This document shows, in pieces, positions 1 through 64,000 of a stretch of DNA of 64,000 nucleotides (the first letter of the stretch is position 1; every line of letters begins with the position of its first letter). Made by a program: the position numbers and the translations under genes. The notes under the pieces were generated by a model. The model did not search any database. It was not told the origin of the DNA and saw nothing but the letters and a program-made list of their open reading frames with translations. This stretch comes from an uncultured Alistipes sp. (GTDB taxonomy: Bacteria; Bacteroidota; Bacteroidia; Bacteroidales; Rikenellaceae): the NCBI GenBank assembly GCA_944320985.1, contig CALUJN010000048.1, forward strand, positions 35,293 to 99,292. Direction: 5' to 3'.

Positions 1-1110
1 TACTCGAAGGACGGCAACGGATACATCATCGAGGACAAGATCGCCAACAGTTCGGTGCAGTGGGAGCAGGCCATGAAGCGTGACCTGGGTATCGAGATGG
101 GCTTTCTCAACGACGAACTGCACCTGACGGTGGATCTGTTTGACGAGAAGCGTACGAAGATGCTTATTTCGGTGGACAACACCACACCGATGTGGATCGG
201 CAATACCTCCAAGGAGTTGAACAAGGGAGAGATCAAGAAACACGGACTGGAGCTCGAACTTGCCTACAACAAACAGCTCGGACGCGACTGGATGCTCTTC
301 CTGGGCGGAAACTTCTCGTTCAACGAGAACCGGATCATCTACACCGACGACCCACTCTACGCACTTCCGCACCAGAAGGAGATCGGCACGGCGCTGGGTG
401 CCCAGCTGAGCGGCGCCTATCTGATCGGGAACGGTTATCTGACCTCGGTGGACGATATCCACAGCAATTTCCTCCCGGTATCGGTGAGCGACGTGGTGGT
501 CGGAGACTACAAGTTCCTGGACTTTACGGCCGACGGACAGATCGACAAGGATGACCTGGCCCGGATGGAGGGTTCGCTCTATCCGCCCATTGCCTACGCC
601 TTCAATGCCGGCTTCCGGTGGAAGGGTCTGGATGTGAACGTGCTCTTCCAGGGCTATGCCAAGAAGTGGGTCAACTTCGACCAGATGTACGAATGGGAGT
701 TCTACAAGGGCAACTACCGTACGCACCTCTCGTCGCTCGACTACTGGTCGCCGTCGAATCCCACGGGTAACCACGCCGCAGTACACTATTCGTCGTCGAA
801 CTTTGCGAACATGAGCTGGTCGGGTTACAACGAGAGCTCCACAACGGGTGGTTACAATGCAAAGTTGCAGGGACGCTCGTGGCGTCGGGCGGACTTCCTG
901 CGCCTGAAGGAGGTTTCGATCAGCTATACGTGGAGCGGTCCGAAGATCAACCGGGCGTTGGGAGTCCGGGCCCTGAAGGTCTATGCCACGGGAAACAACC
1001 TGCTGACCTTCACGGACCTGCTCGAAGGGGATCCCGAAAGCAAATACCTCGTCTGGGGTCAGTATCCTCAGATGATGACCATCAAACTGGGTCTTCAGGT
1101 TTCGTTCTAA
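1..1110 (+). CDS. SusC/RagA-family TonB-linked outer membrane transporter, C-terminal part (5' end cut by window)
   Basis: The reading frame is open from the first base, so this is the last ~369 codons of a protein that is usually about 1000 residues. The visible part is a run of amphipathic beta-strands with aromatic girdles. It includes an FNENR strand-turn, a GDYKFLDFTADGQID calcium-loop-like stretch and a GNNLLTFTD strand, all typical of SusC barrels. The protein ends in a C-terminal phenylalanine (QVSF), as expected for BAM insertion. SusC proteins import oligosaccharides in a TonB-dependent way with a SusD lid, and a SusD gene begins 19 bases downstream. The plug and signal peptide lie outside the window, so substrate and start are unknown. 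Confidence 0.93.
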   Translation, partial: YSKDGNGYIIEDKIANSSVQWEQAMKRDLGIEMGFLNDELHLTVDLFDEKRTKMLISVDNTTPMWIGNTSKELNKGEIKKHGLELELAYNKQLGRDWMLFLGGNFSFNENRIIYTDDPLYALPHQKEIGTALGAQLSGAYLIGNGYLTSVDDIHSNFLPVSVSDVVVGDYKFLDFTADGQIDKDDLARMEGSLYPPIAYAFNAGFRWKGLDVNVLFQGYAKKWVNFDQMYEWEFYKGNYRTHLSSLDYWSPSNPTGNHAAVHYSSSNFANMSWSGYNESSTTGGYNAKLQGRSWRRADFLRLKEVSISYTWSGPKINRALGVRALKVYATGNNLLTFTDLLEGDPESKYLVWGQYPQMMTIKLGLQVSF

Positions 1111-1129
1111 CCATAAATCCAAAACGACA

Positions 1130-2995
1130 ATGAAAACCGGAAAACAGATATTGAAGCATCTCCTCGTCGGGACGATGGCGCTTTTGACGGCCGCCGGGAC
1201 GACCTCGTGTCTGGAAGAGTACCTGGACAAGGCTCCGGATGCGGGACTCGACGAAAAGGAGGTATTTTCGAAATACGCCAACTTCAAGAGTTATTTCTAT
1301 GCGGTCTACAACGGCGCCAATTTCAATATCAAGGCGCACTATCCGCTGTGGTTCGCGGGCAATAACCAGAAGTTCACGATGGAGGGACTGACGGACATGT
1401 GCGACATGACGCGTATCCAGCGTTGTCAGCCCGGCAAGCAGGGCGACGGTTCGCAGGTGACGTGGGCCGTTGGATACAACTCGGATGCAGCGTCCAAGAC
1501 GGCGAAGGTTCCCTATTCGTGGAAGGTGATCCGCGTCTGCAACATGGCCATCGAGAAGATCGACATGCTGCAGGATGCCACCGACCGGGACAAGACGGAT
1601 CTGTTGGCCCAGGCCTATTTCGTGCGGGCCTACACCCACTTCGAGCTCTTCCGTTTGTACGGATCGCTGCCCTACATCGACAAGGTGATGGGCTCCGAGG
1701 ATGAGTGGGACCTGCCGCGGTTGTCGGACTACGATTTCTGCCAGCATGTGGCGGCGGACTTCAAGACTGCGGCTGAACTCTTCGACCAGGCGGGTCTGAT
1801 GCGCCGTGACCCGGCGTCGGGCTCGGGACACCTTGCGTCACCCGACCAGGACAAACCCAACGGTGTGACGGCATTGGCCATGCGGGGCCGGGCCCTGCTC
1901 TATATGGCCAGCCCGCTGAGCAATCCCCAGCAGAACAGGACGCTCTGGGAGGAGGCTGCCGTTGCCAACTGGGAAGCCTACCAGGCAGCCATTCAGTATG
2001 GCTACCAGCTTCTTTCGAAAGCCGACTACACGAAGAACTTCTACGGGACGAAATACACCAACGAACAGCTTTGGGCTTACTCTACGGGCAGCACGACCAA
2101 CTACAACAACGAGCGCGTGCAGGCTTTCGTTCCCTATTGCTTCTCGAACAACGGCTTCAGCTCGGGGCAATGTCCTACCCAGAATTTCGTCGACAAGTTC
2201 GAGACGGCGGGCGGTTATCCGCTCAATACGCCCGAGGAGCGTGCCGTTGCCGAGGCTGCCGGGGAGTACAACGAGCAGAATCCCTATGTCAATCGGGATC
2301 CGCGGTTCGATTTCGTGGTGATCTACAACCAGAAGTCGCTGCGCGGTTACGGCAATGCATCGCTCTATGTCAACGAGGATGGAAGTCTTCCGTCGGGGTC
2401 GCTGCTCAAGAAGAAGGACAACAGTTCGGACGGGGTTTCGGAGACCTACTATTACGAACAGAAACGTACGGGCAACCTCTCGAACAAGGGTGAGCAGAAC
2501 GTGATCCTTACCGATCCGATCATCCGCCTTGCCGAGGTTCTTCTCAACTATGCCGAGGCGGCGAACGAGGCCTGGGGACCGACGGGCGCCGCTCCCGGAG
2601 CCACCATGACGGCCCTGGAGGCCTTGAATGCGGTGCGGGCGCGTGTGGATATGCCGCCCGTGCATACGGAGTATACGGGAAGCGCGGATGCCCTTCGTCC
2701 GCGGATCAAGAACGAACGTACCGTGGAGCTCTGTTTCGAAGGCTACCACTATTATTGTGACATCCGCCGCTGGAAGGATGCTCCGGATCTGGGCCGTACG
2801 CGCCTGATGGGCATGCGTGTGACGAAGCTGTCGGGCGGGGCCACGTCGGCCTATCCCACGGGCTTCCGTTACGAGCGCTTCGAATTGCCCTCGAACCGGC
2901 AGATCGCCTGGAAAAACGACGGCATGTACTACATCCAGTTCCAGACGAGCGATCTGCTGAAGATGAAGAATTACATCCCCAATGAGGCGTGGTAG
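1130..2995 (+). CDS. SusD/RagB-family nutrient-binding outer membrane lipoprotein
   Basis: This is a 621-residue protein with a lipoprotein signal peptide; the lipobox ends TTSC with Cys27 as the acylated residue. Two acidic residues follow the Cys (LEE), which fits the Bacteroidetes surface-export signal. The N-terminal helical repeats carry the SusD pattern (AQAYFVRAYTHFELFRLYGSLPYID near residue 165). The C-terminus has the usual RNERTVELCFEGYHYYCDIRRWKD type segment. SusD proteins sit as a lid on the SusC barrel and bind glycan. It pairs with the truncated SusC just upstream and is 25 bases from the next SusC start, so the two SusCD pairs are probably co-transcribed. Confidence 0.95.
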   Translation: MKTGKQILKHLLVGTMALLTAAGTTSCLEEYLDKAPDAGLDEKEVFSKYANFKSYFYAVYNGANFNIKAHYPLWFAGNNQKFTMEGLTDMCDMTRIQRCQPGKQGDGSQVTWAVGYNSDAASKTAKVPYSWKVIRVCNMAIEKIDMLQDATDRDKTDLLAQAYFVRAYTHFELFRLYGSLPYIDKVMGSEDEWDLPRLSDYDFCQHVAADFKTAAELFDQAGLMRRDPASGSGHLASPDQDKPNGVTALAMRGRALLYMASPLSNPQQNRTLWEEAAVANWEAYQAAIQYGYQLLSKADYTKNFYGTKYTNEQLWAYSTGSTTNYNNERVQAFVPYCFSNNGFSSGQCPTQNFVDKFETAGGYPLNTPEERAVAEAAGEYNEQNPYVNRDPRFDFVVIYNQKSLRGYGNASLYVNEDGSLPSGSLLKKKDNSSDGVSETYYYEQKRTGNLSNKGEQNVILTDPIIRLAEVLLNYAEAANEAWGPTGAAPGATMTALEALNAVRARVDMPPVHTEYTGSADALRPRIKNERTVELCFEGYHYYCDIRRWKDAPDLGRTRLMGMRVTKLSGGATSAYPTGFRYERFELPSNRQIAWKNDGMYYIQFQTSDLLKMKNYIPNEAW

Positions 2996-3020
2996 TGTTA
3001 ATCGCATAAAGAGAAAATCT

Positions 3021-6000
3021 ATGAAAGATATTGCATTTTTGAAGTCGAAATACCGCGCATGGGGCTGTATGCTGCTCGTTGCCCTGACCGGGCTGGGCAG
3101 TGTGGCCGTGCAGGCGCGGCCGACAGAGCCCAAGCGGGTCGATATCGCGCTGACGATCGTCGACCGGAACGGAGAGGCCATTCCCGGTGCGGAGATCTCG
3201 GTCAACGAGGGCGGCATGCACCTCACGGCCGATGAGAACGGACAGGTGCGCTTCACCGCATCGGCGCGCGACATGGTCTCCATCTCGAAGGAGGGCTACA
3301 CCTCCAACCATGCAATGGCCGGGGCGCTTGTCGAGTCGAAACAGGTGACGCTGACCGACGAACAGCTTCTGGCCAGCGAGTCCGATGAGTTGCCGCTGCC
3401 GTTCGGTGTGCAGAAGAAGCGCTGGTCGGTGGGCAGTACGATCGTCATCCGCGGCGAGGATCTCGAGAAGTACTCCTCGACCGATATCCGCAATGCCCTG
3501 ACGGCGATTGCCGCCGGAGTGGAGGTAACGGAGAAGTTCGGCGGTCCGGGTGTCAATCCCCTGGAGCATATCGGACAGTACGGAGCCTCGACGCGCATCT
3601 CGGTTACGTCGCGCGGCAACCAGATGATCTACATGGTTGACGACATTCCGGTCCAGATCGACGAAACGCCGCTGGATCCGCAGCAGATCGAGTCGATTAC
3701 GATCGTGCGCGACGTGCTGGAGAAGACGATGTACGGCCCTTCGGCTGCCAACGGCATTGTCTACATCCGCACCAAACGGGGCAAATACAACGAGCGTTAT
3801 CTGAATGTGGAGGTTGAGGGCGGTGTGAACACCGTGGACCGCATGCCGGAGTATGTCGGCGGAGCCGATTATGCCCGTCTGAACAACATCGCACGTAACA
3901 ACAGCGGTCTGGAGATGCTCTATACGCGGGATGATGTGGCGGCCTATGCCCGCAACGACGCCTACGACCAGTGGCATCCGAGCGTGAACTTCCGCGACAT
4001 GATGCTCAAGAACACGATGTATTACACGAAGGCGAACGTCTCCTCGGGAGGCGGCAACGACTACCTGCGCTATTTCGCCTACCTGGGCTATGCGGGCGAG
4101 GACGACATCTACAAGATCGGACCGCAGGCCGGCTACAATCGCGTGAACATCAATGCGAATCTCGACATCAAGCTGCACCGTTACATCCGGGCGCGTTTCG
4201 GTCTGATCTCGACGTTGGGCCTCCGCCGCTCGGCCAACTACGGCTACAGTTCGAACTACTCCTCGGAGGATGCCTCGTCGAATACGACGCTCGGCGTGAC
4301 GGAGTTCCCGGACGTGATCAGCGACGTGAACACCATTCCGGCCCTTTCGTTCCCGATCTATGCCAACAACGATCCCTCGCTCGAATCGCCGTGGTATGCC
4401 GTCTCGTCGCTCTACAAGCAGAATCCGATCGCCAATATTCTGGAGAACGGTGCCTATACGGAGACCATCCGCAAGGGTTTGGTCAACGTGGGAATCGATG
4501 TGGACCTGTCGTTCCTCACGCCGGGCCTCACGTCGATGAGCTACGGAGCCTACGATGCGACGAACCTCGTGCGTCTGGGTACGGCCGAGGACTACGCCGC
4601 CTATATCCTCAACAAGGGAATCGACGAGCACGGTTACGATGCGATGATTCCCGTGCAGAGCAGCAGCCACAGTGTCAAGGCCATGTCGCAGAAGACCCGC
4701 CTGCTGGACTACTTCTCGAACCGCTTCTATTTCGTCCAGAAGTTCGCCTACGACCGCACCTTCGGACGGCATGCCGTGCAGGCTTCGGCCTCCTACCTGA
4801 TCACGAAGCGCTCGCAGAAGTTCATCACCGAGCATCGCCGCGAGATGAATTTCGCCTTCGGAGCGGGATATGCCTACGACGGACGCTATCTGGTGCAGGC
4901 AGCCTGCAACTACCAGGGTACCTATTCGCTGCTGAACAACCGATGGTCGACCTCGCCCTCCGTGGGTCTGGGGTGGATCATCTCCGAGGAGGAGTTCATG
5001 CGCAACGTGCATGCGATCGACTTCCTGAAACTGCGGGCCGAAGGGGGTATCCTCTACTATGACAGTGCGACCTCTGCGAACCGCGACGTGGACAACTACA
5101 AATGGGACAACTCGGGTCAGAAATTCGGCCCGCACTCCAACAACCAGTGGTTCGGCAGTACGGTAAGCGATGCCGTCGACCGGCTCTATCCGCAGATGCT
5201 GGGCAACCCGAATCTGCGTCTGGAGAAGCGCCGCGAGTTGACCGTAGGTGTGGATGCCGTGGCTTTCCGGCAGCGGCTGAACTTCTCGCTGAGCTACTAC
5301 AACATCCTGCGCGACGGTCCCGTTGCGGAGCTTCAGAACATGCTGCCGCTCCTGGCCGGTGTCTCGGGCGGAGCCCTGTGGATGAACTACGAAAAGACGC
5401 GCTACCAGGGATATGAACTCTCTCTGGGATGGCACGACCGGAGCGGAGACTTCTCCTATTCGGTCAACGGCTGGGCTTCGGTGCAGGCCTCGAAGGTGCT
5501 GCGCGCCGATGAGCTCAACTACAAGGAGGCATACCGTTCGAAGGTGGGCTATTCGGCCTCCTCGATCTGGGGTCTGCGCTGCCTCGGGCAGTTCGCTACG
5601 GACGAGGAGACGCTGCTCGTGCCGCAGCTCTTCGACGGAGAGCTCCAGGCCGGGGACCTCAAGTACGAGGACATGAACGGCGACGGACAGATCGACGACA
5701 ACGACTTCTGCGTAATCGGCAATTCGGTTCCGAAGCTGATCTACGGCATTCACGTGAATCTCAAGTACCGGGATTTCGATCTCACGCTGACGGGTACGGG
5801 ACGTGCGTTCTACGATCTGGCGCTGACGAACGACTACTTCTGGAACGGCTGGGGTGACGGCAACTATTCGAAGTATACGCTGGAGCACGCCGGAGATCCC
5901 ACGCACCCGCGCCTGACCTACAACAAGGTGAACAACAACTACAAGACGTCGACCTATTGGCTTGCCGACGGAGGCTTCTTTAAGATCCAGAGCCTCGAAC

Positions 6001-6188
6001 TGGGATACGAACTGCCCATCCGGCGCCTGAACCTCTCGACGATCCGCCGCATGCGCGTCTATCTGCGGGGTAACAACCTGTGCACCCTTTCGAAGATCAA
6101 GGATGTGGATCCCGAGGCGCTGAGTTCGGGGCTGACGAACTATCCGCTCATGAGAACCTTTGTGGCCGGTATCAAGTTAACCTTCTAA
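3021..6188 (+). CDS. SusC/RagA-family TonB-linked outer membrane transporter
   Basis: This is a 1055-residue protein from the ATG at 3021. That start is chosen because it begins a normal signal peptide (MKDIAFLK..., ending VAVQA) after an AGAG-containing ribosome site region; the longer open frame would overlap the upstream SusD. A carboxypeptidase-regulatory-like beta-sandwich lies at about residues 35-105, and a TonB plug at about 125-250. The 22-strand barrel follows and ends in KLTF. No STN domain is seen, so signalling through an anti-sigma factor is unlikely; regulation is better explained by the hybrid sensor at 19305. It should form a transporter with the SusD gene four bases downstream. 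Confidence 0.95.
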   Translation: MKDIAFLKSKYRAWGCMLLVALTGLGSVAVQARPTEPKRVDIALTIVDRNGEAIPGAEISVNEGGMHLTADENGQVRFTASARDMVSISKEGYTSNHAMAGALVESKQVTLTDEQLLASESDELPLPFGVQKKRWSVGSTIVIRGEDLEKYSSTDIRNALTAIAAGVEVTEKFGGPGVNPLEHIGQYGASTRISVTSRGNQMIYMVDDIPVQIDETPLDPQQIESITIVRDVLEKTMYGPSAANGIVYIRTKRGKYNERYLNVEVEGGVNTVDRMPEYVGGADYARLNNIARNNSGLEMLYTRDDVAAYARNDAYDQWHPSVNFRDMMLKNTMYYTKANVSSGGGNDYLRYFAYLGYAGEDDIYKIGPQAGYNRVNINANLDIKLHRYIRARFGLISTLGLRRSANYGYSSNYSSEDASSNTTLGVTEFPDVISDVNTIPALSFPIYANNDPSLESPWYAVSSLYKQNPIANILENGAYTETIRKGLVNVGIDVDLSFLTPGLTSMSYGAYDATNLVRLGTAEDYAAYILNKGIDEHGYDAMIPVQSSSHSVKAMSQKTRLLDYFSNRFYFVQKFAYDRTFGRHAVQASASYLITKRSQKFITEHRREMNFAFGAGYAYDGRYLVQAACNYQGTYSLLNNRWSTSPSVGLGWIISEEEFMRNVHAIDFLKLRAEGGILYYDSATSANRDVDNYKWDNSGQKFGPHSNNQWFGSTVSDAVDRLYPQMLGNPNLRLEKRRELTVGVDAVAFRQRLNFSLSYYNILRDGPVAELQNMLPLLAGVSGGALWMNYEKTRYQGYELSLGWHDRSGDFSYSVNGWASVQASKVLRADELNYKEAYRSKVGYSASSIWGLRCLGQFATDEETLLVPQLFDGELQAGDLKYEDMNGDGQIDDNDFCVIGNSVPKLIYGIHVNLKYRDFDLTLTGTGRAFYDLALTNDYFWNGWGDGNYSKYTLEHAGDPTHPRLTYNKVNNNYKTSTYWLADGGFFKIQSLELGYELPIRRLNLSTIRRMRVYLRGNNLCTLSKIKDVDPEALSSGLTNYPLMRTFVAGIKLTF

Positions 6189-6192
6189 AGCG

Positions 6193-8010
6193 ATGATGAT
6201 GAAACGAATCTATCAAATATTGACGGTTGCCGCAGTCGGCGGACTTTGCGCCTGCAGTGATTTTCTGGATCCCTATCCTTCGGCGATCCGTTCGGAGGAC
6301 TACGTGCTGTCGAACCCCACGACCATGCAGGGACTGATCGGCAAGTGTTACGACTACATGTCGCAGAATTACGACAACAACGAAGGGGCCTATCTGGACT
6401 GTGCCACGGACAACGCCGTGCGGACCTCGACGACGGACGTGATCCGGCGCTTCGCCATCGGCGTGACGAGCCCGACGAACGATCCCTTCCAGACCTACTG
6501 GGAGCGCGACTACCAGGGCATCTACAATACGAACATGTTCCTGAAGGACAACCGGGGTCTGAACATGCGCTACATGCTCGATGACCACCTGGACGAGTTG
6601 CTTCGCAAGCGCCTCTGGGGTGAGGCCTACGCGCTGCGAGCCTGGTTCCAGTGGGATCTGCTGCAGAAGTTCGGCGGACGGGGAACCGACGGACGGCTGC
6701 TGGGCTATCCCATTCTGCTCGAGCCGGTCCGGATCTGGGAGATGACTCCCGAAGAGATCCAGGATCTGACCGTCGAGCGCAACACCTATGACGAGTGCGT
6801 GGCCCAGATCCTCAAGGATTGCGATTCGGCCTACAAGTATCTGCCCATCGCCCACCGGGACTTCCTGGTTCCGGATCAGAATGACCGGCGTGTGCTCGGG
6901 GCGCAGAACTGGGGCCGCATGGACGGCATCACGACCGTGGCCATCAAGGCGCTGGTCTATCTGACGTGGGCCAGCCCGCGCTTCAACCCCGACGGGGACA
7001 TGACGCGCTGGCAGAAGGCCGCCGAATATGCCAAGGAGGTCATGGATTTCAAGATGACGGTGGATAACGTTTCGGGCGGTTTCTCCGTGGACCGTCAGGT
7101 CGACTGGTGCGATCCGAACAACCCGGAGATCGTCTTCGCTTCGCGTTACAAGTCGAGCAACGACGATCTGGAGCGTGCCTTCTACCCGGGCGGGTTCCAG
7201 GGCAACGGCACGATGGGTGCCACGCAGGATCTGGTCGATGCCTTCGGCATGGCCGACGGCTATCCGGTCGGCGAATCGCCCAACTACGACTACGATCCGG
7301 CCAATCCCTATCTGAACCGCGATCCGCGCTTCTACAGCGTCATCTTCTATAACGGGCGTTCGGTCGTAACCGGCACTACGGGCAAGACCTATACGTTCGA
7401 GAACTGGACCAACGGCGGTAAGGATGCGGCCGGGACGAGCTCGAAGAATTCGCTGACGAACTACCACATCAAGAAGTTCGTCTATATGGGAGTCAACTGG
7501 TCGGAGAGCTCCGTGAGCCGGATGCCGCACTCGAAGTTCTTCATCCGCTGGGCCCATATGGTGCTGGCCTTTGCCGAGGCGGCGAACCAGGTCGGCGGAC
7601 CCAATGCCCCGATCGACGGGCTGACGGCCAAAGAGGCCATCGCCTATCTGCGCAGCCGTACGACCTACGACGGTGCCGAGGGTATCGTGGAGGATCCCTA
7701 TCTGGATCAGATCGCCCTTTCGGGCAAGGATGCCTTCGACCGCTTCCTGCGTAACGAACGCCGCATCGAGACCTGTTTCGAGGGTACGTGGTTCTTCGAT
7801 CTGCGCCGCTGGTCGACGACGCTCGGAGAGCTGAACCGCGACGTTCACGGAGTCGAGGTTACGCGCAAGGACAACGGCGATTTCGAGTACAATTTCGACA
7901 AGGTCATCGAGAAACGTCTCTTCACCTCGGCTTACCTCCCCATCCCCTACAAGGAGATGCTCAACGTCAAGGGCCTGATCCAGAACGAAGGTTGGGAAAA
8001 CTGGCAATAA
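6193..8010 (+). CDS. SusD/RagB-family nutrient-binding outer membrane lipoprotein
   Basis: This is a 605-residue SusD-like lipoprotein. The signal peptide ends LCAC with Cys21 as the lipid site, followed by SDF, an acidic surface-sorting context. The TPR-like helices carry a WGEAYALRAWFQWDLLQKFGG segment near residue 140. The C-terminal half has the FLRNERRIETCFEGTWFFDLRRW segment typical of the family. The start lies in a run of three ATG codons at 6193-6201, and any of them would leave a workable signal peptide. It follows its SusC by four bases and precedes the DUF1735 lipoprotein by 22 bases, the usual order in Bacteroidetes glycan loci. Confidence 0.95.
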   Translation: MMMKRIYQILTVAAVGGLCACSDFLDPYPSAIRSEDYVLSNPTTMQGLIGKCYDYMSQNYDNNEGAYLDCATDNAVRTSTTDVIRRFAIGVTSPTNDPFQTYWERDYQGIYNTNMFLKDNRGLNMRYMLDDHLDELLRKRLWGEAYALRAWFQWDLLQKFGGRGTDGRLLGYPILLEPVRIWEMTPEEIQDLTVERNTYDECVAQILKDCDSAYKYLPIAHRDFLVPDQNDRRVLGAQNWGRMDGITTVAIKALVYLTWASPRFNPDGDMTRWQKAAEYAKEVMDFKMTVDNVSGGFSVDRQVDWCDPNNPEIVFASRYKSSNDDLERAFYPGGFQGNGTMGATQDLVDAFGMADGYPVGESPNYDYDPANPYLNRDPRFYSVIFYNGRSVVTGTTGKTYTFENWTNGGKDAAGTSSKNSLTNYHIKKFVYMGVNWSESSVSRMPHSKFFIRWAHMVLAFAEAANQVGGPNAPIDGLTAKEAIAYLRSRTTYDGAEGIVEDPYLDQIALSGKDAFDRFLRNERRIETCFEGTWFFDLRRWSTTLGELNRDVHGVEVTRKDNGDFEYNFDKVIEKRLFTSAYLPIPYKEMLNVKGLIQNEGWENWQ

Positions 8011-8032
8011 ACATCCAAAACCGCATAGTATC

Positions 8033-9025
8033 ATGAAAAAATATCTGTTCATATCGCTTGCCTCGCTGCTGGGCCTGACCTCCTGCTATGACGATTACGT
8101 CAAGGACAATCCGACGCAGGCCGTAGGTTTCGCCAATCAGACCGACGTGCGTTCGGTGATTGTCGGCGAGGGGATGAAGTTCTCCACGGGCGTGGCTCTG
8201 GGCGGCATCATCGACAACGACCGCAACCGGCTGATCAATTACGAGATCGACTATTCGCTGGTCAACGACGAGACGCTGTCGGCCATGAAATCGCATCTTT
8301 TCTCCTACATCCAGGATCTGTGCAAACCGATCGATGCGCTGGAAGCGCTTCCGGCCGATGAATACCGGCTGCGTCCGGATGGCGGGGTCGACGGTGTTGT
8401 CCTGATTCGCGAGGGATCTCATCTGGGGCAGATCGTGATCAAGGTCGATTCGGTGAAATTCCTTTCGGACGCGTCGCGAACGACGCCCCGTTTTGTCATT
8501 CCGCTGCGCCTGACCGACGGCAACGATACCGGTCTGATCGAGGGAAAGACCACGTCGGTGATCGGCGTGCGTTACGAGAACATGCTCTTCGGCAACTACT
8601 GGCATGGCGGGGAGACCGTCGTGACGGATGCTTCGGGTCAGGAGGTCAACCGGATCCAGTATTATACGACTGTTCCGCAGGCCGATACGAAGGTCTGGAC
8701 GCTGACGACCGTCGAGCCGATGGCCTTGACGGCCAATGCCGTGGGCGGAGAGCTCAACGGCAGCAGCGCTCAGCTGAAACTTATCCAGGGAGCCGACGGC
8801 CAGATCACCGTGGCATCGGTCGACGGAGCCCTTTACGAGGTTCAGCCCGATGGTGCGTGCTCGTTCAACCGGGCCAAGCTGCTGCAGGATCGCAAGATCT
8901 TCCTCAAGTACAAGTACGAGAAGGATGGCCTGACCTACCATGCAACCGATACACTGACCTTCCGCAACCGGATCCGCGACGGCGTGAACGAGTGGCAGGA
9001 TGAGCACCCTGAAAATTACAAATAG
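8033..9025 (+). CDS. DUF1735/DUF4361-type surface glycan-binding lipoprotein
   Basis: This is a 330-residue lipoprotein with lipobox LTSC (Cys18) followed by YDDY, a likely surface-export signal. The N-terminal ~150 residues resemble the DUF1735 (BT_3987-like) domain, an immunoglobulin-like fold often placed directly after SusD. The C-terminal part, with GNYWHGGETVV and a KIFLKYKYEKDGLTYHATDTLTF ending, matches DUF4361. Such proteins usually act as the SGBP-B partner that helps SusCD capture glycan at the cell surface. No catalytic motif is seen. It is followed after two bases by the first glycoside hydrolase, so translation is probably coupled. Confidence 0.85.
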   Translation: MKKYLFISLASLLGLTSCYDDYVKDNPTQAVGFANQTDVRSVIVGEGMKFSTGVALGGIIDNDRNRLINYEIDYSLVNDETLSAMKSHLFSYIQDLCKPIDALEALPADEYRLRPDGGVDGVVLIREGSHLGQIVIKVDSVKFLSDASRTTPRFVIPLRLTDGNDTGLIEGKTTSVIGVRYENMLFGNYWHGGETVVTDASGQEVNRIQYYTTVPQADTKVWTLTTVEPMALTANAVGGELNGSSAQLKLIQGADGQITVASVDGALYEVQPDGACSFNRAKLLQDRKIFLKYKYEKDGLTYHATDTLTFRNRIRDGVNEWQDEHPENYK

Positions 9026-9027
9026 CG

Positions 9028-10476
9028 ATGAAACGATTGTTAAGATACCTGTTTATTCTCTTCCCGGCACTGAGCCTGTCGGGAGCTCTTCTGGCCAAAA
9101 CCCCTGAATACCGGCAGGTTCTGAGCCGGGAGAATGCCCAGAAGAAGGAGTGGAAGAGTTATGAAACGAAGACGGTCGATCGCCTTGCGGGTTTCAATCC
9201 CCGCAAGAGCGATCCCCGGCAGGATGAGTTCGGGGGCTGGATGGTCGACCGGCAGGAGGCGACGGGCTTCTTCCGTACGGAGAAGATCGGTGATCGCTGG
9301 TGGTTGATTGATCCCGAGGGCTATCCCTACCTGGCAAAGGGCATAGCGGTCTTCTCGATGGGCGGTTCGGACCGCCAGCGCAAGGCGCTGGAGGAGAAAT
9401 TCTCGACGCCGGAGGCCTGGGCCACTTCGCAACAGGAGATGTTGCGCTCCTATGGCTTCAATTCGTTGGGAGCCTGGTCGGCCGTGGATGTGGTGCGCAA
9501 GACGGAGCATCCGATGCCCTATACGGTGATCGTCAATCCGATGGGCACCTATCGCAGCCAGCACCTTAAGCATTTCGGCGGCAAATACAAACAGGCCGGC
9601 TGGCAGGGATACCGGTTCGATCTGGCCATGGTTTTCGATCCGGGTTTCGATGCGTTGATCGACCGGGTTGTAAGTCAGGTTGCCCGGTATCGTGACGACA
9701 AGTATTTGGTGGGCTACTTTACGGATAACGAGCTTCCGTGGGTCAACGACGCGCTGGACCGCCATCTGACGCTGCTGGCGCACGACGAGGAGGCCTATCT
9801 GACGGTCCGCCGGTGGTTCGAGGAGCGCAAGGGCAAGGATGCGAAGGTGGAGGATATTACCGATGCGGATCGTCGGGCCTTCATGGCCTTCTATTTCGAC
9901 ACCTACATGCGGAAGGTGACGTCGGCGTTGCGCAAGTACGATTCCAACCATCTCTACCTGGGTTGCCGCTTCAACCAGCACCGTGAAGAGATGGCCAGTG
10001 AGGAGATCTTCGCCGTGGCGGGGAAATACATGGATGTGATCTCGATCAACCATTACCGGCTGTGGCAGCCCAACGCCGAATGGATGGCCAACTGGGAGAA
10101 GTGGTCCGGAAAACCCTTCATCATCACGGAGTTCTACACCAAGGGTGAGGATTCGGGACTCCCGAACAATACCGGTGCGGGATGGAATGTCCAGACACAG
10201 GCCGATCGCGGTTGGTTCTATCAGAATTTTGTCCTGGAGCTGCTGTGCAGCGGCAACTGTGTGGGGTGGCACTGGTTCACCTACATGGACAACGATCCGC
10301 AGAATCTGAAGACCGACCCTTCGAACCGCGATTCGAACAAGGGGGTCGTGGCGTGGGACTTTACGCCCTACGGCGTGCTGCTGGACGAGATGAAGCAGTT
10401 GAATGACTGTACGTACCGTCTGACGCAGTATTTCGATGCCCAGAAAGCCAAAGCAAAACGTGAAATGAACCAATAA
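9028..10476 (+). CDS. Clan GH-A glycoside hydrolase, agarase (GH50)-like, secreted/periplasmic
   Basis: This is a 482-residue protein with a type I signal peptide (ending ALLAK) and no lipobox, so it is probably periplasmic. A single TIM-barrel domain is suggested by WWLIDPEGYPY near residue 91, GYFTDNELPW with candidate acid/base Glu235, and ITEFYTKGEDSG with candidate nucleophile Glu368. WHWFTYMDND lies toward the end. These resemble GH50 beta-agarase-type and related clan GH-A enzymes, in which both catalytic residues are glutamates. The exact CAZy family is my inference, and the real substrate may be another beta-glycan. The next gene is a close paralogue carrying a lipid anchor, suggesting a surface/periplasm division of labour. 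Confidence 0.72.
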   Translation: MKRLLRYLFILFPALSLSGALLAKTPEYRQVLSRENAQKKEWKSYETKTVDRLAGFNPRKSDPRQDEFGGWMVDRQEATGFFRTEKIGDRWWLIDPEGYPYLAKGIAVFSMGGSDRQRKALEEKFSTPEAWATSQQEMLRSYGFNSLGAWSAVDVVRKTEHPMPYTVIVNPMGTYRSQHLKHFGGKYKQAGWQGYRFDLAMVFDPGFDALIDRVVSQVARYRDDKYLVGYFTDNELPWVNDALDRHLTLLAHDEEAYLTVRRWFEERKGKDAKVEDITDADRRAFMAFYFDTYMRKVTSALRKYDSNHLYLGCRFNQHREEMASEEIFAVAGKYMDVISINHYRLWQPNAEWMANWEKWSGKPFIITEFYTKGEDSGLPNNTGAGWNVQTQADRGWFYQNFVLELLCSGNCVGWHWFTYMDNDPQNLKTDPSNRDSNKGVVAWDFTPYGVLLDEMKQLNDCTYRLTQYFDAQKAKAKREMNQ

Positions 10477-10487
10477 ACGACAACTCC

Positions 10488-11963
10488 ATGATCAAGACAT
10501 TGAAATATTCGTTGTTTGTATTCGGGGCGGCGCTTCTGGTGGCCGGTTGTACGGAGGACAAGACCTCGACACTTCCCGAAGTCTATCCCGAGGAGCCGGA
10601 GCTTCCCGGGGATGTCGAGCCGCCGCACGATGTGCGGGCCCGCAAGAATGCGACCACCACGGAGTGGACCGATTACAAGGCCTATACGGTGGATCGGATT
10701 CCGGGATTTGTGCCGGGCCAGGATCCCGAGACGGACAAATACGGCGGTTGGAAGGTGACGCAGCTTGAAGCGACGGGCTTCTTCCGCGTACAGCAGTTTG
10801 CCGGTCGGTGGTGGCTGGTGACACCCGAAGGGAATCTCTATCTTTCGAAGGGTGTGGCGGTCTTCTCGGCGGGCGGTTCGGACCGTCAGGCCGTGGCGCT
10901 GCAGGAGAAGTTCGGCTCGGTAAGCAACTGGGCCAAGCAGGAGACCTCGAAACTCAAGTCGCTGGGCTTCAATTCGCTAGGCGCGTGGTCGAATGTGGGA
11001 ACCGTGCGCAAGCTCACCGAGCCGACGCCCTATACGGTGATTGTCAGCCCGATGGGAAGTCTCAACGGCTATATCAAATCGTCGGGCGAGGAGGCCGATG
11101 CCTCGTGGTCGGGTTGGGAGGGTTATCCCAACGACTTTGCCTGTGTTTTCCATCCGAAGTTCGACGAGTTCATCAAACAGGAGATTTCGGAGATCGCCAC
11201 CTACAAGGATGATCCCTACTGCATCGGTTACTTTACGGACAACGAGATTCCGTGGAAGGATTATGCGCTGGACCGCTGCCTGGAGGCGTGGCCCGAAACG
11301 CACGTCAACCACCAGAAGGCGCAGGAGTGGCTCGATGCCCGCAAGGGCAAGACCGGAGCGAAGCTCTCGGAGGCGACGGATGCGGATCGCCGGGCCTTCA
11401 TCGCCTACTGCCTGGATATCTATCTGCAGAAGGTGACGGAGGCCATCAAGAAGTACGACCCGAACCACCTCTACCTGGGCTGCCGTTTCAACCAGTGGAA
11501 CTACGAACTGGTCAACGACGAGATCTTCAGGACGGCCGGGAAGTACATGGATGTGATCTCGATCAACCACTACCAGAAGTGGGAGCCGGATGCCACGGCC
11601 ATGCAGAACTGGGCCACGTGGTCCGGAAAACCCTTCATGGTGACGGAGTTCTATGTCAAGGGTGAGGATTCGGGGCTTCCGAACAACACCGGTGCGGGAT
11701 GGAACGTGCGTACGCAGGCCGAGCGGGGTTATTTCTACCAGAATTTTGTGCTGGGTCTGCTTCGCAGCAAGGTCTGTGTGGGATGGCACTGGTTCACCTA
11801 CATGGACAACGACCCGGAGAACGAGAACACCGACCCGTCGAACCGCGACTCGAACAAGGGCATGGTGATGTGGAATTTCGAGGATTATGTACCCTTGCAG
11901 GAGAACATGCAGGCGATCAACGACAATGTGTACCTGTTGACACGTTTTTACGATCAGCAATAA
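10488..11963 (+). CDS. Clan GH-A glycoside hydrolase, agarase (GH50)-like, lipoprotein paralogue
   Basis: This is a 491-residue paralogue of the preceding hydrolase, sharing WWLVTPEGNLYLSKG, GYFTDNEIPW (candidate acid/base Glu253), a VTEFYVKGEDSG nucleophile motif (candidate Glu387) and WHWFTYMDND. It differs at the N-terminus. A lipobox VAGC (Cys21) is followed by TEDK, a good surface-export signal, and by a ~25-residue Pro/Glu-rich linker. It probably cuts the polymer on the cell surface while its twin works inside. The two genes lie 11 bases apart and look like a tandem duplication. Family assignment beyond clan GH-A is tentative. Confidence 0.72.
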   Translation: MIKTLKYSLFVFGAALLVAGCTEDKTSTLPEVYPEEPELPGDVEPPHDVRARKNATTTEWTDYKAYTVDRIPGFVPGQDPETDKYGGWKVTQLEATGFFRVQQFAGRWWLVTPEGNLYLSKGVAVFSAGGSDRQAVALQEKFGSVSNWAKQETSKLKSLGFNSLGAWSNVGTVRKLTEPTPYTVIVSPMGSLNGYIKSSGEEADASWSGWEGYPNDFACVFHPKFDEFIKQEISEIATYKDDPYCIGYFTDNEIPWKDYALDRCLEAWPETHVNHQKAQEWLDARKGKTGAKLSEATDADRRAFIAYCLDIYLQKVTEAIKKYDPNHLYLGCRFNQWNYELVNDEIFRTAGKYMDVISINHYQKWEPDATAMQNWATWSGKPFMVTEFYVKGEDSGLPNNTGAGWNVRTQAERGYFYQNFVLGLLRSKVCVGWHWFTYMDNDPENENTDPSNRDSNKGMVMWNFEDYVPLQENMQAINDNVYLLTRFYDQQ

Positions 11964-11975
11964 AACGACCCGATT

Positions 11976-13328
11976 ATGAAAACGATATTCAAATTTCAGA
12001 CCATTCTGATGTGGGGGCTTGTCCTCCTGTGGGGTTGCGAGGAGACCGTGGAACCGCTGCATCATACGGCCCCGCAAGTGACTTTCCCGGTCGGGGAGAG
12101 TTCGATGACGGCCACCGTCGGGGAAGAGGTGGAGTTCCGGGCCAACGTCGAAGAGGGGGACCGTCTTACGTGCAGCTGGTATGTCGGCGAGACGCTCGAG
12201 GCTTCGACCCCGTCGTTCACCTATGTTTTCCGCACGCCGGGAACGTTCGACGTGCGTTTCGAGGCCCGCAACGGCGCCGGATCGGTCTCCAAGACCTATG
12301 AGGTGACGGTCTCCGACGTGCTGGAGATGTACCTGTCGGTGGGTGATTCGACGCGCATCAAACGCCTGCAATTGGACAATCTGAAGGTGATGGCCATCGT
12401 GACGGCGGGCTCGAATGTGCAGCACGAGTGGACGGTCGACGGCCAAAAGGCCTCCACCGAAGCCTATTTCGATACGTTCGTGCTCGCGGACGCCAAGGTC
12501 TATACGGTAGCCTATCGTGGAACGAATGCCGCCGGAGAGTTCACGAAGAGCTTCGAGGTTGAGGTGCTGGAGCGGCCGCTGGAGGTCGAGTTCTCGAATA
12601 CCGATGCGGTGATCTCCTGCAAGTCGGGTGAGACCGTGACGATCGACGCGACGGTTACGTTCGGCGGTACGGGTGTGCAGCACGAATGGAAGGTCGACGG
12701 AGCGCCGGTTTCGACCGAATCCCACTTCAGCTATACCTTCACGGGAGAGGGCCCCTATACGATCGATTATCGGGCCGAGAATGCCAAGGGCGAGACCGTA
12801 ACGCGCCAGTGGACGGTCAACATCCAGGCTTCGGGTCTGCTGCTCGACGACTTCGAGTCGGGTTCGCTGACACCGTGGTGGCGTACCAAAGAGAACGATC
12901 CGGGCATTACGGTCGAGGACAATCCCAAGCCGGATGCAGTCAACTCCAGTGCGAAGGTGATGCGCGACAAGGTCAACGGTACGGGCAGTACGTCCGGATA
13001 CTTTACGCTGGAGACCTCGAAGATTCTCGAAGGCAAGGGTATCGACGTTACGAAGTGCACGGGTATCCGTTTCAAGGTTTACCTGGGCAAGAACAAGTAC
13101 TATCCGCGTGTGGATATCGGCGGTACGAAGTACGCACCGGTGACGGAACCGCAGTTCAAGGATGAGTGGGAGGTGCTCGAATACCGCTTCCCGTTCAATC
13201 TGGACCCGACAAAGATCATCCAGATCCGTCCGTTGCTGCAGCAGAACGGCAGCAATATCGCCTCTGGCGCTGTATCCGACACCAATACGCGCGAGGTTTA
13301 TATCGACGATATCGAATTCCTGGAGTAA
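11976..13328 (+). CDS. Surface lipoprotein with three PKD-like domains and a C-terminal lectin-like domain
   Basis: This is a 450-residue lipoprotein with lipobox LWGC (Cys21) followed by EET, an acidic surface-sorting signal. Three immunoglobulin/PKD-like repeats span about residues 35-285. Each carries a W-Y/W-V-G/D-strand and an FTYVFRTPGTF or FSYTFTGEGPY type strand. The C-terminal ~160 residues begin LLLDDFESG and end YIDDIEFLE, a jelly-roll-like carbohydrate-binding arrangement. Multi-PKD lipoproteins with a terminal binding domain act as extended surface glycan-binding proteins in other Bacteroidetes loci. The next gene is a longer version with the same plan. Confidence 0.8.
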   Translation: MKTIFKFQTILMWGLVLLWGCEETVEPLHHTAPQVTFPVGESSMTATVGEEVEFRANVEEGDRLTCSWYVGETLEASTPSFTYVFRTPGTFDVRFEARNGAGSVSKTYEVTVSDVLEMYLSVGDSTRIKRLQLDNLKVMAIVTAGSNVQHEWTVDGQKASTEAYFDTFVLADAKVYTVAYRGTNAAGEFTKSFEVEVLERPLEVEFSNTDAVISCKSGETVTIDATVTFGGTGVQHEWKVDGAPVSTESHFSYTFTGEGPYTIDYRAENAKGETVTRQWTVNIQASGLLLDDFESGSLTPWWRTKENDPGITVEDNPKPDAVNSSAKVMRDKVNGTGSTSGYFTLETSKILEGKGIDVTKCTGIRFKVYLGKNKYYPRVDIGGTKYAPVTEPQFKDEWEVLEYRFPFNLDPTKIIQIRPLLQQNGSNIASGAVSDTNTREVYIDDIEFLE

Positions 13329-13347
13329 ACACGAAAAAGACAGAACC

Positions 13348-15042
13348 ATGAAACATTTCATAAAAGGAACGCTGCTCCTGCTGGCACTCGGTGCGGGATG
13401 GGGCTGCAGCGACGATCAGACCGAGACGACGGATGTGGCCGTTATGCCGCAGGTCACATTCGCCGTGACGGAAGAAACGATTGGGGTTGTTGTGGACGAT
13501 GCCGTGCGTTTCGAGGCCAAGGTGGAGACTCCGGGGCCGGTGAACTGCAGCTGGTATGTCGACGACGAGCTGAAGGCGACGACGCAGACGATGACCTATG
13601 TCTTCGACCATGTCGGTACCTATATCGTTCGCTTCGAGGCCTATAACGAGGCGGGTCGTGTCGAGAAGAGCTATACGGTGACGGCGGCCGGAGTGCCTCT
13701 GGTCGTCGAGTTCTCGAACGACGAGGAGACGATCTCCTGCATGCCGGGCGATGAGGTCGAACTGACGGCTACGGTGGTCAGCGGCGACAAACAGGTGCAG
13801 CACAAGTGGATGCTCGACGACGAGACGGTCAGCGAGACGGCGGAGTTCTCGTACCTTTTCGAGGAGATGGGTGAATTCGTGATCACCTATGAGGGAGTCA
13901 ACAGCGACGAAATGCGTGTCGAGCGCAGCTGGACGGTCGTTGTCGATGAACTGCCGCTGGAGATCACCTTCTCGAAGGAGCCGGGAGTCCTCACCTGCGA
14001 ACAGGGCGGCGAAGTGTCGATCACCGCGACGCTGGTGAACGGCGGCACGGGCCTCGTTCAGACCTGGAAGGTCGGAGACGAGACGGTCAGCGAGACGGGC
14101 GAATTCACCTACACGTTCGAGGAGTCCGGAACCTTTACCATCACCTATACGGGACGCAACGCCAAAGAGGAGGTTGTCGAGAAAACCTGGACGGTCGAGG
14201 TGACGGAACTGCCGCTGGCGATCGAATTCTCGGAGGAGGAGACGGCCCTCTCCTGCAAACCGGGCGACGAGCTGGTGATCACCGCGACGGTGACGGCCGG
14301 CGGATCCTCGGGTGTCACCCACGAATGGAAACTTGACGACCAGAGCGTCTCCACGACGGAAGAGTTCCGCCACACCTTTGACCAGGCCGGTTCTCATGTG
14401 GTGGACTATACGGGTAAGAATGCCAAGGGTGAGACCGTGACGCACAGCTGGACGGTTACGGTGAGCGACGCAAGTGCGGGCTATATGTTCGAGGACTTCG
14501 AGAACCGGGATGCCCTGCCGGGACACTTCATTAATGGAAATGCACCCATCGAGGGGGCTACGGTCAAGGACAACCCCTACAAGACGGCCCTCAATCCGAG
14601 CAACCGCGTGCTGAGTGATCACCTGCTCAAGGAGACAAGTACTTCGGGTTACTTCGATATGGGCTTCTCGCATCTCGAAAATCGGGCCAAGTATCGGGCC
14701 ATCCGCGTGAAGGTCTATCTCGGATCCAACCTCTATTATCCGCGATTGAAGATCGCCTCGCTGTCCGGAGGACCCAACAAACTGCCCAGTTCGATCAACG
14801 GACAACCTTTCGACTGCAACCACGCTTCGGCGTCGGAGTGGGCGAAGCTGATCAAGACCGACGACTGGAATGTCTTCGTCTACGATCTGATCGACTGCGG
14901 ATATGGGGCTGACAATTTCGAAAATATCACTTCGGTGCAGTTCCGTCCGCTGGTGAAGATCGACGGCTCGAACTCTGAAGGATTCGACGAGACGACCAAC
15001 AACCGGACGGTCTATTACGACGATATTGAGTTTGTCGAGTAA
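13348..15042 (+). CDS. Surface lipoprotein with four PKD-like domains and a C-terminal lectin-like domain
   Basis: This is a 564-residue lipoprotein from the ATG at 13348, chosen because it starts a clean signal peptide with lipobox GWGC (Cys20) followed by SDD. The open frame runs further upstream, but only over the previous gene. Four PKD-like repeats cover about residues 32-370. Their repeating elements are SWYVDDE, HKWMLDDETVSE, QTWKVGDETVSE and HEWKLDDQSVS, each followed by an F-x-Y/H-x-F-strand. The C-terminal domain starts YMFEDFEN and ends VYYDDIEFVE like its shorter neighbour. It is probably a surface glycan-binding protein. It is the last gene before the strong terminator at 15066. 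Confidence 0.8.
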   Translation: MKHFIKGTLLLLALGAGWGCSDDQTETTDVAVMPQVTFAVTEETIGVVVDDAVRFEAKVETPGPVNCSWYVDDELKATTQTMTYVFDHVGTYIVRFEAYNEAGRVEKSYTVTAAGVPLVVEFSNDEETISCMPGDEVELTATVVSGDKQVQHKWMLDDETVSETAEFSYLFEEMGEFVITYEGVNSDEMRVERSWTVVVDELPLEITFSKEPGVLTCEQGGEVSITATLVNGGTGLVQTWKVGDETVSETGEFTYTFEESGTFTITYTGRNAKEEVVEKTWTVEVTELPLAIEFSEEETALSCKPGDELVITATVTAGGSSGVTHEWKLDDQSVSTTEEFRHTFDQAGSHVVDYTGKNAKGETVTHSWTVTVSDASAGYMFEDFENRDALPGHFINGNAPIEGATVKDNPYKTALNPSNRVLSDHLLKETSTSGYFDMGFSHLENRAKYRAIRVKVYLGSNLYYPRLKIASLSGGPNKLPSSINGQPFDCNHASASEWAKLIKTDDWNVFVYDLIDCGYGADNFENITSVQFRPLVKIDGSNSEGFDETTNNRTVYYDDIEFVE

Positions 15043-15065
15043 CCGGCTGCCGGGAAAAATGCTCA

Positions 15066-15099
15066 GGCCTCCGTCGCAGGACGGACGGAGGCCTTTTTT
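15066..15099 (+). terminator. Intrinsic terminator closing the SusCD-PKD operon
   Basis: A perfect 10-bp stem (ggcctccgtc / gacggaggcc) with an 8-base loop is followed by six T residues. It lies 24 bases after the PKD lipoprotein stop. Confidence 0.93.
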
Positions 15100-15102
15100 G
15101 AT

Positions 15103-15110
15103 TAATTTTG
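15103..15110 (+). promoter_or_regulatory. Possible -7 element for the GH3 gene
   Basis: TAATTTTG matches the Bacteroidetes -7 consensus TAnnTTTG. It lies only 12 bases ahead of the ATG, and no good -33 TTG is seen because that position falls in the terminator. The call is therefore weak. Confidence 0.3.
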
Positions 15111-15122
15111 TAGAATTGAAAC

Positions 15123-17318
15123 ATGATGAAGCAAGCGATTGTCATCGGGTTGTTGGCGTGCGGCATGGGGCTGTGCGCCTGTACGGACCGGGTCGTGTAC
15201 AAGGACCCTTCGGCTCCTGTGGAGCAACGTGTCGAGGATCTGCTGCGACGAATGACCCTCGAGGAGAAGGTGATGCAGGTGACACAGTGGACCTATGGCA
15301 AGAACATGAATGTCAACAATGTGGAGCAGGAGATGAAGGCCGTCAGCCCGATGATCGGATCGTTGCTCTACCGTAGTACCAGCGCTGTTTTCTACAATCA
15401 GATCCAGCGCAAGGCCATGGAGGAGTCGCGGTTGGGGATTCCGATTCTGTGCGGATTCGACGTGATCCACGGATACCGGACGATCTTCCCGATTCCGCTG
15501 GGTCAGGCGTGTGCCTGGAACGTCGACAAGGTCGGAGAGTCGTGTCGGATTGCGGCCCGGGAGTCGCGATTGTCGGGTGTTCACTGGACCTTTTCGCCGA
15601 TGGTGGATGTGGCTCGCGATGCCCGTTGGGGGCGTGTCAGCGAGGGGTACGGCGAGGATCCCTATCTGAACGGAGTGATGGGTGCCGCTGCCGTACGGGG
15701 CTACCAGGGCGACGACCTATCGAAGAGCGATGCAATGGCCGCCTGTCTGAAACACTTCGTGGGGTATGCCTATTCGGAGGGCGGACGTGATTACCACTAT
15801 ACGGATATCTCGTCTCAGGCCCTTTGGGAGACGGCTCTGCCTCCGTTCGAAATGGGTGTGAAGGCTGGCGCCGCGACGGTGATGAGCGCCTTCAACGATA
15901 TCAGCGGTATTCCGGCTTCGGCCAACCGCTACACGATGACCGATATTCTGCGCGGGAAGTGGGGATTCGACGGTTTTGTCGTCTCGGACTGGGGCGCTGT
16001 CGAACAGCTCAAGACGCAGGGTGTGGCTGCGGACGATGCCGAAGCCTGTCGGAAGGCCCTGACGGCCGGTTTGGACATGGACATGGTGGACGATGTCTAC
16101 CGGCGGTCGTTGCCCGAACTCATCGCCGAGGGCGCGATTGCGGAGGAGGTGCTCGACGAAGCCGTACGTCGGATTTTGCGGGTGAAGTTCCGGATGGGAC
16201 TGTTTGAGAAACCCTACGTCGAGGAGCTTCCCGACACGACGCGTTATCTCCGTCCCGAGGCACGTGCCGTGGCGCGCGAACTGGCTGCCGAGAGCATGGT
16301 GCTGCTTAAGAACGAGTCGGGAGTGCTCCCGGTACGGAGCGAGGTGAAACGCATCGCGCTGATGGGGCCGATGGCCGACAACTGGGTCGATCTGATGGGC
16401 TCGTGGTGGGGTCAGGGTGAGGCCGAAGATGTGGTGACGATCCGCGAGGGGCTGGAAGCTGAGTTTGCCGGAAAGACGCGGATTGACTACTGTGCGGGTT
16501 GCGACTTCGAGGGAGAGGACCGTTCGCAGTTTGCCCGGGCCCGGGCCTTGGCGCGGCAGTCCGATCTGGTGGTGCTCTGCATGGGTGAAAAACGCGGCTG
16601 GAGCGGTGAGAATGCCTCGCGTGCAAGCCTGGCTCTGCCCTCCATCCAGGAGGAGTTCATCCGGGAGATGGCCCGCACGGGGCGTCCGATCGTTGTTTTG
16701 CTCTCTTCGGGACGCCCGGTCGATGTCCGGGGCTTCGAAGGGGATGTTGATGCGCTGATGGCCATCTGGCAGCCCGGAACCGAAGGCGGAAATGCCGCAG
16801 CGCAACTCCTTTCGGGAAAGGTGAACCCCTCGGGGCGTCTGGCCATCACCTTCCCGGTGTGTGCCGAGCAGCAGCCCGTCTATTACAACCGGCGTCAGTC
16901 GGCACGTCCCCGTTTGGGCCGTTATCAGAATCTTGCGGATGAGCCCAAGTATCCCTTCGGATATGGACTGAGCTATACGAACTATGCCTATGGAAAGCTC
17001 CGTGTGGACCGTACGACGCTGCAGCCGGGCGAACGACTCGTCGCCGAGATCGAAGTGACCAACGAGGGCTCGTGCGACGGCAAGGAGACCGTGATGTGGT
17101 TCGTGTCGGATCCCGTGGCCAGTGTGTCGCGTCCGATGCGGGAACTCAAGCATTTCGAGAAGCAGTGCATTCCGGCGGGAGAGAGCCGTCTTTACCGCTT
17201 TGAGATCGATCCTGAACGAGATCTTTCATTCCCGGATGCGACCGGAGAACGGCACCTCGAAAAGGGAACCTTCTTCCTGGAGGTGAATGGCCAGCGTGTA
17301 GAATTCGAACTGATCTGA
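15123..17318 (+). CDS. Glycoside hydrolase family 3 beta-glucosidase-type lipoprotein
   Basis: This is a 731-residue GH3 enzyme. The lipobox LCAC puts the lipid on Cys20, and the residues after it (TDRV) lack the acidic pair of the surface signal, so an inward periplasmic location is likely. The (beta/alpha)8 domain holds the family signature and the VVSDWG nucleophile motif (Asp289). The alpha/beta sandwich has GWSGENASR with candidate acid/base Glu496, and a fibronectin-III-like domain forms the C-terminus after about residue 620. GH3 enzymes remove terminal beta-linked sugars, mostly glucose or xylose. It would trim imported oligosaccharides and is 9 bases from the GH2 gene. Confidence 0.93.
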   Translation: MMKQAIVIGLLACGMGLCACTDRVVYKDPSAPVEQRVEDLLRRMTLEEKVMQVTQWTYGKNMNVNNVEQEMKAVSPMIGSLLYRSTSAVFYNQIQRKAMEESRLGIPILCGFDVIHGYRTIFPIPLGQACAWNVDKVGESCRIAARESRLSGVHWTFSPMVDVARDARWGRVSEGYGEDPYLNGVMGAAAVRGYQGDDLSKSDAMAACLKHFVGYAYSEGGRDYHYTDISSQALWETALPPFEMGVKAGAATVMSAFNDISGIPASANRYTMTDILRGKWGFDGFVVSDWGAVEQLKTQGVAADDAEACRKALTAGLDMDMVDDVYRRSLPELIAEGAIAEEVLDEAVRRILRVKFRMGLFEKPYVEELPDTTRYLRPEARAVARELAAESMVLLKNESGVLPVRSEVKRIALMGPMADNWVDLMGSWWGQGEAEDVVTIREGLEAEFAGKTRIDYCAGCDFEGEDRSQFARARALARQSDLVVLCMGEKRGWSGENASRASLALPSIQEEFIREMARTGRPIVVLLSSGRPVDVRGFEGDVDALMAIWQPGTEGGNAAAQLLSGKVNPSGRLAITFPVCAEQQPVYYNRRQSARPRLGRYQNLADEPKYPFGYGLSYTNYAYGKLRVDRTTLQPGERLVAEIEVTNEGSCDGKETVMWFVSDPVASVSRPMRELKHFEKQCIPAGESRLYRFEIDPERDLSFPDATGERHLEKGTFFLEVNGQRVEFELI

Positions 17319-17327
17319 AAACGATAA

Positions 17328-19172
17328 ATGAAACCAGTGATGAAACCTTTGTATTTGCTGATGTTTGCCGCCCTGGGTGCGGCGATGCCCGCCGTGGCGG
17401 GCGAGGAGGCTCCGGCCCCGCAGATTGTCAATGTGGACGACCGGGAGGGATTTTCTCTCGACGGTTTGTGGCGAAGCATTGTCGACCCCTATGAGAACGG
17501 CTATTACGACTATCGTCGCAAGCCGCTGAGCGACAAGGCGTCGTATTTTGCCGACGGCGATTTTGACAAGGACCGTACCAAGCTCTTCGAATACAATTTC
17601 AATACGGACCGTACGCTGCTCGTTCCCGGTGACTGGAATACGCAGCGCCCCCAACTCTACTATTATGAGGGTACGGTCTGGTATCGCCGCTTGTTCGACT
17701 ACCAGCCGCGTGCGGACCGCCGTACGTTCCTCTATTTCGGCGCCGCGAATTACGAAACGATCGTCGGACTGAACGGCCGCAAGATCGGCAAGCATGTGGG
17801 AGGATACACTCCCTTCAATTTCGAGATCACGGACCAGGTGGTCGCCGGGGAGAACTCGCTGGTGGTGAAGGTCGACAACAAGCGTCGGGCCGACGGGGTT
17901 CCGACGCTCAATTCCGACTGGTGGAATTACGGCGGCCTGACGCGCAGTGTGCGGATTATCGAGACTCCGCTGACCTTTATCCGCGACTATTACGTGCAGC
18001 TGAAGAAGGGAGATAACCGGACGATCTTCGGCTGGGTGCAGCTTGACGGTAAACAGGCCGAGCAGGATGTCGTGCTGGAGATTCCCGAACTGAAGATCTC
18101 TCGTAAACTCCGTACCGATGCCAAGGGCTATGCGGCATTTGAAGTGAAGGCTTCGCCGACCTACTGGTCTCCGGAGAATCCCAAACTCTACGACGTGAGG
18201 ATTGTCGCCGAGACGGATGCGGTGCATGACCGGATCGGTTTCCGCACCATCGAGACGAAGGGTACGAAGATCCTGCTCAACGGCAAGGAGATCTTCTGCC
18301 GGAGCGTTGCGATCCACGAGGAGATGCCTTACGGAACCAGTGGCCGAGCCTACAGCGAGGAGCAGGACCGCATTCTGTTGGGTTGGGCCAAGGAGATGGG
18401 CTGCAACTTCGTGCGTCTGGCTCACTATCCGCACAATGAGGCGATGGTTCGGGCCGCCGAGGAGATGGGGCTTCTGGTGTGGTCGGAGATTCCCGTTTAC
18501 TGGACGATCCAGTGGGAGAATCCCGAGACCTATGCCAATGCCGAGGCGCAGTTGACCGACATGATTACGCGGGACAAGAACCGTGCGAATGTCGTCGTGT
18601 GGTCGGTTGCCAACGAGACGCCGCACGGTGAAGCCCGTCTGGAGTTCCTGCGCAAACTCATCACCCATGCCCGGACGCTGGATCCGACGCGTCTGGTCAG
18701 CGCCGCCATGGAGAAGACCCAGGTGAAGCCGGGCCTTCTGACCGTGAAGGATGATTTGGCGGATCTGGTCGATCTGATCAGCTTTAACCAGTATGTCGGG
18801 TGGTACGACGGCACGTCGGAGAAGTGCGACCGGGTGAATTGGACGTTCGATATTGAGAAACCGGTCTTCATTTCGGAGTTCGGCGGCGGGGCGGTCTATG
18901 GACGTCACGGAGCCGTGACCGAGCGCTTTACCGAGGAGTATATGGAGGATCTCTACCGTCGCAGCGTGGCGATGTTCGAGCGGATGCCGGGTTTGGCCGG
19001 TGTTACGCCGTGGGTGCTGAAGGACTTCCGCTCGCCGCGGCGTCAGATGGTGGGCATCCAGGATGATTTCAACCGCAAGGGCCTCATCTCGGACCAGGGT
19101 GGCAAGAAGAAGGCCTTCTTCGTCATGCAGGAGTGGTACGGGAAGCTCAAGAAAGAGTATGAGGATAAATAA
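17328..19172 (+). CDS. Glycoside hydrolase family 2 enzyme, secreted (beta-galactosidase/beta-glucuronidase type)
   Basis: This is a 614-residue protein with a type I signal peptide ending AVAG. It has the GH2 order: a sugar-binding jelly-roll domain (about 40-210, with LLVPGDWNTQRP and YYEGTVWYRR), an immunoglobulin-like domain (about 215-305) and a TIM barrel (about 310-610). VANE supplies the acid/base Glu430 and ISEFGGG the nucleophile Glu517. The short length and NVRLAHYPHN-like segment favour the beta-glucuronidase/beta-galactosidase-like branch, but linkage and sugar are not decided by sequence alone. It is probably periplasmic and works with the GH3 upstream. Confidence 0.92.
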   Translation: MKPVMKPLYLLMFAALGAAMPAVAGEEAPAPQIVNVDDREGFSLDGLWRSIVDPYENGYYDYRRKPLSDKASYFADGDFDKDRTKLFEYNFNTDRTLLVPGDWNTQRPQLYYYEGTVWYRRLFDYQPRADRRTFLYFGAANYETIVGLNGRKIGKHVGGYTPFNFEITDQVVAGENSLVVKVDNKRRADGVPTLNSDWWNYGGLTRSVRIIETPLTFIRDYYVQLKKGDNRTIFGWVQLDGKQAEQDVVLEIPELKISRKLRTDAKGYAAFEVKASPTYWSPENPKLYDVRIVAETDAVHDRIGFRTIETKGTKILLNGKEIFCRSVAIHEEMPYGTSGRAYSEEQDRILLGWAKEMGCNFVRLAHYPHNEAMVRAAEEMGLLVWSEIPVYWTIQWENPETYANAEAQLTDMITRDKNRANVVVWSVANETPHGEARLEFLRKLITHARTLDPTRLVSAAMEKTQVKPGLLTVKDDLADLVDLISFNQYVGWYDGTSEKCDRVNWTFDIEKPVFISEFGGGAVYGRHGAVTERFTEEYMEDLYRRSVAMFERMPGLAGVTPWVLKDFRSPRRQMVGIQDDFNRKGLISDQGGKKKAFFVMQEWYGKLKKEYEDK

Positions 19173-19195
19173 TCCAGGGTCTGAATGATCGTGTG

Positions 19196-19230
19196 AAACG
19201 CTGTCCGGGAGGTGCTTCCGGACAGCGTTT
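19196..19230. terminator. Terminator-like hairpin after the GH2 gene
   Basis: A perfect 13-bp inverted repeat (aaacgctgtccgg / ccggacagcgttt) encloses a 9-base loop, 24 bases after the GH2 stop. Only three T residues follow directly, so it could also stabilise the mRNA 3' end. Confidence 0.75.
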
Positions 19231-19304
19231 CGTGCGATTTTCGCCCTTTGATTTCGTATTTGTGCCTAAAAATCGTATCTTGCATAACCGAACACCCTCT
19301 TTCC

Positions 19305-22300
19305 ATGTATAGGTTTTTCGTCATATTGTCGTTGCTCTGCTGTTGGAATCCGGGCTGTTTGCGGGTCGGCGCGGAACCTCCGCAGACGACAGTATTCCGG
19401 CATCTGGGCATCAGCGAAGGCTTCAAGCAGACCAATGTCACGGCGATGTACCAGGATGAGACGGGTACGATCTGGACGGCGGGAATCGGCGGCGTTTCGC
19501 GTTATCGAGGGCTTCTTCCCGAGGATTCGTTTCTGGAGCAGGATACCGTGGCGTTGTTGCAGCCGATGAACGTCCGCGGGATTTACGGCGAACAGCAGGG
19601 TCGCATCTATTTTTACCAGCTGCGGGACATTGTCGAATACGATATTCGCAAGGAGACCTTCCGGCAGCTCTTCACGGAGCAGCAGTTGGACGGACGGCAG
19701 ATCTCGGCCGTCTGCGTCCGTGACGGATGGGTCTATGCGGCGGCCGGAGACCGGATACTGATGGCGGGCCCGCACGATGAACGGCGCGAGTTGCTCTTAC
19801 CGGCGATGAGCGAGGTGTCGGCACTGGCCTTGCACTCGTCCGGGGATCTCTACGTGGGGACACTTTATTCGGGACTCTACCGGATTCGTGGAAGGGAGTC
19901 GGTTGAGCATCTCCTGCAAACGGGAAGCAAGATTATCTCTCTGTTCGAGGACAGTCGGCAGAACCTGTGGATCTGTACCCGCAGCGAAGGCCTCTACCGG
20001 CTCGATACGGAGGGTGAACTGCGCCGTTTCGCGCACGATCCGAACAATCGCAGCACCTTGGCGGACAATTACGTGCGTTGCATCTGCGAGGACAACGACG
20101 GCCGACTGTGGATCGGCATGATGTTCGGACTGGATTGCTACGATCCGCAGACGGACGCCTTCTACCACTTCGGTCGTTCGGACAATCCACTCTACGGGAT
20201 GCGCAATCTGACGGTCGAATGCATCATGAAGGATCGTCGCGGTGCCATCTGGTTCGGATCGTTCTATACGGGAGTCTCCTATTTCGATCCCGGTGAGGTG
20301 TTGTTTCATGCCATACCGCTCGAGGGTGGCGACACGACCTGGACCATTGTGGCGGATGTTACCTCCGACAAGCAGGGAAACCTGTGGGCCGGGACATCGG
20401 ACAAGGGTCTCTATTTTTACGACCGGACGCGGCGGCAGGGGCGTTTCTTCAATATGGAGAACAGCGCCATTCCGAGCGACAATGTGAAACGGGTCTGCTA
20501 CGATGCCCGGTATGATCGCCTGTGGCTGGGCATGTTCATGGGAGGAGTCTGCGTCTATGATATGGCTTCGGGCCGTTTCAGGGGGATTCCGATGATTGAC
20601 GAGAACGGTCGTTCGGAGAATACGGAGATCGTGCATGATCTGACGGTCAACGCCGGAATGCTCTACGCCGGGACCTATGCGGGCGTCTATCGCATCGACA
20701 TGCACAGTTGCCGTTCGGAGAAGATCCTCGATCTGGCCCGGGTCTTCAACGTCTTGGTTGATGACGAGCGGTTGTATGTCGTCACGGGCCAGACCCATTT
20801 TCGGGTCTACCGCCTTGACGCTTCGGGCCGTTACGAACCCGAGTTCAGCCAGATCATTCGCGGGAACATGATCACGTCGTTGTTTCGCGACAGTCGGGGA
20901 CGGGTCTGGATCGGGACGACACGCAGCGGTGCTTTGCTCTATGAGAAGGAGTCTCAAGGCTTCCGGCGATTTGACAAGGCCTCGTGCGGCCTTGAGAGTG
21001 ATCACGTGAGCTCGATCTCCGAGACTTCCGGCGGTTGGATGCTCCTCGGCACAAACGTGGGCCTGACGCTGCTCGATGTGGAGAGCGGTAAGAGTGAAAA
21101 CTACAATGCCCGAGGCGGTTTTCCGCTGCTGTCGCTTGAGAACGGCTGTCTGCGTCGCAGCGATGGCGGCGAGATTCTTTGCGGTGGGGTGGATGGTATT
21201 GTGGCCTTCGACGAACGGGAGGTGACGCACGACGAGAATACGCTTCAAATCTATTTTTCGTCGTTGGCTGTCAATGAACAGACCGTACATGCGGGAGATC
21301 ATACGGGGATTCTCAGCGAGGCGATGCCCTACACGAAGTCCATATCGCTCAGACATTGGCATAGCCTGGTCGATATCTATCTCGGAACGGACAACTCCTC
21401 GAATTTCAACGTTCTGGACTACCAGTACAAACTCGAGGGTTTCGACCAGACCTGGCGGACGCTCGACGGACGTGACATCCGCTACATGAATCTGCCTCCG
21501 GGCCGCTATACGCTGTCGGTCCGGAGCCGGCCCACGAAACTCCTGGGCGAGGAGGTACGCATCGATCTGGCGATCCGGGTCTATCCGCCCTTTTATGCGA
21601 GTGTGAGTGCCTATGTGCTCTACGTGTTGCTGATCATGGGTACGACGGCCCTTGTTTTCCGGGCCTATTACTCCCGCAAACAGCTGGAACAGTCGCTGGC
21701 CATGGAGCGGATGGAGAAGGAGCACCAGAAACAGGTCACGCAGTGGAAGCTGGTCTTCTTTACCAATATTTCGCATGAATTCCGTACGCCGTTGACATTG
21801 ATGCTCGGACAGTTGGACCTGATTGTCCGACAACGGATGCCCGAGGAGCTGCACAACTATCTGATGAGCGTCCGGCGCAATGCGTTGCGCCTGCGTGATC
21901 TGGTCAACGAACTGATCGATTTCCGCAAACAGGAACAGGGTTACTTGTCGCTGAAGGTCAGTTGTCAGGATCTGGTGGGTTATCTTCGTGACGTGTGCGA
22001 TGCCTTCACGGAGTATGCCCGTATCAAGGAGATTGACCTGAGCTATCGGCCCGCGATGGACCGTCTGCCCGTATGGTTTGATCCGGTTCAGTTGCAGAAG
22101 GTCTTTTACAACCTGATCAGCAATGCCTTCAAACATACGGACAGTGGCGGGCGGATCGATGTGACGCTGGACGCCTCGGACGGAAAGGCCGTGGTCCGGG
22201 TTTCCGATACCGGGCACGGAATCGATCCGCAGCTCTTCGATACGATTTTTGAGCGTTTCTACCATCACGACGACTCTTCGCGGGAAACGGGTGTCGGAAT

Positions 22301-23333
22301 CGGCCTGGCTCTTACAAAGGGCATTGTCGAGTTGCACGGCGGCCATATCGAAGTCAATAGCGAGGTCGGTGTGGGATCGACCTTCACGGTGACACTCTTC
22401 TGCAATCCGGATTTTTCGGGCCGTAGCAACGTGGAGGTCGTTGAGCGGCAGGAGTATGTGAAGCCGCAGCCCATTTCGGGATTCGTCCCGGTTGCCGAGC
22501 GGCTCCCGGAGTCGGACATGTTGCCGCGGCTGTTGGTTGTGGAGGATGACAGTGAGTTGCGTGAAATGTTCGGTTCGATCTTCTCCCAGTCATACCGTGT
22601 GACGTTGGCGGCCAACGGCGTGGAGGGGTTGCAGCGTGCCAGGGAGCTGCAGCCCGATCTGATCGTCAGCGATGTGTTGATGCCCGAAATGTCGGGTACG
22701 GAGATGTGTGCCGCCCTGAAGAGCGATTTTGCAACGTGCCATATCCCGATTATCCTGCTCACGGCCCTGAGCTCCTCCGAACAGCGCATTACGGGGCTTG
22801 AGAGCGGTGCGGACGATTATGTGACCAAGCCCTTCGACATGGATGTCCTGCTGGTCAAGTGTAACGGCATCGTGCGCAACCGGCGGTTGTTGCAGCGCAA
22901 ATTCCTGGAGGCACGTTCCGAGCCCGTGCAGGCGAAAAAGCTCTCCAGCAACTCGATCGACGAAGCGTTCGTCGCCAAGACCCTCAAGTTGATCGAGGAG
23001 CATCTCGACCGTGCCGAGTTGGGCGTTCCGTTGCTGTGCCGGGAGCTGGCGTTGAGTCGTACGGCGCTTTTCTCAAAGATCAAAGGGGTCTTTGGACAGA
23101 CGCCCGTAGAGTTGATTCAGAGCATTCGTTTGCGGGAGGCGGCACGGATGCTGTGCGAGAATCCAGAATTGAAGATCATCGAGGTGGCCGATCGCGTAGG
23201 AATCAATTCGCTGCAGTATTTCGGCAAACTCTTCAGAACCCATTTCGGTTGTACCCCTTCGGAATTCCGGACGCGCCGGGAGGGTGGGGATAACCCCCCC
23301 CCTTCCACCGGACATACCTCCTCCGCCGAATGA
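19305..23333 (+). CDS. Hybrid two-component system sensor kinase/response regulator (HTCS) with AraC-type DNA-binding domain
   Basis: This is a 1342-residue one-protein regulator. The ATG at 19305 is chosen because it begins the signal peptide MYRFFVILSLLCC. A periplasmic two-bladed propeller of Reg_prop repeats (W-x-G/A-T/S-x-x-G-L/V) fills about residues 25-680. A Y_Y_Y domain follows (about 690-760), then one membrane helix (about 765-788). The kinase part has NISHEFRTPL with His824 and an ATPase domain with NLISNAFKHT and GVGIGLAL. The receiver has Asp1123 in VSDVLMPEM, and an AraC-type HTH pair covers about 1230-1318. HTCS proteins bind an oligosaccharide and activate the adjacent glycan locus. 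A run of nine C residues (23294-23302) sits in the last codons. Confidence 0.96.
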   Translation: MYRFFVILSLLCCWNPGCLRVGAEPPQTTVFRHLGISEGFKQTNVTAMYQDETGTIWTAGIGGVSRYRGLLPEDSFLEQDTVALLQPMNVRGIYGEQQGRIYFYQLRDIVEYDIRKETFRQLFTEQQLDGRQISAVCVRDGWVYAAAGDRILMAGPHDERRELLLPAMSEVSALALHSSGDLYVGTLYSGLYRIRGRESVEHLLQTGSKIISLFEDSRQNLWICTRSEGLYRLDTEGELRRFAHDPNNRSTLADNYVRCICEDNDGRLWIGMMFGLDCYDPQTDAFYHFGRSDNPLYGMRNLTVECIMKDRRGAIWFGSFYTGVSYFDPGEVLFHAIPLEGGDTTWTIVADVTSDKQGNLWAGTSDKGLYFYDRTRRQGRFFNMENSAIPSDNVKRVCYDARYDRLWLGMFMGGVCVYDMASGRFRGIPMIDENGRSENTEIVHDLTVNAGMLYAGTYAGVYRIDMHSCRSEKILDLARVFNVLVDDERLYVVTGQTHFRVYRLDASGRYEPEFSQIIRGNMITSLFRDSRGRVWIGTTRSGALLYEKESQGFRRFDKASCGLESDHVSSISETSGGWMLLGTNVGLTLLDVESGKSENYNARGGFPLLSLENGCLRRSDGGEILCGGVDGIVAFDEREVTHDENTLQIYFSSLAVNEQTVHAGDHTGILSEAMPYTKSISLRHWHSLVDIYLGTDNSSNFNVLDYQYKLEGFDQTWRTLDGRDIRYMNLPPGRYTLSVRSRPTKLLGEEVRIDLAIRVYPPFYASVSAYVLYVLLIMGTTALVFRAYYSRKQLEQSLAMERMEKEHQKQVTQWKLVFFTNISHEFRTPLTLMLGQLDLIVRQRMPEELHNYLMSVRRNALRLRDLVNELIDFRKQEQGYLSLKVSCQDLVGYLRDVCDAFTEYARIKEIDLSYRPAMDRLPVWFDPVQLQKVFYNLISNAFKHTDSGGRIDVTLDASDGKAVVRVSDTGHGIDPQLFDTIFERFYHHDDSSRETGVGIGLALTKGIVELHGGHIEVNSEVGVGSTFTVTLFCNPDFSGRSNVEVVERQEYVKPQPISGFVPVAERLPESDMLPRLLVVEDDSELREMFGSIFSQSYRVTLAANGVEGLQRARELQPDLIVSDVLMPEMSGTEMCAALKSDFATCHIPIILLTALSSSEQRITGLESGADDYVTKPFDMDVLLVKCNGIVRNRRLLQRKFLEARSEPVQAKKLSSNSIDEAFVAKTLKLIEEHLDRAELGVPLLCRELALSRTALFSKIKGVFGQTPVELIQSIRLREAARMLCENPELKIIEVADRVGINSLQYFGKLFRTHFGCTPSEFRTRREGGDNPPPSTGHTSSAE
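23294..23302. repeat. Nine-C homopolymer in the 3' end of the HTCS gene
   Basis: Nine consecutive C residues fall inside codons ~1330-1333, after the HTH domain. A one-base slip would only change the last dozen or so residues. Confidence 0.9.
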
Positions 23334-23353
23334 CCGGAACGTTTCGTATAAAC

Positions 23354-23383
23354 AAAAAACCGACTTTTGAAAGTCGGTTTTTT
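23354..23383. terminator. Bidirectional terminator between the HTCS gene and gdhA
   Basis: An almost perfect hairpin (ccgactt / aagtcgg core) has an A-run on its left and a T-run on its right. It can therefore end transcription of the convergent HTCS and gdhA genes in both directions. Confidence 0.9.
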
Positions 23384-23420
23384 GTTGTTGCTTGTCGAGC
23401 CTTCTCGACGCCGGTGCAGA

Positions 23421-24776
23421 CTAAACGCAGCCCTGGGCCAGCATGGCGTTGGCTACCTTCATGAAGCCGCCGATGTTGGCACCCACCACGTAGTTGACAT
23501 ATCCGTCGGGTTCCGTACCGTATTGTACGCATACGTCGTGGATGTTCTTCATGATGGATTTCAGTTTGGCATCGACCTCTTCGGGGGTCCAGGTGATGCG
23601 CATCGAGTTCTGGGTCATCTCCAGACCCGAGGTGGCCACACCGCCCGCATTCGAGGCCTTGCCCGGGGAGTAGAGCAGCTTGTGCTGCTGGAAGATCTTG
23701 ATCGCTTCGGGCGTCGAGGGCATGTTGGCACCCTCGGCCACGCAGATGCAGCCGTTGTCCACCAGCATCTGGGCCTCGTCACCGTTCAGTTCGTTCTGTG
23801 TGGCGCACGGCATGGCGATGTCGCACTTCACGCCCCACGGACGCTCGCCCGGGTAGTAGGTGGCCGACGGGTAGTGTTCGGCGTACTCCTTGATCCGTCC
23901 ACGGAAGACGTTCTTGAGCTCCATGACATACTCCAGCTTCTCGGGGCTGATGCCTTCGGGATCGTAGATGTAACCCGACGAGTCGGAGAGCGTCACGACC
24001 TTGGCTCCCAGCTCCGTGGCCTTCATGCAGGCATATTGGGCGACGTTGCCCGAGCCGGAGATGCAGACCGTCTTGCCCTGGAACGAATCGCCGCGCGTGG
24101 CAAGCATCTCCTGGGCGAAGTAGCAGGTGCCGTATCCCGTAGCTTCGGGACGCAGCGGACTGCCGCCCCAGTCGCGGCCCTTTCCGGTGAGCGTTCCGGT
24201 GAATTCGTCGCGCAGCCGCTTGTATTGTCCGAACATGTAGCCGATTTCACGTCCTCCGACGCCGATATCGCCGGCCGGGACATCGGTATCCTGGCCGATG
24301 TGGCGCTGCAACTCGGTCATGAACGACTGGCAGAACTTCATCACCTCGTTGTCCGATTTGCCTTTGGGATTGAAGTCCGAACCTCCTTTGGCTCCACCCA
24401 TCGGAAGGGTCGTCAAGCTGTTCTTGAAGGTTTGTTCGAAGGCCAGGAACTTCAGAATCGAGAGGTTCACCGAGGGGTGGAAGCGGATACCTCCCTTGTA
24501 GGGACCGATGGCGCTGTTCATCTGGACACGATAGCCGCGGTTGATTTCGATTTCACCCTTGTCGTTGAGCCATGCTACGCGGAACATGATGACCCGTTCG
24601 GGTTCGGCGATACGTTCGAGAATCTTCATTTTCTGCAGAATCGGGCTGGCGACGATATGGGGTGCCAACGATTCGGCCACCTCGCGGACGGCCTGGTGGA
24701 ACTCCGGTTCACCCGGATTGCGGGCGATCAGCCGGGCCATGAAATCTTCGACATACTGTCGGGCTTGTTCGTTCAT
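23421..24776 (-). CDS. gdhA: NADP-type glutamate dehydrogenase
   Basis: This 451-residue enzyme interconverts 2-oxoglutarate plus ammonium and glutamate in the cytoplasm. It has the family's usual hexameric-type length. The substrate lysine lies in GPYKGGIRFH (Lys94) and the catalytic lysine in LPMGGAKGG (Lys130). The Rossmann dinucleotide motif is GSGNVAQ, preceded by GGSPLRPEATGYG, and the C-terminal EGANMP and SNAGGVATSGLEM segments are standard. The start gives the normal N-terminus MNEQARQYVEDFM. It stands alone, between the bidirectional terminator downstream and the terminator at 24945 upstream. In gut Bacteroidetes this is a main route of ammonia assimilation. Confidence 0.98.
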   Translation of the reverse strand: MNEQARQYVEDFMARLIARNPGEPEFHQAVREVAESLAPHIVASPILQKMKILERIAEPERVIMFRVAWLNDKGEIEINRGYRVQMNSAIGPYKGGIRFHPSVNLSILKFLAFEQTFKNSLTTLPMGGAKGGSDFNPKGKSDNEVMKFCQSFMTELQRHIGQDTDVPAGDIGVGGREIGYMFGQYKRLRDEFTGTLTGKGRDWGGSPLRPEATGYGTCYFAQEMLATRGDSFQGKTVCISGSGNVAQYACMKATELGAKVVTLSDSSGYIYDPEGISPEKLEYVMELKNVFRGRIKEYAEHYPSATYYPGERPWGVKCDIAMPCATQNELNGDEAQMLVDNGCICVAEGANMPSTPEAIKIFQQHKLLYSPGKASNAGGVATSGLEMTQNSMRITWTPEEVDAKLKSIMKNIHDVCVQYGTEPDGYVNYVVGANIGGFMKVANAMLAQGCV

Positions 24777-24944
24777 AGCGTTTCGATTTTAGAGGTTCTG
24801 GAATGATTTTCTGGCCTTAAAATTAATAAATCCGGGGCTATTTTGCAAGTTCTTTAAGAATTTCATAAAATATTTTACTTACGCCTGTCTCGCTTTTGCT
24901 TACGGTTTGCTTTTCTGCCGCCCGGCATATTTGCGAATCCGTAA

Positions 24945-24978
24945 TAAAAAATGACGGATTCGCCGTGAATCCGTCATG
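24945..24978 (-). terminator. Intrinsic terminator of the DUF4923 gene
   Basis: An 11-bp stem (atgacggattc / gaatccgtcat) has a GCCGT loop and, on the minus strand, a run of five to six T residues (A-run at 24945-24950). It ends the leftward gene at 25026 before the gdhA promoter region. Confidence 0.88.
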
Positions 24979-25025
24979 GAAAATTTTTTCAAAAAAATTG
25001 CATCTCTCCTCCCGGATTTGTACCG

Positions 25026-25622
25026 TTACTTTGAAAAAGCGAATCCGAGGTAGACGTTTTCGTATTTTTTGAGCAGCGAGACGATCGTTGAGAGCGAAGA
25101 GATCTGACTGCCGAGTTCTGTTGCGAAGTTCACCAGTTTCGTAACCGGAAAGAGCAGTTGCAGATCCGTTCCGCTGATGTAGGCATGTCCTTCGACGGAT
25201 CCCAGGTTGAGTTTTCCCTTGGCGAAGTGGAGCGTCACGACGTGGGTGTCCGGGGCGTATTCGTAGGTTCCTGCGAGTTCGTGTTTGCCGAGCAGGGCCG
25301 TAAAGGTGCTGTCGGCCTTTTCGAAGGTGAAACTTCCCGAACCCGACTCGATACCGGTCAGGGCATAGGCCTTTTCAAGCTTCTCCACAATGGTGGTTTC
25401 GAGAGCCGCAGCCCCGAGTTTCGAGGCGGTGTCCTCGCCCTCGAACTTCACGCCCGGACCGGTATAGTTCCAGGTCCCCGCAAGGGCGTATTGGGTGAGT
25501 TTGCCGTCGGTGGCTTCATCGACGGCCGAAGAGGCGATCTTTTTCAGAGCCTCTTTCCAGTCCTGTGCTGCGGCCGGAGCTGCCAGAAGCAGGATGACCG
25601 CCGAAAATAGGAGTTTTTTCAT
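25026..25622 (-). CDS. DUF4923-family secreted protein
   Basis: This 198-residue protein has a type I signal peptide (MKKLLFSAVILLLAAPAAAQ). The ATG at 25622 is preferred over one nine bases upstream because the AAAAGAG ribosome site is nine bases away from it and would abut the other. The mature part has a DWKEALKKIASSAVDEAT amphipathic N-terminal helix, then a lipocalin-like strand pattern (ALAGTWNYTGPGVKFEGED and SGSFTFEKADSTF). These match DUF4923, an uncharacterised Bacteroidales envelope family. No catalytic motif is seen. It is monocistronic, with a terminator downstream and a tandem-repeat region upstream. Confidence 0.82.
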   Translation of the reverse strand: MKKLLFSAVILLLAAPAAAQDWKEALKKIASSAVDEATDGKLTQYALAGTWNYTGPGVKFEGEDTASKLGAAALETTIVEKLEKAYALTGIESGSGSFTFEKADSTFTALLGKHELAGTYEYAPDTHVVTLHFAKGKLNLGSVEGHAYISGTDLQLLFPVTKLVNFATELGSQISSLSTIVSLLKKYENVYLGFAFSK

Positions 25623-25664
25623 GGTGTACATCTCTTTTACAGACGGGAGATCTTCCGATCCCCC

Positions 25665-25768
25665 GTTCGGGAAAATGTCAGTCCGCCGGTTTCCGGGTAA
25701 ATGTAAGCCCGTCGGGTCTCCGGGTAGCTGTCAGAGCGCCGGGTCTCCGGGGAAATGGCAGTCTGCCG
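25665..25768. repeat. Four imperfect 24-27-bp tandem repeats upstream of the DUF4923 gene
   Basis: Units begin at 25665, 25689, 25715 and 25742. Each has the form g-g-t-c/t-t-c-c-g-g-g-x-a-a-a-t-g-x-c-a-g-x-c-x-g-c-c-g, and a fragment of a fifth follows. They lie between nadE and the DUF4923 start and encode nothing evident. Confidence 0.75.
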
Positions 25769-25799
25769 GCTCTACGGCTTCGAGGCGTTCCGCCGCGGA

Positions 25800-27725
25800 T
25801 TACAACGTATCGAGTTCGCGGAGCCACACGTCGGCCGAGGCGTCCGAGGGCATTCTCCAGTCTCCGCGGGGCGAGAGGCTTACCGTGCCGACTTTCGGAC
25901 CGTCGGGCATGGCCGAACGTTTGAACTGCTGTGCGAAGAACCTCCGGAAGAAGACCTTCAGCCACTTGAGGATCGTGTCGCGCTCGTAGCTCCCTTCGAA
26001 AGCCACTTCGGCCAGCAGGAGAATCTTTTCCGGGCCATATCCCATCCGGAGGAAGTTATAGAGGAAGAAGTCGTGGAGTTCGTAGGGCCCCACCAGATCT
26101 TCGGTCTTTTGGGCGATCTTGCCGTCGGCGTCGGCCGGGAGGAGTTCGGGACTGACGGGCGTGTCGATGATGTCGAGCAGCGTGGCGCGCGTGGCGGGGT
26201 CATGCTCCGTGTCTGCAACCCACTTCACCAGATGGCGCACCAGGGTCTTGGGCACCGAGGCGTTGACGCCGTACATCGACATCTGGTCGCCGTTGTACGT
26301 GGCCCAGCCGAGTGCCAGCTCCGAGAGGTCGCCCGTACCAATGACCAGACCTCCCTCCATGTTGGCCACATCCATCAGGATCTGCGTCCGCTCGCGGGCC
26401 TGGGCATTCTCGTAGGCGGCCGAGCGGTCCGCGGGATCGAGTCCGATGTCGCGCATGTGTTGCAGACAGGCGTCGCGGATCGGGATTTCACGGACGGTAA
26501 CACCCAGTCCGCGCATCAGCTCCAGTGCGTTGTGGTAGGTGCGGTCGGTGGTTCCGAAGCCCGGCATGGTGATTCCGATGATTCCGGCCCGGTCCATCTG
26601 CAGCAGGTCGAACGAACGGACCGTCACCAGCAGGGCCAGCGTCGAATCCAGACCGCCCGAAATGCCGACGACGGCCCTCTCGCAACGTGCATGACGCAGG
26701 CGTCGGGCCAGACCGTGTGACTGGATGCGGAAGATCTCCTCGCAACGTTCGCTGCGGTGCTCCTCCTCCTTCGGGACGAACGGCATCGGGTCGATATCGC
26801 GATCCGGCACGGCGGCCCGCAACCCCTCGGGAATCTCCATCTCGATGACGGTGTTTTCCGACGCACTTTCGCGTTGCCGGAACGAGGGGTTGCGGCGGCG
26901 TTCGAACTCCAGACGCTGCAGGTCCACGTCGGCGACGATGAGTTGTTCCTCGGTCGAGAAACGCTCGGCTTCGCGCAGAATGGTTCCGTTTTCGGCGATC
27001 AGACCGTTCCCAGCGAAGACCAGGTCGGTCGACGACTCGCCGAATCCTGCCGAGACATAGACATAGGCGGAGAGCGTCCGGGCCGACTGCTGGGCTACGA
27101 GCTCCCGCAGATAAGCGTGTTTGCCGGCCAGTTCGGGGGATGCCGAGAGGTTGAAGATCACCTTGGCGCCGTTCAGCGCCAGTTGCGACGAGGGGGGAAT
27201 CGGTGCCCAAAGGTCCTCGCAGATCTCCACGCCGAACTCCGCTCCGTTGATTTCGAATGTCAGGTCGGCGCCGAAATCGGCCTGCTGTCCCCCCACCGCG
27301 ATCTGCTCTTCGGAGATTCCGGCTCCGGAGGCGAACCAGCGATCTTCGTAGAACTCTCCGTAATTGGGAATGTAGCTCTTCGGCACGACGCTCAGGATCT
27401 TGCCCTGGGCCATCACTACGGCACAGTTGTAGAGAGCCGATCCGTGGCGCAGCGGAGCTCCGACGACCAATGCCAGGGGGAGCTTGCGTGTTGCCTTGGC
27501 GAGTCGCGCCAGGGCCTCGTCGGCCGCTTCGAGCAGCGTGGTCTGCAGCAGCAGGTCGCCGCACGTATAGGCCGTCAGCCCCAATTCGGGGAATGCCACG
27601 ATCTCCACGCCGCGGCGTGCGGCCTCCTCGGCCAGCGCTGCCGTGCGCTCCATGTTATAGAGGCAGTCGCCAACCCGCAGCGAAGGAACTGCGGCCGCGA
27701 CCTTCAGAAATCCGAACTTGTCCAT
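25800..27725 (-). CDS. nadE: Glutamine-dependent NAD+ synthetase
   Basis: This 641-residue two-domain enzyme makes NAD+ from deamido-NAD+, ATP and glutamine in the cytoplasm. The N-terminal nitrilase-type glutaminase has the Glu-Lys-Cys triad: Glu47 in AFPELG, Lys116 in [14 protein letters not shown] and Cys169 in GVEICEDLW. The C-terminal synthetase has the PP-loop GISGGLDST near residue 355 and [11 protein letters not shown]. The length fits the long bacterial form that uses glutamine directly. It ends 177 bases before the DUF4923 gene and starts 121 bases after pepT ends, in the same direction, so shared transcription with pepT is possible. Confidence 0.97.
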
Positions 27726-27776
27726 CTTGTCAAATGTTTCTGTATTCCGGGGGCTTGCCCGGCTTTTCGATCGCCT

Positions 27777-27785
27777 CCCCCCCCC
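27777..27785. repeat. Nine-base C/G homopolymer downstream of pepT
   Basis: Nine C residues on the plus strand read as nine G residues on the pepT sense strand, about 60 bases after its stop codon. Similar runs follow murF and the DPP5-like gene. Confidence 0.9.
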
Positions 27786-27846
27786 GGTAACGGGAACCCG
27801 TGAGTCCCTTCTCTCTTTTTGTATTGCTCGACCTCTTCCGCGTCGC

Positions 27847-29064
27847 TTATTCGGCCCAGAGTTGTGCCAGATTCAGGATCACCTGCTGGGCCTTGCGCAT
27901 CGTCGTGAGCGAGCAGTATTCGAACTTGCCGTGGAAGTTCATTCCTCCGGTGAAGAGGTTCGGGCAGGGGAGCCCCATGAACGAGAGCCGTGCACCGTCC
28001 GTACCGCCGCGGATGGGCCGTACGAGCGGTTTCACGCCGGCCATCTCCATGGCCCGCAGCGCACGGTCGATCACCTGCGGATGCGGCTCGACCATCTTGC
28101 GCATGTTGAAGTACTGGTCCTTCATCGTGAGGGTCAGCACTTCGTCGCCGTATTTCTTCTTGAGCAGGTCGACGCACGCCCACATGAAGACCTTCTTCTG
28201 CTCGAAACGCTCGGCGTCGTGGTCGCGGATGATGTAGCTCAGCGAGGCCTGCTCGACCGTGCCGTTCACCCCGACACAATGGTAGAATCCCTCGTAGCCT
28301 TCGGTGTATTGCGGGCGTTCGGCGGCCGGAAGCAGCCCCTGCAGTTCGCAGGCCACGTCAATGGCATTGATCATCTTCCCCTTGGCATAACCCGGGTGGA
28401 CGTTGCGGCCCTGGATCTCGATCTTGGCGCTTGCGGCGTTGAAGTTCTCATACTCCAGCTCGCCCTCCATGCCGCCGTCGACCGTGTAGGCGAAGTCCGC
28501 ACCGAAGGCCTTCACGTCGAAGAAATCGACGCCACGACCCACCTCCTCGTCGGGAGTGAAGCCGATGCGGATCTTTCCGTGTTTGACCTCGGGATGGTTC
28601 AGCAGGTACTCGGCGGCGGTCATGATCTCCGCTACGCCGGCCTTGTCATCGGCTCCGAGCAGCGTCGTGCCGTCGGTGTGGATCAGCGTGTGGCCCTTGA
28701 AGAATGCCAGCTCCGGGAAATCCGCAACGCGCATCGTCAGATGGCCGTTCAGAACCAGATCACCGCCGTCATAATCCTCTACGATCCGCGGCTTGACATC
28801 CTTGCCGCTCATGTCGGGTGATGTGTCCACATGGGCGATGAAACCGATTACCGGCGCATTTTCATACCCTTTCGAGGCGGGGACCGTGCCCATGACGTAG
28901 CCGTACTGGTCCATCGAGACCTCGGTCATGCCGAGCGTCAGCATCTCGTCACGCAGGGCTTCGAGCAACACCTTCTGCTTTTCGGTCGAAGGGAAGGTCT
29001 CGCTCTCTTCCGACGACTGGGTGTCGTAGGAGACATATTTCAGAAATCGTTCCTTGAGATCCAT
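27847..29064 (-). CDS. pepT: Peptidase T (tripeptide aminopeptidase)
   Basis: This is a 405-residue M20-family metallopeptidase that removes the N-terminal residue from tripeptides in the cytoplasm. The start at 29064 (MDLKERFLKYVSYDTQS) is chosen because it matches the family N-terminus; the open frame continues upstream without resemblance. Zinc-site motifs are GFIAHVDTSPD (His78, Asp80), LLGADDKAG (Asp140 region) and FTPDEEVGRG (Glu172-Glu173). The C-terminal PIRGGTDGARLSFMGLP and FHGKFEYC are typical. An OPT-type oligopeptide transporter is encoded just upstream on the same strand, so peptide uptake and breakdown are neighbours. Confidence 0.97.
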   Translation of the reverse strand: MDLKERFLKYVSYDTQSSEESETFPSTEKQKVLLEALRDEMLTLGMTEVSMDQYGYVMGTVPASKGYENAPVIGFIAHVDTSPDMSGKDVKPRIVEDYDGGDLVLNGHLTMRVADFPELAFFKGHTLIHTDGTTLLGADDKAGVAEIMTAAEYLLNHPEVKHGKIRIGFTPDEEVGRGVDFFDVKAFGADFAYTVDGGMEGELEYENFNAASAKIEIQGRNVHPGYAKGKMINAIDVACELQGLLPAAERPQYTEGYEGFYHCVGVNGTVEQASLSYIIRDHDAERFEQKKVFMWACVDLLKKKYGDEVLTLTMKDQYFNMRKMVEPHPQVIDRALRAMEMAGVKPLVRPIRGGTDGARLSFMGLPCPNLFTGGMNFHGKFEYCSLTTMRKAQQVILNLAQLWAE

Positions 29065-29203
29065 AAGATATACAGATATTTTTGTGTCAGTTTGCAAATT
29101 GGTTCTTTTCGGGCTTTTGGACTCGGGTGGCGTTCGGTATCGGCCGGCGTTCCGGACTCCTGTCGGGAAAAGCCGTCCGCATCCGTTCAACGGCCCGTCT
29201 GCA

Positions 29204-31207
29204 TTACTCCTCCTTTCGGGCGCGGAGCGTATGCCAGGTGAAGTAGCCGATCAGCACCAGATACATGAGCAGTCCCAGCCATTCTGCGGCGTTCGACGCT
29301 GCCCAATCCGAGAGGAACCAGTCCACTTCGAAGAACTTCAGCATGGCGCTGACTACACCCATCAGGGCACCTCCGGCGATGAATCCCGAGGCAATGAGCG
29401 TACCGCGGTCGAAGCGCGCCTTGTTCAGCGCCTCATCCTTCGATCGGTTCGAGACGAACCAGGCGATGAGTCCTCCGACTACCAGCGGGGCATTCAGCTC
29501 CATGGGGATGAACATACCCAGCGCAAAGGCCAGTGCCGGAACGCCGATGGCCGTCAGTACCAGCGCCAGTGCCGCACCGCAGAAGTAGAGCATCCAGGGG
29601 GTCTGGCCTCCGGTCATCAGCGGCTGGATCACCGCCGCCATGGCGTTGGCCTGGGGAGCAACGAGCGCCCCTTCGCCGACGAATCCGAACGACTTGTTGA
29701 GGATGATCATTACGCCTGCGACGGTGGCCGCCGAGACGAACGTTCCGAGGAACTTCCAGACCTCCTGCTTTTTGGGCGTTGTGCCGAGCCAGTAACCGAT
29801 CTTGAGGTCGGTGATGAAGCCGCCGGCCATCGAGAGGGCCGTGCAGACCACACCGCCGATGATCAGCGCCGCGGTCATGCCCGTCGTGCCGCTCAGCCCG
29901 ACGCTGACCAGTACCAGCGAGGCGAGGATCAGCGTCATGAGCGTCATGCCCGAGACGGGGTTCGTGCCCACGATGGCGATGGCGTTGGCCGCTACGGTCG
30001 TGAAGAGGAAGGCGATGACGAAGACGAGCAGGATCGCCGTGACGGACTGCACCCAACCGTCGAGCAGCCCGAAGTGGAAGAAGACGAAGATCGAGATGAG
30101 CGAGGCGATCAGAATCGAAAGGATCCGCTTCATGGGGATGTCCTGCTGCGTACGTTCGGTTGTTGCCGCAGCGGCTTTCCCGCCCCCGAACTCCGAGACG
30201 GCGAGACCTACGGCCTGTCGGATGATCTTCGACTGGCGGACGATACCGATGATGCCGGCCATGGCGATGCCGCCGATACCGACGGGCTTTCCGATGTAGG
30301 CAAAGAGGTTTTCAGCCGTGAAGAGCGAGGCGGGGTCGGCCATGATCTTTTCGCTCGAGACACCCAGCAGCGAGGCCATCGTTGCAGGATCGATCGCCTC
30401 GGCCAGCGATCCCACGACCGGCACGATGACGAACCATACGAGGCACGAACCGGCGGTGATGATCATGGCGTATTTCAGCCCGACGATGTATCCCAGACCC
30501 AGCACGGCGGCCGAGGTGTTCAATCCGAAGACTACCTTGAATTTGTCGGCCGCGACCTGTCCCCAGGCGCAGATGCGTGTCGAGACGGCGTCGGACCACA
30601 GCCCGAAGGTTCCCACGACAAAGTCGTACACGCCGCCGATCAATCCGGCTACGGCCAGCAGTTTGGCCTGGTTTCCGCCCTTTTCACCCGAGACGAGCAC
30701 TTCGGTCGTGGCCGTGGCTTCGGGGAAGGGGTATTTGCCGTGCATCTCCTTGACGAAGTATTTGCGGAAGGGGATCAGCAGCACGATGCCCAGCAGACCG
30801 CCGAACAACGACGAGAGGAAGACCTGCCAGAAGGCGGCATCCAACCCGAGGATGTAAAGTGCCGGGAGGGTGAAGATGGCTCCGGCGACGATCACACCCG
30901 ACGAGGCGCCGATCGACTGGATGATGACGTTCTGTCCGAGCATGTTCTTTTTCCCCAGCACGGACCCCATTCCCACGGCGATGATGGCGATCGGGATGGC
31001 TGCTTCGAAGACCTGGCCGACGCGCAGTCCGAGGTAGGCTGCGGCGGCCGAGAAGATGATAGCCATCACGACGCCCATCGTGACGGAATAGGGTGTGACC
31101 TCCCGCGGGGTCGATGCGGCCGGCATGACGGGCTTGTATGTTTCACCGGGCTTGAGTTCGCGGTAGGCGTTTTCGGGGAGTGATGTTTGGGGAGTTTCCT
31201 GTTTCAT
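29204..31207 (-). CDS. OPT-family oligopeptide transporter
   Basis: This is a 667-residue polytopic inner-membrane protein with about 14-16 hydrophobic segments across its length. It has the OPT family features: an N-terminal EVTPYSVTMGVVMAIIFSAAAAYLGLRVGQ segment and a KYPFPEATATTEVL motif near residue 160. OPT proteins import peptides or metal chelates using the proton gradient. Which one applies here cannot be told, though the nearby pepT makes peptides plausible. It starts 51 bases after the MazG-like gene ends, in the same direction, and probably shares its promoter. Confidence 0.92.
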   Translation of the reverse strand: MKQETPQTSLPENAYRELKPGETYKPVMPAASTPREVTPYSVTMGVVMAIIFSAAAAYLGLRVGQVFEAAIPIAIIAVGMGSVLGKKNMLGQNVIIQSIGASSGVIVAGAIFTLPALYILGLDAAFWQVFLSSLFGGLLGIVLLIPFRKYFVKEMHGKYPFPEATATTEVLVSGEKGGNQAKLLAVAGLIGGVYDFVVGTFGLWSDAVSTRICAWGQVAADKFKVVFGLNTSAAVLGLGYIVGLKYAMIITAGSCLVWFVIVPVVGSLAEAIDPATMASLLGVSSEKIMADPASLFTAENLFAYIGKPVGIGGIAMAGIIGIVRQSKIIRQAVGLAVSEFGGGKAAAATTERTQQDIPMKRILSILIASLISIFVFFHFGLLDGWVQSVTAILLVFVIAFLFTTVAANAIAIVGTNPVSGMTLMTLILASLVLVSVGLSGTTGMTAALIIGGVVCTALSMAGGFITDLKIGYWLGTTPKKQEVWKFLGTFVSAATVAGVMIILNKSFGFVGEGALVAPQANAMAAVIQPLMTGGQTPWMLYFCGAALALVLTAIGVPALAFALGMFIPMELNAPLVVGGLIAWFVSNRSKDEALNKARFDRGTLIASGFIAGGALMGVVSAMLKFFEVDWFLSDWAASNAAEWLGLLMYLVLIGYFTWHTLRARKEE

Positions 31208-31258
31208 GGATTGTTGTTTTGCGAGGGTGTGTGGATCGGTTGACGCGAGCGGAGGACC

Positions 31259-31585
31259 TTACCGGTTGTCACCGCTGCCCGAGATCTGATGGCGCTGCAT
31301 GCGAGAGCGGAGTTTCTCGACATTCATCCGGGCCACCTCGTCGAGTTCGTAGCCCAGGTCGCGCGACAGCGTGGCGCAGTACCACAGCACGTCGCCGATC
31401 TCCTTGACGATTTCGAGGCGTTTTTCGGGGGTAAACTCTTTGTGACCGTCCCGGATCACCTTTTTGACCTTGTCGGCGACCTCGCCGGCTTCGCCCGTGA
31501 GTCCGAGCGTGGGGTAGACGATGCGGCTGTCTTCGGGATAGATGGCCGTCTCGAGAGCGTGTTGCTGGTATTCGTTGAGTGTCAT
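31259..31585 (-). CDS. MazG-like nucleotide pyrophosphohydrolase
   Basis: This small 108-residue protein is of the all-alpha NTP pyrophosphatase superfamily. The metal-binding pairs are visible: Glu32-x-x-Glu35 in TGEAGEVADK and Glu62-x-x-Asp65 in VKEIGDVLWY. It has a single domain, unlike the two-domain E. coli MazG. Such proteins hydrolyse NTPs or dNTPs to the monophosphate, often to clean up damaged nucleotides or limit ppGpp. It lies upstream of the OPT transporter. The substrate is not predictable. Confidence 0.9.
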   Translation of the reverse strand: MTLNEYQQHALETAIYPEDSRIVYPTLGLTGEAGEVADKVKKVIRDGHKEFTPEKRLEIVKEIGDVLWYCATLSRDLGYELDEVARMNVEKLRSRMQRHQISGSGDNR

Positions 31586-31621
31586 TGGAAAATGTTGTTA
31601 CAAACGGTTGATTATTGATCG

Positions 31622-31629
31622 CAAAAATA
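31622..31629 (-). promoter_or_regulatory. -7 promoter element for the MazG-like/OPT genes
   Basis: Read leftward it is TATTTTTG, matching TAnnTTTG, 37 bases ahead of the start codon. The -33 element is not clear. Confidence 0.5.
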
Positions 31630-31653
31630 GCAAAATATTCGGAAAAACATACG

Positions 31654-31682
31654 AAAAAGGCCCGGCACTTGCGTGCAGGACC
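31654..31682 (-). terminator. Terminator after murF
   Basis: On the minus strand GGTCCTGCAC-GCAA-GTGCCGGGCC forms a 10-position stem with one wobble and one mismatch. It is followed by five T residues. Confidence 0.65.
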
Positions 31683-31875
31683 TCTTTTCGGGGCGGAACC
31701 GTGTTGTGTCGTGTCATCTCTTTGGTTGGGGGCTGCGTCCTGCCTGTGCGGATTTTTCGGACCGGCGTTTGGTGTTTCTCCGGTCCGGGTTCTTTGCGAT
31801 AGGGGGTGCCTTGCCAGCCCCGCCCGGTCTCGGCAGATGTCGTATATCCGCCCGGACCCGTCTCGGCTGATGCCG

Positions 31876-31883
31876 CCCCCCCC
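31876..31883. repeat. Eight-base C/G homopolymer just after murF
   Basis: On the murF sense strand this is eight G residues starting 14 bases after the stop codon. Confidence 0.9.
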
Positions 31884-31897
31884 TCAGGTCGGGATGG

Positions 31898-33154
31898 TTA
31901 CAGCAGGTCGAGCACCTTTTCCAGCCCGATCCCGTGCGAACCCTTGACCAACACCAGGGCATCGACAATGGGGTCCGCCTGCAGCAGATGGCGCAACTCT
32001 TCACACGAGGGGCAAAGAATTACGCGTGCGGGTCTGTCCGGGAGGATCGCATAGGCCCGGGCGAACTCCCCTCCGACGAGAATGAGTTCCGCTTGCGGGT
32101 CCCGGGCCGCCTGACGGATCGTTGTTCCGTGTTCGGAGACGGACCATTCGCCCAGTTCGAGCATGTCGCCCAGAATCAATACGCGCCGTTTCCGTTCGCC
32201 GAGCTCCTCGCCGAGCAGGTTCTCGACGGCGGCCCGCATGCTTCCCGGATTGGCGTTGTAGCAATCCGCAATGACCGTGTTGTGTGCGGTTTCGATGCGT
32301 TGTGAGCGGTGGTTGTCCGGGACGTAGTCGGCCACGGCCCGGTGGATCTCCGCGTCTGGAATCCCGAACCAGCGCCCCACGGCTACGGCCGCCGCGATGT
32401 TGAAACGGTTGTAGCCCCCTTCGAGGTGGTTTTCGAAGCCGTCGGCCAGTGAGGCGGGGTAGTACTCCACGGCGAGCGATTCACGTTCGGCGGCCATGGC
32501 GTTGAGCTCCTCGTCGTCCGAGAGGATGAAGGCCCGGCCGCCGTGCGCGGCCAGGTAGTCGAACAATTCGCCCTTGCCGCGACGAACCCCTTCGGGGCCT
32601 CCGAAGCCTTCGAGGTGGGCCCTTCCGATGTTGGTCAGCACGCCGTAGTCGGGTTCGGCGATCGAGGCCAGCAGGGCGATCTCGCCGCAGGCGCTGGCTC
32701 CCATCTCCACAATGCCGAACTGTGTGTCGGCATCCATGGAGAGCAACGTCAGCGGTACGCCGATGTGGTTGTTCAGATTGCCTCGTGTGGCACAGACCGT
32801 AAAACGCGAGGCAAGCACGCGGCTGATGAGCTCCTTGGTGGTTGTCTTGCCGCTGCTTCCCGAGATGGCGAGGATCGGGATCCCGAGCGTTCGGCGGTGC
32901 AGGCGGGCCAGCTCCTGAAGTGCCGTCAGCGTATTGCCGACCAGCCGGATGCGCGGGTCGACCAGCGCTGCAGGATCGTCGCAGACGGCCGCCACGGCCC
33001 CTTTTTCGAGTGCCTCCCGGGCGAAACGGTTGCCGTCGAATCGGGCACCCCGCAGGGCAAAGAAGATCGAACCCGGCTCGATATGCCGGGTGTCGGTCGA
33101 AATGTGCGGATGCGCACGGTAGAGATCATACAGATCAGATATGCTTGTCTCCAT
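31898..33154 (-). CDS. murF: UDP-N-acetylmuramoyl-tripeptide--D-alanyl-D-alanine ligase
   Basis: This is a 418-residue Mur ligase that adds D-Ala-D-Ala to the UDP-MurNAc-tripeptide, the last cytoplasmic step in the peptidoglycan precursor. The N-terminal UDP-binding part has [18 protein letters not shown]. The ATP P-loop is [13 protein letters not shown] (about 96-108), with Ser in place of the common Asn. The metal-site region is FGIVEMGAS, and the C-terminal domain has [10 protein letters not shown] and [10 protein letters not shown]. Its start lies inside the end of the guanylyltransferase gene (20-base overlap), so the two are translated from one message. It ends in a G-run and hairpin. 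Confidence 0.95.
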
Positions 33155-34208
33155 TGTGGAATTTCACTTCGTCGATGAATTTCTTGATGTTTTGTTCCTC
33201 GGCGCGGGGGCAGATCATCAGTACGTCATCCGTGTCGACGACGATGTACTCCTTCAGGCCGCTGATGACGGCGATCTTGCCCTTGGGCAGCGAGACGATC
33301 GATGAGCGTGTGTCGTAGAGGTAGCAGCCCTCCTCGGGAACGGCGTTGGCATACCGGTCCTTGCGTGAATGTTGGTAGACCGAGCCCCAGGTTCCGACGT
33401 CGCTCCAGCCGAATTCGCCGCAGCGCACATAGACGTTGTCGGCCTTCTCCATGATGCCGTAGTCGATCGAGATGGCGCGGCACTCCGAGAAGGCGATCTC
33501 CACGATGCGGCGTTCCGAATCGGTACCCACGGCCTGCATCACGCCGCTGAATAGTGCATGATGCTCCGGGAGGTATTTCTCGAAGGCTTCGATGATCGAG
33601 CGGACCTTCCAAACGAAGATTCCCGAGTTCCAGAAGAACTCGCCGCATTGGAGAAAGGTCTGGGCCAGTTCGAGATCGGGCTTCTCGGTGAAACACTTTA
33701 CCTTGCTGATGGGTTTCGAATCCGAAACCTGGATGTATCCGTATCCGGTGTCGGGTCGGGTGGGCTTGATGCCCACGGTCATCAGGGCGTCGTGCTCCGA
33801 GGCGAAGGTGATGCACTCCTCGATGATGGCGCGGAAATCCTCTTCGTTGAGAATCAGATGATCCGACGGGGTGACGATCATTTCGGCGTCGGGGTTGAGC
33901 TTCATCAGCGTGTAGGCCGCATAGGCGATGCAGGGAGCCGTGTTGCGCCCGATGGGTTCGCACAGAACCTGACGTTCGCTGATCTCCGGAAGGTGCTCCA
34001 GAACCAGTTTCTTGTATTTGTCGTTCGTCACTACGAGGAAATTCTCCGCAGGGACGATTTTTGCAAAGCGTTCGTAGGTGTGACGGATGAATGATTTCCC
34101 CGTTCCGAGGATATCGAGGAACTGTTTGGGCATCGTCTGCCGGCTCTTGGGCCAGAAGCGCGTACCGATGCCTCCCGCCATGATGACACAATATTTATTG
34201 TTTGCCAT
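33135..34208 (-). CDS. Mannose-1-phosphate guanylyltransferase
   Basis: This 357-residue nucleotidyltransferase makes GDP-mannose from mannose-1-phosphate and GTP, feeding capsule, O-antigen and glycoprotein fucose/mannose synthesis. The N-terminal signature is [14 protein letters not shown] (residues 10-23). Further motifs are VTPSDHLI near 114, the sugar-binding CFTEKPD near 172 and [13 protein letters not shown]. The C-terminus stops after the NTP_transferase and short beta-helix part, so it lacks the isomerase domain of the longer bifunctional ManC/AlgA. It overlaps murF by 20 bases and is read from a promoter divergent to pssA. Confidence 0.94.
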
Positions 34209-34233
34209 AGTTATTATATGGAATTAACTTCGA

Positions 34234-34241
34234 CAAAGATA
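34234..34241 (-). promoter_or_regulatory. -7 promoter element for the guanylyltransferase-murF operon
   Basis: On the minus strand it is TATCTTTG, a match to TAnnTTTG, 26 bases ahead of the start codon. Confidence 0.6.
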
Positions 34242-34253
34242 AAAATATTTTAG

Positions 34254-34261
34254 TAACTTTG
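34254..34261 (+). promoter_or_regulatory. -7 promoter element for pssA
   Basis: TAACTTTG matches TAnnTTTG, 35 bases before the pssA ATG. It lies only 12 bases from the opposing -7 element at 34234, so each promoter's upstream half overlaps the other. Confidence 0.6.
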
Positions 34262-34295
34262 CCGCCTATTGGAGTGATTAATTTTCTTGCCGCAA

Positions 34296-35021
34296 ATGAA
34301 GATCAAACTGTTTACGATACCCAACCTGCTGACGCTGTCGAATCTGCTCTGCGGATCGTTTGCGACGGTGGCGGCCCTGATATACGACAATCTGACCCTG
34401 GCCTTCGGATGGATTGTTGCGGCTGCCGTGTTCGATTTTCTCGACGGCTTTGCCGCACGTCTGCTGCACCAGAGTTCGCCCATCGGGCTGCAACTCGACT
34501 CGCTGGCCGACGATATCACCTTCGGTCTTGCTCCTTCGGCCGTGCTGTTCGTGCTGTATGGCCGCATGGCTCCGCAGTTGCTCCCCGAGGCGGAGTGGAT
34601 CGCTTTCATCGTCTTCCTTTTCGCGGCTTTCGCCGCCTTGCGGCTGGCCCGCTTCAATATCGACGATACGCAGCGCGACGAGTTCCTCGGCCTGCCTTCG
34701 CCTGCGGCCGCCCTGTTCTGTGCCTCGCTTGGCTGGCTCAACGAAAGCTGTGAGATCGTTTTTTCGCGCGAGACCCTGTTGATCGTAGCGCTGGGAATGG
34801 CCGTGCTCATGATCTCTTCCGTGCGCATGTTCGCTTTGAAGTTCCATGGTTTCGGATGGCGCGGGAATGAACTGCGTTATGGCTTTATCCTCGTCTCGGC
34901 GGCTCTTCTGCTGTGGTTGGGCGGGCTGGCCGTTCCGTTCGTCATCCTGCTCTACATCGCTATATCGCTCGTTCGCAGCGCTGTATGTCGGTCGGGGAAT
35001 GGGGCTAGTTTGCAAAATTAA
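34296..35021 (+). CDS. pssA: CDP-diacylglycerol--serine O-phosphatidyltransferase
   Basis: This 241-residue inner-membrane enzyme makes phosphatidylserine, the precursor of phosphatidylethanolamine. The full CDP-alcohol phosphotransferase signature is visible: Asp47, Asp50-Gly51, Ala54-Arg55, Gly64, Asp68 and Asp72. About six to eight membrane helices follow the N-terminal FTIPNLLTLSNLLCG segment typical of PssA. The ATG at 34296 is chosen; an in-frame TTG nine bases earlier adds nothing. It is monocistronic and faces away from the guanylyltransferase gene. Confidence 0.95.
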   Translation: MKIKLFTIPNLLTLSNLLCGSFATVAALIYDNLTLAFGWIVAAAVFDFLDGFAARLLHQSSPIGLQLDSLADDITFGLAPSAVLFVLYGRMAPQLLPEAEWIAFIVFLFAAFAALRLARFNIDDTQRDEFLGLPSPAAALFCASLGWLNESCEIVFSRETLLIVALGMAVLMISSVRMFALKFHGFGWRGNELRYGFILVSAALLLWLGGLAVPFVILLYIAISLVRSAVCRSGNGASLQN

Positions 35022-35040
35022 AAAATTTTAATTATCTTTG
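35010..35040 (+). promoter_or_regulatory. Promoter of the putative porin gene
   Basis: A -33 TTG at 35010-35012 and a -7 TATCTTTG at 35033-35040 are separated by 20 bases, the Bacteroidetes spacing. They lie 23 bases before the ATG. Confidence 0.75.
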
Positions 35041-35063
35041 CCGCGGATTTCCGCTCTTTGGCT

Positions 35064-37202
35064 ATGGCAAAACGTTCGAACCGGATATTGCTGAGGCTCC
35101 TGCTGGGAATACTCTTCGTCGCGCCGCTTGCGTCGCGGGCTCAGAGTTTTGATGCCAGCACCCTGCAACGGGCCATGCGCGAGGGGCAGACCGGCAGCCT
35201 CTACGGCTCGAATCCGTATGAAGAGGCCGAAGGCGAAGAGGATACACAACAACCTCAGGATACAACCAAGGAACGGAAAATCCGCAAACCGCTGGAGTCC
35301 TATTTCTTCAGCGACTCGATCCGCGCGTTGAATAACTTCATGTGGCATGTGAAGCGCGATTTCAACCGCGTGGAGATCGGACCGTTGGACACCACGCTGA
35401 CCGATTACCGGATCGACTATCCGTTCTATCGGGAGGATGTGGGCGACATCGCACAGGGAGCCCTCGGGCAAACGTCGCTGCCGCTGAACTATTTCCGACG
35501 TCCGCAGTTCTTTGACTTCAATTTTGCGAGTCCCTACTACGCGTATACCTACAACATGGAGAACGTGCCCTTCTACAACACGAAGCGGCCGATGATCCGG
35601 ATGAACTACGCGGAGTCGGGTCAGAAACGTTATCGCGAGGAGAATTTCGGTATCATGGTGGCGCAGAACATCTCTCCGACCACGGGCTTCAACATCGACT
35701 ACAAGTCGCGCGGAACCCGCGGACTGTACCTCTGGTCGCGGACCAAGAACCACAACCTGTCGCTTGCCGTGAGCCATACGGGGCGTCGTTATTCGATGCA
35801 TGCGGGTTACTACAACAACCACATCGAACAGCAGGAGAACGGCGGCGTGGTGGGCAAATGGGCCATCGCCGACACGACCTTCAGCATGCCTTCGGGCGTG
35901 CCGATGCGCCTGGCCGATGCCGAAGCCCGGAACATCTATCGCAACAACGGTTTCTTCCTTACGCAGTCCTACGGCATTCCGCTGCAGCGCCTCACCGAGA
36001 GCGATTTCTCGATGGCCGGACTTTCGGCCGTCTACATCGGCCACTCGTTCGAATACAGTTCGTGGAGCAAGATCTACACCGATCAGAACGTGCCCTACAC
36101 CAACGAACGGGACCATCGCGACGAGAACGGGAATTTCGTCTCGGCAGAGTACAACTACTACGACCACTGGTATATCAATCCGGTGGAGACGCGTGACTCG
36201 ATCTACGAACGGGTCATCTCGAACCGCGTTTTCGTGCAGGCGCAGCCCTGGGACCGCAACGGGGTGGTGGGCACGCTCGATGCGGGCATCGGCCTCGATC
36301 TGCATACCTACTCGCAATTCGAACTCGACAATTACCTGACGGGCAAGTACACGAAGGAGAAGAAAACCAGCTGGTTCGCGTACGGCTCCGTCAGCGGCAA
36401 GATAAAGAAGTATGTCGATTGGGGCGGGAACCTGAAGTTCTACCCGTCGGGATACAGAGGCGGAGATCTTTCGGTGGGGGCGCACCTCGCACTGACGGGT
36501 TATCTCCGCGGACACCCCCTGATTCTCGAAGGACGCTTCTCGATGGAGCGCCGTTCGCCGACCTATTGGCAGGAGAATCTATACTCGAACCATTATATAT
36601 GGGACACTCCTTTGAACAAGGAGAATGAGACTCGGTTGGAGGTTAAGTTTTCGGTCCCCGACTATGCATTTGAAGCGGGGGCGTGGCAGGGCGTCGTGAG
36701 TGACAAGATCTACTATGGATCGGACAGCAACGTCGCCCAGCATGCAGGAAGCGTAAGCCTCACGAGCGTGTATACCCGCAAGGATTTCCGCCTCGGCGGA
36801 CTTCATTTGGACCACAGGGTATTGTTGCAGTGGAGCACGAATCAGGAAGTTATACCCGTGCCGCTTCTGAGCGCATTCCTTTCGTATTATTACGAGTTCT
36901 GGGTGGTGCGCGACGTACTGCGCCTGCAGATCGGACTGGACGGACGCTATAATACGCGTTATTATGCTCCGGGTTACAATCCGGCACTGTCGGTGTACTA
37001 CAACCAACGCGAGGAGGAGGTGGGGAATTATCCCTACATGGATGCCTTCGTGATGGCGAAGTGGAAGAGAATGCGGATCTTTCTGAAATATCAGCATGTG
37101 AACAAGGGTCTGTTCGGAAACGGAGAGTATTTCTCGGCGGCCCGTTACCCGCTCAATCCGGGTATGTTCAAGATCGGTATCTCTTGGGGATTCTATGATT
37201 AG
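35064..37202 (+). CDS. Putative outer membrane porin (Porin_10-type beta-barrel)
   Basis: This 712-residue protein has a signal peptide ending ASRAQ. The ATG at 35064 is chosen; a TTG six bases earlier is unlikely. The first ~60 mature residues are acidic and Gln-rich (EEAEGEEDTQQPQD), then come alternating amphipathic strands rich in Tyr and Trp to the C-terminus, which ends ISWGFYD. It has the length and layout of the Bacteroidetes 'putative porin' family, found as one copy in many genomes. No TonB plug is seen. Solute specificity is unknown. Confidence 0.82.
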   Translation: MAKRSNRILLRLLLGILFVAPLASRAQSFDASTLQRAMREGQTGSLYGSNPYEEAEGEEDTQQPQDTTKERKIRKPLESYFFSDSIRALNNFMWHVKRDFNRVEIGPLDTTLTDYRIDYPFYREDVGDIAQGALGQTSLPLNYFRRPQFFDFNFASPYYAYTYNMENVPFYNTKRPMIRMNYAESGQKRYREENFGIMVAQNISPTTGFNIDYKSRGTRGLYLWSRTKNHNLSLAVSHTGRRYSMHAGYYNNHIEQQENGGVVGKWAIADTTFSMPSGVPMRLADAEARNIYRNNGFFLTQSYGIPLQRLTESDFSMAGLSAVYIGHSFEYSSWSKIYTDQNVPYTNERDHRDENGNFVSAEYNYYDHWYINPVETRDSIYERVISNRVFVQAQPWDRNGVVGTLDAGIGLDLHTYSQFELDNYLTGKYTKEKKTSWFAYGSVSGKIKKYVDWGGNLKFYPSGYRGGDLSVGAHLALTGYLRGHPLILEGRFSMERRSPTYWQENLYSNHYIWDTPLNKENETRLEVKFSVPDYAFEAGAWQGVVSDKIYYGSDSNVAQHAGSVSLTSVYTRKDFRLGGLHLDHRVLLQWSTNQEVIPVPLLSAFLSYYYEFWVVRDVLRLQIGLDGRYNTRYYAPGYNPALSVYYNQREEEVGNYPYMDAFVMAKWKRMRIFLKYQHVNKGLFGNGEYFSAARYPLNPGMFKIGISWGFYD

Positions 37203-37246
37203 CGTGCTGTTCTGCGCGGTATGAACTGCCCGCAAAACAACCTTTT

Positions 37247-37933
37247 ATGCTGAAAAAGACTGTTTTAACGTTTGCGTTCTTAACCATTTTTACGACATTT
37301 TACGGCTTTAACGCCCATTTCGGCACTCCCGTGACGGATGATGTGCTGAACGCCGAAACGGATTATGCTCCGCATGTTGAAGAGAGCTTCGTCATTTCGG
37401 CCTACGACAACCTGATTCGCCGTATCAGCGAACAGGAGGGGCATGATTGGCGGCTGATGAGTGCCATCGCTTATCATGAGTCGCGCTTCACGCCCGATAT
37501 CACCTCTCGGAGCGGCGCCCGGGGCCTGATGCAGATCATGCCTTCGGTGGCCCGGCATTTCGAGGTGCCGCTCGACCGGGTTTCGGATCCCGAGACCAAC
37601 GTCTGGCTGGCCAACAAGCTGATGACGGAGATCCAGTCGATGCTGCGGCTTCCGGCGGGTATTTCCGAGAAGGATCGCATGAGCATCGTCCTGGCTTCGT
37701 ACAACAGCGGGATAGGACATGTGAACGATGCCCGGCGTCTGGCCCGCCAGTATGGTGAAGATCCCAATTCGTGGGAGGTAGTGGCCCGCTATCTGGCCTT
37801 GAAGGCTCAACCTGAATACTATGAGAGCGAGGTGGTCAAATGCGGCCGGTTTACCGGAAGTCGTCAGACGCTTGCTTATGTGGACGACGTAATAGGACGC
37901 TACGACAAGTACTGTCGCATTGCCGGGAGGTAA
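37247..37933 (+). CDS. Lytic transglycosylase (SLT domain), exported
   Basis: This 228-residue protein has an N-terminal hydrophobic signal and one SLT/lysozyme-like domain (about 65-200). The catalytic glutamate is Glu78 in AIAYHESRF, followed by the family motifs GARGLMQIMPSVA and ASYNSGIGHV. Such enzymes cut the MurNAc-GlcNAc bond in peptidoglycan, leaving a 1,6-anhydro end, and act in the periplasm. It lacks the periplasmic-binding domain of MltF. It follows the porin by 44 bases and may share its message, and a strong terminator follows. Confidence 0.93.
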   Translation: MLKKTVLTFAFLTIFTTFYGFNAHFGTPVTDDVLNAETDYAPHVEESFVISAYDNLIRRISEQEGHDWRLMSAIAYHESRFTPDITSRSGARGLMQIMPSVARHFEVPLDRVSDPETNVWLANKLMTEIQSMLRLPAGISEKDRMSIVLASYNSGIGHVNDARRLARQYGEDPNSWEVVARYLALKAQPEYYESEVVKCGRFTGSRQTLAYVDDVIGRYDKYCRIAGR

Positions 37934-37950
37934 TCCCCGACAGATATGGA

Positions 37951-37990
37951 AAAGGCGGCGCTTCGGAATTTCCGAGGCGCCGCCTTTTTT
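37951..37990 (+). terminator. Intrinsic terminator after the lytic transglycosylase gene
   Basis: A GC-rich stem (aaaggcggcgc / gcgccgccttt) is followed by a run of T residues, 17 bases after the stop. Confidence 0.92.
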
Positions 37991-38012
37991 TGCAGACCGG
38001 GATCCGTAAGGA

Positions 38013-39767
38013 TCAATCCCCGCTTTCGAGGGGCGTGTAGATCAGTTCGAAATCATCGATCCACATGGTGCTTTGTGTGCTGCCGATGAAATAGTCGCCC
38101 CAGCGCGACGCCGAGCAGACCACCATGATGTGTGTCGGGATCCGGTCGGTCGAACGGTACTCGATCGGGATGGTAATCTGCTCCCACTCTTTGACGCTTT
38201 CGGTAAAGAAGTGAGCGCCGTAGCCGATTACATCCTCGCCCTGCGGATTGAAGAAGGTCCTTACGTCGCGCGTGTCGATGCTCACGGGACAGTCGTCCGA
38301 GCCGAAGGGCTGGCCTCCGTTCGTATCGTTGCCGGCTCCGTCCTTGCCCATGCCGTATTTCTCTTTGGTCCAGGTTCCCAGGGCGATGTAGATCGAACCG
38401 TTGTCGGGATCCCCGGTTTGGAGGGTTTCTCCCGGCGGCATGACCGTTCCGAGCATGTCGATCTTTCCACCATTGTATTTCACCCATACGCGCAGGGCCG
38501 TGGGACGCAGCGTGAAGGGGCGTCCGAAGTTTACGACGCCGTTTGTCCCGATCGTTGCGGAGAATTCGCCGGTGAAGAGGTTTCCGGCGGCCAGTTTGGT
38601 GGCCACGTTGGTGCTGGCGAGTTTGGCCGATTTTGTTCCGGAGCTTCCGGGGCGGACTGTCGAATCGTCGGGGGTGGTGACGTTGTCCTTGGCATTGAGG
38701 ATCGCCGAGCCGTTGTTGCCCGTGCCCCAGAAGGGGTTGATCGGCTTCCCCGTTTCGTCGGAGAGGAACGGCAGCCAGGGGTTGCCCAGTTGGGACCACT
38801 CCTCCAGACCGCTGTTGGGGAGTTGTTCGACCCCCTCGGTAGTTACGGTCGTGGGGTCGCTCTCGTCCTCTCCGCAATAGGATTTGAACTGGTAGGTTGT
38901 CAACGGCTGGGCCTTGAAGGCTGCCTCGAAGGTCCCGCCATCGATCTTTACGTCGGGGACTTCGGACCATTCGCCCTCGGAGCCCGTGCGGTAGCGGAAG
39001 CCCATCGGCTGCCCGGCGATTCCCGAACCGCGGAGCCAGACGACACCCGACCAGGCATCGACCCTTTCGGTGGTGACGGTCTTGTCTGTCGGCAGCACAT
39101 AGAGGATCCAGCGTTCGGTGCGCCCGTGGCAGGTTACATCCACGAAATGCGGGGTGCCGAGCGTGGGATCGCCCGCATCGGGTGAGCTGTAATCCATTGT
39201 CGAGAGCTCCTCCATGGTGGGGGAATAGGTCGTGGTGACGCTTTCGGTCGAAGCCGGTCCGAGTTTGAGTTCGGTGATGGTTACGCGGCTGCGGTCGGCA
39301 TCCTTGGCAACGTAGGCCGTGGCCTTGCGGCTTTCGAGGTCGAACTCCGTGGCACCGACCTGTCCCTCGACGCGGAAACTTCGTGAGATGGTCTGCGTGG
39401 CAACGATCTGCCAGTCATAGTCCTGGTAGAGGCTGAGCGTGATGTAGATCGGCGTGCGCATGTCGAACGTCCCGCTCAGGGGGCACGACGTTCGGACGTT
39501 GTCAAGGAAGATCTGACGGTCGATGTTCGTGTTGTGGGGTGTGACCGTGTAGGAGATCTCCTCGATGCGGACGTTCTGGATGTCGGTGGCTTCGTCGAGC
39601 GAAAGCGTCACCGTCCGGGTCGCGAGGTCGATGTTCGAGACCGTGAATCCCTCGCCCTGTACATTATTGATGGCGATTTCGACGGTCGGATAGGGGAGGT
39701 CGTTGGTAATGCACGACGTTCCCAGGAGCATTATGCCTGCAAGCAGATGACCGATGAGACGTTTCAT
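38013..39767 (-). CDS. PCMD-domain surface lipoprotein
   Basis: This is a 584-residue lipoprotein with lipobox GTSC (Cys19). Immunoglobulin-like strands fill about residues 25-310. The C-terminal ~270 residues form the PCMD domain (putative carbohydrate metabolism domain), recognised by SGLEEW, NPFWGTGNN and the terminal GDYFIGSTQSTMWIDDFELIY pattern. PCMD has a jelly-roll-like fold of unproven function and is thought to bind carbohydrate. It is the last gene of a seven-gene leftward operon, and its upstream neighbour is three bases away. Confidence 0.85.
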   Translation of the reverse strand: MKRLIGHLLAGIMLLGTSCITNDLPYPTVEIAINNVQGEGFTVSNIDLATRTVTLSLDEATDIQNVRIEEISYTVTPHNTNIDRQIFLDNVRTSCPLSGTFDMRTPIYITLSLYQDYDWQIVATQTISRSFRVEGQVGATEFDLESRKATAYVAKDADRSRVTITELKLGPASTESVTTTYSPTMEELSTMDYSSPDAGDPTLGTPHFVDVTCHGRTERWILYVLPTDKTVTTERVDAWSGVVWLRGSGIAGQPMGFRYRTGSEGEWSEVPDVKIDGGTFEAAFKAQPLTTYQFKSYCGEDESDPTTVTTEGVEQLPNSGLEEWSQLGNPWLPFLSDETGKPINPFWGTGNNGSAILNAKDNVTTPDDSTVRPGSSGTKSAKLASTNVATKLAAGNLFTGEFSATIGTNGVVNFGRPFTLRPTALRVWVKYNGGKIDMLGTVMPPGETLQTGDPDNGSIYIALGTWTKEKYGMGKDGAGNDTNGGQPFGSDDCPVSIDTRDVRTFFNPQGEDVIGYGAHFFTESVKEWEQITIPIEYRSTDRIPTHIMVVCSASRWGDYFIGSTQSTMWIDDFELIYTPLESGD

Positions 39768-39770
39768 GCT

Positions 39771-40631
39771 TTATCTCTTTTTCTTGTCCCACATGTGGAT
39801 CGTCATGCCGATGTTGATGGCCAGGATGTTGAGTTTGAACTTCATGCTCGAGGCCTCTCGGGATCCGATCTTGTTGCCTTGTTCGTCCTTCTGGTTCACG
39901 GAGGTATACTGGATGCCGCCGAGTCCGAACGAAAGCGTTGCACAGACGTTCGGGAAAATGTAGACCGCCGCTCCGGGATTAAACGCCAGTTTGAGCTGCG
40001 TATTGTCGCTGAAGGTCCGTTTTATTTTGCCCTCCGACTCGTAGGAGAAGCGCGACGTGCCGGTGGATACCGAGAGCTCGAACTCGGCGAAGAGTCCGAA
40101 ACGTCCTTTGGGATCGAGCCCCGCATAGGAGCGGTGGAAGATTCCGAACGAGAAGTTGTTGCTTTGGAAGTCGAGATAGGGGATGTTGAGCGAGATGTCG
40201 TTGTTCTCGCCCAGATCGAAGAGTGCCCCCTTGTCGAGTGTACCGCTCATGTGGTTGTATCCGAAGCGGGCACCCAGACAGCTGTTGTCGCGGTAGAAGT
40301 ATCCGACGAAGGGCTTTACGGTCGTAAAGGTTCCGTCGGCGTCGATGTTGTCCAGGATGAGCAGGACGTCGGTATCGTCGCTTGTCAGGGTTCCGTAGGA
40401 GGCCGTCAGACCCATGATTACCTCTCCCTTGTAGGCAAACTTGAGCTTGTTGATTTCGCGGTCGATGCGTCGTCGTGTGGGCAGGAAGCGTTGTTTGTGG
40501 GTGGTGTCGCTGGCAAGCGTGGAGACTGCCAACTCCCTGGCCGATGTCTGAAGCGACTCTTCACCGAGACTTCGGGCTGCGGCCGGGAGTCCGAAGCTGA
40601 CGAGCAGCAGTATGGATAGAATACGTTTCAT
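39771..40631 (-). CDS. Outer membrane beta-barrel protein, paralogue 2 of the DUF4493/PCMD operon
   Basis: This 286-residue exported protein (signal peptide ending AAARS) has about ten to twelve amphipathic strands, for example GEVIMGLTASYG, VKPFVGYFYRD and LGARFGYNHMSG. It ends in a membrane-type strand plus a short basic tail (HMWDKKKR). It resembles its upstream neighbour in length, strand order and the closing MKFKLNILAINIGMTIHM motif, so the two genes look duplicated. It may form a small barrel that holds or exports the operon's lipoproteins; this is inference from context. I do not recognise a named family. Confidence 0.72.
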   Translation of the reverse strand: MKRILSILLLVSFGLPAAARSLGEESLQTSARELAVSTLASDTTHKQRFLPTRRRIDREINKLKFAYKGEVIMGLTASYGTLTSDDTDVLLILDNIDADGTFTTVKPFVGYFYRDNSCLGARFGYNHMSGTLDKGALFDLGENNDISLNIPYLDFQSNNFSFGIFHRSYAGLDPKGRFGLFAEFELSVSTGTSRFSYESEGKIKRTFSDNTQLKLAFNPGAAVYIFPNVCATLSFGLGGIQYTSVNQKDEQGNKIGSREASSMKFKLNILAINIGMTIHMWDKKKR

Positions 40632-40643
40632 GGCGTTCCGGGT

Positions 40644-41486
40644 TTAGAGATAGAAGGCCACTCCGAGGCCGATGGAGAAGATGTTGACCTTGAAGTTCAT
40701 CTGGCTGAGGTTGCGTTCGCCGACCGAGACCTGGTTGTGAACCTGTTCGGTGTGTTCGTAGGTGATACCCATCACGCCGACGTTCACCTCCACGGCCATG
40801 TTGTTCGTGGCGAAGGCGATGATTCCGGGCGAGATGCCCAGTGAGAAGGAGTATCCCTTCTGATAGGTTCCCTTCACGGGCGAGTCGTTGGCGAAGCGGG
40901 CTTCGGTGCCGCCTCCGGCGAGTGACAACTCGTTGAAGAGGGCGAAACGTTTGTTGCGCCCCAGGGGGATGTACTGCCGCCAGATGGCCGCCACCTGATA
41001 GGAGTGCTGCAGGGCGTAGTAGTCTTGGACGTTGAGATTCACTCCCGAACCCTCGTCTCCGAAATGGATGGCTGCCTGGTCGAGCTTGAGCAGCGTGCGC
41101 GAGTAGATGAACCGGCCTCCCAGTGCCATGTTGTCGCGAAGGGCATAGGCGATCATCGGGCTGATCTTGAACGTGTAGCCCGTGGAGTTGATGCCCTCGA
41201 CGACCATGAACTGGTAGCTTTTGTTGGTATGCGTTGAGTAGGCTGCCGTGCCGCCGAAAACCCACTGTCCCTTCGGCACGAAGAGGTTGTGCGTGTCGGT
41301 CAAGCCCCGCTGGCTGCGCATTTCGTTGACCGTAGGCGGGCGCCGGGGAGCGGTCTGCTCGCTTCGGCTCGGGGCCGGACCTGCCGAAAGGCTGTCCGTG
41401 GCGGAGGTTTCCGGGGTACGGAGGGCCTGGGCCGTTGCCGGGATGCACAGCACGAGAGTCAGCAGTTGTAGAAGGATGGTGCGCAT
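40644..41486 (-). CDS. Outer membrane beta-barrel protein, paralogue 1 of the DUF4493/PCMD operon
   Basis: This is a 280-residue exported protein from the ATG at 41486. That start is chosen because it begins the signal peptide MRTILLQLLTLVLCIPATAQA; the open frame extends further but overlaps the upstream gene. A Pro/Ser-rich linker precedes amphipathic strands (GQWVFGGTAAYSTH, GYTFKISPMIAYAL, MALGGRFIYSR). It ends NFKVNIFSIGLGVAFYL, closely like the downstream paralogue. It is probably an outer membrane barrel working with the lipoproteins of the operon; function is unknown. Confidence 0.72.
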   Translation of the reverse strand: MRTILLQLLTLVLCIPATAQALRTPETSATDSLSAGPAPSRSEQTAPRRPPTVNEMRSQRGLTDTHNLFVPKGQWVFGGTAAYSTHTNKSYQFMVVEGINSTGYTFKISPMIAYALRDNMALGGRFIYSRTLLKLDQAAIHFGDEGSGVNLNVQDYYALQHSYQVAAIWRQYIPLGRNKRFALFNELSLAGGGTEARFANDSPVKGTYQKGYSFSLGISPGIIAFATNNMAVEVNVGVMGITYEHTEQVHNQVSVGERNLSQMNFKVNIFSIGLGVAFYL

Positions 41487-41503
41487 CGGTTTGCTTTTGA
41501 TTG

Positions 41504-43636
41504 TTAATAAACCCATTGGAAATCGTCGACCCACAGGTGGTTTTTGTCGCATCCGTTGAAATAGTCTCCGTAGGCGTTTGCCGCGCAGGAGATCACCAGC
41601 GTGTAGTTTCCACCCGGAGCGGGGGCCTCCTTGTCATACCAGTAGATCCTGAGGGCATCCTGGCTGGAGACCAGTGCATTCCCTTCGGTGCTTTGTTCGA
41701 TCCACAGGGATCCGTAACCGAGGATGCGGCCTTCGCTTACGGTCCCGGCTCCGTTCGCGGGATCCCAGGTTCCGCTGTTCGTACAGGATCCCAGGATGGC
41801 GAAGGTCGAGGAGACCTCATGCCGGGCGCTCCAATCGACGATCGCCACGTAGATCCGGGCACGGTCCTGTCCGTCGATGGCCAGGGGACCGTTTCCTCCG
41901 TTGTTGTTGACGATGCCTACCTGGGCATGGTAATTCAGACGCAGGGCTCGGGGACGGGCCGTGTAGCTGTAGGGTTGCCCGAAACCTACGGTACCTGTCG
42001 TGCCGCTCATCCGGAAGGTCCCGGCGAAGAGATTCCCTGCCGCCATGGCTGCAATGTAATAGGTGGATTGCATGTTGGCGTAATGGTTCCCGACGATGGC
42101 GCCTTGCGTGCAGAGGCTTGATGTGTTGTTGTTGTTGCCGCTGCCCCAGAAGGAGGTGTTCTGGTTGTTGATCGTGAAGCAGCTCAGCGAACTGTTCTCC
42201 ATGTCGCCGTCGGGGATGCTCTGGCCTCCGGCGGTCGAGAACGTAGCGAGGCTCTCCTGTCCGTCGATTACGACCCGGCACTCGTACTCGGCGTCGGCCC
42301 AGACGCCCGTTCCGGCCTTGGGTGTATAGACCGTCTGTGCGTTTTCGTTGGTCGACTCCTCCCATTGGACGCCGAACGTGGCTGTCCAGAATCCGTCGCC
42401 GGAGTTCGTGCCGGGCAGCTCCTGCCACTCGCCCTCTTTCGTGCGCAGGCCGAACGTCACCGTCGAGGCTCCGGAGTCGAATACCCGGGCCCGGAGCGTG
42501 ACCGTATTCCGCCACAGGTCGTAATCGGCCTCCGTCGGGATCTCAATGCCCTGGATCGAGAAGATACACTCCTCGTAACCCTGTCCGCCGCCGTTGTCCG
42601 CGGCTTCGATGCGCAGCGTATGGTCGCCGCCCGTGCATCCGGCGAAGAAGTCGTCGGAGAGGGTCACGACGAGGGCGTTCTCGGCCGTTTTCTCTACGGC
42701 GAGCCCGGCCTCGGGGGGCGAAATGGCCGCCAACAGGTCATGGGACTTTCCGTCGAAGGTCAGCGAGGCCGCCGTCATCGGTTTGACGGTCGTGATCCGA
42801 ATCCGTCGTTCGCCGCCCGTATATTGTTGCGGTTCGGAGAGGTCGAAGCCGTCGCCTTCGATCGTGGGATCGGGGCTCCAGATGATCGTATCGTCGAAAT
42901 CGTCGGTCTTGTCCTCCACGCGGATCGCCACGGCCTCGATGAATCCCGGCAGATCGGGCGAGTACCGGAACGTCAGCGTATATTTCCCCGGAGTCCGGAC
43001 CTCGGAGATGACACCGGATTTCGTCACCGTGCCGCGCGATGTGTGCTCTCCGCTGAACTGCCACGACAGGGCATCGGTCCCCTTCGCAAGGGTGAAATAT
43101 CCCGTGGCATCCGTCGTATAGCACAGCGTGGAGGGGGCGTCGGCCTGGCTTTCGTCATACGTTGTCCCCGCCATCACCCGCACGGCGAAGTCCGATCCGA
43201 AATTCGTGGCGATCGTTTCGTCGAACACCACGGCAACGGCGGTATTCTGCAGCGAGCATTTCACCTCGACGGGCGTGTTCTCGCCGGGAGTCACCGTGAA
43301 CGACACCTCGCCCTTGTAGAAGCGTTTCGTGAACGAGGCTGCGGCGCTCTCTCCGGCTTCCACCGTCACGCGATAGGCTCCGGCGATGAGTTCGAGCCGT
43401 TCCGGCAGATCCTTGTTCGACGTGTATTGGCGGATCAACTCCTCCTTGTCGTTGTAGATGCACACGGCGAGGTGCTCCAACGGATCGTAGGTCTCGTCCG
43501 ACACCTCCGTGCGGGTCGAGATCTTCATGGTCAGACTTCCGGTCGACCCCTCGGGATCGAGCTCCCGGACCTCCTTCGAACAGGCGGCCAGGGCCAGTGC
43601 CACTGTCGGGAGCAGATAGGTAAACAGTCGCTTCAT
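41504..43636 (-). CDS. DUF4493-PCMD two-part surface lipoprotein
   Basis: This is a 710-residue lipoprotein with lipobox LAAC (Cys19) followed by SKE. The N-terminal ~230 residues are DUF4493, marked by GAYRVTVEAGES, FYKGEVSFTV and VEVKCSLQNTAVAVVF. Immunoglobulin-like repeats follow, with a C-terminal PCMD domain from about residue 480 (SFWGSGNNNN, ending GDYFNGCDKNHLWVDDFQWVY). It thus joins in one chain the two domain types found separately in other genes of the operon. Its ATG shares one base with the stop of the upstream gene (TAATG), a sign of coupled translation. Confidence 0.83.
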   Translation of the reverse strand: MKRLFTYLLPTVALALAACSKEVRELDPEGSTGSLTMKISTRTEVSDETYDPLEHLAVCIYNDKEELIRQYTSNKDLPERLELIAGAYRVTVEAGESAAASFTKRFYKGEVSFTVTPGENTPVEVKCSLQNTAVAVVFDETIATNFGSDFAVRVMAGTTYDESQADAPSTLCYTTDATGYFTLAKGTDALSWQFSGEHTSRGTVTKSGVISEVRTPGKYTLTFRYSPDLPGFIEAVAIRVEDKTDDFDDTIIWSPDPTIEGDGFDLSEPQQYTGGERRIRITTVKPMTAASLTFDGKSHDLLAAISPPEAGLAVEKTAENALVVTLSDDFFAGCTGGDHTLRIEAADNGGGQGYEECIFSIQGIEIPTEADYDLWRNTVTLRARVFDSGASTVTFGLRTKEGEWQELPGTNSGDGFWTATFGVQWEESTNENAQTVYTPKAGTGVWADAEYECRVVIDGQESLATFSTAGGQSIPDGDMENSSLSCFTINNQNTSFWGSGNNNNTSSLCTQGAIVGNHYANMQSTYYIAAMAAGNLFAGTFRMSGTTGTVGFGQPYSYTARPRALRLNYHAQVGIVNNNGGNGPLAIDGQDRARIYVAIVDWSARHEVSSTFAILGSCTNSGTWDPANGAGTVSEGRILGYGSLWIEQSTEGNALVSSQDALRIYWYDKEAPAPGGNYTLVISCAANAYGDYFNGCDKNHLWVDDFQWVY

Positions 43637-45003
43637 TATTGGATGGCTGCTTGTACGAGAATCAACGAGGCTTCCGTCGAGCCGCCCGCGTTGTCGGTTA
43701 CTCTGAGGTTGAACTGATAGGTATTGGGCACCCCTTCGGTGTGGGGCTCCAGTTCGGCGAGAATCTTGACGAATGCTGCCGCTACCTTGAAGGGAACGGA
43801 GGTTTGGTTCAGCACCTGATCTCCGACGAGGAAGCCGACGAGCGAGCCCAACACGTCCGCAGCCTCGGGACTCGGATGGCAGAGGTCCACTCCCGGTGAA
43901 ATGAGATCGGCCAGTCCGACGCCCTCGAGCAACGGTTCCAGCGCCGGGGCCTCGACCGTGACGAACAGTTCCTTGATTCCACCGTTCGGAGCCGAGATGG
44001 CAATTTCGATATCCTTGATCTGGTTGAGGATATAGGGCTCTGACAGGTCGTGGTCATCCGTGAGCATGACGATCGTCGGAGCCTTGTCGTCCTCTCCGCC
44101 TTCCTGGTCGATCGGCTCCTCCGTCAGGCCGTCGGTCCCGTTTATGGTGATCGTTTCGTCGAGCAGGAAGTTGTCGACCTCGATGTCGAGCTTGATACCG
44201 CCCTGGGAGGCGTAGGCGATCACCAGCTCGATCTTGCGCCATTGTCCGGCCTTGACTTTGGAGATCGTACGGCTGAAACTTGCGTCGCCACCCTCGACAA
44301 ACGTTCCGTTGAGACGGAATTCGAGATCGTTCTCCGCCGCCGTCGGCATGAAAAAGGCCGCCTGTTTCCCATCCCATTGCGCCTTCTTGAACTCCATCGA
44401 GGCTTCGTCCAGCGAGACGGTGGCTGTCGCATCGTTGGCGAGCTGTTCGGCAAGATCCGCCGAACAGAGCAGCGTCACCTTGATGTTCTGCAGCGTGCAG
44501 GTGATCTGTTCGATCGTGGTCGTGGCCCCCTTCGTGATCGAGAAGGAGTAGTTTGCCCCGTAGACCGGCGTCTCCCAGGCTGCAGCCTGAATCTCTTCGT
44601 CCCGGTGCGAGCAGACCTGCAGTTCGTAATTGCCGATCGGCAGCTCCATGGGCCCCCCGGCGAGTTGCTCCGAGAGCTTCTTGTAGGACCCCTCGAAGTG
44701 CGAACGTTGATCCGCCGTGTTGACGATCTTCATCCGGTAGTTGTCCGTCTCAATCCCGGAACGGGTCTTGGTAAATCCTCCCGGCGGGGTTTGTGTGGCA
44801 TCCTCCGTGTTGTCGCCCTGGATGTCGGTCTCGACATCGGCAATGACCTCCAGCGAGAGTGCCGGGCCGTTCAGATAACCCGTCATTCCGGACGGCGTGC
44901 CGCCGTTTCCCGTATTCTTGTAGGGCGGTTCTTCGTTTACGCAACCCGTCAAAAGAAATGCGCCCAAAGTCAGTGCCGTGAATAATCCGGTAAAGGTTTT
45001 CAT
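43636..45003 (-). CDS. DUF4493-domain surface lipoprotein
   Basis: This is a 455-residue lipoprotein with lipobox LTGC (Cys21) followed by VNEE. A DUF4493 domain covers about residues 45-255, with GNYELQVCSHRD, a YSFSITKGATTT stretch and CTLQNIKVTLLCS, the hallmark shared with its neighbours. The C-terminal ~170 residues have a putative beta-sandwich (IKDIEIAISAPNGGIKELFVTVEAP) and end in a short strand. The role is unknown. It lies 13 bases after the upstream DUF4493 gene and overlaps the next by one base. Confidence 0.78.
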   Translation of the reverse strand: MKTFTGLFTALTLGAFLLTGCVNEEPPYKNTGNGGTPSGMTGYLNGPALSLEVIADVETDIQGDNTEDATQTPPGGFTKTRSGIETDNYRMKIVNTADQRSHFEGSYKKLSEQLAGGPMELPIGNYELQVCSHRDEEIQAAAWETPVYGANYSFSITKGATTTIEQITCTLQNIKVTLLCSADLAEQLANDATATVSLDEASMEFKKAQWDGKQAAFFMPTAAENDLEFRLNGTFVEGGDASFSRTISKVKAGQWRKIELVIAYASQGGIKLDIEVDNFLLDETITINGTDGLTEEPIDQEGGEDDKAPTIVMLTDDHDLSEPYILNQIKDIEIAISAPNGGIKELFVTVEAPALEPLLEGVGLADLISPGVDLCHPSPEAADVLGSLVGFLVGDQVLNQTSVPFKVAAAFVKILAELEPHTEGVPNTYQFNLRVTDNAGGSTEASLILVQAAIQ

Positions 45004-45016
45004 ATCTCGAATCGTT

Positions 45017-45823
45017 TTATGCGTTGTTGCCGTTTTGGGAATTGTCGTTCAACTCGACATCGATCGTGCGTTCGTCGAGGTATTTGTCGCTGAGGTTGAT
45101 CGTCACCGTGGCGCTGCCGTTGTCTTGGGCATCGAAATGAAACGTGTGGCGCGTGCGTGCAACGGTCTGCTCGAGTTGTTGTTTGGGAAAGGTGTAGTCC
45201 CGGTCGAATCCCGCGCCGGTCTGGCTCTGGAGTTTGGCCTTCCCGGTGAGGGTCAGACGCGTGCCGGCCTCGACGAAGACCGCTTCATCCGGCGTCTCGG
45301 CTCCGGGCGTGAAGGTGAAACGGTTCCCGGCGGAGGTCGTGACCGTGAAGGTCGCCTCGTGGAAGTAGTTCAGAAACGACTCCGAGGCCGTTACGAGCAC
45401 CTGCGCATTGGCGATGCGGGCCGTAAGCGACTCTTCGATGGTTTTGCGCGGAAGGATCTCGACGCTCTTCGATCCGTAATAATAGGGTTTTCCGACCCCT
45501 TCGTCGGCAGGCTTTCCGTACGAGATTTCGACGGTGTAGCTTCCGGCCTGGAGAAGCGTCTGGGAGTCGTTGAATGCCGCGATGCTCGGCCAGCTTTGTG
45601 AATAGTCCGTGCCGGAGATCGTGAGCGAGAACTCTTCGGCCGAGGGAACCGGAGAGGTGGCGATCTCCGCACGGGTCGAGATCATCGCATCGGGTTCGAG
45701 CCGGATCTGCAGGGTTCCGTACCCTTCGGTTTCGGTGGAGGTTTCGGACTTGGAGCATCCTCCGGCCAGCAATACCGCTACAACCGGGATTATCCACCAT
45801 TTATGGAATACAACAGTTTTCAT
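45017..45823 (-). CDS. DUF4493-domain surface lipoprotein, short form
   Basis: This is a 268-residue lipoprotein with lipobox AGGC (Cys23) followed by SKSE. Almost the whole mature chain is one DUF4493 domain: GTLQIRLEPDAMISTRA, GSYTVEISYGKPADEG, YYYGSKSVEILPRKT and ANAQVLVTAS mark the repeated pattern. It is the smallest of the three DUF4493 proteins in the operon and lacks any added C-terminal domain. Its ATG overlaps the stop of the fimbrillin-like gene by one base. Confidence 0.78.
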   Translation of the reverse strand: MKTVVFHKWWIIPVVAVLLAGGCSKSETSTETEGYGTLQIRLEPDAMISTRAEIATSPVPSAEEFSLTISGTDYSQSWPSIAAFNDSQTLLQAGSYTVEISYGKPADEGVGKPYYYGSKSVEILPRKTIEESLTARIANAQVLVTASESFLNYFHEATFTVTTSAGNRFTFTPGAETPDEAVFVEAGTRLTLTGKAKLQSQTGAGFDRDYTFPKQQLEQTVARTRHTFHFDAQDNGSATVTINLSDKYLDERTIDVELNDNSQNGNNA

Positions 45824-47664
45824 TACTTGATAGGAGCTAAGGAGACCCGTATGTTGTCAAGAATAACCCATTGCTGGGTGTAACTGAAGTTGGGAGCCCC
45901 ATCGACGAAGCAATCCCAGGACAAACGACATCCGTTGTTGCAGTTTTCGATGGCAAATTCGATGGAAGGCGCCGTGGCGGGATCCAGATTTTCCACGGAT
46001 CCGTTCGTGGGGGCCGAGACGGTCCCCGTCAGGAATTCGATGGTTTCACCACCCTTGATCGCCGAGGAGCCTCCCTCGTAATATCCGAACAGGGCATCGG
46101 TCTTTGTGGTATATCCGTAATTCAACACCGGGGTGCCACCTTTGTTATTTCTTCCCGAGTAGTTGAACTTTACATAGACTTTACAGGGCGTTTTCAGTCC
46201 TGCGATCTGTCGGGAGTCCACACGTCCCCGATAGGTGCCTAACAGGATGACTCTTTCTGCTTGATGCCGGATGGATAGCGTTTTGCCTCCTTCGATATAC
46301 CATTGGTTGCCGCTCCATCCGGGCAGGCCCCAATCATCTCCCCATTCGATTTGGGTGCTGGACCCGGAGTCGGACGGCCCGCCGTTGTTGTTGTGTGTGG
46401 TCGTAAGGCTGAAATCCTCTTCGAGGAGGTAGGGCACGTTGAAACTGGCCACGCGGTTCTCTGCGCCGTCCGTTATTGCCGGCATGGTGAACTCTTCGCT
46501 AAGGAGTGCATGTTCCGAATCGTACGTTACCTGGAAACCGGCGAGTTCCTGTGTCGGATTCGGATAGCCCCGGAAGCGGACCGTATAGTCGCCCGTGCCG
46601 GTGACATCGAACGTCCGGCTCGGGTTGCCGTCCTCGAAGGTCCAGCCCGAAGGTGCCGTCACCGTAAAGGTGTTGATCGCCTCACCCAGCGTGTTGATTC
46701 CCGTCTCCGCGAGATGGAAGATCAGTTGCGTGATCGGAGCCTCCATGGCCGGAATGTTGTAGTTGATCGGGGTGGTGTGGCCTGCGGCAAAGGTCCGGTC
46801 GGCGGTCAGCGGGGCGAACGAGCGTGTCTCCGATTCGCGGCTCTGGCTCGATGCCACGATCGAAACCTCCTGCCCCTCGTCGAGCGTTACGGGGGCGATC
46901 ATGGCATAGACCACATCGCCCACATCCTTCGGCTCGGCGAACCGCAGCGTCAGGGTGTTGCTTGAGGCGCTCAGTACGCCGTCGGCTTCGGGATTGGAGG
47001 CATCGACGGTCAACCGGCCTGCAACAGGCTTCGGGAAGGTGAGCACGATCTCCGAGACGGGCTCTCCGAGGTCGTTCTTCGGGATCGAGATTTTCAGTAC
47101 GTGGATCTTGTGAGCGAACTGCAGGGTGACGATGTCCGAGTTGTCGCTCACGCCGCTGGGATCCTTCCGGTCGTGTTCGCGCAGGGCTTCGGCCCCCACG
47201 ATCGGGTCGGCCACCATGATGTCCCATTCGCCGTGGAACGCTCCGTCCTGTACGGCCGGGATTTCGTAGCTGGCCTGCAGCCCTTCGGTCGAGGTCGGGA
47301 CGGGCGAGACGGCATAATAGGCATAGGTATCTTCGGCCATCTGCGGGATACTGCCCCGGAAGCTGGCCGAATTGTAGGTTGCATTATAGTGGTAGAGGCT
47401 GAAGGTCGAGGCTTCAAGAACGGTCTGTGCGGCGGAGTTTACGGCCCACAGCGCGATTTGGTCGCCGGGTTGCCACTTCACCGTTTTCCCGTCCTCTTCC
47501 AGGGAGGTGCGGGTTGCAGCCTGGGTGGTGATGTCGAGCCGCGGCCCCGAGCCGATCGAAACCTGAATGGCATGCGCTGCCGGTTCCGTTTCGGACTCCG
47601 GAGCCTGGGAGCAGGCGGCAAGCAGAGTCGGCAGAAGCAGCAGAATTGTCCAATGTTTCATCAT
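45823..47664 (-). CDS. Fimbrillin-like surface lipoprotein, first gene of the DUF4493/PCMD operon
   Basis: This 613-residue lipoprotein starts at the ATG at 47664 (others lie at 47670 and 47661). The lipobox is LAAC, with Cys near residue 18. Residues about 45-320 resemble the fimbrillin family: a TRTSLEEDGKTVKWQPGDQIALW opening and YAYYAVSPVP and FAHKIHVLKISIPKNDLGE segments are typical of Mfa/FimA-like subunits. A second immunoglobulin-like region and a C-terminal domain ending WVILDNIRVSL follow. No Arg-gingipain-type processing site or donor strand can be assigned by eye, so it may be a surface protein rather than a fimbrial shaft. Confidence 0.7.
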   Translation of the reverse strand: MMKHWTILLLLPTLLAACSQAPESETEPAAHAIQVSIGSGPRLDITTQAATRTSLEEDGKTVKWQPGDQIALWAVNSAAQTVLEASTFSLYHYNATYNSASFRGSIPQMAEDTYAYYAVSPVPTSTEGLQASYEIPAVQDGAFHGEWDIMVADPIVGAEALREHDRKDPSGVSDNSDIVTLQFAHKIHVLKISIPKNDLGEPVSEIVLTFPKPVAGRLTVDASNPEADGVLSASSNTLTLRFAEPKDVGDVVYAMIAPVTLDEGQEVSIVASSQSRESETRSFAPLTADRTFAAGHTTPINYNIPAMEAPITQLIFHLAETGINTLGEAINTFTVTAPSGWTFEDGNPSRTFDVTGTGDYTVRFRGYPNPTQELAGFQVTYDSEHALLSEEFTMPAITDGAENRVASFNVPYLLEEDFSLTTTHNNNGGPSDSGSSTQIEWGDDWGLPGWSGNQWYIEGGKTLSIRHQAERVILLGTYRGRVDSRQIAGLKTPCKVYVKFNYSGRNNKGGTPVLNYGYTTKTDALFGYYEGGSSAIKGGETIEFLTGTVSAPTNGSVENLDPATAPSIEFAIENCNNGCRLSWDCFVDGAPNFSYTQQWVILDNIRVSLAPIK

Positions 47665-47691
47665 GAGCAAATTCTTTTATCTGAGTATCTG

Positions 47692-47699
47692 CAAAAATA
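47692..47699 (-). promoter_or_regulatory. -7 promoter element for the seven-gene DUF4493/PCMD operon
   Basis: On the minus strand it is TATTTTTG, a TAnnTTTG match, 28 bases ahead of the chosen ATG. A clear -33 TTG is not seen at the expected distance. Confidence 0.55.
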
Positions 47700-47796
47700 G
47701 GAGCAAGAGGCCGTTTTCGAAAATAAATTCAACGAACAGGCTGTTTTTCATCACGAAACCGGCTCTTTCACACGACCATTGCAGGAACGTTTACAT

Positions 47797-47837
47797 AAAA
47801 AAGGCTCTCCGACACACTCTTGTCGGAGAACCTTTTT
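47797..47837. terminator. Terminator between the DPP5-like gene and the DUF4493/PCMD operon
   Basis: A long hairpin (aaaaagg-ct-ctccgaca / tgtcggag-aa-ccttttt) with one two-base internal mismatch has T-runs on both strands. It should end the leftward DPP5-like transcript. Confidence 0.85.
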
Positions 47838-47907
47838 CGCGTTGAATCCCGTTTTTTCGGGGCCTTGCGGATTCTTTTTCGGGAGGGCCCTCTTTCCGGT
47901 TTTGTCG

Positions 47908-47916
47908 CCCCCCCCC
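47908..47916. repeat. Nine-base C/G homopolymer after the DPP5-like gene
   Basis: On the sense strand of the peptidase gene this is nine G residues starting 13 bases after the stop codon. Confidence 0.9.
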
Positions 47917-47928
47917 GCCTCCGAAGGA

Positions 47929-50073
47929 CTATTCGGCCTGCTTGACGTAGCGGTCGAGCCAGCCGAAGAATTCGCGGTTCCAGACCATCGAGTTCTGGGG
48001 CTTGAAGACCTGGTGCGCCTCGTTCTCGAACTCCACCAACCGGGCCGGGATGCCGCGTACGCGGGCGGCCGTGAAGGCCTCAAGGGATTGTGTGTAGGGG
48101 ATGCGGAAATCCTTCTCGCCGGTGAAGATCAGGATCGGCGTATCCCACTTTTCGACGAACTTGTGGGGTGAATTGGCATAGGAACGCTGTGCCGTGGCGT
48201 TCGTGTGGTCCCAGTACGAGCCTCCGTAGTCGTTGTTGACGAACCATAACTCCTCGGTTTCGCCGTACATCGACTCGAAATTGAAGATGCCGCAATGGGC
48301 GATGAAGGCCTTGAAGCGCTTCTCGTGGCATCCGGCCAGGAAGAAGACCGAATAGCCGCCGTACGAGGCACCGACACATCCCATGCGGGTTTCATCGGCC
48401 CACGGTTCGCGCGCCACGTCGTCGATGGCCGAGAGGTAGTCGCGGATGTTCTGTCCGGAGTAGTCGCCCGAGATCTGGTCGAGCCACTCCTGCCCGAACG
48501 AGGGTACGCCGCGGCGGTTCGGTGCCACGACGATGTAACCCTGCGCGGCCATCAGCTGGAAGTTCCAACGGTAGCTCCAGCCGTTTGCCACGACGCTCTG
48601 CGGTCCGCCTTCGCAGTAGAGCAGCGTGGGGTAACTCTTGGCGGGGTCGAAATCGGGCGGAAGGATCACCCACGTGAGCATCTGCTTGCCGTCGGTGGTC
48701 CGTACCCAGCGCTTCTCGACCTTGCCCATGCGGATCTTTTCGTAAATGGCGTCGTTGATGGCGGAAATCTTCGTCAGGGTGCCGTCAGCGGGGTTCACCT
48801 CGTAGAACTCCGAGGCCGACGAGATCGTGGCCAGCTCGGCCACCATGCGCCCGCCGCCCGTCGTAAAGGCCGTGATGCTGTGATCACCCTCGGTGAGGAC
48901 CTCCACCTCGCCGTCGACCGTCGCCACGCGGCAGATCTGATACGTACCTTCGATCGGTGCGATGAACCACACGCGGTCGTTCCCCTCCCAGACGACGTTC
49001 TGGGCGTTGTAATCGAAATCCTCCGTCAGGTCGCGCATCTCGGCCGTCGTGCAGTCGTAGAGGAACAGACGCGCCTTGTCCGATTCGTTGCCGGCCCGGC
49101 GCTGCGAGAGGAAGGCGATCTTCTGATCGTCGGGCGACCAGACGGGGTATTTGTCATACCCCGGAAGGTTGTCGCGCAGCCGCTCGATCGGCTCTCCGGA
49201 GATGAGATTCGTCGGTTTGCAGATGTTCTGCGTCTGTCCCGAGGCGACGTCGTAGACGAAGATGTCCGAATCGGTCGAGACGGCGTAGGCCGTGCCCGTA
49301 AGGGGTTTGCAGGTGTAGGCGAGCATCGTGCCGGCGTTGTTCCAGGCGATCTCGGCCATGTCGAAGTAGGGGGCCAGGGGAACATCCCAGGCTGCGTCGG
49401 CGCCGAGGAGGTCCTGTCCCTCCTTCAGCCCGTCGGGTCCGAAGTCACCGACGAACAGGTGCATGTATTCACCCTCGTCCCAATAGTCCCAGTGGCGGGC
49501 CATCAGGTCGTCGTAGATCCGCGCCTTCGACTTCGGCATGTCCTTGTGCATGTCGGCCGAACGGCGGTCGGCGGCCTGGACGCGCTGTACGTACCACGCC
49601 TTGTCGCCGCGGGGCGAGATGCCGAACCCCTCGACGTCACGTGCGAAGTCCGAAAGCTGGCGCACGTCGCCGCCTGTGGGGTTCATCTCCCAGACCTGCA
49701 TCGAGCCGCTGCGGTCCGAGAGGAAGTAGATCTTCTGTCCGTCGGCGCTCCAGCGCGGCGAGAGGTTGTTCGAGGTGTAGTCGGTGAGCCGGGTTACGGC
49801 TTTCGTGTCGAGCGCTTCGATCCAAAGGGTCGTCACGCCGCGGTTCTCGGCCATGTTGTAGTCGGTCTGCTGGTAGAGGAGGCGTGTGCCGTCGGGTGAA
49901 AGAACGGCGCCGGCAGCACGGCTCATTTTCCACATCACCTCGGGAGTGAAGCGCCCCGCGGCGATCTCCTCCGGCGTCAGTGCATTGTCGATCTTCAGGG
50001 CTTCGGGACGCTGCCGGTCGCAGGCACCCAGCCCCACAGTTGCAAGAACCATCATCAGAATGATTTTTTTCAT
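47929..50073 (-). CDS. S9-family prolyl oligopeptidase, dipeptidyl-peptidase 5-like
   Basis: This is a 714-residue serine peptidase with a lipoprotein-type signal (LGAC, Cys18). No acidic pair follows the Cys (DRQR), so it probably faces the periplasm. The N-terminal beta-propeller of WD/PD40-like blades (LSPDGTRLLY, PRWSADGQKIYFLS, PVWSPDDQKIAFLS) spans about 45-440. The C-terminal alpha/beta-hydrolase has nucleophile Ser570 in GASYGGYS, Asp in GEKDFRIPY and His in FENEAHQVF. Gut Bacteroidales DPP5-type enzymes release dipeptides from peptides after import. A terminator and a G-run follow the gene. Confidence 0.93.
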   Translation of the reverse strand: MKKIILMMVLATVGLGACDRQRPEALKIDNALTPEEIAAGRFTPEVMWKMSRAAGAVLSPDGTRLLYQQTDYNMAENRGVTTLWIEALDTKAVTRLTDYTSNNLSPRWSADGQKIYFLSDRSGSMQVWEMNPTGGDVRQLSDFARDVEGFGISPRGDKAWYVQRVQAADRRSADMHKDMPKSKARIYDDLMARHWDYWDEGEYMHLFVGDFGPDGLKEGQDLLGADAAWDVPLAPYFDMAEIAWNNAGTMLAYTCKPLTGTAYAVSTDSDIFVYDVASGQTQNICKPTNLISGEPIERLRDNLPGYDKYPVWSPDDQKIAFLSQRRAGNESDKARLFLYDCTTAEMRDLTEDFDYNAQNVVWEGNDRVWFIAPIEGTYQICRVATVDGEVEVLTEGDHSITAFTTGGGRMVAELATISSASEFYEVNPADGTLTKISAINDAIYEKIRMGKVEKRWVRTTDGKQMLTWVILPPDFDPAKSYPTLLYCEGGPQSVVANGWSYRWNFQLMAAQGYIVVAPNRRGVPSFGQEWLDQISGDYSGQNIRDYLSAIDDVAREPWADETRMGCVGASYGGYSVFFLAGCHEKRFKAFIAHCGIFNFESMYGETEELWFVNNDYGGSYWDHTNATAQRSYANSPHKFVEKWDTPILIFTGEKDFRIPYTQSLEAFTAARVRGIPARLVEFENEAHQVFKPQNSMVWNREFFGWLDRYVKQAE

Positions 50074-50100
50074 TTTTGTGGAGGTTTTCCTATTTATTCG

Positions 50101-50108
50101 TATTTTTG
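50101..50108 (+). promoter_or_regulatory. -7 promoter element for the Nudix gene
   Basis: TATTTTTG matches TAnnTTTG, 23 bases before the ATG. A TTG at 50076-50078 is 22 bases upstream, slightly too far for a perfect -33. Confidence 0.5.
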
Positions 50109-50131
50109 GTGTTCGAAAAATCGTTCACGAC

Positions 50132-50734
50132 ATGACTCGTACCGTCTATTTTGCCGATCGCAGCCTCTGTTTCGCGACATCGGCTCCCGACCAGGGGTGG
50201 TACACCGTTGCGGCGGAGCCCGACGGCGGCATATCACGCGCCAAGATACTGAATTTTCTCGAATCGTACAACTCCGTAGCGGTGGTTTCGGAGGATCCCG
50301 AGGCGACGTTCAAGGCCTTTGCGGCGCAGTTCGCGTGGGTTGAGGCGGCCGGAGGAGTGGTTGTCGATGAGGGGGGCCGGTGGCTGCTGATCCACCGCAA
50401 CGGACGTTGGGACCTCCCGAAGGGACACCTCGAGGCGGGTGAAAGCCTTGAGCAGTGTGCCGCCCGCGAGGTGGAAGAGGAGACCGGTGTGGCGGGTGAG
50501 GTGGTACGCCCGCTGTGCGCGACGCTGCACGCCTACTGGTTTCCGAAGACTTCGCGCTGGGAGCTGAAGCAGACCCATTGGTTCGAGCTCCGTGCAACGG
50601 ACCCCGCCGCCTTGCAGCCCCAGACCGAGGAGGGCATCGAACGGGTCGTGTGGTGTACGCCGACGGAGGCTGCGGAACATCTCCGCGGAGCCTTCCCGAC
50701 GATCCGCCGCGTGGCCGAGGCGATGGGCCGATAG
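50132..50734 (+). CDS. Nudix hydrolase
   Basis: This 200-residue protein is read from the ATG at 50132; the open frame upstream lies over the peptidase promoter and is not likely to be translated. The first ~70 residues are not recognised. The Nudix domain begins near residue 73 (AGGVVVDEGGRWLLIHRNGRWDLPKG). The complete Nudix box GHLEAGESLEQCAAREVEEETGV type signature, with the REVEEE metal ligands, follows. Nudix enzymes split nucleoside diphosphates linked to another group; the substrate is not predictable. It diverges from the peptidase gene. Confidence 0.93.
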   Translation: MTRTVYFADRSLCFATSAPDQGWYTVAAEPDGGISRAKILNFLESYNSVAVVSEDPEATFKAFAAQFAWVEAAGGVVVDEGGRWLLIHRNGRWDLPKGHLEAGESLEQCAAREVEEETGVAGEVVRPLCATLHAYWFPKTSRWELKQTHWFELRATDPAALQPQTEEGIERVVWCTPTEAAEHLRGAFPTIRRVAEAMGR

Positions 50735-50768
50735 GTGGCGGACGATCGGGCTTTTCAATCCTTCCGGA

Positions 50769-51464
50769 CTACTTCTGTCCGAGACGGAGTTTTGCGGCCT
50801 CCTTGTATTTCCTGGATATTTCGATTTCGGTCTCTCCGATCCGGATGCGGGTCGGGCGGTAGGCGTCGATACGCTCCGTATTGACGATATAGGAGCGGTG
50901 CACACGCAGAAAACGGCGGTCGAGCAGCCCTTCCCATTGTGAAATACGGGTCTTCGTGCGGTAGGACTCACCGGAGACGGTACGGATCCAGACCTCGTCG
51001 TCGTTCGATTCGACGTAGAGAATCTCTGCCGGGTCGAGTGTCACTTTCCGACGCTCGGAGATGAAACTCAGCGCGGTGCTGTAGGAACGGCAGCGTTCGA
51101 GATGCCGTTCGAGTGCCCGTTCCGGCAGGATGAATATCGCGAGCAGCAACAGTATGACCAGCGGATTGAATGCAAACCGGGGCAATGTCTCGGGCAGGGT
51201 GTCGAAGGCCACGCGGTGCCCGAGCACGAGGGCAAGATATTCGATCGCGACGACGGCCCCGAACAGGTATAAGGTGTTGAGCAGGCCCCGGGAGCGGTTT
51301 TCGAACGAGAGCTGCGGCACGAAATAGCGCAGGGCCAGCATCCCGGGGAGGAAAAACACGGTCAGCAGAATCGCCTGATCGAGCGCATATCCCATTGCTC
51401 CGAAGAGCAGGGCGATCAGTGCGGTCGAGACCAGCCACCAGAGAAAGGGCAGATTCTGTTTCAT
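50769..51464 (-). CDS. LytTR-family DNA-binding regulator with an N-terminal membrane domain
   Basis: This is a 231-residue protein. The first ~115 residues contain four hydrophobic helices (about 8-28, 31-47, 62-82 and 97-113). After a short cationic linker, the LytTR domain (about 130-228) shows LYVESNDDEVWIRTVSGE, RFLRVHRSYIVN and the closing EIEISRKYKEAAKLRL. It has no receiver domain, so it is a membrane-anchored one-component regulator instead of a classical response regulator. Such proteins in Bacteroidetes often control nearby genes; no target is evident here. A good -7 element precedes it. Confidence 0.9.
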   Translation of the reverse strand: MKQNLPFLWWLVSTALIALLFGAMGYALDQAILLTVFFLPGMLALRYFVPQLSFENRSRGLLNTLYLFGAVVAIEYLALVLGHRVAFDTLPETLPRFAFNPLVILLLLAIFILPERALERHLERCRSYSTALSFISERRKVTLDPAEILYVESNDDEVWIRTVSGESYRTKTRISQWEGLLDRRFLRVHRSYIVNTERIDAYRPTRIRIGETEIEISRKYKEAAKLRLGQK

Positions 51465-51486
51465 CGAAGAGTCGGTTTGTCGGATA

Positions 51487-51494
51487 CAAATATA
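51487..51494 (-). promoter_or_regulatory. -7 promoter element for the LytTR regulator gene
   Basis: On the minus strand it is TATATTTG, a TAnnTTTG match, 22 bases before the ATG. Confidence 0.55.
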
Positions 51495-51623
51495 GGTGAA
51501 ATTCCCTGAGGCGGCGGCGTCTCCGGCAGGGAAACAGACCCGGAAAAGGCTTGCGAGGGGTTTCTACCGGAGAGCAGAGGGTTTCGACACCCCGGATTTT
51601 TCGCTTTGCGGCGACCTTGTGGC

Positions 51624-51631
51624 TATCTTTG
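51624..51631 (+). promoter_or_regulatory. -7 promoter element for the small membrane protein gene
   Basis: TATCTTTG matches TAnnTTTG and would place the start of transcription near 51638. This supports a start codon at 51668 or 51674 and not the longer open frame from 51551. Confidence 0.55.
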
Positions 51632-51667
51632 CTGTCGGGAATGGTCCCGAAAAACATTCAAATCCTA

Positions 51668-51985
51668 ATGCGTATGTTTCAACTTTTTGTCGAAGGCGGA
51701 CTGTGGGGCATGACCCTGCTGACCCTGGAATTGATTGGTCTGTTGCTTGCAGCCTGGAAGGCTCCCGCCTGGATCAAGGAGATCGGCCTGCTGGCTCTGA
51801 TTACGGGGGTTGTCTACATGCTGCTCGGGCTGTCACAGGCGCTGGGTGTCGTGAGGATGGCCGGCGACATCGCCCCTTCGCTGCTGGCCGGTGGCCTGCG
51901 GGTCGCCTGCATACCGGTTATTTACGGACTGTTGATCTACGCCCTGTCGCTTGTGATTCGCATGCTTCAGAAACCGCGGATCTGA
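51668..51985 (+). CDS. Small MotA/TolQ/ExbB-like integral membrane protein
   Basis: This 105-residue protein (ATG at 51668, or a nested one at 51674) has three hydrophobic helices: GLWGMTLLTLELIGLLLAAW, IGLLALITGVVYMLLGLS and VACIPVIYGLLIYALSLVI. The opening MFQLFVEGGLWGM and the closing LLAGGLRVACIPVIYGLLIY resemble the first and last membrane segments of ExbB/TolQ/MotA proteins. The large cytoplasmic domain is missing. The likeness is by eye and may be superficial. It is monocistronic, with its own promoter and a strong terminator. Function is unknown. Confidence 0.65.
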   Translation: MRMFQLFVEGGLWGMTLLTLELIGLLLAAWKAPAWIKEIGLLALITGVVYMLLGLSQALGVVRMAGDIAPSLLAGGLRVACIPVIYGLLIYALSLVIRMLQKPRI

Positions 51986-52011
51986 CCGCTGACGGAGGTG
52001 CCGGACAACGG

Positions 52012-52046
52012 AAAGCGGTCTCTGAACCCATTCAGAGACCGCTTTT
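52012..52046. terminator. Bidirectional terminator between the small membrane protein gene and the SRPBCC gene
   Basis: A perfect 15-bp inverted repeat (aaagcggtctctgaa / ttcagagaccgcttt) has a four-base loop and is followed by T residues. It sits between convergent genes. Confidence 0.92.
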
Positions 52047-52073
52047 GCTTTTTGGTTGCTTTTGCTGCTGCCG

Positions 52074-52496
52074 TCAGAAAGCCGGTGCCTGGTTCATTGC
52101 CGTGGCGATGCCTTCGGCAATCTGGTCGATGGCCCCCTGCAGCTTCGAGCCCAGCATCATCTTCATCATCATGTTCAGTTCGATGTGCAGCACGAGCCGC
52201 ATCCGCGTATCCGTCTCCGAGACCTTGTGCAGCTGGATCCAGAAGGCGAAATCCATCGGCACGCCCCCTTCATCACCGACGATCTTGACGTGCTTGGGTT
52301 CGACGCGCTCCTCCATGCGGAGCTTGACGGTGAAGCCTTTGGCCTTGAACGAGCAGCGATCCTCGGTGGCCTGCCACTCCTCGACGCGGTCGGCCAGTGC
52401 GGGCGTGAGGTTGTCGAAGCGGCTTACAAGGGCATAGATCTGTTCTGCGGGGCGCAGAATCTGGTGTTGTTTCGAGATGTATTCCTGCATTTTCAT
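52074..52496 (-). CDS. SRPBCC (START/polyketide cyclase-like) superfamily protein
   Basis: This is a 140-residue single-domain cytoplasmic protein. The N-terminal strand-helix-helix (RPAEQIYALVSRFDNLTPAL), the curved strands (CSFKAKGFTVKLRMEERVEP, TRMRLVLHIELN) and the long C-terminal helix (GSKLQGAIDQIAEGIATAMNQ) are the helix-grip layout of SRPBCC proteins, which bind hydrophobic ligands. Ligand and partner are unknown. It lies 81 bases after tsaE and may be the last gene of the porX-tsaE message. Confidence 0.82.
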   Translation of the reverse strand: MKMQEYISKQHQILRPAEQIYALVSRFDNLTPALADRVEEWQATEDRCSFKAKGFTVKLRMEERVEPKHVKIVGDEGGVPMDFAFWIQLHKVSETDTRMRLVLHIELNMMMKMMLGSKLQGAIDQIAEGIATAMNQAPAF

Positions 52497-52577
52497 GGGT
52501 TTTTGACGGGATTGTATGGGTAACAGCCCTCGAAGGTGTCTTCCCGGAGGGCGTTGGCATGTCTCAGGGGCGGAAAG

Positions 52578-52994
52578 TCAGTCTATTTCGAAGGTCCGGG
52601 AGGTCTCGCTGTCCACGGTGATGCGCACCGTCATGACGTTGTCGGGCAGCAACGCCTCGATCCGCTCCGGCCACTCCACCAGACACAGATCCCCCGAATA
52701 GAAATACTCCTCGTATCCGAAGTCGAAGGCCTCGCGGAGATCCTCGATGCGGTAGAAGTCGAAGTGGTAGATGCGGCGGTTGCCCTGCCCCTTGTACTGG
52801 TTGACGATGGCGAACGTAGGGCTGGTCACGGTGTCCGAAGCGCCGAGTTGTGCGGCGATTTCCCGGATGAGCGTCGTCTTTCCGGCGCCCATCTCGCCGC
52901 GGAAGGCCACCACCGTACGGCGCCCCAGCGACTCGATGACCGCCCGGGCGACTTGCGGCAACTCCTCCTGCGAAGTGATATGGATGGTTCTCAT
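52578..52994 (-). CDS. tsaE: tRNA threonylcarbamoyladenosine biosynthesis ATPase TsaE
   Basis: This 138-residue P-loop ATPase assists TsaB-TsaD in making t6A at position 37 of ANN-decoding tRNAs. Walker A is RGEMGAGKTTL (about 32-42). The family motifs SPTFAIVNQY and HFDFYRIED follow, and LCLVEWPER gives the Walker B-like strand. Length is normal for the family. The start is six bases after the porX stop, so the two are co-transcribed. Confidence 0.96.
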   Translation of the reverse strand: MRTIHITSQEELPQVARAVIESLGRRTVVAFRGEMGAGKTTLIREIAAQLGASDTVTSPTFAIVNQYKGQGNRRIYHFDFYRIEDLREAFDFGYEEYFYSGDLCLVEWPERIEALLPDNVMTVRITVDSETSRTFEID

Positions 52995-53000
52995 GGTTGT

Positions 53001-54551
53001 TTACTGTTTCGGTTTCAGAACAATGTACGGAACGATCATCTCCTCCATGGAGATTCCTCCGTGCTGGAACGTATTGCGATAGTAACGGATGTGCCGGTTT
53101 GCGTCGTTGTTGTAGACCAGGAAGTCCGAGTTGTAGGCGAAGATGTAGCTCGACGTGAGGTTGCTCGACGGCAGCTGGATGTCCTCCGGACGCAGCACCT
53201 CGTAGACCTCACGGGAGTTGTAGGCCAGGTTGCGGCCCGTCTTGTAGCGGAGGTTCGACGAGGTTTCGCGGTCGCCGGTCACCTTCACGGGGTTGTCCAC
53301 GCGGATCGTTCCGTGGTCCGAGGTGATGACCACCGTGTGCCCGCGTTCCGACAGCAGCCGCAGGATGGTGTAAAGATCCGAGTGCTCGAACCACGAACGG
53401 GTCAGAGAGCGGAAGGCCGCTTCGTCCTCGGTAAGCTCCCGGATGATATCCGTTTCGGTCCGGGCGTGGGAGAGGATGTCCAGAAAGTTGTAGACGATCA
53501 CCGAGAAGTCGGCATCGTAGACCTTCTGGATGTTGTCCACGAGCTTGCGTCCCTGTTCGGGGCGCACGAGCTTGTCGAAGGAGAACTTCCACGTCTTGCC
53601 GTTCTGGCTCATCAGCCGCCGCAGGAACTCCTCCTCGTACTGGTTCTTGCCGCCCTCTTCGTTGTCGTTGAGCCATTTGTTGGGCATCAGCTTGTCGATG
53701 GACAGCGGCATGAGCCCCGCAAAGATCGCGTTGCGGGCGTATTGCGTGGCGGTGGGCAGGATGGCGCAGTAGAAATCGTCCTGCACGACGTCGTAGTACC
53801 CTCGGAGCATCGAGGAGATGCTTCGCCATTGATCGTAGCGGAAATTGTCGATCAGCAGCAGCGTCGTCTTCGGATTCTCATCCACAACGGGGAAGATCTT
53901 CGTGCGCATGAGCGTGTGCGACATCACCGGGGTGTCGTCCGACCGGCGGTTGATCCAGTTGTAGTAGTTGCGTCGCACGAACTTGCAGAACTCCTGGTTG
54001 GCCTCGGTCTTCTGGTAAGTCAGCACCTCTTTGATGCTTTCGTCGGTCGATTCGCCGAGCTCGATCTCCCAGGCCGTGAGCTTGCGGTAGAGCGAACACC
54101 AGTCCGCGAAGTTCTCGGCCATCTGCAACGAAGCGGAGATACGTCCGAACTCCGAGCGGTAGTCGGCCGTGGTCTGTTCGGTGACGAGCTGTTGCTGGTG
54201 TACGTTCTTCTTGATGGAGAGCAGCACCTGGTTCGGATTGACGGGCTTGATCAGGTAGTCGGCGATCTTCGAGCCGATGGCCTTGTCCATGATGTTCTCC
54301 TCCTCGCTCTTCGTGACCATGATGACCGGGGTGGTGGGGCGCACCTCCTTGATTTGGGGGAGGGTTTCGAGCCCCGTCATGCCGGGCATCATCTCGTCGA
54401 GGATGATCAGGTCGTAGGCCCCCTCCGTCGCCATGTCAATGGCGTCGTAGCCGTTGTTGCAGGTATCCACTTCGTATCCTTTCTGTTTGAGGAAGAGGAC
54501 GTGGGGTTTGAGCAGTTCGATTTCGTCGTCGACCCAGAGTATTTTGACCAT
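53001..54551 (-). CDS. porX: PorX-type response regulator with PglZ phosphatase-like domain
   Basis: This is a 516-residue orthologue of the type IX secretion regulator PorX. The receiver domain (1-120) has Asp8-Asp9 and phospho-acceptor Asp52 in LIILDEMMPGMTG, with Lys in IKPVNP. A helical linker follows, then a PglZ/alkaline-phosphatase-superfamily domain (about 210-516) with LLIDNFRYDQW, ATQYARNAIFAG and VVITSDHGTIRV, which carry its metal ligands. PorX is phosphorylated by PorY and, through a sigma factor, controls T9SS genes and gingipain secretion in Porphyromonas. No por structural gene lies in the window. tsaE follows after six bases. Confidence 0.93.
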   Translation of the reverse strand: MVKILWVDDEIELLKPHVLFLKQKGYEVDTCNNGYDAIDMATEGAYDLIILDEMMPGMTGLETLPQIKEVRPTTPVIMVTKSEEENIMDKAIGSKIADYLIKPVNPNQVLLSIKKNVHQQQLVTEQTTADYRSEFGRISASLQMAENFADWCSLYRKLTAWEIELGESTDESIKEVLTYQKTEANQEFCKFVRRNYYNWINRRSDDTPVMSHTLMRTKIFPVVDENPKTTLLLIDNFRYDQWRSISSMLRGYYDVVQDDFYCAILPTATQYARNAIFAGLMPLSIDKLMPNKWLNDNEEGGKNQYEEEFLRRLMSQNGKTWKFSFDKLVRPEQGRKLVDNIQKVYDADFSVIVYNFLDILSHARTETDIIRELTEDEAAFRSLTRSWFEHSDLYTILRLLSERGHTVVITSDHGTIRVDNPVKVTGDRETSSNLRYKTGRNLAYNSREVYEVLRPEDIQLPSSNLTSSYIFAYNSDFLVYNNDANRHIRYYRNTFQHGGISMEEMIVPYIVLKPKQ

Positions 54552-54570
54552 GCCTGTCGCTTTTGGATTA

Positions 54571-54600
54571 CAAAAATAGTGATTTTACCATCAAACGCAA
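54571..54600 (-). promoter_or_regulatory. Promoter of porX-tsaE
   Basis: On the minus strand a -33 TTG (54598-54600, within a TTTTTGCG) and a -7 TATTTTTG (54571-54578) are separated by 19 bases. They lie 19 bases ahead of the porX start. Confidence 0.7.
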
Positions 54601-54676
54601 AAATCCTGCGCTTTATTGGGTCATCGGGGAGATTCCGGCCAATTTCGGAGTTTTTGTGACAAATTCGACAGAATCA

Positions 54677-54708
54677 TTTGGTGTGTGACATAATTGTTCG
54701 TATATTTG
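54677..54708 (+). promoter_or_regulatory. Promoter of the arsR organoarsenical operon
   Basis: A -33 TTTG at 54677-54680 and a -7 TATATTTG at 54701-54708 are separated by 20 bases, ideal for Bacteroidetes. Confidence 0.82.
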
Positions 54709-54718
54709 CGAACAATTA
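54691..54718. promoter_or_regulatory. ArsR operator: perfect inverted repeat around the -7 element
   Basis: Arms of ten bases (taattgttcg at 54691 and cgaacaatta at 54709) are exact reverse complements. The eight bases between them are exactly the -7 element TATATTTG. A dimeric ArsR bound here would block RNA polymerase directly. Confidence 0.82.
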
Positions 54719-54728
54719 CAATCTCCCG

Positions 54729-55136
54729 ATGGCAGAACGGAGCAGTTATACGGATCGTGAGGCACGCCTGGCGCGCTATGCCAAGGCGCTGGGGCATCCG
54801 GCGCGGGTGGCCATCCTGCGGTATCTTTCCGAGCAGGAGAGCTGCTTTTTCGGCGACATCCATGAGGTGCTTCCCATTTCGAAGGCGACCGTCTCGCAAC
54901 ACCTCAAGGAGTTGAAGGAGGCCGGTTTGATTCAGGGGGAGATTCTGCCTCCGAAGGTGCGTTACTGCATCAATCGGGAGAACTGGGTGGAGGCCCGGGC
55001 CCTTTTCGGAGGGTTCTTCCGGGATTGTGCTGCCGGGCGCTCTATGAGACGGTGCAACGGGTCGTTGCGGAGTCGGGGCTCGAGGCCACGGTCGTCAAGG
55101 AGGAGGATCTCGGACGGATCATCTCCTATGGCGTGA
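54729..55136 (+). CDS. ArsR-family transcriptional repressor with an aberrant, frame-shifted tail
   Basis: This 135-residue protein is read from the ATG at 54729, 11 bases after the operator. Residues 1-100 are a normal ArsR/SmtB winged helix: [19 protein letters not shown], a recognition helix [19 protein letters not shown], and Cys39 and Cys80 as possible arsenic or metal ligands. After the FFRDC end (about residue 100) the last 35 residues ([10 protein letters not shown]..., Arg/Ser-rich) are the following thioredoxin gene read in the wrong frame. This suggests a deletion that removed the arsR stop codon. The DNA-binding core is intact, so repression is probably kept. Confidence 0.85.
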
Positions 55137-55228
55137 TGTCGCTTCCGGCGCTGGTGGTCGACGGACGGGTGGTCTCGGCCGGACGGCGTCTGACGCCCTC
55201 CGAGGTCAAACAACTCATAGCCCGTTAG
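55025..55228 (+). pseudogene. Small TM0996-type (ArsE-like) thioredoxin, 5' end missing
   Basis: From 55028 on the frame encodes about 66 residues matching the small redox-active disulfide family: [16 protein letters not shown], a [20 protein letters not shown] segment with the cis-proline, and a C-terminal SEVKQLIAR helix. The normal start, first beta-strand and first cysteine of CxxC (about 10-12 residues) are missing. The sequence runs directly out of the arsR coding region. A TTG at 55025 could in principle begin a 67-residue product, MCCRALYE..., with two adjacent cysteines. It overlaps the arsR tail in another frame and ends three bases before the arsF-like gene. It may be non-functional. 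Confidence 0.7.
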
Positions 55229-55231
55229 GCC

Positions 55232-55723
55232 ATGATCCGCGGAATGCTGATTCTTGTGATGTTCGGCCTGGTGGGCTGCGGGCATCCGACCTCCCAATCC
55301 CCGAGGGACGTGACGGCCTCCGGTGCGGAGAGTGTCCATTCGACGGAGATGGCGGGAGACATGACGCAGCCGGCGGTCGGGGATTGTCGGCCGGACACCT
55401 CGTCCGGGCGGGTGGAGGTGCTCTCGTTTCATACCCGTCGGCGCTGCCCGACCTGTCGGGCCATCGAGCAGTTGACGCGGGAGGTGGTTTCCAAAACGTT
55501 TGCCCGGCAGGTTGCCGACAGCCTGTTGGTGCTGCGCGTGGTGGAGATCGATGCCGAACCGGAGTTGTCCGAACGTTATCGGGTGGCGTGGTCGTCGCTG
55601 CTGCTGCAGGGGCGCGATACGGTGGTCAACCTCACGCGCCGGGCCTTCGATACGGCCCGCAAACGCCCCGAGGAGTTCCGTGCGACCCTCAGACATGAAA
55701 TCGAAAACCTGCTCGCACGATAG
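55232..55723 (+). CDS. ArsF-family thioredoxin-fold lipoprotein (nitroaryl-arsenical reduction subunit)
   Basis: This 163-residue lipoprotein has lipobox LVGC (Cys16). A ~40-residue low-complexity linker precedes a thioredoxin-like domain (about 60-163) with the redox motif RRCPTCRAIEQL (Cys72, Cys75) and a VVEIDAEPELSERYRV segment. It matches the ArsF family, named from arsEFG operons said to reduce and export nitrophenyl arsenicals; the reaction here is inferred from family and context. The next gene, an ArsG-like permease, begins three bases later, so the two are surely co-expressed. Confidence 0.82.
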   Translation: MIRGMLILVMFGLVGCGHPTSQSPRDVTASGAESVHSTEMAGDMTQPAVGDCRPDTSSGRVEVLSFHTRRRCPTCRAIEQLTREVVSKTFARQVADSLLVLRVVEIDAEPELSERYRVAWSSLLLQGRDTVVNLTRRAFDTARKRPEEFRATLRHEIENLLAR

Positions 55724-55726
55724 CCG

Positions 55727-56434
55727 ATGGAAACCTTGCAACAAATTCTCGACGGGTCGACCATGCCCGTCGTGACGGCCTTTGTGCTGGGGCTGCTGAC
55801 GGCTGTCAGCCCCTGTCCGCTGGCCACGAATATGGCGGCTGTCGGCTACCTGGCCCGCCAGCTGGAGGATCGCCGGGCGGTACTTCGCAACGGATTGCTC
55901 TATGCGCTCGGCCGACTGACGGCCTATACGCTGTTGGGGGCGTTGTTGATCGTCCTGTTGCGGAGCGGCAGAAGCCTCTTTGCCGTCGAACGGCTCTTCG
56001 GACTGTGGGGTGAAAGAGTGCTGGGGCCGGCTCTGGTTCTGGTGGGGGTCTATCTGCTCTTCGGGGAGCGGCTCTCTCTTCCGGGCTTCGGTTTCTCCGG
56101 CCACGGAGAGCGTCTTGGCAATCGTGGGGCATGGGGTGCCCTGCTGCTGGGTATGCTCTTCGCGCTGACCTTCTGTCCGACGAACGCACTCTTCTACTTC
56201 GGAGTCTTGATACCTCTCGCTGCGACCCACACGGGCGGCTATCTGTTGCCGGCGGTCTTTGCCCTGGCAACGGCATTGCCCGTAGGTGTCGTAGCCTGGC
56301 TGCTGGCCTTCGGAACGGCCCGGGTGGGCGCCTTCTACAACCGGGTGCAGGTATTCCAACGCTGGATGACACGGCTTGTCGGCGCTCTTTTCCTCCTGCT
56401 TGGCATTTATTACATAGCGCTTCTTTTCTGCTGA
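55727..56434 (+). CDS. ArsG-family permease (DsbD/CcdA-like membrane protein)
   Basis: This is a 235-residue inner-membrane protein with six or seven helices. Two cysteines sit at the start of helices in the DsbD/CcdA manner: Cys30 in TAVSPCPLATN and Cys150 in ALTFCPTN. These would pass electrons across the membrane to a periplasmic thioredoxin-fold partner, here the CPTC protein encoded just upstream. The ArsG family is described as an exporter of aromatic amino-arsenicals. Whether this protein moves electrons, arsenicals or both is not decided by sequence. A permease gene follows after 22 bases. Confidence 0.84.
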   Translation: METLQQILDGSTMPVVTAFVLGLLTAVSPCPLATNMAAVGYLARQLEDRRAVLRNGLLYALGRLTAYTLLGALLIVLLRSGRSLFAVERLFGLWGERVLGPALVLVGVYLLFGERLSLPGFGFSGHGERLGNRGAWGALLLGMLFALTFCPTNALFYFGVLIPLAATHTGGYLLPAVFALATALPVGVVAWLLAFGTARVGAFYNRVQVFQRWMTRLVGALFLLLGIYYIALLFC

Positions 56435-56456
56435 ATATCCACATCCCATATTACGT

Positions 56457-57425
56457 ATGATCCAACGTTTTGCCGACTGGCTCGTTTACGGGCTTTTCTG
56501 CCTCGATCCGGCCTCGCACCTGGGCCGCGCCGTCAACTTCTTCTTTTACGACAGCATCAAGATTTTGCTCCTGCTGTTCCTGATCAGTGTCGTGATGGGC
56601 ATTGTCAACGCCTATTTTCCCGTCGAACGGCTCCGTCATTATTTGGTCACGCGCCGCCTGTACGGATTCCAGTATTTTTTTGCAGCCCTGTTCGGCGCCG
56701 TGACACCCTTCTGCTCCTGTTCGTCGATACCGCTCTTTATCGGATTCGTTCAGGGCGGGATCCCGCTGAGTGTGACCCTCTCCTTTCTGATCACCTCCCC
56801 GCTGGTGAACGAAGTGGCCGTTGCGATGTTTCTCGGCGCCTTCGGCGTGCGGGCCACGGCCATTTATGTTGTCAGCGGGTTGTTCCTCGGTACACTCGGG
56901 GGATTCCTGCTCGGGCGTCTGTCGCTGGAGCGTTATCTTTCGCCGTGGGTTAGGGAGTTGCAGGGGAGTGCGGACCGGCGGACGGAGGCCTGGAATGACG
57001 TCCGGCTTCCGTTCGTGAAACGCTTGCCGGAGATTCTCCGGCAGGCCTGGCGGATCGTTCGCGGGGTGGTGCTCTACGTCCTGATCGGTATCGGGATCGG
57101 AGCCGCCATGCATGGATTTGTCCCCGAGAACTTTTTCGAACGCTTCATGGGTGCCGAAAACTGGTATGCCGTGCCGCTTGCCGTGATCTGTGCCGTCCCG
57201 ATGTATGCCAATGCTGCGGGGATCGTTCCCGTGGTACAGGTTTTCGTCGCAAAGGGCATACCGCTCGGTACGGCCATCGCCTTCATGATGGGGGTCGTCG
57301 GATTGTCGCTGCCCGAGGCCACGATGCTCAAGAAGGTGATGACGTGGCCTTTGATCGGAATCTTCTTCGGTGTGATGACGCTGTTTTTCATCATCTCGGG
57401 GTATCTGTTCAACATGTTGCTGTAA
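56457..57425 (+). CDS. Permease of the ArsP/DUF318 family
   Basis: This 322-residue inner-membrane protein has about eight helices in two halves joined by a charged loop (about 165-195). The hallmark TPFCSCSSIPLFIGF (Cys86, Cys88) is in the first half, with SFLITSPLVNEVA after it. The second half has the matching PMYANAAGIVPVVQVF segment. ArsP-type permeases export trivalent methyl- and aryl-arsenicals; other members move copper or zinc. Its place as the last gene of the ArsR-controlled operon favours arsenicals. Confidence 0.87.
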   Translation: MIQRFADWLVYGLFCLDPASHLGRAVNFFFYDSIKILLLLFLISVVMGIVNAYFPVERLRHYLVTRRLYGFQYFFAALFGAVTPFCSCSSIPLFIGFVQGGIPLSVTLSFLITSPLVNEVAVAMFLGAFGVRATAIYVVSGLFLGTLGGFLLGRLSLERYLSPWVRELQGSADRRTEAWNDVRLPFVKRLPEILRQAWRIVRGVVLYVLIGIGIGAAMHGFVPENFFERFMGAENWYAVPLAVICAVPMYANAAGIVPVVQVFVAKGIPLGTAIAFMMGVVGLSLPEATMLKKVMTWPLIGIFFGVMTLFFIISGYLFNMLL

Positions 57426-57588
57426 ATCATCGGTTTGTCTTGTTTCGGAGGGCGGGCTCTAAACTCCGTACGTTCCGCGAGTTTCGTCTCCCGGCGGGTT
57501 TGGCCCGGGATTTGCTTTCTTCGGGTTATCGTGCTGGCTGCGTGAGCCGTACGGCATTGAGAAAAAATTGAAAAAAAATGTCCGTTTG

Positions 57589-57619
57589 TTGGCGGAAATT
57601 CAAATAAAGCGTATATTTG
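57589..57619 (+). promoter_or_regulatory. Promoter of the HU gene
   Basis: A -33 TTG at 57589-57591 and a -7 TATATTTG at 57612-57619 are separated by 20 bases. A 49-base leader follows before the ATG. Confidence 0.82.
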
Positions 57620-57667
57620 CACTCCGAATCGTTCGGACGAACTAATTTTTAATACAATATAATAGAT

Positions 57668-57940
57668 ATGACAAAGGCTGATATCGTAAGCGAAATCGCT
57701 AAGAGCACCGGCGTGGAGAAGGTGCAGGTACAGGCTATCGTCGAAGCTTTCATGGAGAGCATCAAGACGTCGCTCACCCAGGGGAACAATGTGTATCTTC
57801 GCGGCTTCGGAAGTTTCATCGTGAAGAAGCGTGCCAAGAAGGTTGCCCGCAATATCTCGAAGAATACGACGATCACCATTCCCGAACATAACATCCCCGC
57901 TTTCAAGCCCGCCAAGAGCTTCGCAGCGAAGGTGAAATAA
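57668..57940 (+). CDS. HU-family DNA-binding protein
   Basis: This 90-residue histone-like protein bends and compacts DNA as a dimer. It has the full HU/IHF layout: the N-terminal helices MTKADIVSEIAKSTG and VQAIVEAFMESIKTSL, the GNNVYLRGFGSFIVKKR signature and the beta-arm with the tip NIPAFKP. The promoter is strong and the start is clear. A 29-codon basic protein gene follows after 33 bases and probably shares the message. Confidence 0.97.
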   Translation: MTKADIVSEIAKSTGVEKVQVQAIVEAFMESIKTSLTQGNNVYLRGFGSFIVKKRAKKVARNISKNTTITIPEHNIPAFKPAKSFAAKVK

Positions 57941-57973
57941 CGATAAATCAAGAACCTCTAAAATTTAACCACT

Positions 57974-58063
57974 ATGCCAAACGGAAAGAAGCATAAGCGG
58001 CACAAGATGGCTAACCACAAGCACAAAAAACGTCTGCGCAAGAACCGTCACAAGAAAAAGTAG
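57974..58063 (+). CDS. 29-residue very basic ribosomal-type protein (AURKAIP1/COX24, mS38/bS22-like)
   Basis: This open frame is short (ATG at 57974, TAG at 58061) but convincing. It sits between the HU gene and its terminator, and the product MPNGKKHKRHKMANHKHKKR... is almost all Lys, Arg and His. The KMxxHKxKKRLRKNRHKKK core resembles the conserved end of mitochondrial mS38 (AURKAIP1/COX24, DUF1713) and the tiny mycobacterial small-subunit protein bS22. Near-identical short proteins are common in Bacteroidetes genomes, often unannotated. A role in the small ribosomal subunit is my inference. Confidence 0.8.
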   Translation: MPNGKKHKRHKMANHKHKKRLRKNRHKKK

Positions 58064-58090
58064 GGTAGCACCTTCGTGCTAACGAATAGA

Positions 58091-58126
58091 TAAAGCTAAA
58101 GGGGCCCGCGGGTTCTTTTAGCTTTA
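58091..58126 (+). terminator. Intrinsic terminator after the HU/small basic protein genes
   Basis: A ten-base-pair stem (taaagctaaa / tttagcttta) has a GC-rich inner part and is followed by TTTTT, 28 bases after the TAG. Confidence 0.85.
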
Positions 58127-58328
58127 CCTATTTTTCGGAAATCCATCTTCGGGGGCAGAGAAAACCCCGTTTCTGCGGTTCTCGGACGTTTTCGTCACCG
58201 CAATGTCCGCACCTGCGGGGTGCCGGACTTTTCCATTGGAGTTTGCCGCCACTTCATCCCAAAATGCGGCACCGATTACAAATTTCAGCCCACCCGCATC
58301 CGGATTCCGGCGTGCGGAACAGATATAA

Positions 58329-59885
58329 ATGAACAGAGAGTTAATCGTAAACGTCAACCCTACCGAGATCTCCATTGCCCTGTGCGAGGACAAGGTGCTC
58401 GTCGAGCTCAGCAAGGAGCAGTGCCAGACGGGTTTCGCCGTGGGAGACATTTACCTCGGGAAGGTGCGCAAGATCATGCCGGGCCTGAATGCGGCATTCG
58501 TCAACATAGGACACGAAAAGGATGCGTTCATCCATTATCTCGATCTGGGACCGCAGTTTCCGTCGCTGCAGAAACTCGTCAATTCGCAGCAGCCCGGCAA
58601 ACGCGGCATGCGGGTCGAGACCATGAAACTCGAACCGGCGGTCGAAAAGTCGGGAAAGATTGGCGACTACCTTCAGGTGGGTCAGCAGATCATGGTCCAG
58701 ATTGCCAAGGAGGCGATCTCGACCAAGGGGCCGCGCCTGACATCGGACATCTCGCTGGCCGGGCGCAACGTGGTGCTGGTTCCCTTCACTTCGAAGGTGT
58801 TCCTGTCGCAGAAGATCCGCTCGGCCGAGGAGAAACGGCGGTTGAAACGTATTGCCACGGAGGTTCTGCCGAAGAATTTCGGTGTCATCATCCGTACGGC
58901 GGCCATGGAGGCCAAGGACGAGGATGTTGCACATGATATCCAGACCCAGATCGAGCGTTGGCGCAAGACCTGCGGGGCGATCAAGAAGTGCGCGGCGCAG
59001 GTTCCGGCGCAGCTCATGAGCGAGATGAACCGCGCCAATACGATCATTCGTGATTCGCTGAACGGCTCCTTCTCGCAGATCGCCGTCAACGACGAGGCGA
59101 TGTTCAACGAGATCCGCAACTACATTCGTCAGATCGATCCCGAGAAGGAGAAGATCGTGAAGCTCTATAAGGGCACGGTTCCGATCTTCGACAACTTCGA
59201 CATCTCGAAACAGATCAAGTCGTTGTTTGCCAAGTACGTGTCGCTCAAGCGCGGAGCCTAACTGATCATCGAACACACGGAGGCGATGAACGTCATCGAC
59301 GTCAACTCGGGCAACCGTACCAAGGCGGAGGACAACCAGGAGCAGACAGCCATGGATGTGAACCTCGCGGCCGCGAAGGAGATTGCGCGACAGTTGCGTC
59401 TGCGCGACCTGGGGGGCATCGTCATCATCGACTTCATCGACCTGCACAAGGCGCAGAACAAGCAGCTGCTCTACGACGAGATGGTGAAGCTCATGTCGAC
59501 GGACAAGGCCAAACATACGGTGCTTCCCCTGACGAAGTTCGGTCTGATGCAGATTACGCGCCAGCGTGTGCGTCCTGTTGCCGTGGAGAATGTCTCGGAC
59601 GTCTGCCCGACGTGCAACGGAACGGGTAAGGTCGAACCTACGGTGCTGCTGGACAAGAAGATCGAGAATCAGATTTCGTTCCTCACGGAGGATCGGGGAC
59701 ACCGTTTCATCAAACTGGTCGTCAGCCCCTACGTGGCGTCGTACCTCAAGAAGGGCTTTTGGTCGTTGCGTCGCCGCTGGGAGTGGAAATACAAGGTGCG
59801 GCTGAAGATCGTCGAGGACCAGAGCACCGGCATCATCGATGTCCATTATCACGATCGCAAGGACAACGATCTGATTGAGAATTAA
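58329..59885 (+). pseudogene. rng: Ribonuclease E/G (rng/cafA) interrupted by one in-frame TAA
   Basis: Without the stop this would be a ~518-residue RNase E/G, normal for Bacteroidetes. The frame is the same before and after TAA at 59259-59261. The residues around it read SLKRGA-stop-LIIEHTEAMNVIDVNSGN, where homologues have a Tyr at the stop, so one base change (TAC or TAT to TAA) explains it. The first part (310 residues) holds the S1 RNA-binding domain (about 40-130, GLNAAFVNIGHEKDAFIHY) and the RNase H-like region. The second part, open to 59885 with an ATG at 59286, holds both catalytic aspartates (IDVNSGN, IIDFIDLHK) and the zinc-link CPTCNGTG. Neither half should be active alone. It may be a real nonsense mutation or a sequence error. 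Confidence 0.88.
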
Positions 59886-59888
59886 CCC

Positions 59889-62800
59889 ATGGCAACGCCT
59901 CGCGAAGAGCTGTCACAGTTTGCTGCCGGGTCGGAGCGCCTCGGAGCCCTGTGCCGCGAATACGGAAAACGGAGCGCCACCGTCCATCTCCGGGAGTTGG
60001 TCGGCGGGGCTTTGTCGTTTTATGCAGCGTCGGCTGTGGCCCGTTGCGGGGGTGTGCATGTTTTCGTCGCCGAGGACCGCGATGCGGCGGCCTATCTGCT
60101 CAATGACTTCTACAACCTGCTCGATGAGACGCGGATCTGCTTCTTCCCGTCGTCGTACAAGCGTTCGGCAGCCTATGGGGCGGAGGATCCTCAGGGGGTG
60201 GTGCAGCGCACGGCCACGCTGAATGCCATCCGTAGTTTCTCGGGAGAGGGTTATCTGGTCGTCTGTACCAGCCCGGAGGCGTTGGCCGAACGGGTGGCCG
60301 ATGTCGACGCGCTGCAGCGCAGGACCATTGCGGTGCGTGTCGGCGACCGGATTTCGATCGAAGTGTTGGAGCAGGAGCTCATCGATGCCGGCTTTACGCG
60401 CGTGGATTTCGTCTACGAACCCGGACAATACTCGCTGCGCGGCGGTATTGTCGACGTCTTCTCCTATTCGGAGAGCAAACCCTATCGTTTGGACTTTTTC
60501 GGCGACGAGGTCGATTCGATCCGTCGGTTCAATATCTCGAGTCAGCTGTCGGCCGATCGGCTCGAGCGTGTGGAGATCATCCCCGACCTGAATACGGGCG
60601 TATCGGCCTCGGCAAAGGTGTCGCTGGCGGAGTTTGCGGGGAAGGATGCTGCGTGGTGGTTCTACGATGCGGATTTCGTGCTGCGCAGGGTGAACGACGT
60701 GCGCCGCAAGACCTTGGGCGACCTGGAGCATCCCGAAGAGATCGACAGCCTGCTCACGAGCCGCAACGGCTTGCTGAAGGATCTGGCGGAGAATCGGGTG
60801 TTCGTGTTGCGGGACAACCTTCCGGAGCGTCCGGCCACGGCGGAGATTGGCTTTTCGACGGCCCCGCAGCCGAAGTTCAACAAGAATTTCGAGATGCTGG
60901 CCGACGACATGATCCGCAATGCGCTGCGGGGTTACGAGACGTGGATCCTCTCGGAGAATCGGGCGCAGGTCGAGCGCCTCGAAAACATCTTCCACCAGAT
61001 CGGCCGCGGACAGGCCGTTGTGCGGTCGCTGGCCGTGACGCTGCACGAGGGCTTCGTGGACAACGATCTGAAACTGTGCCTCTATACCGACCACCAGATC
61101 TTCGACCGCTACCAGCGCTACCGGATCAACGGCGAGATCCGGCGAGACGAGCAGATGACCGTTGCGGAGCTGAACCAGCTGCGTCCGGGCGACTACGTGG
61201 TGCATATCGACCACGGGGTGGGGCGTTTCGACGGACTGGTGAAGATCAACGAGGGGGGCAAGACGCACGAGGCGATCAAACTGGTCTACAAGGACGGCGA
61301 CGTGCTGTTCGTCAACGTCCACTCGCTGCACCGCATCTCGCGTTACAAATCCGGGGACGGCGAACCCCCGAAGGTCTACAAGTTGGGCACGGGGGCCTGG
61401 CAGAAGCTGAAGAACGCCACGAAGAAGGCCGTCAAGGACATTTCGCGCGAACTGATCGCCCTCTACGCCAAACGCAAGGCCTCGAAGGGCTTTGCCTTTT
61501 CACCGGACAGCTACCTGCAGCACGAGCTGGAGGCGTCGTTCCGCTGGGAGGATACGCCCGACCAGCAGGCGGCCACGGCGGCTGTCAAACGGGACATGGA
61601 GTCGGACCAGCCGATGGACCGGCTGGTGTGCGGAGACGTGGGCTTCGGCAAGACCGAGGTGGCGATCCGTGCGGCGTTCAAGGCGGCGGTCGACGGCAAG
61701 CAGGTGGCGGTACTGGTGCCGACGACGATCCTCGCGCTGCAGCACTACCGGTCGTTTACCGAACGTTTGCGGGACTTCCCCGTGCGGGTGGAGTATCTCA
61801 ACCGTACGAAGACGGCGAAGGAGGTGCGTCAGATCTGTGCGGATCTGGCTGCGGGCAAGATCGACATCCTGATCGGAACACACAAGATGCTGGGCAAGCA
61901 GGTGACGTTCCACGATCTGGGGCTTCTGATTATCGACGAGGAGCAGAAATTCGGCGTGGCGGCCAAGGAGAAGCTGACGCAGCTGAGCGTGTCGGTGGAT
62001 ACGCTGACGCTGACGGCGACCCCCATTCCGCGGACGCTGCAGTTCTCGCTCATGGGTTCGCGCGATTTGTCGGTCATCTCGACGCCGCCGCCCAACCGGC
62101 AGCCGATCCTCACCGAATCGCACGTCTTTTCGGAGGAGATCGTCCGCGATGCCATCGAGACGGAGTTGGCGCGTGGCGGACAGGTCTATTTCGTCCACAA
62201 CCGCGTGGAGGATCTTCCGACGCTGCAGGGGATGATCACGCGTCTCTGTCCGAAGGCCCGCGTGGGGGTGGGGCATGGACAGATGCCGGCCGAAAAGCTC
62301 GAGAAACTCATCATGGACTTCATCTACGGAGAATTCGACGTGCTGCTGTCGACGACGATCGTCGAGAACGGCATCGACATTCCGAATGCCAATACGATCA
62401 TCGTCAACAATGCCCAGAATTTCGGACTGAGCGACCTGCACCAGCTGCGCGGCCGCGTGGGTCGTTCGAACCAGAAGGCCTACTGCTACCTGTTGTCGCC
62501 ACCCGACGAACTGCTGTCATCCGATGCGCGGCGGCGCCTGCGGGCCATCGAGGAGTTTTCGGACCTCGGGTCGGGCTTCAACATCGCCATGCAGGACCTC
62601 GATATCCGGGGTGCGGGCAATCTGCTGGGGGCCGAACAGAGCGGTTTCATCGCCGACATCGGCTTCGAGACCTACCAGAAGATCATGAACGAGGCCATCG
62701 CCGAATTGCGGGCCGCGGGGCTTCAGGTCCCGGGGCTGGAGGCCGGCGAGCAGCAGGTCGTGGAGCGCATGGCCTTCATCGACGACGCCCACATCGAGAT

Positions 62801-63224
62801 CGAGGTCGAAGCGACGCTGCCTGACGACTACGTTTCGCAGCAGGCCGAACGGCTGAAACTCTACCGCGAACTCGACTCGACGAAGAATGAGGAGGCCCTC
62901 AAAGCCTTCGAAAGCCGTCTTGTGGACCGCTTCGGGCCCTTGCCGCGTGCCGCCAGGGAGCTGCTCAACGTCGTGCGGCTGCGTTGGGAGGCCATCCGCC
63001 TGGGCATGGAGCGCGTGAAGGTCAAGAACGGCCTGATGATCGTACAGTTCGTGGGCGAGGAGAATTCACCTTATTATAAAAGCGAAACCTTCATGACGCT
63101 GCTGCAACGGGTTACGCAGCATCCCGAACGTTTTGTGCTCAAACAGCACAATAATCGGCTGGCGATGACCGTTAGGAGTATCAAAGACGTGGAGGACGCA
63201 TACAAAACCTTGCAACAGCTTTGA
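59889..63224 (+). CDS. mfd: Transcription-repair coupling factor
   Basis: This 1111-residue protein removes RNA polymerase stalled at DNA lesions and recruits UvrA. The order is normal: a UvrB-like N-terminal part (about 1-340, with GQYSLRGGIVDVFSY) and the RNA-polymerase-interacting CarD-like domain (about 430-500, GDYVVHIDHGVGRFDGL). The RecG-like motor follows, with Walker A CGDVGFGKTEVA near 580, IIDEEQKFG near 682, TATPIPRTLQFSL and LRGRVGRSNQKAYCY. The C-terminal TRCF domain covers about 955-1060. It starts four bases after the RNase gene ends and overlaps coaX by four bases. Confidence 0.97.
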   Translation: MATPREELSQFAAGSERLGALCREYGKRSATVHLRELVGGALSFYAASAVARCGGVHVFVAEDRDAAAYLLNDFYNLLDETRICFFPSSYKRSAAYGAEDPQGVVQRTATLNAIRSFSGEGYLVVCTSPEALAERVADVDALQRRTIAVRVGDRISIEVLEQELIDAGFTRVDFVYEPGQYSLRGGIVDVFSYSESKPYRLDFFGDEVDSIRRFNISSQLSADRLERVEIIPDLNTGVSASAKVSLAEFAGKDAAWWFYDADFVLRRVNDVRRKTLGDLEHPEEIDSLLTSRNGLLKDLAENRVFVLRDNLPERPATAEIGFSTAPQPKFNKNFEMLADDMIRNALRGYETWILSENRAQVERLENIFHQIGRGQAVVRSLAVTLHEGFVDNDLKLCLYTDHQIFDRYQRYRINGEIRRDEQMTVAELNQLRPGDYVVHIDHGVGRFDGLVKINEGGKTHEAIKLVYKDGDVLFVNVHSLHRISRYKSGDGEPPKVYKLGTGAWQKLKNATKKAVKDISRELIALYAKRKASKGFAFSPDSYLQHELEASFRWEDTPDQQAATAAVKRDMESDQPMDRLVCGDVGFGKTEVAIRAAFKAAVDGKQVAVLVPTTILALQHYRSFTERLRDFPVRVEYLNRTKTAKEVRQICADLAAGKIDILIGTHKMLGKQVTFHDLGLLIIDEEQKFGVAAKEKLTQLSVSVDTLTLTATPIPRTLQFSLMGSRDLSVISTPPPNRQPILTESHVFSEEIVRDAIETELARGGQVYFVHNRVEDLPTLQGMITRLCPKARVGVGHGQMPAEKLEKLIMDFIYGEFDVLLSTTIVENGIDIPNANTIIVNNAQNFGLSDLHQLRGRVGRSNQKAYCYLLSPPDELLSSDARRRLRAIEEFSDLGSGFNIAMQDLDIRGAGNLLGAEQSGFIADIGFETYQKIMNEAIAELRAAGLQVPGLEAGEQQVVERMAFIDDAHIEIEVEATLPDDYVSQQAERLKLYRELDSTKNEEALKAFESRLVDRFGPLPRAARELLNVVRLRWEAIRLGMERVKVKNGLMIVQFVGEENSPYYKSETFMTLLQRVTQHPERFVLKQHNNRLAMTVRSIKDVEDAYKTLQQL

Positions 63225-63961
63225 ATCTGGTTGTGGACATAGGCAATTCGCTTGTGAAACTTGCCGTGTTCGACGGGGGGCGCCTCGTGGCGCAGACAAG
63301 TACGAAGTACCTCCAGCCGTCGGTTTTCGAAGAGATCCTGCCGGGGCGACGCGCCGAGCGGGCCATCGTGGAGTCTACGCGCGGCGACGCGGACGAGATC
63401 CTCGCGCAGGTGCGCGAACGGGCCGATTACGTGTTGGAATTCACGCCGCAAACGCCGGTTCCCATTGCCAACGGCTACCGCACGCCCGAGACGTTGGGGC
63501 GTGACCGGCTGGCAGCCGCCGTGGGGGCGTCGACGCTCTATCCGGGGCGTAACGTGCTGATCGTCGACTTCGGGACGGCCGTGACGATTGATCTGGTGAC
63601 GGCGGACAATACCTTCCGCGGCGGGTGCATTTCACCCGGCATGCGGAGCCGTTTCCGGGCCCTGCACGACTATACGGCCAAATTGCCCCTGTGCTCGGCC
63701 ACCGAAAGCGAGGAGTTGCAGGGACTCTCCACCGAAGAGGCCATCAGACTGGGTGTAATGAACTCGATCAGCTTCGAAATCGAGGGCTATGTGAGCCGGA
63801 TGCGGGAAAAAATCGATGATTTGTGCGTAATTTTTACTGGTGGAGACGCGAAATACTTTGTGAAAAGAATTAAAAACACGATATTTGCAAATTGTAATCT
63901 GGTCTTTTGCGGATTGGATCGAATTTTAGAGTACAATGCCAGTGAAGAACACCTTGATTAA
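63221..63961 (+). CDS. coaX: Type III pantothenate kinase
   Basis: This 246-residue ASKHA-fold kinase phosphorylates pantothenate, the first step of coenzyme A synthesis. It has the PHOSPHATE-1 motif VVDIGNS with Asp6, the pantothenate-site segments NGYRTPETLGRDRLAA, IVDFGTAVTIDLV and GGCISPGM, and the C-terminal FTGGDAKYF. The start is a TTG that overlaps the mfd stop (TTGA); no upstream ATG or GTG gives a better N-terminus and the motif begins at residue 4. This points to translational coupling with mfd. Confidence 0.95.
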   Translation: MNLVVDIGNSLVKLAVFDGGRLVAQTSTKYLQPSVFEEILPGRRAERAIVESTRGDADEILAQVRERADYVLEFTPQTPVPIANGYRTPETLGRDRLAAAVGASTLYPGRNVLIVDFGTAVTIDLVTADNTFRGGCISPGMRSRFRALHDYTAKLPLCSATESEELQGLSTEEAIRLGVMNSISFEIEGYVSRMREKIDDLCVIFTGGDAKYFVKRIKNTIFANCNLVFCGLDRILEYNASEEHLD

Positions 63962-64000
63962 ACTTCTTGTCGCGGCAGCGGCGCTGTTCCCTGTCGCCGT
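63936..64000 (+). CDS. Exported protein, N-terminal signal peptide only (3' end cut by window)
   Basis: An ATG at 63936 (or the in-frame GTG at 63942) opens a frame that overlaps the end of coaX by 26 bases and runs to the window edge. The first ~22 residues, MPVKNTLIKLLVAAAALFPV, are a typical signal peptide: two lysines, then a hydrophobic Ala/Leu core. Too little is visible to name the product. Confidence 0.6.
   Translation, partial: MPVKNTLIKLLVAAAALFPVA

What the first reader, a model, noticed from the sequence alone, without database searches (positions are those of the whole stretch)
38013..47670. Seven-gene operon of DUF4493, PCMD and fimbrillin-like lipoproteins with two duplicated outer-membrane barrels: a candidate undescribed envelope system
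Seen: seven genes on one strand with gaps of -1, 13, -1, 17, 12 and 3 bases, one promoter-like -7 element ahead, and a terminator isolating it from the gene before. The products are five lipoproteins and two ~280-residue barrels alike in length and end motif. One lipoprotein (41504-43636) joins DUF4493 and PCMD in one chain, while neighbours carry them separately, which suggests the domains work together. The first gene resembles fimbrillin subunits. Inference: the barrels could export or anchor a surface fibre or adhesin complex made of the lipoproteins, with PCMD as the sugar-binding tip. No enzyme, transporter or usher homologue is present.
Basis: partly seen in the sequence, partly recalled or inferred. 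Interest (0 to 1): 0.78.

Follow-up and report, generated by a model that had tools for sequence, protein, structure and literature searches.

The report
Conserved fimbria-like surface operon with barrels
A seven-gene block found across many gut Bacteroidales appears to build a pilus-like, probably sugar-binding surface structure whose base is a pair of outer-membrane barrels, an arrangement with a recognisable ancestry but no description that I could find in the papers at hand.

Summary
In detail: seven genes on one strand (38013-47664) encode five lipoproteins and two tandem outer-membrane barrels, in an Alistipes-type genome. The block is no local accident. 34 of 36 other genomes of the genus carry it; in 29 all seven genes are together, in 5 a contig end cuts it. 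Homologues occur in other Bacteroidales families. New results: (1) DUF4493, of unknown function, looks like a branch of the fimbrillin superfamily; one bridging protein passes the Pfam cut-offs of both DUF4493 and Mfa2 (moderate evidence). (2) g1-g4 and relatives mostly keep Thr/Ser-Arg-Ala/Ser/Thr behind the first strand, where type V pilins are cut; g7, Mfa2 anchors and other lipoproteins mostly do not. (3) B1 and B2 are two old clades, about eight strands by eye, too narrow to export protein. Barrels with a PCMD lipoprotein also occur without DUF4493 beside them. Best reading: a type-V-pilus-like fibre or adhesin of Arg-processed lipoproteins on a barrel/PCMD base. No Mfa2 anchor or FimA-type shaft is encoded, so I do not file it as a type V pilus.

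The parts
47692..47699 (-). TATTTTTG, Bacteroidales -7 promoter-like element, 27 bases before the g1 ATG
   Evidence: no -33 partner matched
45823..47664 (-). g1: lipoprotein, Mfa_like_1 (fimbrillin-like) domain plus about 300 residues of unknown fold; TRT at residues 51-53
   Evidence: the Arg is invariant in the 25 rows of A4
45017..45823 (-). g2: lipoprotein, DUF4493 only (268 aa); TRA at residues 50-52
43636..45003 (-). g3: lipoprotein, DUF4493 plus a C-terminal part of about 160 residues; TRS at residues 80-82
41504..43636 (-). g4: lipoprotein, DUF4493 - middle part like that of g7 - PCMD (710 aa); TRT at residues 41-43; candidate tip
40644..41486 (-). g5 / B1: outer-membrane beta-barrel, about eight strands by eye, 280 aa with signal peptide
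39771..40631 (-). g6 / B2: second barrel, paralogue of B1, 286 aa
38013..39767 (-). g7: lipoprotein, Ig-like N-terminal part plus PCMD (584 aa); no fimbrillin domain; candidate base component; carries a TRT at residues 50-52 all the same
37950..37991 (.). hairpin between g7 (-) and the SLT lytic transglycosylase gene (+): seven T on the + side, four on the - side
   Evidence: read by eye; listed on + only
47797..47829 (-). terminator-like hairpin after dpp5, separating it from g1
   Evidence: read by eye; listed on + only

Best explanation
The operon makes a surface fibre or adhesin that works like a type V pilus of Bacteroidales but stands on its own outer-membrane base. Proposed mechanism: g1-g4 are exported as lipoproteins and brought to the cell surface. 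An Arg-specific surface protease, perhaps the C11 (clostripain-type) peptidase, cuts after the conserved Arg behind the first strand. Lipid and first strand are released, leaving a groove into which a strand of the next subunit is inserted. g7 (Ig-PCMD) keeps its lipid and, with barrels B1 and B2, forms the membrane base. The PCMD domain of g4, and of the first gene in other families, displays a pocketed jelly roll that probably binds a glycan. Shown by sequence: gene linkage, lipoprotein signals, the conserved Arg, kinship of DUF4493 to fimbrillins (moderate), the old barrel duplication, and barrel/PCMD units without DUF4493 beside them. Inferred: cleavage, strand exchange, polymerisation, glycan binding, physical contacts.
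For: Conservation: DUF4493 in 34 of 36 and barrels in 34 of 36 other genomes of the genus, the same 34. In 29 all seven genes lie together (21 in the window's order, 8 with B1-B2 divergent beside g1); the other 5 are cut or split by contig ends. Order-wide, DUF4493 occurs in 13 of 14 genomes with a barrel at E<1e-30 (threshold set after seeing the list) and in 6 of the other 184; Fisher p 5e-15, not corrected for phylogeny; 11 of the 13 have both on one contig. Fimbrillin kinship: g1 is Mfa_like_1. L233:1279-2217 passes both DUF4493 (43.8 bits) and Mfa2 (24.1, cut-off 21.2) over the same stretch. hhalign of DUF4493 sets with Mfa2 sets gives up to 83%, unrelated families 1.8% or less after cleaning. 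Arg: 84 of 96 DUF4493 rows; [TS]R[AST] in 122 of 167 g1-g4 N-termini against 6 of 54 g7, 0 of 31 Mfa2 and 1 of 20 other lipoproteins. In Mfa1/3/4 Rgp cuts at such an Arg; the anchor Mfa2 lacks it (PMC5789003, passages). C11 peptidase in 19 of 19 genomes of the genus searched (own included) and in 12 of 13 barrel-bearing genomes outside it. Barrel/PCMD units without DUF4493 beside them: G209, G219, G129.
Against: No Mfa2/FimB anchor, FimA-type shaft or usher is encoded, and no repeated shaft subunit is evident. DUF4493-Mfa2 comparisons vary: the g2-type profile gives 1.3-2.4%, no better than unrelated families, and D4 against the small Mfa2 set 9.5%. In the same kind of run two parts of g1 matched each other at 49% over 28 columns, so values near 50% can be chance. 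DUF4493 against g1's Mfa_like_1: 0.5%. Of 85 Pfam families weakly matched by the 96 DUF4493 rows, no fimbrillin family is among the 25 shown. No PDB fimbrillin is hit by the DUF4493 or g1 profiles or by the bridge protein. With the looser pattern R[AST], g7 scores 34 of 54 and does not separate; the window's own g7 has a TRT. 45 of 167 g1-g4 N-termini lack [TS]R[AST]. With barrels at E<=1e-3 the overlap is 15 of 31; 5 fetched stretches with such weaker barrels show no PCMD gene beside them. In 8 genomes g7 stays with the lipoprotein genes, not the barrels. C11 also occurs without the operon (2 of 11 outside the genus, and G016) and is missing in G129. No structure model could be made.
Confidence: 0.5

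Rival explanations
1. A non-polymeric surface complex: barrels B1/B2 hold g7 and the DUF4493/PCMD lipoproteins at the cell surface as a fixed glycan- or mucin-binding platform; the Arg motif is a structural turn, not a cleavage site.
For: One copy of each subunit and no repeated shaft. PCMD resembles carbohydrate-binding jelly rolls (PMC2954218, introduction and parts 1-2 of 3 of the Results read). Barrel + PCMD pairs occur without DUF4493 beside them (L201, L206).
Against: [TS]R[AST] separates the fimbrillin-like subunits from g7 and from other lipoproteins. The fimbrillin kinship would be unexplained.
Confidence: 0.3
2. A nutrient-uptake locus: lipoproteins capture a glycan and the barrels serve as passive pores, like a polysaccharide-utilisation locus without SusC/D.
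For: BT2081 and several PCMD paralogues of B. thetaiotaomicron lie in polysaccharide-utilisation loci (PMC2954218 introduction). In G175 a protein with a TonB-receptor plug domain follows the DUF4493 part.
Against: No SusC, SusD or glycoside hydrolase among the seven proteins. About eight strands leave no substrate-sized pore (by eye; inference). My maps show no further gene kept with the block across families (flanking genes were left unnamed, so this is not a full test).
Confidence: 0.1
3. The barrels are exporters that carry the lipoproteins to the surface.
For: Barrels and lipoproteins are encoded together.
Against: Barrel region of about 230 residues with about eight amphipathic strands by eye. 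42 of 99 members match the OMP_b-brl family at E<=1, best E 3e-5. In G175 the barrel unit lies on another contig than the DUF4493 genes.
Confidence: 0.07

Closest known systems
Type V pili (FimA/Mfa1 fimbriae) of Porphyromonas and other Bacteroidales
   Same: Lipoprotein subunits; fimbrillin-superfamily domains (g1 by Pfam, DUF4493 by moderate evidence); Arg behind the first strand; some subunits with an extra C-terminal domain.
   Different: No Mfa2/FimB anchor and no FimA-type shaft gene; two barrels and an Ig-PCMD lipoprotein instead. The same genome has an Mfa2 gene with a FimA-type match beside it elsewhere.
PCMD proteins such as BT2081
   Same: g4 and g7 end in the same jelly-roll family; g7 matches PDB 3hbz, 4jrl, 3s30 and 4het.
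   Different: BT2081 and paralogues are described near SusC-type transporters (PMC2954218 introduction); here PCMD is joined to fimbrillin-like domains and barrels.
PorP/SprF-type barrels that anchor T9SS adhesins (recalled, not tested)
   Same: Idea of a barrel holding a surface adhesin.
   Different: No T9SS tail family among the Pfam matches of the seven proteins. No C25 peptidase, the family of the T9SS sortase PorU (recalled), in the window's own genome, which is 87% complete.
OMP_b-brl (PF13505) barrels
   Same: 42 of 99 members match PF13505 at E<=1.
   Different: Window B1 scores 16.3 bits against a cut-off of 28.7; B1 and B2 have an N-terminal extension of about 50 residues and, in the operon loci, stand beside PCMD lipoprotein genes.

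Membership tests
Type V pilus | Subunits made as lipoproteins | tested here: met
   Lipobox cysteines in g1-g4; among relatives a lipobox was seen in 18 of 27 g1, 48 of 54 D2, 53 of 60 D3 and 38 of 56 D4 ORFs, some of them cut or with a wrong start
Type V pilus | Fimbrillin-superfamily domain in g1 | tested here: met
   PF13149 39.8 bits, cut-off 27
Type V pilus | Fimbrillin-superfamily domain in g2-g4 (DUF4493) | tested here: inconclusive
   Bridge protein over both cut-offs; profile matches 57-83% for some pairs, 1.3-9.5% for others; no PDB fimbrillin hit
Type V pilus | Arg or Lys behind the first strand for protease maturation | tested here: met
   Arg in 84 of 96 rows; [TS]R[AST] in 122 of 167 against controls; cleavage itself not tested
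Type V pilus | FimB/Mfa2 anchor encoded in the cluster | tested here: not met
   No PF08842 match at E 0.1 in any of the seven proteins
Type V pilus | FimA/Mfa1-type shaft subunit | tested here: not met
   No PF06321 match at E 0.1 in the seven proteins
Type V pilus | Arg-specific maturation protease in the genome | tested here: inconclusive
   C25 not found, C11 found in the own genome; specificity and role not tested
Type V pilus | Polymer on the surface | not testable with these tools
   needs an experiment
PCMD family | PF13201 over cut-off | tested here: met
   g4 70.7 and g7 142.1 bits, cut-off 28; PDB 3hbz E 1.2e-5 for g7
Chaperone-usher pilus | Usher and chaperone | tested here: not met
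   None among the seven proteins
Polysaccharide-utilisation locus | SusC/SusD pair | tested here: not met
   None among the seven proteins

The most novel reading that the evidence does not exclude
A separate class of Bacteroidales surface filament: Arg-processed DUF4493 fimbrillins carrying PCMD glycan-binding tips, assembled on a dedicated base of two old paralogous eight-stranded barrels plus an uncut PCMD lipoprotein, without any FimB/Mfa2 anchor.
Probability: 0.35. Interest if true: 0.75.

Novelty: new variant of a known kind. Interest (0 to 1): 0.58.

Why it matters
It gives a likely ancestry and a testable role (processed fimbrillin) to DUF4493, and ties it to PCMD and to a barrel family that matched no Pfam or NCBIfam family over cut-off. 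The block is in 34 of 36 other genomes of this Alistipes genus and also in Muribaculaceae, Barnesiella, Bacteroides and others. It may therefore be a common way in which gut commensals hold on to glycans or surfaces, in genomes that mostly lack C25 (gingipain-family) peptidases.

Tried and rejected
Barrels as protein exporters or porins: set aside on strand count. The script itself flagged 31 overlapping amphipathic stretches; eight is my reading by eye, not a structure.

g7 N-terminal part as DUF4493 kin (95% and 93%): an artefact of four misassigned g4-type rows in the g7 set; after removing them 0.1-0.4%.

DUF4493 against g1 Mfa_like_1: no match, kept as a negative. PDB searches with the barrel, DUF4493 and g1 profiles, with g1 alone and with the bridge protein gave nothing or chance-like hits. 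A weak NCBIfam match of g4 to the FimD tip adhesin (13.9 bits, cut-off 170) was not used. Rfam: nothing at gathering score in 35000-50100.

Literature: DUF4493, 'PCMD domain', PF14900, PF13201 and 'putative carbohydrate metabolism domain' gave 0 papers in the held open-access library. A search of Alistipes with fimbria, DUF, outer membrane, lipoprotein and PCMD (5 of 6 terms) gave one paper, not opened. Subscription journals and preprints are mostly not held.

DPP5 next door as the processing enzyme: named a dipeptidyl-peptidase, so not pursued.
Full report
WHAT IS THERE. Seven genes lie on the minus strand, with gaps of -1, 13, -1, 17, 12 and 3 bases: g1 47664-45823 (Mfa_like_1), g2 45823-45017 (DUF4493), g3 45003-43636 (DUF4493), g4 43636-41504 (DUF4493 + PCMD), g5/B1 41486-40644 and g6/B2 40631-39771 (barrels without a Pfam or NCBIfam family over cut-off), g7 39767-38013 (PCMD). 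g1-g4 and g7 have lipobox cysteines. A -7 element (TATTTTTG, 47699-47692) precedes g1, without a -33 partner under the pattern used. Hairpins stand after dpp5 and after g7 (by eye), the latter with only four T on the minus strand. The window lies in an Alistipes-type genome: the nearest B1 relatives are titled Alistipes.

IT IS CONSERVED AS A UNIT. Among 36 other genomes of the genus, DUF4493 was found in 34 and the barrel in 34, the same ones; G016 and G025 (74% and 85% complete) have neither. Of the 34, 29 have all seven genes together: 21 in the window's order and 8 with B1-B2 divergent next to g1. In the other 5 a contig end cuts or splits the block. A scan of named species genomes for B1 relatives gave 71 loci in Alistipes, Tidjanibacter, Barnesiella, Bacteroides propionicigenes, Phocaeicola, Muribaculaceae and others; one is titled Pseudoflavonifractor, probably a misnamed bin. 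23 of 71 show the order M-D-D-DP-B1-B2-P and 18 of 71 the order D-D-DP-B1-B2-P. The other 30 are cut by contig ends, rearranged, have extra genes or lack some; for example, 6 have only one DUF4493 gene beside B1-B2-P. These loci were chosen by the barrel and overlap in part with the genus set, so they show what goes with the barrel, not how common it is.

In 198 genomes drawn from the order, 31 have a barrel match at E<=1e-3 and 14 at E<1e-30; 19 have DUF4493. At the strict threshold, which I set after seeing the list, 13 are shared (Fisher p 5e-15, not corrected for phylogeny). In 11 of the 13 both lie on one contig; in G129 and G175 they do not. At the loose threshold 15 of 31 are shared. 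G209 has strong barrels and g7 without DUF4493. G043, G078, G154, G167, G189 and G231 have DUF4493 without a strong barrel.

TWO MODULES. B1, B2 and g7 can stand without the DUF4493 genes (G209; L126 within about 10 kb upstream), on another contig (G175), or turned against them (L154). Pairs of a barrel and a PCMD lipoprotein occur in G219 and G129. Against a strict barrel-g7 unit: in the 8 genomes with divergent barrels g7 stays with the lipoprotein genes, and 5 stretches with weaker barrels (L202-L205, L217) show no PCMD gene beside them. B1 and B2 form one clade each with 100/99 support, with rows from Rikenellaceae, Bacteroidaceae, Barnesiellaceae and Muribaculaceae on both sides (72 B1 and 27 B2 rows; midpoint root, some long branches flagged). 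The duplication is thus probably older than these families. Some genomes (G044, G141, L153) have one barrel only.

DUF4493 LOOKS LIKE A FIMBRILLIN. The protein at L233:1279-2217 passes the Pfam cut-off of DUF4493 (43.8 bits, residues 72-311) and of Mfa2 (24.1 bits, cut-off 21.2, residues 75-304), with a FimA match below cut-off (19.2 of 21.4). Profile comparison of DUF4493 with Mfa2 gave 60.8% over 73 N-domain columns; over subsets 83 and 59% (D3), 57 and 66% (all), 63 and 9.5% (D4), 1.3 and 2.4% (D2). Unrelated families gave 1.8% or less with DUF4493, once a contaminated g7 set was cleaned. A caution: two parts of g1 matched each other at 49% over 28 columns. Negative results: no match to g1's Mfa_like_1 profile, no PDB fimbrillin, no fimbrillin family among the 25 of 85 secondary Pfam families shown. 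I count this as moderate evidence.

THE ARG SITE. In type V pilins, Rgp cuts at an Arg in the loop behind the first strand (Mfa1 Arg49, Mfa3 Arg43, Mfa4 Arg54); the anchor Mfa2 has no such site (PMC5789003, passages). Rgp is needed for Mfa1 polymerisation (PMC5954841, passages). In the DUF4493 alignment the residue at that place is Arg in 84 of 96 rows, followed by Ala, Ser or Thr in 80. In g1 relatives it is invariant in 25 rows. Between +10 and +60 after the lipid cysteine, [TS]R[AST] is found in 17 of 21 g1, 37 of 44 D2, 43 of 62 D3 and 25 of 40 D4 N-termini, against 6 of 54 g7, 1 of 20 other lipoproteins, and 0 of 31 Mfa2 (first 45 residues of the domain). The looser R[AST] gives 21 of 21, 43 of 44, 50 of 62 and 26 of 40 against g7 34 of 54, other 6 of 20 and Mfa2 6 of 31, so it does not separate g7. 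In g7 the Arg lies in an R-x-V-T-L stretch that looks like a strand (by eye). The window's g7 itself has a TRT there. The N-termini are related sequences, so the p values overstate.

PROTEASE. C25 peptidases (gingipain family) were found in 1 of 19 genomes of the genus and not in the window's own. C11 (clostripain family) was found in 19 of 19, and in 12 of 13 barrel-bearing genomes outside the genus against 2 of 11 without strong barrels (Fisher p 4e-4, confounded by phylogeny and habitat). Fragipain, named as a conserved cysteine protease that processes a B. fragilis protoxin (PMC8406203, start of abstract in the listing), is a C11 enzyme, and Arg specificity is typical of the family (both recalled). 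This is a lead, not a demonstration.

BARRELS. The alternation profile, read by eye, is consistent with about eight strands between residue 50 and the C-terminus. 42 of 99 members match OMP_b-brl at E<=1, best 3e-5. Eight strands leave no protein-wide pore (general knowledge), which favours an anchor or scaffold over an exporter.

DOMAIN MOSAIC. In 23 loci outside Rikenellaceae the first gene is a protein of over 780 residues: DUF4493, then a part like g3's C-terminus (97%), an Ig part like g7's (96%) and a PCMD end (99%). In Rikenellaceae, and in G162 of another family, this place is taken by g1 and g2. g4's middle part matches g7's Ig part at 99%. The subunits are thus built from few exchangeable parts. 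The PCMD pocket is thought to bind carbohydrate from its structure (BT2081, PMC2954218: introduction and parts 1-2 of 3 of the Results read).

JUDGEMENT. Works like a type V pilus: likely. Is a type V pilus by its usual definition: no, since no Mfa2 anchor or FimA-type shaft is encoded. The most probable reading is a fibre or adhesin of Arg-processed fimbrillin-like lipoproteins on a barrel/PCMD base (0.5). The main rival is a static surface glycan-binding complex (0.3).

Noticed in passing
L080:6580-7719; L207:129-9600: A second DUF4493 context: DUF4493 joined to DUF6359 (L080), or DUF4493-like genes beside DUF6359, DUF5689 and an 890-residue CarboxypepD_reg/Plug protein (L207).
   Followed up: partly
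L208, L209, L210, L211, L081: Single DUF4493 genes of 418-453 residues without barrels beside them.
   Followed up: partly
L109, L110, L114, L118, L152: dpp5 (S9 peptidase) lies directly downstream of the operon in these Rikenellaceae, and on both sides in L118.
   Followed up: no
L266 (G000:C59:5000-24000): The window's genome carries an Mfa2 gene with a FimA-type match beside it, away from this operon.
   Followed up: partly
window 35058-37933: Porin_10 gene next to an SLT lytic transglycosylase gene, kept beside the operon in several relatives (L051, L055, L064, L072, L082).
   Followed up: no
L121:13095-15636; L153:10126-16200: Extra DUF4493 genes (in L153 also one resembling g1) follow the operon, as if more subunits had been added.
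   Followed up: no
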